Part shown: piece by piece, positions 1-34,001 of the stretch
Numbering within the stretch: position 1 is the stretch's first letter
Layout of the letters: every line of letters begins with the position of its first letter
Virus record (IMG/VR): IMGVR_UViG_3300020159_002599
Location: 1-34,001 of that record
DNA length: 34,001 nt
From: a virus
Strand: one strand, 5' to 3'
Program-made: the position numbers and the translations under genes
Notes under the pieces: generated by a model
The model's database searches: none
What the model saw: the letters and a program-made list of their open reading frames with translations, nothing else
What the model was told of the DNA's origin: nothing

Positions 1-95
1 CCAATGGTGGTAATCATTAGAACTCCAGCAAGAACACAACCGACCACGAACTTCAGTCGCGCATCCAACTCTGCTGGTGTAAGTCTGTTTTTCAT
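1..95 (-). CDS. Small membrane protein, C-terminus cut by the window edge
   Basis: An open frame starts at an ATG at 95 and runs off the left edge, so only about 31 codons are visible. It begins MKNRLTPAELDARLK, followed by a hydrophobic stretch (FVVGCVLAGVLMITTIG) that looks like a transmembrane helix. Its ATG overlaps the stop of the upstream lipoprotein gene in an ATGA arrangement, which supports translation by coupling. No family can be named from this fragment. A charged N-terminus followed by one helix is common among small phage membrane proteins near lysis genes. Confidence 0.6.
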   Translation of the reverse strand, partial: MKNRLTPAELDARLKFVVGCVLAGVLMITTI

Positions 96-325
96 GGTGC
101 TACTGTCTCCTCTACTGGAATTGTCTCTACGCTTGTTTCGGATGGGTCCCATCCAAGCAGCGTTTCTGTGCACGCGCCATCTACTTCGCATATTGGTGGA
201 TTGCACTCCTCTTTTTCCCAATTTTCTGGGTCTTGACATGGGTATCGGTATTTTCCGTCATACCCACACGCCGCTACAGTCAAAAATAAAAAAACTGCTA
301 GAAATAACTTGCTAACCTTTTTCAT
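92..325 (-). CDS. Small secreted lipoprotein
   Basis: A 77-residue protein. It has a lysine-containing N-terminus, a hydrophobic core, and a lipobox ending TVAAC with Cys20 as the lipidation site, so it is probably exported by Sec, cleaved by signal peptidase II and anchored on the outer face of the membrane. The mature part is short, acidic and Cys-rich (four further cysteines between about residues 30 and 52), then becomes Ser/Thr/Glu-rich. Its ATG shares a base with the stop of the upstream holin-like gene (TAATG), and its own stop overlaps the next start. Phage lipoproteins often act in lysis (spanin-like) or superinfection exclusion. Which applies here cannot be seen. Confidence 0.7.
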   Translation of the reverse strand: MKKVSKLFLAVFLFLTVAACGYDGKYRYPCQDPENWEKEECNPPICEVDGACTETLLGWDPSETSVETIPVEETVAP

Positions 326-639
326 TACTTGTGAGCGTTATAGGCGCTTGCTGTTGCGCTTCCCATGCTGGAGTCAGTAAACGCTTTTGAAAACTCTTCT
401 TTTCGGGCGCTTCCATCAACCTTGTTGAATACACTGTTGATTTCTTCCACGCTTAGTTTTCCGTCGTCAAGGAACGCGCGTGAGAGACCTTCAACTACGG
501 TTGCCACTCCAGCAATGCCAGCCATGAAGATTGCCTTCCAGAGAGGCACTCCAGCAATTGTTCCAGCGCCGATAACGCCTAGTCCAGATGCTGCGAATGT
601 TGCCATAATCCGCAAGATGATGCTTTTAATTTGTTCCAT
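325..639 (-). CDS. Holin-like membrane protein with charged C-terminal domain
   Basis: 104 residues from the ATG at 639. That start is preceded by AAAGGAG at good spacing and overlaps the upstream nuclease stop as TAATG; an in-frame ATG 27 bases further up has no such support. Two hydrophobic segments are visible, about residues 7-30 and 34-52, separated by a short Gly/Pro turn. A soluble charged tail contains DDGKLSVEEI, resembling one EF-hand-like loop. Size and topology fit a class II-type holin or a holin accessory protein. A second holin candidate (21958-22164) sits beside the endolysin, so which one triggers lysis is unclear. Confidence 0.6.
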   Translation of the reverse strand: MEQIKSIILRIMATFAASGLGVIGAGTIAGVPLWKAIFMAGIAGVATVVEGLSRAFLDDGKLSVEEINSVFNKVDGSARKEEFSKAFTDSSMGSATASAYNAHK

Positions 640-1046
640 TATTGCTCCTTTTGAAATTCTGTCCATGTTTTATCGCCGACACCAAAATAGTCACGGGCCA
701 AGCCAGCATTGATAATGTCTGCATTTAGGCACACCGTCTTGGGGTTGTGTATGTCGTCAGATGAGTAGATTTTTGCCAGAACGCGACCATACTTATCGTT
801 TTTATCTGGAATGGTATTTACAAAAACCCAAGGGTTAGTCTTTAGCCAGTCTTTAGTAAACTGCTTTGCCTTTAAGCCAAGCGCCTTTTCTTCTTTATTT
901 GTGGTGCGAGACTCTGGAGTGTTTACTCCGAACAAGCGGACACGAATCTTTTTGTGAGTGTCAAATCCGAGGTCAACCATAAGGTCGATAGTGTCTCCAT
1001 CAACAGCAGAGATAGCAGACGCGCCATACCAAAAGCGTTCGCTCAT
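639..1046 (-). CDS. Staphylococcal-nuclease-like (thermonuclease) protein
   Basis: 135 residues with the SNase (OB-fold) pattern: DGDT at 16-19, VRLFGVNTPE at 36-45 and YGRVLAK at 86-92. By alignment to staphylococcal nuclease, D16/D18, R37, E45 and R88 match the calcium/catalytic residues D19/D21, R35, E43 and R87. The position of D40 is Asn42, a variant often seen in phage members. There is no signal peptide, so it should act in the infected cell, perhaps in host DNA degradation or DNA processing. Its ATG overlaps the stop of the 58-residue gene upstream (ATGA), so the two are probably co-translated. Confidence 0.85.
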   Translation of the reverse strand: MSERFWYGASAISAVDGDTIDLMVDLGFDTHKKIRVRLFGVNTPESRTTNKEEKALGLKAKQFTKDWLKTNPWVFVNTIPDKNDKYGRVLAKIYSSDDIHNPKTVCLNADIINAGLARDYFGVGDKTWTEFQKEQ

Positions 1047-1219
1047 TTCCCAGCCGAACCTTTTTTATCTTGATGGGTGCGCAAAGGGTGACCAACTGGA
1101 AGATACTGGCGTCGCTTTCCAGCCTTTGTTCCAGGGACAATCTCTACTTCGCCAGTCAGCGGGTTCTTGCGGGTGCGTCCTTCACCAGAGCCTGGTTTTC
1201 CTTTTTTCTGTTTTCCCAT
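1043..1219 (-). CDS. 58-residue basic protein resembling the HU DNA-binding arm
   Basis: A small frame from the ATG at 1219 to a TGA at 1043 that overlaps the nuclease ATG (ATGA). The translation starts MGKQKKGKPGSGEGRTRKNP, continues LTGEVEIVPG, and is very rich in Lys, Arg and Gly. The core R-T-R-K-N-P-x-T-G-E-x-x-x-x-P resembles the DNA-inserting beta-arm of HU/IHF proteins (RTGRNPQTGEEITIP in typical HU), and the following basic segment with PVGHPL recalls the end of the HU fold. The helical dimerisation half of HU is absent. No clear ribosome binding site lies before the ATG. Function is unproven; nucleic-acid binding is the likely role. Confidence 0.55.
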   Translation of the reverse strand: MGKQKKGKPGSGEGRTRKNPLTGEVEIVPGTKAGKRRQYLPVGHPLRTHQDKKGSAGK

Positions 1220-1260
1220 GCAGCGAATAATAATCGCTATATGGATAGAAAGGTTTTAGG

Positions 1261-1683
1261 CTAAAAGGGCAGTGTATCCTGCGGGAATTCGCTCTCTACA
1301 TAGACGGATGTATCAGAGGAGACCACATTGAAGCCTTCTGAACGCTCTAGGACCATGTGGACATAGTTGTGCAGGCCCCAATTTTCAACAAGATTGCGGA
1401 TTACCGTCTCTGTTGAGAGTGTTGAGCAGGTGTAAAGGTCAAACTGAACAAACGAAGGGGTTGTCTCGTCCCAGACATGCATTGCAATATGGGATGTTTC
1501 AATTAGGCAACCGACAGTCATGCCGCGATTACCTTCTTTGGTTACATATGAAGCGATTGGGCCAGCAGCAACCTTCATGCCAATTTCTTCAACAAGTTTT
1601 TCCATCCATAAAAGAGCGGCACCCTTATCCATGGGTGGATTGCTCATGTATCCGTTAAGGAGCAGGTGATTGTGTAGTGCCAT
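1261..1683 (-). CDS. speD: S-adenosylmethionine decarboxylase-like protein (SpeD family)
   Basis: 140 residues, close to the length of bacterial class 1B proenzymes. The hallmark segment is IETSHIAMHVWDE followed by FDLYTCS. By analogy with the Thermotoga enzyme, Ser64 would be the self-cleavage site that becomes the pyruvoyl group, with His69 and Cys86 as the processing/proton-donor residues. The family decarboxylates SAM to supply aminopropyl groups for spermidine. No spermidine synthase is visible nearby, so the product would have to enter a host pathway or serve something else. It starts one base after the WhiB stop and is probably co-transcribed with it. SpeD homologues are known in cyanophages. 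Confidence 0.85.
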   Translation of the reverse strand: MALHNHLLLNGYMSNPPMDKGAALLWMEKLVEEIGMKVAAGPIASYVTKEGNRGMTVGCLIETSHIAMHVWDETTPSFVQFDLYTCSTLSTETVIRNLVENWGLHNYVHMVLERSEGFNVVSSDTSVYVESEFPQDTLPF

Positions 1684-1684
1684 T

Positions 1685-2080
1685 TTAGTATCCGTTCTGT
1701 ATTAGCCAGTGCTTATCTTCATTTGTGAAAGTTCTATCATAAGACATATTTGCCTTAGAATTGCCTAGGGATTTTCGCTGCTGAAGAAGCCCTTTACGCT
1801 TCCTTATGAAGTCTCTTTGGCGTTCCGTGAATGCACCCCATATCCCAAATGCTTCCCACTCAAGAGCATACTTCAGACACGCAATTCGTACTGGGCATTC
1901 TCGGCACATACTTATTGCTTTTTGATTATTTGACTGCTCTGCTTTGTTCGCGCCAAATCCTGGGAACCACCAAGATGTATCTTTTCCCTGACAACTACCG
2001 CCGCCTGGAGGAAACGGGGCCGCAGTTCTGTCGACAAACATAATTGAGCGCTGGATTCTGCTGCATGTATCAACTGTCAT
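1685..2080 (-). CDS. WhiB-family iron-sulfur transcriptional regulator
   Basis: 131 residues from the ATG at 2080, which has GGAG four bases upstream. The four cluster-ligating cysteines are Cys30, Cys59, Cys62 and Cys68 in the order C-x(28)-C-x2-C-x5-C, followed by the GIWGAF turn at 79-84 and a basic region (RKRKGLLQQRK) that suits DNA contact. WhiB proteins bind a [4Fe-4S] cluster and act with the principal sigma factor. They occur only in Actinobacteria and their phages, which is the strongest host clue in the window. In mycobacteriophage TM4 a WhiB protein down-regulates a host WhiB and affects superinfection. A similar role here is possible. Confidence 0.93.
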   Translation of the reverse strand: MTVDTCSRIQRSIMFVDRTAAPFPPGGGSCQGKDTSWWFPGFGANKAEQSNNQKAISMCRECPVRIACLKYALEWEAFGIWGAFTERQRDFIRKRKGLLQQRKSLGNSKANMSYDRTFTNEDKHWLIQNGY

Positions 2081-2090
2081 TTTTCTCCAA

Positions 2091-2375
2091 TTAATTTGAT
2101 TTGTATGTGTAGTCGTGGCGCTCTTGAAGGAGTTTCACTGCGATGGAGAATATCAGGTTCTCATCAAAAGTAAAAATCCGCTGCGACATAAAAATTTGAT
2201 GGATGTGAGAGTGATTGAAATCTACACACTCTTGTGGGTCTACTGCATTCTCTTGCAATATCTGAGCGATAACTACGGCTGTCGCATATACGCGCTGCCA
2301 GTATCTTGGGTCATCGCTCTCTACTGAAAATTTGCGTTGACTCGTTTCTCGTAAAGTTCGCAAACCATTTGCCAA
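2091..2375 (-). CDS. Unknown small protein with uncertain start
   Basis: Up to 94 residues. The longest reading begins at a TTG at 2375, inside the previous gene, with at best a weak ribosome binding site. No in-frame ATG or GTG occurs until about residue 63. The clearly protein-like part starts near DDPRYWQRVYATAVVIAQILQ and is mostly helical, ending with FDENLIFSIAVKLLQE. Either a TTG start overlapping the upstream gene by 55 bases is used, or the product is made by frameshifting from 2321-2545. I do not recognise the family. It sits just upstream of WhiB in the same operon. Confidence 0.5.
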   Translation of the reverse strand: MANGLRTLRETSQRKFSVESDDPRYWQRVYATAVVIAQILQENAVDPQECVDFNHSHIHQIFMSQRIFTFDENLIFSIAVKLLQERHDYTYKSN

Positions 2376-2545
2376 GTTTCCAGAGATGGTGCTCCAGCAT
2401 TAACCTGTGAAGCAACAGCAAACTGTTTGCTCTTGTCAAAATCTCGCGCAGAAGCAAGGGAGATGTTTGATTCCTCAAGAACATCTACAATCCTTACCGC
2501 CTTAAGGAGCCGATGCTGGTGTTCGTATGGATTTCGTTCTTGCAT
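2321..2545 (-). CDS. Unknown small helical protein
   Basis: 74 residues from an ATG at 2545 with AGAGGGA at good spacing. The sequence is largely helical and charged, without membrane segments, cysteines or a recognisable motif. The stop TAG lies inside the beginning of the next open frame (2091-2375). I do not recognise the family. Position in a run of regulators (HTH protein, WhiB) suggests a small regulatory or accessory protein, which is inference only. Confidence 0.6.
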   Translation of the reverse strand: MQERNPYEHQHRLLKAVRIVDVLEESNISLASARDFDKSKQFAVASQVNAGAPSLETWQMVCELYEKRVNANFQ

Positions 2546-2560
2546 CTGTCCCTCTTTAAG

Positions 2561-2752
2561 TTAGATATCTTCGCGTTCACCTTTTGGTTCAAAAAGATTA
2601 GCACGGCGGGTCATTAGTTCCAAATCGACTTTCAACTCATTCATGCGTGCTTCTTGAACAGCAAAAGCAAGTGAAAGAATTGCGAGCAAAACCACTGCAC
2701 CGAATGCCAAAATCCATCCGAGTACAGAAATAATAATCAGAAAGATTGTCAC
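2561..2752 (-). CDS. Small membrane protein, one N-terminal helix
   Basis: 63 residues. It starts at a GTG at 2752 that overlaps the HTH gene's stop as GTGA. Residues 2-31 are strongly hydrophobic (LIIISVLGWILAFGAVVLLA is the core), and the remainder is charged and probably a short cytoplasmic coiled coil (residues 34-63). No family is recognisable. Coupling to the HTH gene suggests the two are expressed together. Confidence 0.6.
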   Translation of the reverse strand: MTIFLIIISVLGWILAFGAVVLLAILSLAFAVQEARMNELKVDLELMTRRANLFEPKGEREDI

Positions 2753-3033
2753 TCTAGAGGCGCTCTCCCACCAGCAATAATTTTTCGTGCCAAAGCAACC
2801 ATTTGCTGGATGAGCGGCTTGGAGACTGCAAGTTCTTCTGCAATCTGAGAATACGATAGTCCTTCAGCATCAGGGCCACCAAATTCACAAGACTCCTTGA
2901 TTGCTAAAGCGCGCGCTTCAATAATGCTTCGGCGTATCTCGGCAACTGCTGGAAGCATTTGATTGTGCAGGGCAATAGAACGCTTGACTGGGTCTTCAAT
3001 TTTTAATACTTCTTTAAGTTTTGACTCAATCAT
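2749..3033 (-). CDS. Helix-turn-helix DNA-binding protein
   Basis: 94 residues. The C-terminal half carries a helix-turn-helix of the sigma-region-4/resolvase style: LSYSQIAEELAVSKPLIQQM (about residues 59-78), preceded by a helical N-terminal region. Such small proteins are frequent in actinobacteriophages as presumed transcription regulators or terminase-small-like DNA binders. Terminase genes are not nearby, so a regulator is the likelier reading. The ATG overlaps the resolvase stop (ATGA) and the stop overlaps the next GTG, so it is embedded in a translationally coupled string. Confidence 0.72.
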   Translation of the reverse strand: MIESKLKEVLKIEDPVKRSIALHNQMLPAVAEIRRSIIEARALAIKESCEFGGPDAEGLSYSQIAEELAVSKPLIQQMVALARKIIAGGRAPLE

Positions 3034-3440
3034 CGTGGCTCTAACTCCGTTATATGTAATACGACTTTTGACTCCCCAGAGACAATTGGTGCCTCAAATA
3101 TAAGGCGCTGAACAATCTCTGGACCGTCTTCCCAAAGTATACCAGCATCAACAAGCCCGTCTATACAGGCTTTGGCAACAGGGAAGTGACCACCAGTGTC
3201 TGCCTTTCCTTTCCCATTACGGCGGTGAGGAATGAATCTAACCTCAATTGCTCGCAGGCGTTTTGGAATCTTTTTTGCTGTAGCAACTGCTGCTGCGGCT
3301 TCGCGCCACTCTTTAACCAATTTCGCTCGTTGGTAGTGATGAAGACTTCGCTCTTTATTCAGCGTCCACATTGTTTCGCCATAAATCTCGATGACGAATG
3401 TTTCTAGTTTTGGTGGCTCTTTACTTTTCTTTGGAGGCAT
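3030..3440 (-). CDS. RusA-like Holliday junction resolvase
   Basis: 136 residues. The RusA pattern is visible in the second half: KADTGGHFPVAKACIDGLVD at 79-98 followed by AGILWEDG at 99-106, giving the acidic residues D81, D94 and D105 and lysine K90, which fit the metal-binding and catalytic set of RusA. The N-terminus (MPPKKSKEPPK) is a basic tail. RusA enzymes are dimeric resolvases of four-way junctions made during recombination-dependent replication. The start at 3440 has AGGG upstream and overlaps the CmoA-like gene by 20 bases. Downstream it is coupled to the HTH gene. Confidence 0.8.
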   Translation of the reverse strand: MPPKKSKEPPKLETFVIEIYGETMWTLNKERSLHHYQRAKLVKEWREAAAAVATAKKIPKRLRAIEVRFIPHRRNGKGKADTGGHFPVAKACIDGLVDAGILWEDGPEIVQRLIFEAPIVSGESKVVLHITELEPR

Positions 3441-4134
3441 AAATCCCTACAAAGTTAAGATTTTGCCAGAACGGCTGGACAACTGAAAATCCAGCACTCT
3501 TTAGCATTCGAATATTTTCTGAAGCGCGTAGCGGTACAAGAACATTTTGCAATGATACACGCTTTGCTTCTACCTGTTCCTCAGAGTAGCCATTATCTTT
3601 TTTCATCTGATGGTAAACACTAACTAGATGGTCTTGTCCACTTGACGATTCTCCCAGAACCTTTTCCACAAGGATGAAGCATCCATTTGGAGTAAGAGCA
3701 TCGTGCACCTGTTTTAATACCTCTTGACGATATTCAATTGGAATAAATTGTAAAGTAAGAATTGACAAGATTGAGTCATATCTCAGCCTTTGCATTTCTG
3801 CATCTGCGATGTTTCCGTGAACGATAGTCACTCGCTCATCATCGGCAAATCGCTTCCTTGCCTTGCTTACCATTGCCGTAGAGGAATCAATGCCGACATA
3901 GTTCACATACATTGATGAACCAAGGTCTTTAATAAGTTTTGCAATCATTTCTCCATGCGAACAACCCAAGTCAAGAATGTGTCCGCCATTCGTAATAATT
4001 GGAGAAATCATTCTTATTACGGTGTCCCGCATATTTTCATATCCTGGAATTGAGCGTCCGAGCATGTCGTCAAAAACATTTGCGACATCATCGTTAAATG
4101 ACCACTCTTTTCCTGGAATAATTTCATCTCTCAT
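3421..4134 (-). CDS. CmoA-like carboxy-SAM synthase family methyltransferase
   Basis: 237 residues, collinear almost from end to end with E. coli CmoA. Shared features are the N-terminal FDDMLGRSIPGY (21-32), SAM motif I LDLGCSHGE (54-62), acidic motif II GIDSSTAM (81-88), LTLQFIP (126-132), NGYSEEQVEAKRVSLQNVL (181-199) and a C-terminal aromatic strand. Arg192 falls where CmoA Arg199 contacts the carboxylate of carboxy-SAM, and Tyr32 where Tyr39 lies. CmoA converts SAM and prephenate into carboxy-SAM, used by CmoB to make cmo5U in tRNA. No CmoB-like gene is visible. Its ATG overlaps the stop of the ParB-methyltransferase gene (ATGA), so that protein is the natural candidate partner. An ordinary methyltransferase remains possible. 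Confidence 0.75.
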   Translation of the reverse strand: MRDEIIPGKEWSFNDDVANVFDDMLGRSIPGYENMRDTVIRMISPIITNGGHILDLGCSHGEMIAKLIKDLGSSMYVNYVGIDSSTAMVSKARKRFADDERVTIVHGNIADAEMQRLRYDSILSILTLQFIPIEYRQEVLKQVHDALTPNGCFILVEKVLGESSSGQDHLVSVYHQMKKDNGYSEEQVEAKRVSLQNVLVPLRASENIRMLKSAGFSVVQPFWQNLNFVGIYASKEK

Positions 4135-5678
4135 AGTGTGATTCCTAGTCTCTTGGAGAATGCTTCTTTTGCTGCTTCTGCCATCCCTAAACGCAGTCCA
4201 CCTGGGTGCGGAAGGTCAAATTCAAACTCAATTGCTGCGCGAAGTTCATCTGGGCTTATTGGTTTTGGGTTGGAACCAACAGCCTGAACTAGTCCGTTTT
4301 TTGCTGTCAAGAATGTGTCAACAGTTTTGAAACCGTGCTGAACTAGTTCTTTGAACTCCGTCTGAGTGTGATACTTCTGGACTTTTGGCTTCGCCGCAAT
4401 ATCTGAAACAATAATTCGTGGCTCATAGTCAAGCGGGAAGCCTCCACTTGATGTGTCATGACCCTTCTTGATGTCACCACGCGCATGGTTGTGCCACCTG
4501 TCTGACTCTGTGCATATCGCTGCTGTGTGTAGTTTTGTGTGCGGAGAGCAAAGAGAGGCAACCAGTTTTATTACATGGATTCTGTCTTGCAAGAATGGAA
4601 TGCTGTTAAAAACACTGGCAATGAAGATTGAATCAAACTGCGTTCCTTCTGCAACACGCTTTAGGAACTTTCTTGTTAGTTCTCTTGCACCTTCAGTATC
4701 AATTGTTTCGTTATCTTTCGCCAAAAAGAATGGCTCAAATGGCGTGCAATCGACGCCTAGTCGGTTGAGAATGTCTGTCTTGTCGCAGAGACCAGCCCCA
4801 AAGTCAATTACGGTAGTTCCGTAGTAACCCTTCCAGAGTTCGACATGCTTAGGGTCATCAAGGTGGAATGCTCCGTTTCGATTTCCAGACGGCACGAAGT
4901 GGCGCAAGAAATCTTCTAGGAATGTTGGCGTAAGTATTTCCACCCGTTGGTTTTTGCGCCTAAACGAGTTGTGGCGTAGAAGGTCGGCGTAGCGTTCTTG
5001 AATGTCAAAGTCCATTGATAGGAGATTGAGCATTGCTGTTACTGCTTCTTCTCTATCTTCTGGAACTGTGACGACATTTATAAAGTCATTGCCTTCTTGG
5101 GCGGCAAATGTAAGACGCGCGCGACCATTTAGAACCTTAAAATCTGGCGTGCATATAACTGGCATTGGGGGAAGACCATGCGACTTGATTTGACCAGCCA
5201 TCACGATGGCATGCTGTTCCATCCAGCGCTCATTTTTGGTCATTAGACGCAGGACTGACTGCGGCTTCATCTTCATGACTGGGTACCAGTCTGGGGAGTC
5301 GACTTCAAGGTCTGGTAGTAAATTTATCTTATTTATCATCTCATCCATCGAAAGAAGCGCTTCTTTCATGTCCGTGGACGACTGGTTCTTATAAAGGTCG
5401 TTTGTGGCGCGATTGTAGAGCACATTTATGCCCATACGACGCTCTACTGGCATTTGGGGTGTCCTAACCACAGGAACTGTCTTTGCGCCCATCCTGGAGG
5501 CTACTAGGTGCCTTTGGTGGCCGCTCAGAATCTCTCCGTTTATGTCCGCATAGATTGGCAATAGCCAGCCAAATTTACGCAGGGATAACTCAACCAGATT
5601 TAGGCGCTCTTCATCGGCTTTTCTGGGGTTATAGGCAGACGGACGAAGGTCCTCAATTGGGGTTAGGACTGGCTTCAT
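4131..5678 (-). CDS. Fusion of two ParB-fold modules and a methyltransferase-like domain
   Basis: 515 residues. Module 1 (about 5-72) is a ParB/sulfiredoxin-type domain, with YNPRK and ILSGHQRHLVASRMGAKTVPVV. Module 2 (about 155-225) looks like a second, divergent copy with VLNGRARLTFAAQEG and VVTVPEDREEA. From about 285 a Rossmann methyltransferase-like domain begins (VIDFGAGLCDKTDILNRLGV at 290-309, then FDSIFIASVFNSIPF at 348-362) and runs to about 460. ParB-fold proteins include CTP-binding clamps, nucleases and kinases. The ParB box is not typical of a partition ParB, and no parA is present. It couples to the tandem ParB gene upstream (TAATG) and the CmoA-like gene downstream (ATGA). A DNA-directed methyl- or carboxymethyltransferase is a hypothesis. 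Confidence 0.75.
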   Translation of the reverse strand: MKPVLTPIEDLRPSAYNPRKADEERLNLVELSLRKFGWLLPIYADINGEILSGHQRHLVASRMGAKTVPVVRTPQMPVERRMGINVLYNRATNDLYKNQSSTDMKEALLSMDEMINKINLLPDLEVDSPDWYPVMKMKPQSVLRLMTKNERWMEQHAIVMAGQIKSHGLPPMPVICTPDFKVLNGRARLTFAAQEGNDFINVVTVPEDREEAVTAMLNLLSMDFDIQERYADLLRHNSFRRKNQRVEILTPTFLEDFLRHFVPSGNRNGAFHLDDPKHVELWKGYYGTTVIDFGAGLCDKTDILNRLGVDCTPFEPFFLAKDNETIDTEGARELTRKFLKRVAEGTQFDSIFIASVFNSIPFLQDRIHVIKLVASLCSPHTKLHTAAICTESDRWHNHARGDIKKGHDTSSGGFPLDYEPRIIVSDIAAKPKVQKYHTQTEFKELVQHGFKTVDTFLTAKNGLVQAVGSNPKPISPDELRAAIEFEFDLPHPGGLRLGMAEAAKEAFSKRLGITL

Positions 5679-6994
5679 TATTCTGTTCTGCGAGCGCTCT
5701 TACGCTTGGAACGGCGCTGGCGCGTACTCACCCAAGAATCGCCCTGAATGTTAAGCATCTCCATCATTCCACCGCAAACTTCTTCATACGAGAATCCGTA
5801 AGCCTTGAACATCTCTTCTTCCCAAGAGTCAAAGTATGAACGCTCAAACTTAATTTCCCACTTGCCAATATTGGCAGTGACATTTCTTGCCTTGTCTTCG
5901 TCTGTTGACTTTCCTTTTTCTTCTTTGATGCCCCATCCTGCAACATCGCTAATCAAATCATCAACATCATCTCCGCTATATCCAGTTCCATCAAATGAAG
6001 ACATCGAGCGAAGCATTTCAGCAAGTTCAACATGGTCATAAGTTGCGAGGTCAGCAGTCTTGTTGTCGACTAGAACAATTTTTGCTGCGGCTGCTTCGTC
6101 TAGGTCAACAAATGTCACGGCAATTTCTTTCCAGCCCAACATTTTTGCAGCCTTCCAAGTGTGGTTTCCTACAAGGATTGAGTTGTCTAACTTGTTGACA
6201 ACAATCGGCCTAAACTGACCATTCTCTTTTAGGGACTCTGCGATAACACCAATGTCGCCTTGTCTTGCGTTCATCGGGTATGGGAAAACACTATTGATGT
6301 CGACATTTGTTGTCTCTGTAATTACGGATTTCATTCCAGCCTTGGCAACTGCTTTTTTCTTTGCAACTGCCTTACGGGCACGAGGGGGAATTGCTTTTGC
6401 ATCTAGCAAATTAAGGCGACGACGCAACTCGTGGAGAATAGAGTCGTTGTCTTTATAAGCGCTTTCAAAATCTTTTGCCCAATCCGCATAGATATCATCG
6501 TCAACAAGCACGCGATACGAGCCAACGCAGATGCGAATACCGTCTCCAATTTTTCCTGTTCGCTCTCCTTCTGGTGCTGTGAATTCTCCAACACCGCTCA
6601 TGAGAGCCTGAAGTTGGTCAATATCAACGCTGGTGAATCCAGTTCCTTCTAGGTCTGGCAGGCTTGACAGCAGTTCAAGCAGTTTTGAATCGTCATAAGC
6701 CGACGCATCCGATGTGCGGTTATCTGCAAGAACAATCTTGCGCGCTTCATGCTCATCAACATCAACCCAAGAAACTGCAATTTGCGTCCAACCAAGGCTT
6801 CTTGCTGCACGCCATGTGTGATTGCCAGCAAGGATTGAATTGTCTTTGCGATTAACAACAATTGGCTTGTACTGCCCATTGACCTCAAGCGATTTGGCAA
6901 TAGCATCAACATCGCCACGCCGTGGATTTTGGTGATACCCCTTAAGGATTGAGATATCTACTACTTCTGTATCTACTTTAATTTGTTCTGACAT
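5678..6994 (-). CDS. Tandem ParB-fold protein (internal full-length duplication)
   Basis: 438 residues built from two homologous halves. Each half has a ParB/sulfiredoxin-type core: copy 1 about 8-135 with NPRRGD, PIVVNRKDNSILAGNHTWRAA and IVLADNRTSD; copy 2 about 224-355 with NARQGD, PIVVNKLDNSILVGNHTWKAA and IVLVDNKTAD. Each core is followed by a shorter module with a strand, an SxY element, a Trp, an AY pair and a closing L(N)L/LNI helix (about 150-197 and 370-417), so the duplication covers nearly the whole unit. A basic Ala/Lys linker (199-220) joins the halves, and the end is very basic. The ATG at 6994 has AGAGGA upstream and a TATACT element precedes it. No partner ParA is visible, so plasmid partition is unlikely. 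Confidence 0.82.
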   Translation of the reverse strand: MSEQIKVDTEVVDISILKGYHQNPRRGDVDAIAKSLEVNGQYKPIVVNRKDNSILAGNHTWRAARSLGWTQIAVSWVDVDEHEARKIVLADNRTSDASAYDDSKLLELLSSLPDLEGTGFTSVDIDQLQALMSGVGEFTAPEGERTGKIGDGIRICVGSYRVLVDDDIYADWAKDFESAYKDNDSILHELRRRLNLLDAKAIPPRARKAVAKKKAVAKAGMKSVITETTNVDINSVFPYPMNARQGDIGVIAESLKENGQFRPIVVNKLDNSILVGNHTWKAAKMLGWKEIAVTFVDLDEAAAAKIVLVDNKTADLATYDHVELAEMLRSMSSFDGTGYSGDDVDDLISDVAGWGIKEEKGKSTDEDKARNVTANIGKWEIKFERSYFDSWEEEMFKAYGFSYEEVCGGMMEMLNIQGDSWVSTRQRRSKRKSARRTE

Positions 6995-7030
6995 GACATC
7001 CTCTGCACAATGGTATAGAGGAAGTATAGC

Positions 7031-7378
7031 CTATTCGATAATCTTGCGCTTGTTTAATTCCATCTTTTTACGGATTTCTGCTATGAAAGCAAGATTCTCT
7101 TCTCGGGTGCAAGGCTCTTCTGCTCCAGACTGAAGCGCTAATTGATTGGACTCAATCTGCATACGACGAGATATTGGGTCAATGACCTGCCTAAATTCAG
7201 CCCATGATGGCCAATACTTAGAATTCATCTCAACTGCACGAATCGCCGCTTTGGCTGACTCGTAAGAGTACGGTGCAAGATTCTCTTCCCACCTCAGAAC
7301 CTCTTCAACAATCAGTTTCTTTGATGGAAAAATAATATTAAGTTCAGCAACTATTCGGTCTGCTTCATCTGGCGTCAT
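7031..7378 (-). CDS. Helicase-loader-like protein (G39P-type fold suspected)
   Basis: 115 residues from the ATG at 7378, chosen over a TTG at 7393 because AAGGA lies seven bases before it. It begins MTPDEADRIVAELNIIFPSK and continues with an acidic-aromatic pattern leading to a SYESAKAAIRAVEMNSKYWP helix and PSWAEF. This resembles the N-terminal domain of phage SPP1 G39P and related loaders/inhibitors of DnaB-type helicases, which are about this size. The C-terminal third is charged and probably flexible, as in G39P. Placement next to the replication-initiator-like gene agrees. The match is by pattern only. Confidence 0.55.
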   Translation of the reverse strand: MTPDEADRIVAELNIIFPSKKLIVEEVLRWEENLAPYSYESAKAAIRAVEMNSKYWPSWAEFRQVIDPISRRMQIESNQLALQSGAEEPCTREENLAFIAEIRKKMELNKRKIIE

Positions 7379-7598
7379 TCCAAAGTCCTTCAATTATTTT
7401 GTGTTGCAATTCGGTTACTTCTTCACTCATGAACGGGTCAAGGTCTGTCGCCCGTATCATATTCGCCACTTCAATCTTGGCTTGAGCGAGCATATTAAAG
7501 TATGTCTGCCCATAACGCCAGCCAAAAGGTCTAAACAACTTCTCGTGCTTTATGCTTACATCAGCAATAAAGTCGTTGTACGAAATGTACTCCGTCAT
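7365..7598 (-). CDS. Conserved-looking small protein of unknown function
   Basis: 77 residues, helical, with an aromatic-rich first half (RPFGWRYGQTYFNML) and a conserved-looking acidic second half (DLDPFMSEEVTELQHKII). There are no membrane segments or metal motifs. It overlaps the upstream gene by four bases and the downstream helicase-loader-like gene's ATG by 14 bases. Similar short proteins occur in replication regions of actinobacteriophages as hypothetical proteins. I cannot assign a function. Confidence 0.65.
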   Translation of the reverse strand: MTEYISYNDFIADVSIKHEKLFRPFGWRYGQTYFNMLAQAKIEVANMIRATDLDPFMSEEVTELQHKIIEGLWNDAR

Positions 7599-7819
7599 AG
7601 CGAATAGTGGTCACGCCAATTTGATGGAGAGTGGTTATCAATAATCGCTTGAGCCATCTCTGGACTCTCGTACATCCTTACGATATGAATACACGGGTCG
7701 CTTTCGTAAAGTTCAGTCTCTTCCTCAATGCTTAGTGGCAGACCGTCATGCGTATAGCAAACTGGTGGTCCGCACCAACCTTTTTCAATTCCAATTTTCA
7801 TCCATTCGCTAAATTCCAT
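7595..7819 (-). CDS. Small acidic protein with Cys/His pattern, unknown function
   Basis: 74 residues from the ATG at 7819, which has GAGGAG seven bases upstream; a longer in-frame reading into the previous gene lacks support. The sequence includes GWCGPPVCYTHDGLP, then an acidic stretch and DPCIHIVRMY. The cysteines (about residues 16, 21 and 43) and histidines could bind a metal, but the spacing matches no named zinc motif. It is tucked one base after the initiator-like gene's stop. Proteins of this look recur in actinobacteriophages without a known role. Confidence 0.65.
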   Translation of the reverse strand: MEFSEWMKIGIEKGWCGPPVCYTHDGLPLSIEEETELYESDPCIHIVRMYESPEMAQAIIDNHSPSNWRDHYSL

Positions 7820-7820
7820 A

Positions 7821-8537
7821 TCATGCTCCTCGTTGTTTTCGTGCTTCTTTGATTGCGTCCCACCCTGCTGGAACGGCTTTGGTTGTCGCATCATCCTGAG
7901 ACAGAGATGACCAATGGTTTACTAGCGCTGGTGGAGTAAGAACCATTCCTTCATATCTCTTCCTATACCGCTCTGAGCGAACATAAATCTCATCAGGAGT
8001 GGCCTGGCTCTCTTTTAGCAACTTGCAGCATCCGCCATACTTGCTTCTCTCTGATTGATTTAGGGTCGTTTGGTCAATGCCACAAACATCCATCACTGCG
8101 TTCCAAATTGGGTCTTCTGGTCGCTCTTTCTTTACTGCTGGAGAAGCCTTCTTTTTTGCAGGTGCTTTCTTTGCTACTAGGACTGGCGCGTCAAAAACCT
8201 TAATTGATTGTTCTGGCAACTGCATATCCTCATCGTCGTCTTCGTCGATGTTGATGTTCATTGGGTTGTCTGGCCAATTGTCCTGAATAAGCACAGTAAA
8301 CAAACTGCTTTGATTATGGCGCAGTTGTCTTTTAAGTTCACCAATCTCGATAAGTTTCTTGACAATTCTTTTAACAGTGCGCTTATCTAGACCAGTCTTG
8401 TGAGCGATATGACCAACGGATGGGAATGCGTTAGTGCCGTCTTCCCATGCGTTATCCGCTATTGCAAGCAGTACTAACTTGTCGTTTCCAGTTGCTTTAG
8501 ATTTTTTCCATACTCTCGTGGTGCAATATACGCTCAT
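7821..8537 (-). CDS. Winged-helix replication-initiator-like protein
   Basis: 238 residues. Residues 18-75 form a winged helix-turn-helix typical of phage replisome organisers: KLVLLAIADNAWEDG, an FPSVGHIAHKTGLDKRTVKR recognition unit, and a KLIEIGELKR wing. An acidic linker (around 95-110, IDEDDDED), then an Ala/Lys-rich linker (around 124-142), lead to a C-terminal helical domain (PEDPIWNAVMDVCGI and a final TPPALVNHW), a layout shared with phage initiation proteins that recruit the helicase loader. It overlaps the upstream gene by ATGA and lies just upstream of the loader-like gene, fitting an origin-recognition role. The origin itself was not located. Confidence 0.72.
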   Translation of the reverse strand: MSVYCTTRVWKKSKATGNDKLVLLAIADNAWEDGTNAFPSVGHIAHKTGLDKRTVKRIVKKLIEIGELKRQLRHNQSSLFTVLIQDNWPDNPMNINIDEDDDEDMQLPEQSIKVFDAPVLVAKKAPAKKKASPAVKKERPEDPIWNAVMDVCGIDQTTLNQSERSKYGGCCKLLKESQATPDEIYVRSERYRKRYEGMVLTPPALVNHWSSLSQDDATTKAVPAGWDAIKEARKQRGA

Positions 8538-9076
8538 GACTTCTTCCGAATGGATACCCTTTCTGTCTTCTCAACTTCACAGAAGTCATCTGGGTTGAGT
8601 CCAGGAATCATAGCGCGCAATGCCGTAACTCGCCAGTCGCGAATTGCTGCTGCGTCGACAATGTTCTTTACGACGCCGTCGATTAGAGGTTTAGCCACAA
8701 CCAGCAAATCAATCACCTCTCCAGTATTTGGGTCTATAATCCTGCTATTCTCATCAGCGAGGGACATGTTAACAACTGCCTCAAGCAAGGTCTTATGCTC
8801 CCAATTCTTTCTAGTAGAACTAATCTTACGCTCAGCCACATGGGTTCCATAGTCACGAGTCTTTTCACCGTTAAGACGCATCCATGCGACAAGCAGTTCG
8901 TTTATAGAGTCTTCGATTTGTCGTGTCTGACGCTTGAGTTCGGCGATGTCGACGAGGGCGTTAAAAGCATCGTCTGGGTCGAATTCGCTAGTACCATCTT
9001 CGAAACTCTTGACGGTCGCGCCAGCGGTATCGGTAAGGGTATTCATCACTGATTGTATTTGTTCATTAACTCTCAT
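8534..9076 (-). CDS. Phage protein of unknown function with coiled coil
   Basis: 180 residues from the ATG at 9076, with GGAG five bases upstream. Residues 36-68 are helical with heptad character (FNALVDIAELKRQTRQIEDS), followed by a basic, mostly helical region and a C-terminal KKS tail. No catalytic motif is visible. Proteins of similar composition are frequently found between the annealing-protein and initiator genes of actinobacteriophages, and some related short proteins are host-nuclease inhibitors of the Gam type. The heptad plus a basic C-terminal half would allow that here, but the resemblance is too weak to claim. Confidence 0.6.
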   Translation of the reverse strand: MRVNEQIQSVMNTLTDTAGATVKSFEDGTSEFDPDDAFNALVDIAELKRQTRQIEDSINELLVAWMRLNGEKTRDYGTHVAERKISSTRKNWEHKTLLEAVVNMSLADENSRIIDPNTGEVIDLLVVAKPLIDGVVKNIVDAAAIRDWRVTALRAMIPGLNPDDFCEVEKTERVSIRKKS

Positions 9077-9401
9077 CGTTTCTCCAAACTGTAATTTTTA
9101 ATCCTGGTTGGTCTAAATTCTCTGTGGAAACTAAAACTGAATCAACTTCCGCTGACCACGCTGCTCCACTATCAATTTCTTTTGCTAAGACAGTTGCAAT
9201 CACTTTAGGCAACCATCCAATAAAAATGCCTTGAGATTTAACCATAATCGCATTGGAATCGTGTGGATTGTAAACATCTCGCTCTAATTCAAGGTTTACC
9301 TTTCCAGTAGCAACGCTTGCGCTAATAGAAAAGATTGACTGCGGATAATTTTTACAAAATGACACTCCAACGACTTTTGTCGTGAATATGTTTGGTGTCA
9401 T
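9066..9401 (-). CDS. Stand-alone HIRAN-domain protein
   Basis: 111 residues that appear to be a single HIRAN domain. The pattern is VVGVSF near the start, LELERDVYNPHDSNAIMV (37-54) and IGWLPKVIATVLAKEIDSG (61-79), matching the domain core in which NPHDxNAI and IGxLP are the signature. In Rad5/HLTF-type proteins HIRAN binds 3-prime DNA ends at stalled forks. Isolated bacterial and phage HIRAN proteins are usually annotated as DNA-damage or recombination related. It lies two bases from the annealing-protein gene, supporting a shared role in recombination. Confidence 0.78.
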   Translation of the reverse strand: MTPNIFTTKVVGVSFCKNYPQSIFSISASVATGKVNLELERDVYNPHDSNAIMVKSQGIFIGWLPKVIATVLAKEIDSGAAWSAEVDSVLVSTENLDQPGLKITVWRNDES

Positions 9402-9403
9402 GG

Positions 9404-10291
9404 TTAGTCTTCTTGCGAAGCAGCCTCAAACAGGTCCATGATGGCGTTGTATTCACGCTCTGGCATGTTTTGTTCCCACTTTGATGGGTCTCCAAATGCA
9501 AGAATCACTTCCTTTTGAGCGTGCTCACTCAGCAAAGCAAATGCTGCCTTCAGTGGTGCGGACTCAAGCATGCTGTCGGCATCTGCCTCTTCGCGAGCGC
9601 CACGGATTCCCTGCAAAGCAATCATAAGATTATTGAGGTCGCCCTTTTCCATTGGCCATGAACGACCATTCAACTTATCGTGATGGTCGCGAAGTGCTTC
9701 AAGTTCATCAGGTGAAAGGTCTGCGCACATTGTCTTGAATGTACGGTGTGCATCCTCTAACTCGCCTTCATTCTTCCAACCTTCAAGAAGTGGCTTTGTC
9801 GCTTCTTTCTGTGGGCTCTCTTTTGACTCAACTACTGGAACCTTGTTCTCGGTTTGAACTCCAGCAATCACCGACTTATTTTCAAGAAGTTGATTTGCGA
9901 CTTGGACTTGTGGTGTTGTCACGACCTTTACTCCAGTCTTTGCTTCCCGAAACTTCATAAGAACCTTAAGGTCGGTCAATGTGTCTGGGTATCCAGCCTT
10001 TTTCATAGCGCGACCCATTGCCTTAGAGCAAAGCGCGTGCCAAGAATCGGTATCTTTTGTTCCACGCACATCAGATTCAGCCTTGTACGACACAATTGGG
10101 CTTTCATCACCCTTATATCGTGTCACCAATGCGACACAAACCTTTTCGTCCTTCTTGGAAAATGTAGAAGGGATTCCAATCTCACTCGGAGTACTCTCCG
10201 AGAACTCAATTGATGCATCTGGCCAGTCAGCCTTAAACATCGCCCAACGCACCGAAGTGCTTAGGTAGTCTTCAAAATTAATAGCAGCCAT
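9404..10291 (-). CDS. Possible ssDNA-annealing (ERF/Sak-like) recombination protein
   Basis: 295 residues. The N-terminal 110 residues follow a pattern seen in actinophage ERF/Sak-type annealing proteins: an FEDYLSTSVRWAMFKADWPD opening, a strand pair around VCVALVTRY and IVSYKAES, then a WHALCSKAMGRAMKKAGYP helix (84-102). The latter corresponds to the conserved E-T-S-A-I-G-R-A-L-x-x-x-G-Y helix, with several substitutions. Residues 110-165 are a linker, and 166-295 are an acidic helical region (SPDELEALRDHHDKLNG). It is the first gene after a strong promoter, near HIRAN and initiator-like genes, which suits an early recombination role. Homology is suggested, not certain. Confidence 0.5.
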   Translation of the reverse strand: MAAINFEDYLSTSVRWAMFKADWPDASIEFSESTPSEIGIPSTFSKKDEKVCVALVTRYKGDESPIVSYKAESDVRGTKDTDSWHALCSKAMGRAMKKAGYPDTLTDLKVLMKFREAKTGVKVVTTPQVQVANQLLENKSVIAGVQTENKVPVVESKESPQKEATKPLLEGWKNEGELEDAHRTFKTMCADLSPDELEALRDHHDKLNGRSWPMEKGDLNNLMIALQGIRGAREEADADSMLESAPLKAAFALLSEHAQKEVILAFGDPSKWEQNMPEREYNAIMDLFEAASQED

Positions 10292-10320
10292 GCGGCCTCC
10301 TCTGTTAGTTAAGTAAGTTG

Positions 10321-10349
10321 ACTATACATCAGCCAAATTTAGATTGCAA
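10321..10349 (-). promoter_or_regulatory. Sigma70-like promoter for the recombination/replication genes
   Basis: On the minus strand a -35 element TTGCAA (10344-10349) is separated by exactly 17 bases from a -10 element TATAGT (10321-10326). It lies 30 bases upstream of the annealing-protein ATG, which itself has an AGGAGG ribosome binding site. This is the best promoter match in the window and marks the boundary between the tail module and the replication module. Confidence 0.6.
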
Positions 10350-10350
10350 G

Positions 10351-10500
10351 TTATTTTGTCTCTAGTTCAACAATCTTTTTATTAAGTTGGTTGATGATAG
10401 ACCTTTGAATAGCCAAATCTCGCGACATTGTCGCAACCTGTACCGAAAGGTCATTGATTACTTCGCCGATATCTGGCTGTGGAATTTGTGTTTCGCTCAT
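10351..10500 (-). CDS. 49-residue helical protein coupled to the tail-tip gene
   Basis: A short frame from the ATG at 10500, which overlaps the stop of the tail-tip protein as ATGA, to a TAA at 10351. The protein begins MSETQIPQPDIGEVINDLS and continues as one amphipathic helix with heptad-like hydrophobic spacing, likely a short coiled coil. It has no cysteines or membrane segment. Its location directly after the fibre-like gene suggests a tail-fibre accessory or assembly helper, which is inference from position. Confidence 0.6.
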   Translation of the reverse strand: MSETQIPQPDIGEVINDLSVQVATMSRDLAIQRSIINQLNKKIVELETK

Positions 10501-13500
10501 ATGCCCAGTCTAGCCTCAAGTTCATTGATTCGTGCGTTAAATCTTTGGCAAATCCACAGAAGAGCAGGCACCATAGCCTCGTAGTTTACTGCCCTTAGAA
10601 CACTACTATCTGCTCCGTCTGGGTCTCTTAGCATGTAACTCGTCTCCCATTGAGGGAAGACTTCCTTTATTTCATCTGCCATTACACCCAAATGCTTTCC
10701 ATATGCATGAAAATCATTTTCGTCAGCAAAGTTAATCTTATCAAATTGCCAAATTTTAACTTGGTTTAATAATTTGTCTTCCCAATCCTCTGAAACATCT
10801 GCGATGTTAATTTTTGTCCTTCTGTCAGAAGTCATAAATCCAGGAGTGTAAGAATATTGCTGGACGGGGCTGCTTCCAATTAAAAATGCGACTCCAGAAA
10901 ATCCAGAGTTGGCTGCTGGGTTTCCTGTTGGAACAAACGCTGCTGCCCATGCTGCGTCGTTTGGGCCATATGTTATATTCCATCTAAATCCAACGTACTC
11001 GCCAAAATAATCTATATGACTTTGAGTTGCGCCATTAATTGCGTTTGTTTTAATACCATTTTGCCCCATTTCTGCATAAACCGTTCCGCTATTAATTGAC
11101 TGGAATCTTCCATCGTTCTGAATGTATGACTGCCTGCCATCACCTCCAGCAAAACTGGCGTCGCTTGTGCTTGACAGTCCGCCAGTAAAAGTCGCACCAT
11201 TCGCCGATGTTACAAATCCAGCCGCTGAAATTTTAAAAGGCGCTGCTGCGTATGTTGATGCACCAATCCACAGGTTCCCAGAAGCGTCGACATGGAATGA
11301 TGTTGTGTCCGAGCCACCAATATCAAGCGCTCCAGTGTTGGACACCCTAAATGCCGCATTTGCATAAGTCGCAGCACCAGACCACATGTTTCCATTGATG
11401 TCAACATGGAAAGAGGTTGCGTTACTCCCAATGTCAATTGTTGAACCAGTAATCGCTCCGCTAAATGTTCCAGTAGTTGCTGTCATTGCTCCACTACTGC
11501 TAACCCTGAATGGTGCTGTTGCCTTGTTTGCGATGGACGCGCCAATCCACATATTTCCATCCGAGTCAACATGGAAAGATGTGGGGTCATCTCCGCCGAT
11601 ATTTAATGCAGCACTAGAACTCGGAAGCGTGATTGAGTTGAACTCGGCAGCCCCGTTGGCTGAAATCTTCCAACCAGCACTTCCAGAAACATATGTTGCG
11701 GATTGCACCGCAGAAGCAACTAATTGGTATGGGTCATTGGACGAAGAGAATGTGCTAAGAGCACTTGTCTCACCCTGAATTCCATACTCATTACATGGGG
11801 TTACGCAATAAGAATATGTTGACTGCGGCGATGAAAGGTTCTCAATAGTTGCAGTATTGGCCGACCCATCAGCCATTATCGTCGAGTACTCAAGAACCTC
11901 TTTGACTGTTGTTGGGCCAGTTGCAGTATCATCTGGTCCTTGATTTGCATAATAAATAACGCTTGATGAACTACTAAGAACTGGGATATTGAATCCACTA
12001 AAACCTTCATCGGAGTAGATGTTTATAAATTTTCCGCTTGAAAGAAGATGCGCGCCAGAGAATGTGATGGCAGCAATATTTCCAGCGCGAGTTAACGATG
12101 TGGCAACTTTCTCAGTTCCTTCACGAAATACTGCTACTTCATATTGACTTACACGACCAGAATTTGTGTTATCCCAACTTACGGTTACTCGGTTGCTCAT
12201 TCCAACAACAGATGTTGTTGCTGAAGTTAATTCTGGCGCAGGAAGACTTACATTTGGTGGAGTACCAGAGAAAGACGCAAGGATTGGGGCGTTGAGAGAA
12301 CCAAAACCAGACTGTGCTGTTAGGTCAGTTGCAATATCTGGGAAAACCTCTCCAAATGTAACTTCAATTGTCTGTTCGTTGGCCCCAGTAATACTTGCTG
12401 CAATTGCGGAAATAATCTGGCTTGAGTAAAGACCAGGTTGTGTTTCAAGAAGAACCTTATCTCCGACAAAGAAATCATTCCATGCAACCTGCCCAGTTCG
12501 TTCTGGGAATTTTGCAGTTTGTGAAAGTCTTCCACCATCAATTCGACGCATGGCACTCCCAGTAATGTTCGCTACTGCTGGTGCATCGCTTGATGTATTT
12601 TCAAAGTATGACTCTCGTACTCCATAAATCGTTTGGTTCGTAGAAATGAGCCTGTCTAGACCTCTACCATCAGAGCCGTACGCAACAGTCCTTCTATCAG
12701 TAGAAGATGTCTTTGTCTCTGATTCTTGAAGGCTTGGAAGTGTAAATAGAAGTGCAGTTGAGCCAGATGTCCTATCAACACCAAATGGCACAGAGTTAAC
12801 AACTCCATTTCTAGAGAATGGAGTAACAGCAAAACTTACTGAACCAGTTGCATCAAAGTGCCACGACAGTCCCGTTTGGTCGGTAACTTGCTTGAGTACT
12901 TCGCTTAATTTTTTTCCAGCGGGAACACTAAATGTTCCACCATCTTGTACTGTTTGACCCTTTGAATCAAGTTTTCCAAGATTCGCATTAATCACCGAGT
13001 CGAGATAAATTGGCCAACTAACTGCGAATTCTGGACCACCGCGACCAGAATCTGTAATAACATTTCCAAATGTTGCCTCGGCGGAGGAGTATTCGTACCC
13101 AGTTGCCGCTTCTTTAAAGAGAAGATAAAAGGCACTTAGTCCAGTAAATGTTCCAGTTGTTTGCTGCGCGTAGGAAAGATTGTATGTTCCAACCTGTGAT
13201 GAAAGTGTAAGACCGCTATTTGAACTTAAGTAGAAAGCCTTATAGCCGTTTGTTGCGCCCTCCTGAACAAAAACATTGTTGCCAACAGTAAAGTCGGTTA
13301 CAGGTGAACCGTCAGATGTTGCAGTTCTCTGTAGTTGCCAGGCTATTGAACTTGAGCCAACAACACTTACCCAGTAGATTCCATTTTGTGCTGCGTTGGT
13401 CTGATTCTTGAGAAGAATAGTATCTCCAACAACCAAATCTGTTACTCCGTCAATACCAACAGAGTTGATTGACTGATTACTTGTGGATACTAATTTTGCG

Positions 13501-14018
13501 CCGACACCTGGATAACCAGTAAATTGACCACTCAAGTATGAGCCAGCGATATTTGTAGTTGTTGCACAACGAACTACTTCCACATATCCAGGGAACAATC
13601 GGTCAAAGAATCTTGGTCGTGTGCTCGTTGTTGCCCCGACTCGTGTTGAACCAGTAAATCCTTGTGGCAATACAACCGCCCAGTCGAGCGCTGAACCAAT
13701 ACCCTTACCAGAGAGCGTTACTGTTTCTCCGTCTGGCAGACGCTCAAGTTGAACATCTTCAATAAAGAATGTAAATACTGGTGTCGAATTTCGAAGAATC
13801 TGCAGCGCGTATGGTCCAGTAAGAAGGGAAAGTCCAGTCTGCACCTCAAAGTCCGAGAAGAATGGGTCCTTAAAATCATGGACCATCTTTCCAGTTCCAA
13901 AATCGTTTAAAGGGTCAGAAAATTCAATTGATGTCCAGCGCGGTACATAGGTGATGACGCTCGCAGCGTTCATCGCCGAGACGACGCGAATATCCCAAAT
14001 TGAATTAACTACTTGCAT
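10497..14018 (-). CDS. Tail-tip/fibre protein with C-terminal S74 intramolecular chaperone
   Basis: 1173 residues. The N-terminal ~330 residues resemble siphophage tail-hub proteins that follow Dit (W-x-I-R-V-V-S start, beta-rich, a VQLERLPDGETVTLSGKG segment). A fibronectin-III-like stretch lies around 600-700 (VSWDNTNSGRVSQYEVAVF). Three repeats with TSFHVD-x-x-GN-x-W precede the end. The last 110 residues are a peptidase S74 / endosialidase-chaperone domain: SDRRTK places the presumed self-cleavage Ser at 1064 with Lys1069, and HLGVMADEIKEVFP is the usual helix. In this family the chaperone trimerises the fibre, then cuts itself off. The gene follows Dit with no gap, so it is likely the host-contacting protein. 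Confidence 0.85.
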   Translation of the reverse strand: MQVVNSIWDIRVVSAMNAASVITYVPRWTSIEFSDPLNDFGTGKMVHDFKDPFFSDFEVQTGLSLLTGPYALQILRNSTPVFTFFIEDVQLERLPDGETVTLSGKGIGSALDWAVVLPQGFTGSTRVGATTSTRPRFFDRLFPGYVEVVRCATTTNIAGSYLSGQFTGYPGVGAKLVSTSNQSINSVGIDGVTDLVVGDTILLKNQTNAAQNGIYWVSVVGSSSIAWQLQRTATSDGSPVTDFTVGNNVFVQEGATNGYKAFYLSSNSGLTLSSQVGTYNLSYAQQTTGTFTGLSAFYLLFKEAATGYEYSSAEATFGNVITDSGRGGPEFAVSWPIYLDSVINANLGKLDSKGQTVQDGGTFSVPAGKKLSEVLKQVTDQTGLSWHFDATGSVSFAVTPFSRNGVVNSVPFGVDRTSGSTALLFTLPSLQESETKTSSTDRRTVAYGSDGRGLDRLISTNQTIYGVRESYFENTSSDAPAVANITGSAMRRIDGGRLSQTAKFPERTGQVAWNDFFVGDKVLLETQPGLYSSQIISAIAASITGANEQTIEVTFGEVFPDIATDLTAQSGFGSLNAPILASFSGTPPNVSLPAPELTSATTSVVGMSNRVTVSWDNTNSGRVSQYEVAVFREGTEKVATSLTRAGNIAAITFSGAHLLSSGKFINIYSDEGFSGFNIPVLSSSSSVIYYANQGPDDTATGPTTVKEVLEYSTIMADGSANTATIENLSSPQSTYSYCVTPCNEYGIQGETSALSTFSSSNDPYQLVASAVQSATYVSGSAGWKISANGAAEFNSITLPSSSAALNIGGDDPTSFHVDSDGNMWIGASIANKATAPFRVSSSGAMTATTGTFSGAITGSTIDIGSNATSFHVDINGNMWSGAATYANAAFRVSNTGALDIGGSDTTSFHVDASGNLWIGASTYAAAPFKISAAGFVTSANGATFTGGLSSTSDASFAGGDGRQSYIQNDGRFQSINSGTVYAEMGQNGIKTNAINGATQSHIDYFGEYVGFRWNITYGPNDAAWAAAFVPTGNPAANSGFSGVAFLIGSSPVQQYSYTPGFMTSDRRTKINIADVSEDWEDKLLNQVKIWQFDKINFADENDFHAYGKHLGVMADEIKEVFPQWETSYMLRDPDGADSSVLRAVNYEAMVPALLWICQRFNARINELEARLGI
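11216..11610 (-). repeat. Three tandem-type coding repeats in the tail-tip gene
   Basis: Within the tail-tip protein, three related units encode an I-G-x-x-x-x-TSFHVD-x-x-GN-x-W-x-GA segment followed by an APF(R/K)(V/I)S-x-x-G element. They lie at about 11610-11500, 11447-11336 and 11335-11216, ahead of the S74 domain. The first two are separated by a TGTFSGAITGS linker. Units like these usually build the beta-rich shaft next to the chaperone. Boundaries are approximate. Confidence 0.75.
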
Positions 14019-14915
14019 TTAGATATATGCCCTTTGATATGAAATAGTACAACTGCCTCTACTTGATGTTCCATCAACACTAAATGTTAGGGTATTTGTT
14101 GTTGGGTGTAGAACCATCCAGTCTTGCACTGAGCCAGTCCTGTAAAGAGACGCAGATACATTTGTCCCAGTACCAGTCTTTATCGTCAGTGCATCGGTAT
14201 CAATTACAATGCTTGTTCCAGAAGAAATTGTTCCTGTATATCCAATCACAGATTGAGAGGATGTATAGGTTGAATTTGTCAATCGTGGATTCACTAATGT
14301 CTGACCAGATGCTGGAGTGAATGTGATTGTCATGTATGTGACTGGAGCAGTTCCGATTACTGATGCAGAATTTGATATTGAAGCAGACGATACCGCAGTC
14401 GTAATCGAAGCAGATAATGCTGGTATGTACGCAGATGCGTCGTACCAGCGTGGGTCGGTGAACTCAATATCTACGGTGAATTCTGCATATAGCAGTTCAC
14501 GGTGGTCGGAGATAGAAAAGTTATTCGTAACTTCTCCGTATGCAACCCGTATGTCAGTAAGAGATGAATTTGATGTATTAACGCGATTGTGCAATATTGT
14601 GAGTTGCTGTGCCAACTTATTGAGAACCGACATAACAGTGTCGTAGTTTGCATTGAACTGCGAGCGACGAGCAGCGATTGTTGAAGCAATTGCACCAGTG
14701 GTTGGGTCTGCGTCTGTTACGACGATATTCCAGGACTCATTTCGTGTTGTTAAACGCTTCTGACGCCAAGCGGCACCGTGTATTGAAGGAACATCAATAT
14801 TGTTTCCCTTACGACCAGCATGTCCTTTATCAACATTGGCTATCCAGTATCCAGGGGTGGCAAAGTCGACGCCATCAACTGTGTACCATTCTTTAAAATT
14901 AAGAATATTTGCCAT
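14019..14915 (-). CDS. Distal tail protein (Dit-like)
   Basis: 298 residues between the tape measure gene and the tail-tip gene, the usual position of the distal tail protein. The first half has the Dit pattern (GAAWRQKRLTTRNESWNIVV, then a helical TVMSVLNKLAQQL and AEFTVDIEFTDPRWYD). The second half, from about residue 165, is a Ser/Thr-rich beta domain typical of the galectin-like C-terminal part. Dit forms the hexameric ring joining the tail tube to the tip. Its TAA is directly followed by the ATG of the tail-tip gene, giving strict translational order. Confidence 0.82.
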   Translation of the reverse strand: MANILNFKEWYTVDGVDFATPGYWIANVDKGHAGRKGNNIDVPSIHGAAWRQKRLTTRNESWNIVVTDADPTTGAIASTIAARRSQFNANYDTVMSVLNKLAQQLTILHNRVNTSNSSLTDIRVAYGEVTNNFSISDHRELLYAEFTVDIEFTDPRWYDASAYIPALSASITTAVSSASISNSASVIGTAPVTYMTITFTPASGQTLVNPRLTNSTYTSSQSVIGYTGTISSGTSIVIDTDALTIKTGTGTNVSASLYRTGSVQDWMVLHPTTNTLTFSVDGTSSRGSCTISYQRAYI

Positions 14916-14924
14916 GTCTTAATC

Positions 14925-17900
14925 CTATCCAAACAATCCAGCATTAGATAGTGACTTCATTCGTCGCGAAATCGAATCTGAAGCAGTTTCTGGAACTGGG
15001 TTGTTAACTGTGATATTGAAAACCTGATTATTTGATGCCTTTGAATCAGACATGCTTGGCTTCACATTTGTGTATCTCTCAAGAGCAGTAGTCGTATTCA
15101 ATTTGCTGAGTGGGATTACCAATTCTGGTCCTGCCTCACCCACCATCGAAAGGGTTGGACGAGTCACCAAACCGCCGTCTGCAAGCATCGTGAGATTTAA
15201 TCTCTTGTATTCTTCATAAAGTTTAGGGAACGCAGACTTTGCTGCAAGGTTCGGAGTTGAACCCTTATATGTTTTAAAGAAGTTTGGATGTAGGGCTTTT
15301 GCTGCTGCAATAAAGTTTGCAAATGGTTTTCCAGTTGCTGGGTTCCACCCAAATCCAGTTCCGCCACCAGCGCTAGTGTCCGTTGGGGTATCTACTACTG
15401 GGCTAAATGAAACAGACTCAGTCTCTGCTTTTGCTCCAGGGATTGCGGATGTAACTATATCTCCATACCCGCCAGAAGCCTTATTTAATTCATTTATGCT
15501 GATTCCAAGATTTGCAAATGAAATACCCAAATTCGGCAGTGCCTGGTTGGCAAAATTATTAAAGTACTCAACCGCATCACTCATATTAATTTTTAGTTGG
15601 ATTGCAGCATCAGTCATAGCCTGCTGGGCATCAACTACATCATAAATTGCTTTTGCTGCTTCAAGGTCTTTATTTTTTAGGTTATTTTTTGCTTCTATTT
15701 CGGCGACCTGTGAGTCAATAACTTCATTACTTGCTTCTGACGCGGCGGCTCTTGCCTCATTAAGAGCATCTTCAGCATCAATTACATCGCTAAGAGTTCC
15801 GCGACGCATAGAATAGTTACGCGAAGCCTGTTCAAATGCCTTCTGCAATTCTTCAATCTTTGAGATTTCATAGTCGGTTACTGCAGTCCCGCCAGAGTCT
15901 CCAAACTTCCTTACATTCCTCTCTCTTTCACGGATAGCCTTTGCAAGTTCTCCATCCAGCAACTGCTGCTGGAGTGCAAGTTTTTGAGTTTCCACAATAG
16001 ATTTACTGAGATTCAACTGTGCATCTATATAACCGCCAACGGTTCCCAAGGCATCTTGGATATTCCCTACAACGGCATTCAGGAAGTCTTTAAATGGTGT
16101 TTTCTTGTCGGATATCTGCTTCAAAACAGAAGTAATTTTTGCAGCAGTCAAGCCGCCTTTAAGTGCATCAGCAAAACGCTTTCCTGCAGTTTTTCCAGCA
16201 CTTTCAGTCGCTCCCACCAAAGGTTCAACGACTGGACTAAATCCATCAGTTCCAAATACCGACTGAGCAGAAACGGCATCGGCAAATCCTTTAACAAATC
16301 CTTGACCTGCTGGTTTTCCAAGCGTTTTAGCAATCAGTTTTGACGGTGAGCCAATTTCAAGGTCGCGCTCCATGCGCTTTGTAAATGCGTCAGTTACTTT
16401 CTTTGATTCATCAGATGTTGCAGCAGCAATCATTCCCTGAATAATTCCTTGTCCGATTGGCAAACCTATTTGGTCAGCAGCAACTTTTGAAGGAGATGCA
16501 ATACGCCAGTCATCATAAAAATCTTGGAGAAGTTGCTTATTGAACTCTGTTACACCAGTCTTGTCTCCGTCTTTATTTCCAAGAAGACCAGCCTTAAATC
16601 CATCAACAATTGCTTTTGTTGTTTCTGGCATGGCTTCTGCGGTTGGAAGACCAAGTGCGGCAAGTGGGTCGGTTTGGTTTCCAGTCCAAGTCCTTGCAAT
16701 ATCCATTGGATTAAAACCGATATTTGCAAGTTGTTCTTGCGCATCCTCAACTGAAGTTTTTCCATTGGCGGTAAGCGCTGCGATTGCTTGCGTGTACTGC
16801 TTGGACATGTACTCTGTTGCTTTTTGAACAGCCTGCGGGTCGTCGCTCGCCATAATAATATTGGCGACATTTAAGGATTCTTCAGTAAATTTAATTAAAT
16901 CTTCGTATGCCTTACCCTGTTTCCCAGAGAACCCAACAGTTCCACCAGCATCTTTGAGGCTCTCTTTAAAATCATTTGTTGCATTATTTGCATCAATCTG
17001 TGCTTCAACAAAGTTCTTTGACAGACCAGCGACTGCCTCTTGTCCTTTTTCATAGTTCTTAATTGCTTCTGTTGCTGCATCAAAAGCATCAACCTGGTCC
17101 TGAATTGCTGGATTAAGTCCATTTTGAAATTCGGTAGTTACATCGTATGCGCTATTTCGAAGCATGCGCAATTCATGTTCGTTATTTGCAATTACCTGTT
17201 CGTTTTCCATAACAATTTTGGAAAAAACACGCATCTGCTCCGCTGGAGTAGCATTTTTTAGTTTTCCTAATTCTGTTTGCAATTTCTCAACAACTTGGGC
17301 AGTTTCCTGTGCGCCAAGATTTAGAGGTCCCAAAAATGCTGTGAGCGCGTCTGTATTGTCAGAACTTGAGACTATATTCGCTAGACCATCTTTAAGATGC
17401 TCAAATTTTACTCCAGTATCTCCAGCAGCAGCGTTTAACTCTTCGAATGACTTAACAATCAGTTCATCATTTGCAGCGAGTTCTTGCTCCTCTTTTGTAA
17501 AGCCTTTCAACTGGTCGGCAGCATATCCAAATGATTTAAAGAATCCAGCAACATCACCAGTTCTATTGAACTGAGCACTAATCTGCCTTCCTACCTGTTC
17601 AAAATAGTCGGATGTGATACCGTCCTTCCTCAGTGCATCTACAAGTTCGTTGCCGTATAGCCCAGAGAATTCGTCGATTTCCGCAAAGTCTGGCTGAATA
17701 TCTGGCGCCCATGTATTCTTTTTCTTCTGTGCAAGCGCGAGCGTTACTGCTGCGTTATACAGTCCAGCAGTATCAGAGCCATATTGCTTTGATTGGACAT
17801 CAAGAATCTTTGTGCTTTCTGTGGCACCCAATCCCAAAACATCAGAAAGCCTTTGAGCCATATCTGCTCTTGCTTTTGGGTCATCAATCTTCATCCCGCC

Positions 17901-19925
17901 CAAAATTGCAGCAGCAATATTTATTTTTGAGGCAGAACTAGCAGAATTTTTTGTTGCATTTATTAATGCGTCCTTACCACCATAAAATGCAGAATCGACA
18001 GCATCAATAGTTTCCTTTTTTAATTCATCTGGAGTTTTTCCAGCGTCTTTGTCATCGAGTGTTACTGCAATCTGGATTCCAGTTGATGCATATGCCGCAG
18101 TTGTTTCAAGGAGATTGTTAATATCTTCAAGCGACTGTCTTGGGCCTTCCATCCCAGCGCCCATTCCTCCACCGATAAGACCAAAAGATGTTGCGAGCGT
18201 ATAGGCAAGTGTTGCAATACCAATAACCATTGGGAGTGCCGTCATTAATGACTTTCCAAAACTTTCAACAGCAAAAGCCTTTTGAATCCAACTCAATGCT
18301 TCTGCCTCGTTCGCAAATGTTTGACCAGTGCTCGCTGCAATCATAATCTTGCCTGCTGCAGCACCTCGCGCTTTAGTCATATTATTTTTTAGAATTGCAA
18401 TAGTCTCTTGTTCTGTTATCATTGTGTTTCCAGCGGTGGCAACAGCAAGTTCTGTTTCAAGGGCAATTTGTCCTTGTGATGATATTCCGAGAATCTTGTA
18501 TGCGTTTGAGTTAACCATTGCCGCCATACCAGACTGCTGCATCGCTGCGTTATGGCCTCTTACACCAACGGTTAGACCACGAAGAACAATTTGACCATGA
18601 CCAAACAAACGAACAAGCGATGAAACTCTTGTGAAAAGGAACAGGCTTGCCCTGGTGAAAATCATGGCTGCCGCTCCAGCCATCAGCAAGCCTTTGGCAA
18701 TTTTGCTAAATACATTGCTCCCGCCAGCAAACCTAAACATGGTTTCTGCGACACGGGCAATTGCTCCACCCATTTCCATCAGCCCAGTAACTGTTGGCAT
18801 AATTGCATCACCAAGACGAATTAATGCTGATTGAGACTCTGCCGCTGCTTTCTTAAATTTATAGTCTGCAGTCTTTGTATATGCCTGGAAGGCCAAGTCG
18901 GCATCTCCAGTAGCGTTATTCAGGTTTTCAAAAATTTCCCTGTTGTATTCAAGGTTTGGTCCAAGCAATGAGAATACTGCGGTAAGTGCGCGCACATTAC
19001 CGAATACCTTTGTTAAACCAGCCGAAGCGATTTCGGCATCTGTTCCACCAAGTTTTGTATTCAAATAACTCAGCGCATTTAGCAAACCGTCGTTTTGAAT
19101 CTTGTCACGAAGTTCTTCCGCTGATGTTCCAGCATCACGCATTGTGTCTGCTGCCTGCTTGGATGGCTTGAGCAATTGCGAGAGCACCTGACGCAAGTAA
19201 ATAGCAGAAGTACCAGCGCTTGCACCACCACGAGTCAACGCAGCAACACCAGCAGAGACGTCTTCAAATGACGCGCCAAACGCTGCAGCAACTGGCAGCA
19301 CCTTGCCGAGTGCTGGAGCAAATTGGTCTGCTTCTGCTTTACCTTCTCGTACTGTTGCAACAAGAATATCGTTTGCTTTTGCAGCAGAATATGTGCCACT
19401 GCCATAGGCATTTAGAATAGATGTAAGAGCGTCTGCAACTATTTTTGTTTCACCGAGTCCAGCAGCAGCAGATTCAGCAGATTCTTTTAAAACCTCAAGT
19501 GCTCTTTGACCCTTAATACCAGCGGATGTGATGAAGTACAAAGCATCAGCAAGTTCAATTGGTCCTTTCGAACTTGCTGCTCCAAGAGCAAGAATTTCAT
19601 CTTTATAGATTTTTACCTGCTGTGCGCTAATTCCTACGAGACCTCTAATTTGGGACATAGAGATTTCAAACTGCCTAGACATTTGAATCGCTTGCTTCCC
19701 AGCATTTACAAGTTCACCAATTACTGCATACTTAATAAGCGATGCCGTTTGACGCATTGCGTCGCCCATCATTCTGATTGGAACGGTGCTTGCCGCTACC
19801 GACCGAGCCATTCCTTGCGAACCAGCACCAACCGATGCGACAGCATTTCTTGCCGCGGCTGCACCAGTAGTGCTAATCGCAATGCGAACATTAATTGGGG
19901 GTAGGCCGCCACCAGCGTTAGACAT
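14925..19925 (-). CDS. Tape measure protein
   Basis: 1666 residues, the longest gene here. Residues ~50-330 form the TP901-type tape measure core (SMSQIRGLVGI, PIELADALYFITSAGIKGQ, ALTRGGASAGTSAIYLRQVL). Hydrophobic segments follow around 415-435 and 560-590, then long helical and coiled-coil regions rich in Ala, Lys and Glu. The C-terminus has LADGGLVTRPTLSMVGEAGP, a motif common at tape measure ends. The family sets tail length and is ejected with the DNA. At about 1.5 angstrom per residue the tail would be near 250 nm. The start has no clear ribosome binding site; translation may be coupled to the chaperone genes upstream. Confidence 0.93.
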   Translation of the reverse strand: MSNAGGGLPPINVRIAISTTGAAAARNAVASVGAGSQGMARSVAASTVPIRMMGDAMRQTASLIKYAVIGELVNAGKQAIQMSRQFEISMSQIRGLVGISAQQVKIYKDEILALGAASSKGPIELADALYFITSAGIKGQRALEVLKESAESAAAGLGETKIVADALTSILNAYGSGTYSAAKANDILVATVREGKAEADQFAPALGKVLPVAAAFGASFEDVSAGVAALTRGGASAGTSAIYLRQVLSQLLKPSKQAADTMRDAGTSAEELRDKIQNDGLLNALSYLNTKLGGTDAEIASAGLTKVFGNVRALTAVFSLLGPNLEYNREIFENLNNATGDADLAFQAYTKTADYKFKKAAAESQSALIRLGDAIMPTVTGLMEMGGAIARVAETMFRFAGGSNVFSKIAKGLLMAGAAAMIFTRASLFLFTRVSSLVRLFGHGQIVLRGLTVGVRGHNAAMQQSGMAAMVNSNAYKILGISSQGQIALETELAVATAGNTMITEQETIAILKNNMTKARGAAAGKIMIAASTGQTFANEAEALSWIQKAFAVESFGKSLMTALPMVIGIATLAYTLATSFGLIGGGMGAGMEGPRQSLEDINNLLETTAAYASTGIQIAVTLDDKDAGKTPDELKKETIDAVDSAFYGGKDALINATKNSASSASKINIAAAILGGMKIDDPKARADMAQRLSDVLGLGATESTKILDVQSKQYGSDTAGLYNAAVTLALAQKKKNTWAPDIQPDFAEIDEFSGLYGNELVDALRKDGITSDYFEQVGRQISAQFNRTGDVAGFFKSFGYAADQLKGFTKEEQELAANDELIVKSFEELNAAAGDTGVKFEHLKDGLANIVSSSDNTDALTAFLGPLNLGAQETAQVVEKLQTELGKLKNATPAEQMRVFSKIVMENEQVIANNEHELRMLRNSAYDVTTEFQNGLNPAIQDQVDAFDAATEAIKNYEKGQEAVAGLSKNFVEAQIDANNATNDFKESLKDAGGTVGFSGKQGKAYEDLIKFTEESLNVANIIMASDDPQAVQKATEYMSKQYTQAIAALTANGKTSVEDAQEQLANIGFNPMDIARTWTGNQTDPLAALGLPTAEAMPETTKAIVDGFKAGLLGNKDGDKTGVTEFNKQLLQDFYDDWRIASPSKVAADQIGLPIGQGIIQGMIAAATSDESKKVTDAFTKRMERDLEIGSPSKLIAKTLGKPAGQGFVKGFADAVSAQSVFGTDGFSPVVEPLVGATESAGKTAGKRFADALKGGLTAAKITSVLKQISDKKTPFKDFLNAVVGNIQDALGTVGGYIDAQLNLSKSIVETQKLALQQQLLDGELAKAIRERERNVRKFGDSGGTAVTDYEISKIEELQKAFEQASRNYSMRRGTLSDVIDAEDALNEARAAASEASNEVIDSQVAEIEAKNNLKNKDLEAAKAIYDVVDAQQAMTDAAIQLKINMSDAVEYFNNFANQALPNLGISFANLGISINELNKASGGYGDIVTSAIPGAKAETESVSFSPVVDTPTDTSAGGGTGFGWNPATGKPFANFIAAAKALHPNFFKTYKGSTPNLAAKSAFPKLYEEYKRLNLTMLADGGLVTRPTLSMVGEAGPELVIPLSKLNTTTALERYTNVKPSMSDSKASNNQVFNITVNNPVPETASDSISRRMKSLSNAGLFG

Positions 19926-19951
19926 AAAACTATTTTTTCACACTATTAAAC

Positions 19952-19974
19952 TCCGTGCAAACGGAATTAGTATA
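19952..19974 (-). promoter_or_regulatory. Small hairpin and TATACT element before the tape measure gene
   Basis: Between the chaperone frameshift product and the tape measure ATG is a 5-bp hairpin (TCCGT-TTGC-ACGGA on the minus strand, 19952-19965), just downstream of a TATACT -10-like hexamer (19969-19974). There is no convincing -35 element. It could modulate tape measure expression, but the evidence is weak. Confidence 0.25.
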
Positions 19975-19992
19975 AATGCAAATTACAAACGA

Positions 19993-20166
19993 CTAACCAG
20001 TTGCCAATCCCATGGATTTAGCAAAGTTCATAATGTCACTAGTGCCAGCCTTTTGCTTCATGAATCCCATGCCCTCAAAGACTGCGCCTACTTGTGCTGG
20101 GCTTAGTTCCCAGAATTCTTCGTACGGGCGGCCCGTTTGGGACCAGGTGGTGTACCACTGTCTCCA
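19993..20166 (-). CDS. Frameshift extension of the tail assembly chaperone (-1 frame)
   Basis: In the -1 frame relative to the chaperone gene an open frame continues past the zero-frame stop at 20103 and ends at a TAG at 19993. Its protein is coherent: WRQWYTTWSQTGRPYEEFWE, then LSPAQVGAVFEGMGFM and a helical end (MNFAKSMGLATG). There is no independent ribosome binding site or suitable start. This is the classical gpG/gpGT arrangement upstream of a tape measure gene, where a fraction of ribosomes slips by -1. The slip site is uncertain: C-TCC-CCT at 20172-20166 or the CCCAAAC tract at 20141-20135 are candidates. The coordinates given assume the first. Confidence 0.72.
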   Translation of the reverse strand, partial: WRQWYTTWSQTGRPYEEFWELSPAQVGAVFEGMGFMKQKAGTSDIMNFAKSMGLATG

Positions 20167-20630
20167 GGGGAGTCGCTCGGGAATTCCACCACTGACATTG
20201 CCTGCTCTAGTACTCTTCGGTTTTCTTCGGCGAGCAGGGCGCTTTGTCGGAGCATCTTGCCCGCCACGGTCGGGTCCACGCCATTAGCAATTGCCCATGC
20301 AACGCTCACCACATTTGAGTAGATTACTGTTTGACCTTCAAGCATTGCTTCACCGACTTCGGTGTTGTTGCGCTTAAGAGCAAAAGCAAGACTTTGACGG
20401 AGTGTTGAAACTGGCATCTTTTCAAGATTCTGTTGCCATGCCTCAAGGCCGCCCCAATGCTCTTCAATATCTGCAATAACATTGTTCGTAAACCTAACAA
20501 ACACTGTTTCTTTTAATACTTCCCCAACTTCATCGTATTCACGCTCATATACATCAGAGCCAATGCTTTTGACTTTTGCAAGTTCTACTGGGATACCTTT
20601 ATTTTTTAAAACAATTGGTGTGTAATCCAT
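20103..20630 (-). CDS. Tail assembly chaperone (zero-frame product)
   Basis: 175 residues from the ATG at 20630; a longer reading would begin inside the terminator hairpin and is excluded. The N-terminal part is beta-rich (YTPIVLKNKGIPVELAKVKS), the middle helical (GGLEAWQQNLEKMPVSTLRQ), and the end is a Pro/Gly/Lys-rich tail (GDSGTPPGPKRAARTKNSGN), which is the region overlapping the -1 frame. Position between major tail protein and tape measure, size, and an overlapping -1 frame identify it as the gpG-type chaperone that binds the tape measure during tail assembly. The ribosome binding site is weak. Confidence 0.82.
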   Translation of the reverse strand: MDYTPIVLKNKGIPVELAKVKSIGSDVYEREYDEVGEVLKETVFVRFTNNVIADIEEHWGGLEAWQQNLEKMPVSTLRQSLAFALKRNNTEVGEAMLEGQTVIYSNVVSVAWAIANGVDPTVAGKMLRQSALLAEENRRVLEQAMSVVEFPSDSPGDSGTPPGPKRAARTKNSGN

Positions 20631-20663
20631 GCGGGTAACTATACACACTATTCGGGCATAAAG

Positions 20664-20691
20664 CAAACGACGGCCCGAAGGCCGTCGTTTG
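20664..20691 (-). terminator. Strong hairpin terminator after the major tail protein gene
   Basis: A perfect 12-bp inverted repeat (CAAACGACGGCC / GGCCGTCGTTTG) closes a four-base loop. Read on the minus strand the loop is TTCG closed by C and G, the unusually stable cUUCGg tetraloop. It lies 28 bases after the major tail protein stop and 34 bases before the chaperone ATG. The T-rich stretch after it is short (TTTGCTTTAT), so it may be a partial terminator or mRNA-stabilising hairpin, letting the tail protein be made in excess over downstream tail genes. Confidence 0.8.
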
Positions 20692-20718
20692 TCCCAAGGA
20701 GGAGTTAGATTAAATTAA

Positions 20719-21276
20719 TTAAGCGCTAAGGCCAGATGTGCCTTCGCGGAACTGTACGGTTCCAAAGCCAACGCCAGTTGCGATTGGAAGAATCGCTTCT
20801 GCGTCGAACGATGGGGTACCGAAGTTGTCAGTCGAACCTGACATAATCGTTCCACCAGTTACTTGGCACTTAGCAAGACTGAATACCAACTCCGAAAGTT
20901 CTGACTCAAGGTCATTGACCAAGAATTCAACTTTGAAGTATGGAAGGCTTCCACCATCAAAGGTGTAGGTTGCGGTTTCGGTTGAACCCGAACCAGCAGC
21001 GGCAACGGTGCCACCGAAGATGGTTGCAAGCACATCAAGTGCCAACTCTGCGTAAGTTGCAGAGAAGTTAAGGCGGTCAATCTTACCTTTCTTGGCAAGA
21101 ACCTTTCCGTCACCCTTAAGTTCTACGGTAACAAAGTTTGGCTCAACGGATACTTCCTGAATACCAGGAACATCAATTGCTGCGCCGTATGTAATGCCAC
21201 CAGTTGCATCGGTGGTAACTGGGTACACCTTGCAATCTTGGACATCGAATGTAATTGTGGACTGACTTGCGGCCAT
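20719..21276 (-). CDS. Major tail (tube) protein
   Basis: 185 residues with an AAGGAG ribosome binding site before the ATG. The sequence is beta-rich and Gly/Thr-rich, with VSVEPNFVTVELKGDGKVLA, then KIDRLNFSATYAELALDVLA, a pattern common to siphophage tube proteins that hexamerise into the tail tube. Immediate upstream placement relative to the tail assembly chaperone and tape measure, and a strong hairpin just after its stop, suit a highly expressed structural gene. It starts a new transcriptional section after the endolysin gene, with a TACAAT -10-like hexamer about 35-40 bases before the ATG but no clear -35. Confidence 0.85.
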   Translation of the reverse strand: MAASQSTITFDVQDCKVYPVTTDATGGITYGAAIDVPGIQEVSVEPNFVTVELKGDGKVLAKKGKIDRLNFSATYAELALDVLATIFGGTVAAAGSGSTETATYTFDGGSLPYFKVEFLVNDLESELSELVFSLAKCQVTGGTIMSGSTDNFGTPSFDAEAILPIATGVGFGTVQFREGTSGLSA

Positions 21277-21330
21277 TTCTGGACTCCTTTTTCCTTGTTC
21301 TATGGATAATTGTACTGATTTGTCTGTTTA

Positions 21331-21386
21331 AGTGTGCGAGGGTATGGACGAAATAATACTATATTTTCAGCCCATACCCAGACACT
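21331..21386. promoter_or_regulatory. Long inverted repeat between endolysin and major tail protein genes
   Basis: AGTGT (21331-21335) pairs with ACACT (21382-21386), and inside it GGGTATGG (21340-21347) pairs with CCATACCC (21372-21379), enclosing an AT-rich 24-base loop that contains ATATAGTATTAT on the minus strand. The structure abuts the endolysin stop codon. No U-run follows, so it is not a typical intrinsic terminator. It may be an RNA element, a processing site or a regulator-binding dyad in front of the major tail protein gene. Confidence 0.45.
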
Positions 21387-21958
21387 TACGCCTGTGGTGG
21401 ATTAGCCGCTTCGTAGTCCAGAACAGCCTGTGGCATTGCCTTACCTTCGGTAAAGCGAATGTGCCAAGGTTCTGCGCCTGGGTTTTCAACTACTTCGTGG
21501 CTGAATCCAAACTTCTGCTCATTAGCAAGCAACCAAGCAAGGATTTTGCCGTTTGCGTTTGCAATGTCGATGGCGATTCCAAGCATATGGCGTGAGCAGG
21601 TCTTGGCATCATCATTTGGGGCAGCCAGCGGGGCGTTGCCTTTCTTGAGATACCACTTCTCACCGTTCCATGTACGGGTCGACGAACCTGGAATTAATTC
21701 CTTCTGGTACCTAGTAAGGAAGCCTTTTTTCTGGGTCTCGATACTGCGGAATGTGTCGCCGCTGCTAGTCGGAGCCAATTTGATTCCTTCTGCTGCTGCG
21801 GCTGCCTTCATTGCTTCAAAGGCGCGTGCTGCACAGTGGTGCATTTGTCCACCAACAGACAACTTGCGAAGCATCGCAGGAGTAATCTGGCTTGGCTTCT
21901 TGCCTTCCAAATGTTCGCAGAACTTAACTGGAACTACTGGCCAGTTTTCCTTTGACAT
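21386..21958 (-). CDS. M15-family peptidoglycan peptidase (endolysin)
   Basis: 190 residues carrying the M15/VanY zinc site: SRHMLGIAIDIAN (122-134) gives Ser122, His124 and Asp131, and EPWHIRF (163-169) gives Glu163 and His166. This family includes D-Ala-D-Ala carboxypeptidases and L-alanyl-D-glutamate endopeptidases used as phage endolysins. There is no signal peptide, so release needs a holin, and a holin-like gene lies directly upstream with a TAATG overlap. No separate cell-wall-binding domain is evident; residues 20-60 are an Ala-rich helical extension. Substrate bond cannot be decided from sequence alone. Confidence 0.88.
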   Translation of the reverse strand: MSKENWPVVPVKFCEHLEGKKPSQITPAMLRKLSVGGQMHHCAARAFEAMKAAAAAEGIKLAPTSSGDTFRSIETQKKGFLTRYQKELIPGSSTRTWNGEKWYLKKGNAPLAAPNDDAKTCSRHMLGIAIDIANANGKILAWLLANEQKFGFSHEVVENPGAEPWHIRFTEGKAMPQAVLDYEAANPPQA

Positions 21959-22164
21959 TATTTCTTGGCTTCTTGCTTTGCTGCGAAGAACGATGCAACT
22001 GCTGGGTCACCAATCTTCGTGGATACCATTGCAAGTGCTGCTGCCACTAGTGGCATTGCAAGCGCGGTGAGCATTGGGTCAACGCTATACTTATCGCACA
22101 AGTAAACAACGACGCCCATTGCGCCACCCTTTGCGATTCCGTCTGCTGCTGTTGTTGCTTTCAT
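21958..22164 (-). CDS. Holin
   Basis: 68 residues from an ATG with AAAAGGAGC upstream. It has two hydrophobic stretches, about residues 12-24 (GGAMGVVVYLCDK) and 30-47 (MLTALAMPLVAAALAMVS), joined by a short acidic turn, and a charged Lys-rich C-terminus. Its stop and the endolysin ATG share a base (TAATG), so the two are made together, which is the strongest reason to call it the holin. The leader resembles that of the holin-like gene at 325-639 (both AAAAGGAGCAAT before ATG). Confidence 0.72.
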   Translation of the reverse strand: MKATTAADGIAKGGAMGVVVYLCDKYSVDPMLTALAMPLVAAALAMVSTKIGDPAVASFFAAKQEAKK

Positions 22165-22222
22165 GATTGCTCCTTTTAACTCGGTTGCCCAAAGTCTTGT
22201 CGAAGCAAGGTGTATATATAGG

Positions 22223-24376
22223 CTATGGCTTTGTTTTAGCGTAAAGCCTTTTCATCAAGTCACCGACAACGCTCGCCTGCTGGACTTCATCGCCTTCAGT
22301 AACTGCATCAACGACTGCTCGTTTTGCGTCAATCAAATCGTAGATATCTTCATCAATTGTATTTACGCCAATTAAGTACCATGCCTGGACGCTGTTTTGC
22401 TGTCCGATTCGGTGACATCTATCTTCGGCTTGGTCATGCTCGCCAGGAGTCCATCCTTGTTGGACAAAACAAACATCGGAACCAGCCGTAAGAGTAAGAC
22501 CAACTCCACCAGCCTGAAGGTTGAGAACAATAACTCTTGCTTTTGGGTCTTTCTGAAACGAGTCAACAGCGTGCTGTCTATCTTCCATTGAGTCCTGCCC
22601 GCTAACACGAAGATTTCCATACTTACCAGCGAGGTAATCAACGATGGCGACATTGTGTGCAAAAACAACAAGTTTTCTATCGCATGATTCCAAGAATGAA
22701 TCAATCCACTCAATTACTGATTCCATCTTTGCATCAGCAGCGAGGCGCTTCAAAACTGTAGTTCTACGCAAGTGCTCTGCTGTATCTGAAGAGCGGTATC
22801 CATTCTCTGCAAGGAACGCAAGAAGGTCGCCTTCTGCTTTTCTGTACTCCACATATCCTTTTCCAGATGGCTCAACATGGACAACATTTCGTGTCTTTGC
22901 TGGAAGTTCTTTTAGCACTTCGTCTTTTGTTCTGCGAATGTAGCAGTTCTGGCGGAGTTTCATGTTTAGTTCGTTTAGATTTGAAGCGCCTTTTGTATCC
23001 CAACCAAATCCATTGTGGTACGCATTCGTGTATCGCTTGAGGAATGCCCACTTGCCACCAAAGCGACTTAGCATCCCCAGAATCTCTAACTGACTTACAA
23101 GTTCTTCTGGCCTATTCGTAACTGGTGTTCCAGAGAGAAGCAAAACTGTTCCAGATTGCGGAACCTTCTTTGCAATGTCGCGAACTGCTTCTGTGCGTTT
23201 TGTCTTGCTGGTCTTTACATAGTGAGACTCGTCAAGGACAAGACCCATTGGTTTTAGATGCATGATTGGCTCAACAAAGCGACCAATAATGTCATAGTTC
23301 ACGATGTTCACATCTACATTTGCGATGTTTCCTTTACCACTCAAGATGTTTACCGAGCGATGTGGAAGCCACTTGTTTATTTCACGCTTCCAGTTTTCCT
23401 TGAGGGATGCTGGGCAGACGATAATTGCTGGGAATGCGTCACGGTATTCAAGTGAAGCAATTGCTTCTACTGTCTTACCGAGACCCATTTGGTCTGCGAT
23501 TAGGCACCGACCTACTGAACCAGCGTAGGCAACTCCAGCCTTTTGATATGGCATAAGAGTTCCATTGAGGGTGGGGATACTTATTTCTGCGTCGGTAGAT
23601 GTTGATTGAACAAGTAGTTCTGTTGACTTCTTGGTCAATTCAATAATCTTTTCGCGGACCGAATCCTCAACATCAAATTTGTACTTATCTGCTAGTTCAA
23701 GAACTCCGATAGTTATCGGCGCAGTCCAGTGTTTTTTCTTCATGTCCCAAGTTCGCTGGGGAAGTTTTTTGACCTCAACAATTATTTCTGGGTCATATGG
23801 AAATTTAATTACAGCCATGCCACGCTTACTAATGGTGAGTGACTTTTCTGTGTCTTGAATTACTTCAGGCAATTGGGTTTGTGCTTCCTGCGAGACATTG
23901 AATTGGTACTTAGATGCAAATTCTGCAACTTCCAATTTAGCCGATTCTGGAGCAATCCAAACAGATGCTGCAGAATTCCATACAACACCAGTAATTTGTT
24001 TTAATTCTGATGTCACTTGCTCGTCATATTGGCAGTGAATTACAAAATTGTTATTTACTTTTGTAATGCGCTTATCAACTTTTGAACCGTACACAGAATC
24101 AAGGTCTTGATGGATATCGGTGTACGCCCGCTTGGGTGGTGTGATTTCATCATAAACAAAGCCGAGTTTTTTCAACTGCTTTGAATATTTGGCAAGCATT
24201 ATCCATGCAGAATAAGCCATTGTTGGGGTCCAGTATGATTCTGGAATTAGTGCTAATTGGGTTCCGATACGAGAATCAGATTTATTAAAACCAACACTGT
24301 CTTCAGTTACTGCGCCATCACAAGAAAGCGCGATTGACCGCAATGCTTCTGCTAGTTGCGAGTATTCACTCTCCAC
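22223..24376 (-). CDS. SNF2-family helicase with N-terminal HARP-like repeats
   Basis: 717 residues from a GTG at 24376. Superfamily 2 motifs are clear: ADQMGLGKT (Lys301), DESH at 382-385, LSGTP at 414-418 and QAEDRCHRIGQ at 649-659. Before the motor are two similar ~55-residue units (110-165 and 187-240), each ending in W-x-A-P, then an LA/FA helix and KYxF, resembling HARP repeats of SMARCAL1-type annealing helicases that act on branched DNA and stalled forks. Phage relatives are presumed replication or recombination enzymes. It lies between the lysis gene pair and small membrane genes, away from the replication block. Confidence 0.9.
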   Translation of the reverse strand: MESEYSQLAEALRSIALSCDGAVTEDSVGFNKSDSRIGTQLALIPESYWTPTMAYSAWIMLAKYSKQLKKLGFVYDEITPPKRAYTDIHQDLDSVYGSKVDKRITKVNNNFVIHCQYDEQVTSELKQITGVVWNSAASVWIAPESAKLEVAEFASKYQFNVSQEAQTQLPEVIQDTEKSLTISKRGMAVIKFPYDPEIIVEVKKLPQRTWDMKKKHWTAPITIGVLELADKYKFDVEDSVREKIIELTKKSTELLVQSTSTDAEISIPTLNGTLMPYQKAGVAYAGSVGRCLIADQMGLGKTVEAIASLEYRDAFPAIIVCPASLKENWKREINKWLPHRSVNILSGKGNIANVDVNIVNYDIIGRFVEPIMHLKPMGLVLDESHYVKTSKTKRTEAVRDIAKKVPQSGTVLLLSGTPVTNRPEELVSQLEILGMLSRFGGKWAFLKRYTNAYHNGFGWDTKGASNLNELNMKLRQNCYIRRTKDEVLKELPAKTRNVVHVEPSGKGYVEYRKAEGDLLAFLAENGYRSSDTAEHLRRTTVLKRLAADAKMESVIEWIDSFLESCDRKLVVFAHNVAIVDYLAGKYGNLRVSGQDSMEDRQHAVDSFQKDPKARVIVLNLQAGGVGLTLTAGSDVCFVQQGWTPGEHDQAEDRCHRIGQQNSVQAWYLIGVNTIDEDIYDLIDAKRAVVDAVTEGDEVQQASVVGDLMKRLYAKTKP

Positions 24377-24378
24377 AC

Positions 24379-24846
24379 TTACTCAAGAACTGAAATAGAC
24401 GACCAAAGAATTAGGTCATAAACTTCTGGAATTGCTTCAGTCTCTTCAGATTCTTTTTTGTGTTGGATGATTGCGTAGGTAAGGCGTGCGATTTCATCAA
24501 GGTAAGAAATTGTCTTGTCTTCGGCAAGAAGTGTTTTTACCTGTGATAGGCGCTCACTGATTCCGTTGCGATAGCGCTGGGACTTACGGTACCAAGTATC
24601 AAACTTATCTTTTTCTTCGAGATAATCTTTATGAGAAACCACACCAAGTTTTACATCTTGTGCCATCATATTGACGCGCTCGCGGTGGTACATTGCTGAC
24701 GACTCATAGTCTGACAGCGCAGTTAGAAGCGACTGGCACCATGCCAAACGATTTTCTGGCTGTTGCAACCACTCAATCTCTTCAGTTGAGGCATCGCCCT
24801 TGCATTCACGCTTGGCAATGTCCATAATATTTTTTCTGTCGACCAT
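24379..24846 (-). CDS. Helical protein of unknown function upstream of the helicase
   Basis: 155 residues with ATAGGAG before the ATG. The protein is mostly helical and highly charged, with coiled-coil character in the central part (MYHRERVNMMAQDVKL and DKFDTWYRKSQRYRNGISER). There are no metal or nucleotide motifs. It precedes the SNF2 helicase by two bases between stop and GTG, so it is likely co-translated and might be a partner. A 14-bp dyad and a TATACT hexamer lie just upstream. I do not recognise the family. Confidence 0.65.
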   Translation of the reverse strand: MVDRKNIMDIAKRECKGDASTEEIEWLQQPENRLAWCQSLLTALSDYESSAMYHRERVNMMAQDVKLGVVSHKDYLEEKDKFDTWYRKSQRYRNGISERLSQVKTLLAEDKTISYLDEIARLTYAIIQHKKESEETEAIPEVYDLILWSSISVLE

Positions 24847-24881
24847 TATTTTTACTCCTATAGGTTTAAATCTTGACTTTC

Positions 24882-24905
24882 AGTATACCGCCGTGATATA
24901 TCACG
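24882..24905 (-). promoter_or_regulatory. Perfect 14-bp dyad next to a -10-like element
   Basis: The palindrome CGTGATATATCACG (24892-24905) is followed on the minus strand, after GCGG, by TATACT (24882-24887), a good -10 hexamer about 36 bases before the next ATG. The -35 position falls at the upstream edge of the dyad and is not consensus-like. The dyad would sit in the spacer, where a bound regulator would block or remodel the promoter. It overlaps the end of the upstream membrane-protein gene. Confidence 0.4.
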
Positions 24906-25167
24906 CGGGGGAATTGGCTTTAAATTCTCCAAGAGCATGGTCGCGGATATGTTCGTCAATTTTTGATTCAGTTCTTAGCGCCGTATTCTCAACTCTATCG
25001 ATTGAAATACCAAGACTCTTGGCTACTGTTTCAATTTTGTCTACTACAAAGTTGTGGTCTGCTTTATTTTCTTCCCAATTTTGCTTTGAAGCACGGCGTC
25101 CATGTTCAAAATATGCAACAATGACTAACCCGAATGTGCTAATCAGTGCTACATAAATTTCAGTCAT
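24901..25167 (-). CDS. Membrane-anchored coiled-coil protein
   Basis: 88 residues. One N-terminal transmembrane helix (YVALISTFGLVIVAYFEHG) is followed by a basic stretch and a long amphipathic helix (about 36-80, DKIETVAKSLGISIDRVENT) with heptad spacing. The ATG shares a base with the stop of the upstream two-helix membrane gene (TAATG), so they are made together. Single-helix coiled-coil membrane proteins next to holin-like genes often act in lysis control, but the function is not proven here. Confidence 0.68.
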   Translation of the reverse strand: MTEIYVALISTFGLVIVAYFEHGRRASKQNWEENKADHNFVVDKIETVAKSLGISIDRVENTALRTESKIDEHIRDHALGEFKANSPA

Positions 25168-25340
25168 TACTCATCGTCTCCAGAGTTGGCAGCGAAACCG
25201 ATTACATGCACAACAAGGGCGGCAATCGACATATAGATTCCCCATTTTTGGGTATCACCACTAAGAGTAATCAAAACAAGACCAGTCCCAGCGAGGGTCC
25301 AGCCAAGTGACGAGAGTTCTCCAAGAATTTTTTTGAGCAT
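25167..25340 (-). CDS. 57-residue two-helix membrane protein, holin-like
   Basis: A short frame from the ATG at 25340 to a TAA at 25167. It begins MLKKILGELSSLGWTLAG, has two hydrophobic helices (about 11-25 and 34-51) and an acidic C-terminal tail (NSGDDE). The upstream AAGGA supports the start. Size and topology are those of small class II holins. With the membrane coiled-coil gene downstream it forms a pair separate from the holin/endolysin pair at 22 kb. It could be a second holin, an antiholin or a membrane accessory. Confidence 0.6.
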   Translation of the reverse strand: MLKKILGELSSLGWTLAGTGLVLITLSGDTQKWGIYMSIAALVVHVIGFAANSGDDE

Positions 25341-25363
25341 GTGTGGGTCCTTGCCGAGCGAAA

Positions 25364-25388
25364 TGGTAATTTTATTTAATCATTACCA
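25364..25388. terminator. Weak hairpin after the large secreted-protein gene
   Basis: TGGTAAT (25364-25370) pairs with ATTACCA (25382-25388) around an 11-base AT-rich loop, 20 bases after the stop of the surface-protein gene. The stem is only 7 bp and AT-rich, and the following T stretch is short, so termination would be partial at best. Confidence 0.3.
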
Positions 25389-25408
25389 GTCGGTATAGGT
25401 AGGGTCGA

Positions 25409-28400
25409 CTACTTTACGCGGGCACGCTGACGCGCACGGCGTTGCTTTTTGGCACCGCTCTTCCTATCTGGGGCTGGTATATCTCCGCCACCGCCAGAAT
25501 TGCCTCCAGAAGGGCCTCCAGAGCCTCCAGAAGGGCCTGTAGGACCAGCAGAAGGTGCAGGGGCAGCAGTGGCTCCAACGGCTGCTACAGCGGCTCCTGC
25601 AGCAACAAGTGTTCTTCTGTCTCCAACATCAATTGCCGAGCCGACCGCAACATAGGTATCAAACACTCCGTCAAAAACATTAATTTCCTCTTCAAAAGAT
25701 TCCTTTACTTCCGTAGGGGCATCGATGAGGGCTTCCGCTATTTCCTCTCCTTGTTCTGGCGATACATCATCTACCACGACTGCGTCAAACACTGCGGTTG
25801 CTTGTGAAGCATCGATACTTTCCAGGACCTTTGCGCTAGTTGCTAACTCGGTTGCTTGCTCACTGGGAATGCCGCCTTCTTGTTCAATTACTAATGTCAC
25901 AACTTCTCCAACTTGCTCACCGCTAATCGTTTCTGATTCAAGGACATCCACGATGACTCCGACTGATTCGGCATTCAGTTCGCCATCCAAAACAGCGGTA
26001 AAGGTTTCAATCAAAACCTCAGTGCTTACGGATTCGTCAAAGACTGCACCAAGGACTGAGCCCAACAACTCTGCAGTGAGTTCGTCTTCCAAAACATCAA
26101 CAATGAGGTCAATGGTTTCTGCATCTGTAAGGTCACCGTCAAAAACGCTGTCAAAAATTGCTTCTGATTCTGCTTGACTGAGGTTTGTTTCAAGCAAGTC
26201 GTCGAGCACTGTCATGGTGTCCGCAACGGAAATGTCCTCGTCAAACACTGCATTCATAACTGTGTCTAAGTCGCCAGAACTAATTGGACCATCAAAGATT
26301 GATGTCAAAGCCGACACCATATTCTCGGGAGAAGCATCTTCGGAGAATGCTGAATCCAAAACTGCCGTCAACTGTTCGCTGGTGATGTCTGCATCGAGCA
26401 TTGTCGTTAGTGCTTCTGTGAATACATCTGCCGAAACATCTTCTGTAAACACGGCTTCTAGGACATTGTCGAACTGGGTGTCGGTGAGTTCTGCGCCGAG
26501 GAGCGTGTCAAGAACAGCACCAACCTCTTCGGCTTCGGCATTAGGGGTAAACGAATCATCAAGAATATTGTCTAGTTGGCCAGTGGAGATTGCTTCTCCT
26601 TCTTCGGGGAGGATAACCTCATCTGGTGGAATTATTACTACTACCGTTTCAGGCTCTGTCGCTGGTACTTCTATTTCTTCGGGCAGCATCTCCTCTATGG
26701 CTGGGATGGGTTCTTCTGGGATTGTGGGCATTGGCTCAGGCTCTACGGGGAGGACTATTACCACTGGCGATGTGGTTGTTGTCGTTGGTGCTTCTGGCAC
26801 CGTTGTTGAACTACTTGTAGTTGTAGTTGTAGTAGTAGTAGTAGTAGGTGTTAATTCTGGAATTGTAGTTGTCGTTGTAGTTGTACTTGTAGTAGTCGTA
26901 GTGCTCGTGGTCGTAGTGGTTACAACCGTATTTGCATCTTCGATAAACCCAGAACCAGAATAAATAGAGACATTGTTGTCAAATGTATTATTCCGCGAAG
27001 TCGACCAAGAGTTAGCGTTTACTCCGTTATTTTCTATTGCCCCGTTGTTAAACCTGTTTCCAAACTGGATTGCCAAGGAGTTCCCAACAAATGAATTTCC
27101 TTGTACTAACTGGTTTTCAGCACCTGGAGTCCATGCCGTAGGAATCCACGAGGCTAACGCAATTGCGGTGCCGTTGTTCGTGAATGTGGAGTTGTACACT
27201 TGCTGACGGTTCAGACCACCTAGATATGCACCAAATTGTGTGTTGCCTGTGAACTGGCTGTTATTTATTTTGACAAAGCGCTCAGTACGAATACCATAAG
27301 TATTTGATGTAAATGTGGAGCCGTTGACATAAATACGGTTTGAGTAATTGGTATCCGTAAGGCTCAGTGCCGATGGGGTTCCACCGTGGTCAGAGGTAAT
27401 CACATAGCCGTTGTTGTTGAATTGAGAATCATTGAATGTGGTTACTCCGCCATTGCCTTGGTAGAAAGCCCACGATGAATGATTAGAAATCTTTATACGA
27501 TTGAAAGTCATTGTTCCGTTGTTGTTGTAAATCAGCCCACCGTTCCATGACACATTTTTACCTTGCTTGAATGTCATGTCTTCAATAACAATGGTTCGTG
27601 CACCACTGTTGTAAATTGCCCGCCACAAATTATTGCCATCAATAATCGTCGTAGTCATTCCTGTGCCAGTGATTGACAACCCTTCCGTAATCGCTGGAAG
27701 GTCTGATGTGAGGGTTATTGTTCCTTGTGTTTCGATAATGATGCTGTCGTAGATTCCGCCGCTTTGAGCATTCGCTTGGTTTATCGCCCATCGTAAAGTC
27801 CCAAGACTTCCATCATCTTGTAGGTTTGTTACAACGAGTGATGTCGGAGCGGCTGCACCAGCAGACTGAAATACATATCTTGTGTAATCAGCAGAACCGT
27901 TCAATCCAGTTTTCTCACCAAGTCGCCATCCGACATTGATAATGCGGTTAGCGCCGTCTCCATTTGTATGCCAAGACATTCGTTTTGTACCAGCAACAAG
28001 GTCACCGCCCCAAGCGTCAAGGACATCTGCAGAACATTGCCGAATTGTTTGATTAGGAGAAAATCCAAAAGACCAACCGTTAAAGTACCAATAAGAACCG
28101 TTTGAAAGCCGCGCCGTGGTTGTGCTATCTCCGCACATGTTTGAGCCTGGAGTTTCTTGAAAAACATCTGTTCTTGGTGCTACCGCAAGAAGGTCGAGGG
28201 TTGTCCCGCCAGTTGGTCCTCCAGCGACCATGATGTACTCATCGGTACAAGCGTTTGTAATTTCCGAAAAGGGGCCAGAGGCATTGTAGAGATTTGAGTA
28301 ACACAGTTCCCATCCACCCTGAGTAACCGTAGAAATGGCTACTTCTTCAGCCTGCCCAGACGGGTAGTACTCGGGAGCGTCATTTGCAGACGCAGGAATT

Positions 28401-28465
28401 ACTGGCAAAAAAATTGCCATGAATAGCGCTGGTACTGGTATCCAAAATCCTCTGCGGAGTCTCAT
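25409..28465 (-). CDS. Secreted beta-helix protein with Thr-rich linker and acidic repeats
   Basis: 1018 residues. Residues 1-27 are a Sec signal peptide (arginines, hydrophobic core, cleavage after PASA). Residues 28-205 form a small domain with two cysteine pairs (GGWELCYSNLY is its start). Residues 210-505 look like a right-handed beta-helix, opening with DDGSLGTLRWAINQANA and continuing as Asn/Gly-rich rungs (NSTFTNNGTAI). About 511-566 is a Thr-rich linker and 567-625 is Pro/Glu-rich. About a dozen acidic 17-residue repeats follow (625-865), then a hydrophobic stretch (947-965), a Gly/Pro/Ser spacer and a Lys/Arg tail. No LPxTG is present. It is probably exported to the host surface. Function unknown; adhesion, glycan binding or exclusion are options. 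Confidence 0.82.
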   Translation of the reverse strand: MRLRRGFWIPVPALFMAIFLPVIPASANDAPEYYPSGQAEEVAISTVTQGGWELCYSNLYNASGPFSEITNACTDEYIMVAGGPTGGTTLDLLAVAPRTDVFQETPGSNMCGDSTTTARLSNGSYWYFNGWSFGFSPNQTIRQCSADVLDAWGGDLVAGTKRMSWHTNGDGANRIINVGWRLGEKTGLNGSADYTRYVFQSAGAAAPTSLVVTNLQDDGSLGTLRWAINQANAQSGGIYDSIIIETQGTITLTSDLPAITEGLSITGTGMTTTIIDGNNLWRAIYNSGARTIVIEDMTFKQGKNVSWNGGLIYNNNGTMTFNRIKISNHSSWAFYQGNGGVTTFNDSQFNNNGYVITSDHGGTPSALSLTDTNYSNRIYVNGSTFTSNTYGIRTERFVKINNSQFTGNTQFGAYLGGLNRQQVYNSTFTNNGTAIALASWIPTAWTPGAENQLVQGNSFVGNSLAIQFGNRFNNGAIENNGVNANSWSTSRNNTFDNNVSIYSGSGFIEDANTVVTTTTTSTTTTTSTTTTTTTIPELTPTTTTTTTTTTSSSTTVPEAPTTTTTSPVVIVLPVEPEPMPTIPEEPIPAIEEMLPEEIEVPATEPETVVVIIPPDEVILPEEGEAISTGQLDNILDDSFTPNAEAEEVGAVLDTLLGAELTDTQFDNVLEAVFTEDVSADVFTEALTTMLDADITSEQLTAVLDSAFSEDASPENMVSALTSIFDGPISSGDLDTVMNAVFDEDISVADTMTVLDDLLETNLSQAESEAIFDSVFDGDLTDAETIDLIVDVLEDELTAELLGSVLGAVFDESVSTEVLIETFTAVLDGELNAESVGVIVDVLESETISGEQVGEVVTLVIEQEGGIPSEQATELATSAKVLESIDASQATAVFDAVVVDDVSPEQGEEIAEALIDAPTEVKESFEEEINVFDGVFDTYVAVGSAIDVGDRRTLVAAGAAVAAVGATAAPAPSAGPTGPSGGSGGPSGGNSGGGGDIPAPDRKSGAKKQRRARQRARVK
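25870..26500 (-). repeat. Acidic ~17-residue helical repeats in the secreted protein
   Basis: About twelve units share the pattern hydrophobic-S/T-x-x-x-x-x-x-V-L-(D/E)-x-(V/L)-F-(D/T)-(E/D)-(D/G), for instance LTDTQFDNVLEAVFTED, ITSEQLTAVLDSAFSED and LSQAESEAIFDSVFDGD. They are strongly acidic and predicted helical, arranged head to tail. The DNA copies have diverged, so the duplication is old or under selection. The Asp/Glu spacing at the unit joints might bind calcium, but no canonical EF-hand or dockerin loop is seen. Confidence 0.75.
26770..26935 (-). repeat. Thr-codon-rich low-complexity tract
   Basis: Runs of ACT/ACA/ACG codons encode long Thr stretches with Ser, Pro and Ile interruptions, joining the beta-helix to the C-terminal region of the secreted protein. 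Similar linkers are frequent in actinobacterial surface proteins and are common O-glycosylation sites. The tract is prone to slippage, so its length may vary between genomes. Confidence 0.85.
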
Positions 28466-28503
28466 ATCCGCTATACAATAAAACTAAATTAAAAGATAGT
28501 TCT

Positions 28504-28535
28504 TATAGCCTGACTAAATCTGCCTATCGGCTATA
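28504..28535. terminator. Weak hairpin at the end of the glycan-type cluster
   Basis: TATAGCC (28504-28510) pairs with GGCTATA (28529-28535) around an 18-base loop that includes the stop codon of the phosphodiesterase-glycosyltransferase gene. A T-rich region follows on the minus strand. The stem is 7 bp only. It may reduce transcription from the glycan cluster into the surface-protein gene. Confidence 0.25.
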
Positions 28536-29761
28536 TTCCTGTTCTCCACTGGGACTAAAACCCCATGATGGCGTGCCTGAATATCTTTGCGCACCCATGT
28601 CATGCCGTATGTTGAGTCAAGATTTTCTGTTCCCTCTCTACGCTTCAACCGTTCCGCCATCGACTGAAAGGTCGGGTCGTCGCTGAGATTGAGGTACGAG
28701 TTGTGGGACCAAGGCAGGTCGTAAAAGGCTGGTGCATTTACTAAGAGCGCTCCAGCAGTAGTCCAATGCTCTTCAATTCTTGGCTCTTGGCACACGATTG
28801 GACCAGATAGTGCGTATGAAGGAACATCGGCACCGACAAGAGGTCTATCAACTTCAAGCATCTTCTCGATGATGTTTGCGTCCATCGAGATGTCTGAATC
28901 AACATAAAGAATCGCTTGGTAGTTGACAACTCCGTGGTTTAGTTCTGTGCAGTCTTCGCCCCAATGATGACCGCTAGTGACGCGCACTCTTTGGGCAAAT
29001 TCACGGATTAGGTTGCGACCAGTTTCAATCCGAATCCACCTATTCCCAGATGTGACTTGGGCATGCATATCGTTGATTGAGTATGTCCAATAGTCTCCAT
29101 TGACTTCTTTGAGCGCATCAATAACTTCGGCAAATGGCTCAAGGCCACGGTTGTCAAGTTCAAATGCAGAGAACCATTTAACATTTGGAAACCTGCGCAT
29201 GATTTCTGCTTTGTCGGCCATCCAGTTCAGATGTTCTTTTGCATCACACTTCCACCCGACAAGCGGGGTGGCGATAACAAAATGCATCTGGTAGTCGACT
29301 GCTCTTAGAAATGGCATCTTTATCTTCTTTATGTAGTCGGAGCAAACACCTGCGTAGTGAGCGAGATTAAGAGTTTTTACATCAGAATGAGACTCTGGCA
29401 TGACCATGACACATTTATTTGATGCAAGTGGTTTCCCAGGAAAAGCCCAGACAAAACTGTTGCTAGTTATTGTGTAGTCGTCTGTATTGTGGAAGAAACA
29501 ATGTAGCCCAGCGTCTTTGCAGATTCCAAGTGCTAAATCGTTCTTGCAATGAATCCAAAGTTTCTGCGAGCGTTCTTGCAGCCAACCAATATCAATATGG
29601 TGCTGTGGTCCATCATGCCCAAGAAATAAGCCGTCTTGGTTTGCCCAAACATCTACCTCAACATCAAATCCTTGGCTTATTGCTGAGTCAATGTATTCGG
29701 GAGTGTTTTCAAGTTCTGGATTAGGACCCTGAAGGTTTCCTCTGTGAGAGATATAAATCAT
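28514..29761 (-). CDS. Fusion of GDPD-like phosphodiesterase and glycosyltransferase
   Basis: 415 residues. The N-terminal ~145 residues match the glycerophosphodiester phosphodiesterase-like fold: YISHRGN gives His6, followed by ENTPEYIDSAI, VEVDVW with Glu35 and Asp37, and LGHD with His49, so the catalytic His/Glu/Asp/His set appears intact. From about residue 155 a GT-A-type domain follows, with YQAILYVDSDISMD (281-294), whose DSD would bind metal and sugar nucleotide, and a C-terminal TENLDSTYGMTWV. The substrate is unknown; phosphodiester-linked glycans or teichoic-acid-like polymers are plausible. The ATG overlaps the stop of the upstream methyltransferase gene (ATGA). Confidence 0.7.
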   Translation of the reverse strand: MIYISHRGNLQGPNPELENTPEYIDSAISQGFDVEVDVWANQDGLFLGHDGPQHHIDIGWLQERSQKLWIHCKNDLALGICKDAGLHCFFHNTDDYTITSNSFVWAFPGKPLASNKCVMVMPESHSDVKTLNLAHYAGVCSDYIKKIKMPFLRAVDYQMHFVIATPLVGWKCDAKEHLNWMADKAEIMRRFPNVKWFSAFELDNRGLEPFAEVIDALKEVNGDYWTYSINDMHAQVTSGNRWIRIETGRNLIREFAQRVRVTSGHHWGEDCTELNHGVVNYQAILYVDSDISMDANIIEKMLEVDRPLVGADVPSYALSGPIVCQEPRIEEHWTTAGALLVNAPAFYDLPWSHNSYLNLSDDPTFQSMAERLKRREGTENLDSTYGMTWVRKDIQARHHGVLVPVENRNIADRQI

Positions 29762-30465
29762 TTTTCAACCTGAACCCAAATCCAGTTCTTATGGTTGTCT
29801 CCAGGACCAGTTGGCCTGATGTCGTATTTAAAGTTTTTGAAGCCAATTTTTCCAACAAGGTCATCGAATAATGTTTGTTCATCCTGAATGCTTACATCTG
29901 AATGGCCGTTTGTACTACCAGCATCATAATTGTTGTCGTAGTAGCCAGCGGTTGGAATTTCACCCTTGCCGCCATACCCCATCTGGAAGCACAATTTTCC
30001 TCCTGGCTTTAGAACCCTGTAGATGTCGGTCAAAATGTCAAACCTGATTTTATGAACGCAAATATGCTGAAAGCAGATTACGGCAAATACCACATCGTAA
30101 ACATCATCTGCAATAGCGAAAAGATTGTCTCCGCTTGTTACATACAGGCTTGGTTCGGCAATGTTATTTGCCTTTACATTTAGCCGTGCCTTCTCGATAT
30201 TTATGTGAGAAATGTCTATTCCGTCAACGCGCGCGAAACGGCCTGAGAACTTTACCAAGTTACGTCCAGGTCCACATCCGTACTCAAGAGCGACTAAACC
30301 ATTTGTGTCAAAATCCTTAAACAAGAAATTGTCATAGTCTGACCAGTTGTTATGGGCATCGTAGGAGCCGACTACTGGGTCCCTGAAGTCAAGAGACCAC
30401 TGGGCTGCATATTCGTCATAGTACGAATTCTGCATGCCTAAGTAATCGTCTTTGCCCTTACTCAT
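29758..30465 (-). CDS. SAM-dependent methyltransferase of the glycan cluster
   Basis: 235 residues from the ATG at 30465, chosen because GGAG lies ten bases before it and it overlaps the upstream stop (ATGA); a 17-residue longer reading lacks support. Class I methyltransferase motifs are LEYGCGPGRNL (about 60-70), VDGIDISHINIEKA (about 80-93), VYDVVFAVICFQHI (about 122-135) and YRVLKPGGKLCF (about 148-159), as in small-molecule or sugar methyltransferases. It differs from the CmoA-like protein and is not a paralogue by eye. Its place between nucleotidyltransferase and phosphodiesterase-glycosyltransferase genes suggests methylation of a glycan or lipid-linked sugar. Confidence 0.8.
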   Translation of the reverse strand: MSKGKDDYLGMQNSYYDEYAAQWSLDFRDPVVGSYDAHNNWSDYDNFLFKDFDTNGLVALEYGCGPGRNLVKFSGRFARVDGIDISHINIEKARLNVKANNIAEPSLYVTSGDNLFAIADDVYDVVFAVICFQHICVHKIRFDILTDIYRVLKPGGKLCFQMGYGGKGEIPTAGYYDNNYDAGSTNGHSDVSIQDEQTLFDDLVGKIGFKNFKYDIRPTGPGDNHKNWIWVQVEK

Positions 30466-31835
30466 TTGTTGTTCTCCAAGTAATAGTTGAGGTCTTCTGG
30501 GGTACCAATTCCCCACATCTTGGGAACTTCTTTAATCCTAATCTTTTTTCCATCCAGAATGGCTTCATTGAATACTGGACAGACATAGAACTCATTATTG
30601 GTTCGGATGTCCTTCTCAATCATCTGGTTGGCATATTTCACATAGTCAGAGCCATGCTTCCAGTAATAGATTCCAACAGTTGCATTATCCGAGATTGGGT
30701 TCTTCTCGGCAACTTCAGATACAAAACCATCTTCTCCAAGTTTTGCATACGACCATTTTGGATGGGTCGCCTTGAAGGTCAGGATTCCTCCATCAATCTC
30801 ATCCGCGCCAAATGCATAAAGGCACTCGTTGCTATCCCACTCAACTACTTGGTCTGAGTTTGCCATCAATAATGGCTGGTCATTGTCGATTAGGCCAGAG
30901 GCAAGAAGGGTGGTGCAGGCAGCACCTTCTGTCATTCCATCAACAAGGACAATGTCGCATCCTGGTTTGATAAGGCTTAGAACCTGTTTTAGGTTGTACT
31001 TTTCATAGTGCTCTTTTTGCACAAGGAAGATGAAGTGGGCATCAACATTCAAATTGTCCACAACGACCTGAATCATTGGCTTGCCATTGACTTCAATCAG
31101 CGGCTTCGGGAATGTGTATCCAGCCTGCGCAAAGCGTGAGCCAGCACCAGCCATTGGTATCAGTACATTCATCTTTTCGTTCCTCCAAGCAACTGGCCTT
31201 TTTCCACGCGATTCAATCTCGTCTACAAACTTCATAAGGCTGAACTTATTTAGGTCGTCGGAGTTTTTAATTGCAAAAAGATTTGCGCCAGAACTCAACG
31301 CTCCCTCTCTGCCTATGTGTGAATCTTCGACGATTATAGTATTCGCAGGGGTTGAATCAAGCGAGACTATGCACTGCCAGTACATCTCTGGGTGGGGCTT
31401 GTGATGCTTAACATCCTCGTTACTCATGATGTAACTCACATATTTGAGGACACCAATTGCGTCTAGCGCGGTGATTACCGTTTCGCGGATTGCATTACTG
31501 GCTACGGCAATCTTCCACCCACGCTCTTTGAGGGTCTGCATGATGTCAATTGCGACATAGTTCTTTGGAAATTCTGCCAGTATTTTTAGCGTGGCCTCTT
31601 GCTTGTCTTCCCAGATTCTCTGGTGTGCTGATTCTGGGAGTCCTTTATCCAGCGTCAGCATCTTTAACTTGGTTGTTGTCCCAAGTCCGTCATATCTGGA
31701 CAAATGTTCATCACGGGTGATTACATACTTTGGGTCAATCCTGCTCAGAGCAATATTGAGCGAGTCGTAGTGGACATCGCGTGACTCAATCAGAACTCCG
31801 TCTAGGTCAAAGATAACCAGGAAGTTACTTTTCAT
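30462..31835 (-). CDS. Fusion of HAD phosphatase and sugar nucleotidyltransferase
   Basis: 457 residues in two enzymes. Residues 1-210 are a HAD hydrolase of the beta-phosphoglucomutase type: FDLDGVL with Asp10 and Asp12, VASN with Ser113, Lys146 in HHKPHPEMYW, and IIVEDSHIG with Glu170/Asp171. Residues 222-457 are a nucleotidyltransferase: VLIPMAGAGSRFAQAGYTFP gives the G-x-G-x-R-F phosphate loop and the PKPLIEVNGKPM segment (243-254) the sugar-binding lysine, ending with MWGIGTPEDL. Together they could make an activated sugar from a sugar phosphate for the adjacent glycosyltransferases. Sugar identity cannot be told. It starts at 31835 with an 11-base overlap with the upstream gene. Confidence 0.82.
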   Translation of the reverse strand: MKSNFLVIFDLDGVLIESRDVHYDSLNIALSRIDPKYVITRDEHLSRYDGLGTTTKLKMLTLDKGLPESAHQRIWEDKQEATLKILAEFPKNYVAIDIMQTLKERGWKIAVASNAIRETVITALDAIGVLKYVSYIMSNEDVKHHKPHPEMYWQCIVSLDSTPANTIIVEDSHIGREGALSSGANLFAIKNSDDLNKFSLMKFVDEIESRGKRPVAWRNEKMNVLIPMAGAGSRFAQAGYTFPKPLIEVNGKPMIQVVVDNLNVDAHFIFLVQKEHYEKYNLKQVLSLIKPGCDIVLVDGMTEGAACTTLLASGLIDNDQPLLMANSDQVVEWDSNECLYAFGADEIDGGILTFKATHPKWSYAKLGEDGFVSEVAEKNPISDNATVGIYYWKHGSDYVKYANQMIEKDIRTNNEFYVCPVFNEAILDGKKIRIKEVPKMWGIGTPEDLNYYLENNK

Positions 31836-32481
31836 TTGGATTTATCCCTGCATGTCGGTGCCATTTGTTATGGCGAACAATACTCTTGCCGTTGCACTTC
31901 ATGACATATTTATTACGAACGCGCATTGACCACTCAACATCTTCTTCTTCGTTCCACCCGCGTGACTCATCAAGCGGCTCTTCTAGCATGACATGCTTTT
32001 TGAGCATAAAGAATCCGCCAGAGATATACATGTACTGGGTTTGAGTCCAGTCGTTATAGTCAAGAGACCACGCCCTACCGTGTCCTGGCTTGTCCCACAA
32101 TGACCAGTCCATCGGGTTTCGCGCGCCAGTTACTAGGTATTGGGGGCATGAGCATATTTCCCAATCGGTCCCGAACTTCTTAAACTCTTCATACCAACCA
32201 GCATCAAAAATGTGGTAGTCGTGCATCAAGACAATATTTTCGTACTTGGAATTCTGAACAAGAATATTCTTCTTACGAGTAATCCATCGTGGCTTAATCG
32301 ACTCGTCAAAGTCAATCTTCACAATGTCATCTCCTTCAATTCCAGTTGAATCACCACCGCCAACAAAAAGGATTTCGTACTGTGGAATGGCAAGACTGCG
32401 GATATTTTCAATTATCTCTGCAAGCCTATTTTTATCTTCGTAGACAGTGATTATTCCAAAGGTCCACGGAATGTCATGCAT
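31825..32481 (-). CDS. GT-A-type glycosyltransferase
   Basis: 218 residues from the ATG at 32481; a GTG three codons up is possible but lacks better support. The N-terminal PWTFGIITVYEDKNRLAEII and EILFVGGGDSTG follow the nucleotide-binding pattern of GT2-like enzymes. ENIVLMHDYHIFDAGW (about 81-96) supplies a D-x-H-type metal site in place of DxD. SRGWNEEEDVEWSMRVR (about 173-189) resembles the conserved E-D acceptor-site motif of the fold. The ATG lies within the last codons of the upstream glycosyltransferase gene, indicating coupled translation. Substrate unknown. Confidence 0.72.
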   Translation of the reverse strand: MHDIPWTFGIITVYEDKNRLAEIIENIRSLAIPQYEILFVGGGDSTGIEGDDIVKIDFDESIKPRWITRKKNILVQNSKYENIVLMHDYHIFDAGWYEEFKKFGTDWEICSCPQYLVTGARNPMDWSLWDKPGHGRAWSLDYNDWTQTQYMYISGGFFMLKKHVMLEEPLDESRGWNEEEDVEWSMRVRNKYVMKCNGKSIVRHNKWHRHAGINPNEK

Positions 32482-33574
32482 TCTCCGCACCTTCTAGTAT
32501 TGAGCGATATGCATGGTTCCATTCAGGTCCACGCTTTTCCATAGTGAATAGGTTCTTGACATTTTCAAGGTTCTCTTCAACTTCGTCTTTACGCATTGAT
32601 GGGTCCATAAGTTCGCTTAAGTGGTAGTCCCACTCACTCTTGTTTCGCGCAACTCTTCCAACTCCATAACTTGCCATAAATTCATACTCAGGTGACCATG
32701 ATGAAATAAACGGCACACCAGCGGCAACATACTCAAGTCCCTTAATAAAGGACTTTGCATGGTTGAATTGAACATCGTTAAGTGGCACAATTCCGATATC
32801 AATTGGTGCAAACAGTTTTGGATAATCCAGAATTGGGGCCAGCGGGAGAGTCGTGGTGGAATCTCCGCTAATGCCAAGTTGGTCTGCAGCATGTGCTGCA
32901 TTTGTCTGCAAGTGCCCAGAATGGTGAAACTTTAGACCGTTGCTATTTATAAATGAACCAACTGAATCTGCCACCGATTCAAGGTCGCTTGAACGCCAAG
33001 GCGTAGCACCAACCCAGCCAATCGTTGGTTTATCAACAAAATTAACTGGCTTTCGCTTCCACCTGTCTAGGTCTATTCCATTACGCACCATAAAGACATT
33101 GTCATTGAATTTTGAATAGTAGTCACCAAGGAATGGGGTCGAAACAATAATCGCGTCAGCAAGTGAAATTATTTTATTGTAAATATCTCGGTTGTTCTCT
33201 GGACTTTTCTCTGGGTCAGTTACATCGTAGGCACGGTTTGTCTTTTCTAGGCCGTCATGCCAGTCGTCAATATCCACAACGATTGTCTGCCCCATTGCCT
33301 TTGCTTTATGCATCTCTTCCAAAACTCGCTGGTGCATAATCAGTTTGAAAACAACTATGTCCCAGCCGTGGATTGCCTTTTCATCCTCAACCATTAGACC
33401 GAACCCATGCGCCTCGTTAAACCCAGGGAAGCCCATTCCTGTACCCCACTGATGCTTCTTTAGTTCCCTTGATGGAAGAAGGCAGCGATACCAACCACAG
33501 CCATTTGGCTGAAGCGGCTTGGTTCCCCACGACCAGTCAAATGTAAGAAATGCAATATTTGGGTTCTTTTCCAT
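32474..33574 (-). CDS. GT4-like (GT-B fold) glycosyltransferase
   Basis: 366 residues. Features of a GT-B retaining transferase are a first domain with WDIVVFKLIMHQRVLEEM and VVDIDDW, an interdomain VRNGIDLDRWKR (about 163-174), then PTIGWVGATPWRSSDLESVA, and the donor-site helix KSFIKGLEYVAAGVPFISS (about 273-291), where the usual E-x7-E is shortened. It is the first gene of the minus-strand glycan cluster, reading away from the plus-strand sulfotransferase gene. The ribosome binding site (AGGA, very close to the ATG) is weak. Confidence 0.78.
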   Translation of the reverse strand: MEKNPNIAFLTFDWSWGTKPLQPNGCGWYRCLLPSRELKKHQWGTGMGFPGFNEAHGFGLMVEDEKAIHGWDIVVFKLIMHQRVLEEMHKAKAMGQTIVVDIDDWHDGLEKTNRAYDVTDPEKSPENNRDIYNKIISLADAIIVSTPFLGDYYSKFNDNVFMVRNGIDLDRWKRKPVNFVDKPTIGWVGATPWRSSDLESVADSVGSFINSNGLKFHHSGHLQTNAAHAADQLGISGDSTTTLPLAPILDYPKLFAPIDIGIVPLNDVQFNHAKSFIKGLEYVAAGVPFISSWSPEYEFMASYGVGRVARNKSEWDYHLSELMDPSMRKDEVEENLENVKNLFTMEKRGPEWNHAYRSILEGAENA

Positions 33575-33704
33575 TATCCTGTTTCACCAATCACAATAAT
33601 TCAGTGCCCTTATAGTATCAAAAATGTTTGCAGCATGTGGACTTTTTACTGTATCATCTGTGTTGCCAAATAAATGGCTGCAATTACAAATGGAGAGCAT
33701 GCAA
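33575..33704. promoter_or_regulatory. Divergent intergenic region
   Basis: This 130-base gap is the only divergent junction in the window. On the plus strand TTGCAG (33629-33634) and TATCAT (33653-33658) with an 18-base spacer form a fair sigma70-like promoter about 50 bases before the sulfotransferase ATG. On the minus strand GATACTATAAG offers a -10-like element, but no good -35 was found. No hairpin or obvious operator was seen. Confidence 0.4.
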
Positions 33705-34001
33705 ATGAAGAAGTACGCATTCATGGCAGGACTACCTCGTTCTGGAAGCACCCTACTGGCTTCAATATTGAATCAGAACCCAGCAGTTCACTCAAGCCCT
33801 AATTCGCCAATCTGCGGAATGATGTGGCACCTAGAACAGAGCATTGTTGTGAGCGAGCCGTGGACCGCATACCCAAAGCCAGATGTTTTGCCTGGAATGA
33901 TTCGTGGAGTGCTTGAGTCGTTTTATTCAGATACCGACTGCAGTTTGGTAATTGATAAAAACCGCGAATGGTCAATGCCACAGAACTTTGAATTGCTCCA
34001 G
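33705..34001 (+). CDS. Sulfotransferase-like protein, C-terminus cut by the window edge
   Basis: The only plus-strand gene; 99 codons are visible and the frame is open to the edge. It starts MKKYAFMAGLPRSGSTLLAS, where GLPRSGST is the PAPS-binding phosphate loop of sulfotransferases, followed by ILNQNPAVHSSPNSPI and later LVIDKNREW, as in phage and bacterial members. The second of two close ATGs (33705) was chosen because GGAG lies nine bases before it. The family transfers sulfate from PAPS to a carbohydrate or other acceptor. Next to the glycan cluster it may modify the same product, although it is transcribed separately. Confidence 0.8.
   Translation, partial: MKKYAFMAGLPRSGSTLLASILNQNPAVHSSPNSPICGMMWHLEQSIVVSEPWTAYPKPDVLPGMIRGVLESFYSDTDCSLVIDKNREWSMPQNFELLQ

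Follow-up and report, generated by a model that had tools for sequence, protein, structure and literature searches.

A widespread phage gene cassette coupling a ParB–methyltransferase fusion to a carboxy-SAM synthase homologue: a likely second kind of carboxy-SAM DNA modification

Until 2025, carboxymethylated DNA was called unnatural, and CmoX is the only known natural maker of it. In Synechococcus phage S-B43, CmoA makes carboxy-SAM (Cx-SAM), CmoX, a homologue of C5-cytosine methyltransferases, makes 5-carboxymethylcytosine in GC motifs, and CmoY ligates glycine onto the 5-carboxymethylcytosine (PMC12783734, December 2025). The authors remarked on ParB-domain genes near CmoX and stated that no carboxymethyltransferases of the N6-adenine or N4-cytosine type had come up alongside CmoA (PMC12783734). 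Because their search for homologues began from CmoX, it would miss the transferase described below. Fusions of ParB and Methyltransf_23 domains, on the other hand, are known to be enriched in phages from a survey that assigns them no function and mentions neither CmoA nor carboxy-SAM (PMC12704722).

We analysed a stretch of viral DNA of 34,001 b taken from IMG/VR (hereafter the window), in which profile searches identified tail, WhiB, RusA and replication-initiation genes, and whose first 25 kb had no near-identity match among isolated phages. It carries a real and widespread cassette, most likely for a second kind of carboxy-SAM DNA modification that is not homologous to the one first described in 2025. 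An earlier note on this DNA had known of no natural system of such composition; this was overtaken by the publication of the S-B43 CmoA/CmoX/CmoY system with its nearby ParB genes (PMC12783734).

Architecture of the cassette

The earlier note had described three adjacent genes joined by TAATG and ATGA overlaps, encoding a tandem ParB-fold protein, a ParB-ParB-methyltransferase fusion and a CmoA homologue, with no ParA. This description held throughout, starting with the ORF coordinates (3421-6994). The three overlapping ORFs, which we call PP, PPM and CmoA, all lie on the minus strand (Table 1). The TAATG at the PP/PPM junction represents a 1-base overlap and the ATGA at the PPM/CmoA junction a 4-base overlap. 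A further overlap, of 20 bases, joins CmoA to a RusA-like gene and places the trio inside a longer operon. The RusA-like gene belongs to the same operon but probably lies outside the cassette proper, as it adjoins the trio only within the window's own phage group, where the trio is found in the replication/recombination region. No ParA (PF13614) was found in the window or in the whole records of seven relatives, and the partner expected of a ParABS system was thus missing from them. A further methyltransferase gene of the window (29758-30516) was considered as another CmoA; it was unmatched by TIGR00740 and is a generic methyltransferase.

Table 1 Features of the cassette and the adjoining gene in the window
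Feature	Position	Strand	Basis
PP, tandem ParB-fold protein, 438 aa	5678-6994	-	ORF and Pfam ParB_N
PPM, ParB-ParB-class-I methyltransferase fusion, 515 aa	4131-5678	-	phrog_5475 4e-96; AlphaFold model
First ParB-fold domain of PPM, residues 1 to ~119, GxxR (SGHQRH) nucleotide-binding motif	5322-5678	-	Pfam ParB_N
Second, diverged ParB-like domain of PPM, ~residues 120-271	4866-5321	-	profile-profile match and model
Methyltransferase domain of PPM, residues 272-515	4131-4865	-	model and Foldseek
CmoA, carboxy-SAM synthase homologue, 237 aa	3421-4134	-	TIGR00740
RusA-like Holliday-junction resolvase	3030-3440	-	phrog_34 2.7e-10

PP comprises two ParB-fold modules (about residues 7-135 and 228-350), which Pfam recognises as two ParB_N stretches (E 1.2e-16). 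Its GxxR-type motif reads GNHTWR, and PP thereby qualifies by its ParB_N match as a member of the ParB-CTPase fold. It shares 43% and 36% identity with the ParB encoded beside CmoX-CmoA in Streptomyces phage TurkishDelight. Both PP (1.9e-55) and PPM (4e-20) match phrog_498. PADLOC matches of the two proteins to type II methyltransferases were rejected, as their coverage is confined to the ParB domains.

PPM belongs to phrog_5475, a family with no annotated function. Its residues 7-71 match ParB_N (Pfam E 5e-4), as do 35 of 40 homologues, and residues G53, H54, Q55 and R56 are invariant in the 40-member alignment. A profile-profile comparison of the two halves revealed a second ParB-like domain (probability 96.5%), in which GHQR is replaced by NGxxR and which was modelled at high confidence. 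The AlphaFold2 model of the full protein, built from the same 40-member alignment, reached a pLDDT of 90.8 and a pTM of 0.88, and that of the methyltransferase domain alone 91.6 and 0.89, respectively. This alignment also showed D292-x-G-x-G296, F314-E-P, N358-S-x-P-F-x-x-D-R366, E419 and P431-K-x-Q-K435 to be invariant, the PKxQK forming a strictly conserved basic patch.

The best Foldseek matches of the methyltransferase domain were PH0226, ToxA, CcbJ and the glycine N-methyltransferase GNMT, at a TM of ~0.5 and with poor rmsd, which is evidence for the fold class alone, and no DNA methyltransferase was present among the 50 best. In the model, the catalytic fold thus resembles those of small-molecule methyltransferases. 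Sequence profiles of the domain weakly found UbiG, and PF13489 (Methyltransf_23) matched 13 of the 40 homologues. Homology of PPM to CmoX and to known DNA methyltransferases was undetectable; the (D/N)PPY (DPPY/NPPY) and PC motifs of DNA base methyltransferases are absent, the strand-4 motif being NSxPF, and PF01555 was matched neither by PPM nor by its set of 40 homologues. No residue of PPM could be assigned to binding of the Cx-SAM carboxylate. The transferase is a member of a UbiG/CcbJ/ToxA-like class-I branch and not a cytosine-C5 methyltransferase, so no particular atom can be presumed to be the one modified.

The best NCBIfam model for the window's CmoA is TIGR00740 (1.5e-47, residues 10-235), which is also the best model for all four PPM-linked CmoAs scanned, and its best solved relatives are YecO/CmoA (1e-33 and 6e-30). 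Its TIGR00740 score of 162 bits compares with 115.6 bits for SpCmoA, the biochemically proven Synechococcus enzyme, at a curated cut-off of 193.3. The window's CmoA keeps Tyr39, Asp62, Gly64, Ser66, Asp89, Glu164 and Arg199 of the E. coli enzyme and, like SpCmoA, differs from it at positions 90, 117 and 132. In E. coli CmoA, Arg199 holds the Cx-SAM carboxylate through a salt bridge (PMC3663124). Among PPM-linked CmoAs, this position is occupied by R, A, E, N or T. SpCmoA, whose residues were read from an S-B05 stretch 100% identical to that of S-B43, has Glu there, and Arg199 is therefore dispensable for activity. Taken together, the sequence strongly suggests that the window's CmoA would make Cx-SAM from SAM and prephenate.

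Conservation of the cassette and its relation to CmoX

Relatives of PPM were gathered from IMG/VR, GTDB genomes and isolated phages, giving 148 loci once duplicate contigs had been removed. A downstream CmoA was looked for at the 136 loci whose sequence continues for 1.5 kb or more beyond PPM. CmoA was found within 4 kb of PPM at 134 of these (133 downstream, 1 upstream), which leaves two loci, L159 and L168, as the only ones with no CmoA nearby. A ParB gene lies directly upstream of PPM at 124 of the 125 loci with enough sequence. CmoA matches of any kind occur in 84 of 50,697 phage records (~0.17%), and the association between PPM and CmoA is beyond chance. The earlier note had asked whether the methyltransferase domain might be degenerate and whether the trio is kept together elsewhere; the structural model with its intact SAM-binding motifs answers the first question in the negative, and these counts answer the second in the affirmative.

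All 14 full-length PPM matches in isolated phages (12 Pseudomonas records, Gordonia Evaa and Aeromonas HJ05) were in phages with an adjacent CmoA. Across all loci, the phages and prophages are associated with Gordonia, Aeromonas, Pseudomonas, Vibrio, Photobacterium, Lachnospiraceae, Oscillospiraceae, Verrucomicrobia, Desulfovibrionaceae, Leptolyngbya and Chloroflexi, hosts that span several phyla, and identity to the window's PPM goes down to 34-40%. A frequent gene order is ParB - PPM - (HAD-like) - CmoA - terminase, the cassette being directly upstream of terminase genes in many relatives.

The HAD-like protein (~140-165 aa; phrog_32036, no annotated function) is present at 123 of the 148 PPM loci and was not found at CmoX control loci. 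Its motifs are DLNxT, ITARP and ESNxxTR, with an Asn where the second catalytic Asp would usually stand. A profile search did not find the gene in the window, and within the window's own phage group it is mostly missing or distant. A HAD/NTP-transferase gene of the window (30462-31835) was rejected as the missing component, as it was unmatched by the cassette HAD profile. The earlier note had overlooked both this conserved fourth component and the location beside terminase genes that is usual for the cassette.

The cassettes of CmoX-type phages have a matching layout. In PaBG the order is ParB - C5-MTase - CmoA - hypothetical - Asn-synthase, and in TurkishDelight it is ParB - ParB - C5-MTase - Asn-synthase with a glutaminase domain - CmoA. 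The C5-MTase family PF00145 was found in 7 of 8 CmoA phages lacking PPM and in 1 of 23 PPM records (Fisher p 2e-5, a guide only, since some records are incomplete or not independent of one another). The window has no match to PF00145, the family to which CmoX belongs and in which it is marked by SPPC and Arg350 (GR in place of GN). In a search for a CmoX hidden elsewhere in PPM genomes, the only C5-MTase encountered was that of record L018, an ordinary one with a GN motif rather than the GR of CmoX. PPM thus occupies the CmoA/ParB cassette in the place of CmoX and excludes it.

In a maximum-likelihood tree of CmoA, PPM-linked and CmoX-linked sequences are interleaved. SM1, Evaa/TurkishDelight and the short-lid group sit on long branches, and we therefore relied only on the well-supported join of Evaa CmoA (linked to PPM) and TurkishDelight CmoA (linked to CmoX), which are sisters with support 100/99 and share 51% identity. 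Such close CmoA kin paired with either transferase argues that PPM uses the same cofactor. No CmoB (PF08003, Methyltransf_9) was found in the 23 PPM records, and PPM itself is unmatched by that profile. The records thus lack the known tRNA route for carboxy-SAM, and a CmoB/tRNA role of the cassette was rejected.

An amide ligase corresponding to CmoY was not found beside PPM, save for a possible Asn-synthase-like candidate in Aeromonas HJ05, which suggests that most PPM phages leave the carboxylate free or rely on a ligase that escaped recognition. The HJ05 cassette is also accompanied by a DAHP synthase, considered as a possible source of prephenate. No other clear case was seen in 33 records, and ~209 phage records, most of them T4-like, carry a DAHP synthase; the gene was therefore taken as a curiosity of HJ05.

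Proposed function and alternatives

We propose, with a probability of roughly 0.6, that the cassette serves to modify phage DNA and that PPM represents a second class of carboxy-SAM DNA carboxymethyltransferase, non-homologous to CmoX. CmoA, by homology to the proven enzyme, would convert SAM and host prephenate to carboxy-SAM, and the class-I domain of PPM would transfer the carboxymethyl group from it to phage DNA. The ParB-fold domains of PPM, together with the separate PP, may place or gate the transferase on DNA, possibly in a nucleotide-dependent manner. A base carboxymethylated in this way would hide the genome from restriction enzymes and perhaps serve as a handle for further modification. 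Our confidence that carboxy-SAM is the cofactor of PPM is good. It is moderate for DNA as the putative substrate, to which the ParB domains and the equivalence with CmoX point, and it is by analogy that the modification would protect phage DNA.

The carboxymethyl modification of DNA put forward in the earlier note is thus retained as the best-supported explanation, because the trio is conserved, PPM stands in the position of CmoX and neither CmoX nor CmoB is found alongside; the part that had to be given up is a transferase of the cytosine-methyltransferase type, PPM being UbiG/CcbJ/ToxA-like. We found nothing in the literature on DNA modification in Samunavirus or PaMx31, nor nucleoside data for PPM phages.

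Several observations are counter-evidence to DNA carboxymethylation by PPM. The protein has no DNA-base-methyltransferase motif, and the enzymes closest to it in fold have small-molecule substrates. In addition, Arg199 is variable in PPM-linked CmoAs, the amide ligase is mostly missing, and two loci have no CmoA.

One alternative keeps the Cx-SAM dependence of PPM but has it act on free nucleotides or on a nucleic acid other than DNA, with the ParB fold holding an NTP or dNTP and the HAD-like partner trimming phosphates. CTP, ATP or GTP serve as ligands of ParB folds, and ATP binding was found for a bacterial ParB-SAM-methyltransferase fusion (PMC12704722); the small-molecule type of the methyltransferase domain and the HAD-like protein at most loci, one member of which has weak polynucleotide-kinase similarity, also fit. 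However, the substrate of CmoX, the interchangeable partner, is DNA (PMC12783734), Asn replaces the usual second catalytic Asp in the HAD-like protein, which is absent from the window, and neither a nucleotide kinase nor a polymerase was found linked to the cassette, all of which makes this alternative unlikely.

We consider it quite unlikely that PPM simply uses SAM, as an ordinary methyltransferase does, and that CmoA serves something else or is itself a plain methyltransferase. The near-obligate pairing of the two genes, the assignment of each scanned linked CmoA to TIGR00740, the interleaving with CmoX-linked CmoAs in the tree and the absence of both CmoX and CmoB as consumers of the cofactor argue against it, even though the class-I fold is generic, no Cx-SAM selectivity residue has been proven and Arg199 is not kept in every linked CmoA.

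The ParB-fold modules and the frequent position directly upstream of terminase could also be explained if ParB-like DNA clamps by the terminase mark DNA for packaging or partition, the transferase modifying the packaging site or a protein. This is improbable, since the window's cassette lies among replication and recombination genes with no ParA, and the proven base-modifying CmoX cassettes have no terminase linkage. Very improbable is a counter-defence in which CmoA drains SAM to Cx-SAM and starves SAM-dependent host defences, with PPM secondary: such a role was raised for phage CmoA (PMC12783734, discussion), but it leaves the strict pairing with a ParB-methyltransferase fusion and the alternation with CmoX unexplained.

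The preferred reading, DNA carboxymethylation by PPM, would provide a likely function for the abundant phrog_5475 and for phage ParB-Methyltransf_23 fusions. On this reading, carboxy-SAM leads to modified DNA by two independent routes, and phages may have invented this disguise twice. PPM may also prove useful as a new enzyme for labelling DNA, with a carboxylate left as the handle. A more specific version, which we hold only tentatively and with some doubt, is that carboxy-SAM DNA modification evolved twice from unrelated enzymes, the second and widespread class being a ParB-fold-gated class-I transferase that would act at a base position other than C5 of cytosine and so make a modified base not yet described in DNA, with nucleotide-switched ParB loading and servicing by the HAD-like partner.

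Comparison with described systems

The S-B43 system shares with the cassette described here a phage CmoA beside a methyltransferase-fold enzyme, often with ParB genes, and the likeness to CmoX-type systems extends to the matching gene order in PaBG and TurkishDelight and to the intermixed CmoA phylogeny. The transferases differ: that of S-B43 belongs to PF00145, with SPPC and Arg350, whereas PPM is a ParB-ParB-class-I fusion in which no homology to the S-B43 enzyme could be detected. CmoY, part of the S-B43 system, is usually absent from PPM cassettes, in which the HAD-like protein is usually present.

The bacterial CmoA/CmoB pathway to cmo5U34 in tRNA likewise combines CmoA-made Cx-SAM with a class-I transferase, as proposed here. 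It differs in that CmoB is absent from PPM phages and that PPM carries ParB domains, the weak similarity between PPM and CmoB being found around SAM motif I only. Phage fusions of ParB with N6A/N4C DNA methyltransferases (phrog_498) have ParB-fold domains related to those of PP and PPM, but their catalytic domain is PF01555, which PPM lacks together with DPPY/NPPY. Finally, PPM shares the architecture of the surveyed phage fusions of the ParB-CTPase fold with Methyltransf_23 (PMC12704722), to which the present analysis adds the link to CmoA and the four-gene cassette.

Genes accompanying the PPM cassette in related phages

The HAD-like protein phrog_32036, whose second catalytic Asp is replaced by Asn, is closely linked to PPM cassettes. 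Two PPM phages of the Alphaproteobacteria-linked group (L017 and L018) also encode an ordinary C5-cytosine methyltransferase.

In Aeromonas phage HJ05, a DAHP synthase gene (PF00793, 1.2e-49) lies ~3 kb downstream of the ParB-PPM-CmoA cassette. DAHP synthase feeds the pathway whose product is prephenate, the co-substrate of CmoA. However, as this enzyme is also common in T4-like phages, its connection to the cassette is only suggestive. The same phage encodes an Asn-synthase-like ATP-dependent ligase (405 aa) near the cassette, possibly an analogue of the amide ligase CmoY working on a PPM product.

Coordinates of the features in the window and in relatives' records (L-numbers).
Feature	Record	Positions	Remarks
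phrog_32036 (examples)	L030	7272-7766	
	L160	9990-10487	
C5-cytosine methyltransferase, GN-type	L017, L018	about 2727-3722	upstream of PPM cassette
DAHP synthase	HJ05 (L087)	6257-7420	
Asn-synthase-like ligase	HJ05 (L087)	10287-11504	
CmoA	Alcaligenes phage Afa-NA1 (L092)	6471-7223	
CmoX-type gene row	Streptomyces phage TurkishDelight (L214)	1668-6696	at genome end
Five-gene cluster	window	28514-33574	minus strand
SNF2-family helicase, 717 aa	window	22223-24376	surrounded by tail genes

CmoA phages without PPM

The row in TurkishDelight comprises, in order, two ParB genes, a CmoX-type C5-methyltransferase (SPPC, GR), a glutamine-hydrolysing Asn-synthase and CmoA, making it a candidate 5-carbamoylmethylcytosine pathway. 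Afa-NA1 carries CmoA, and neither CmoX (PF00145) nor PPM was found in its whole 78 kb record; there may be a third type of CmoA partner.

Other genes of the window

The five-gene cluster encodes an unknown 415-aa protein, a class-I methyltransferase distinct from CmoA, a HAD domain fused to an NTP-transferase-like domain, an unknown 221-aa protein and a glycosyltransferase-like protein, and looks like a sugar-nucleotide/glycosylation module. The SNF2-family helicase is similar to the defence-system helicases ZorD, DpdE and DrmD.
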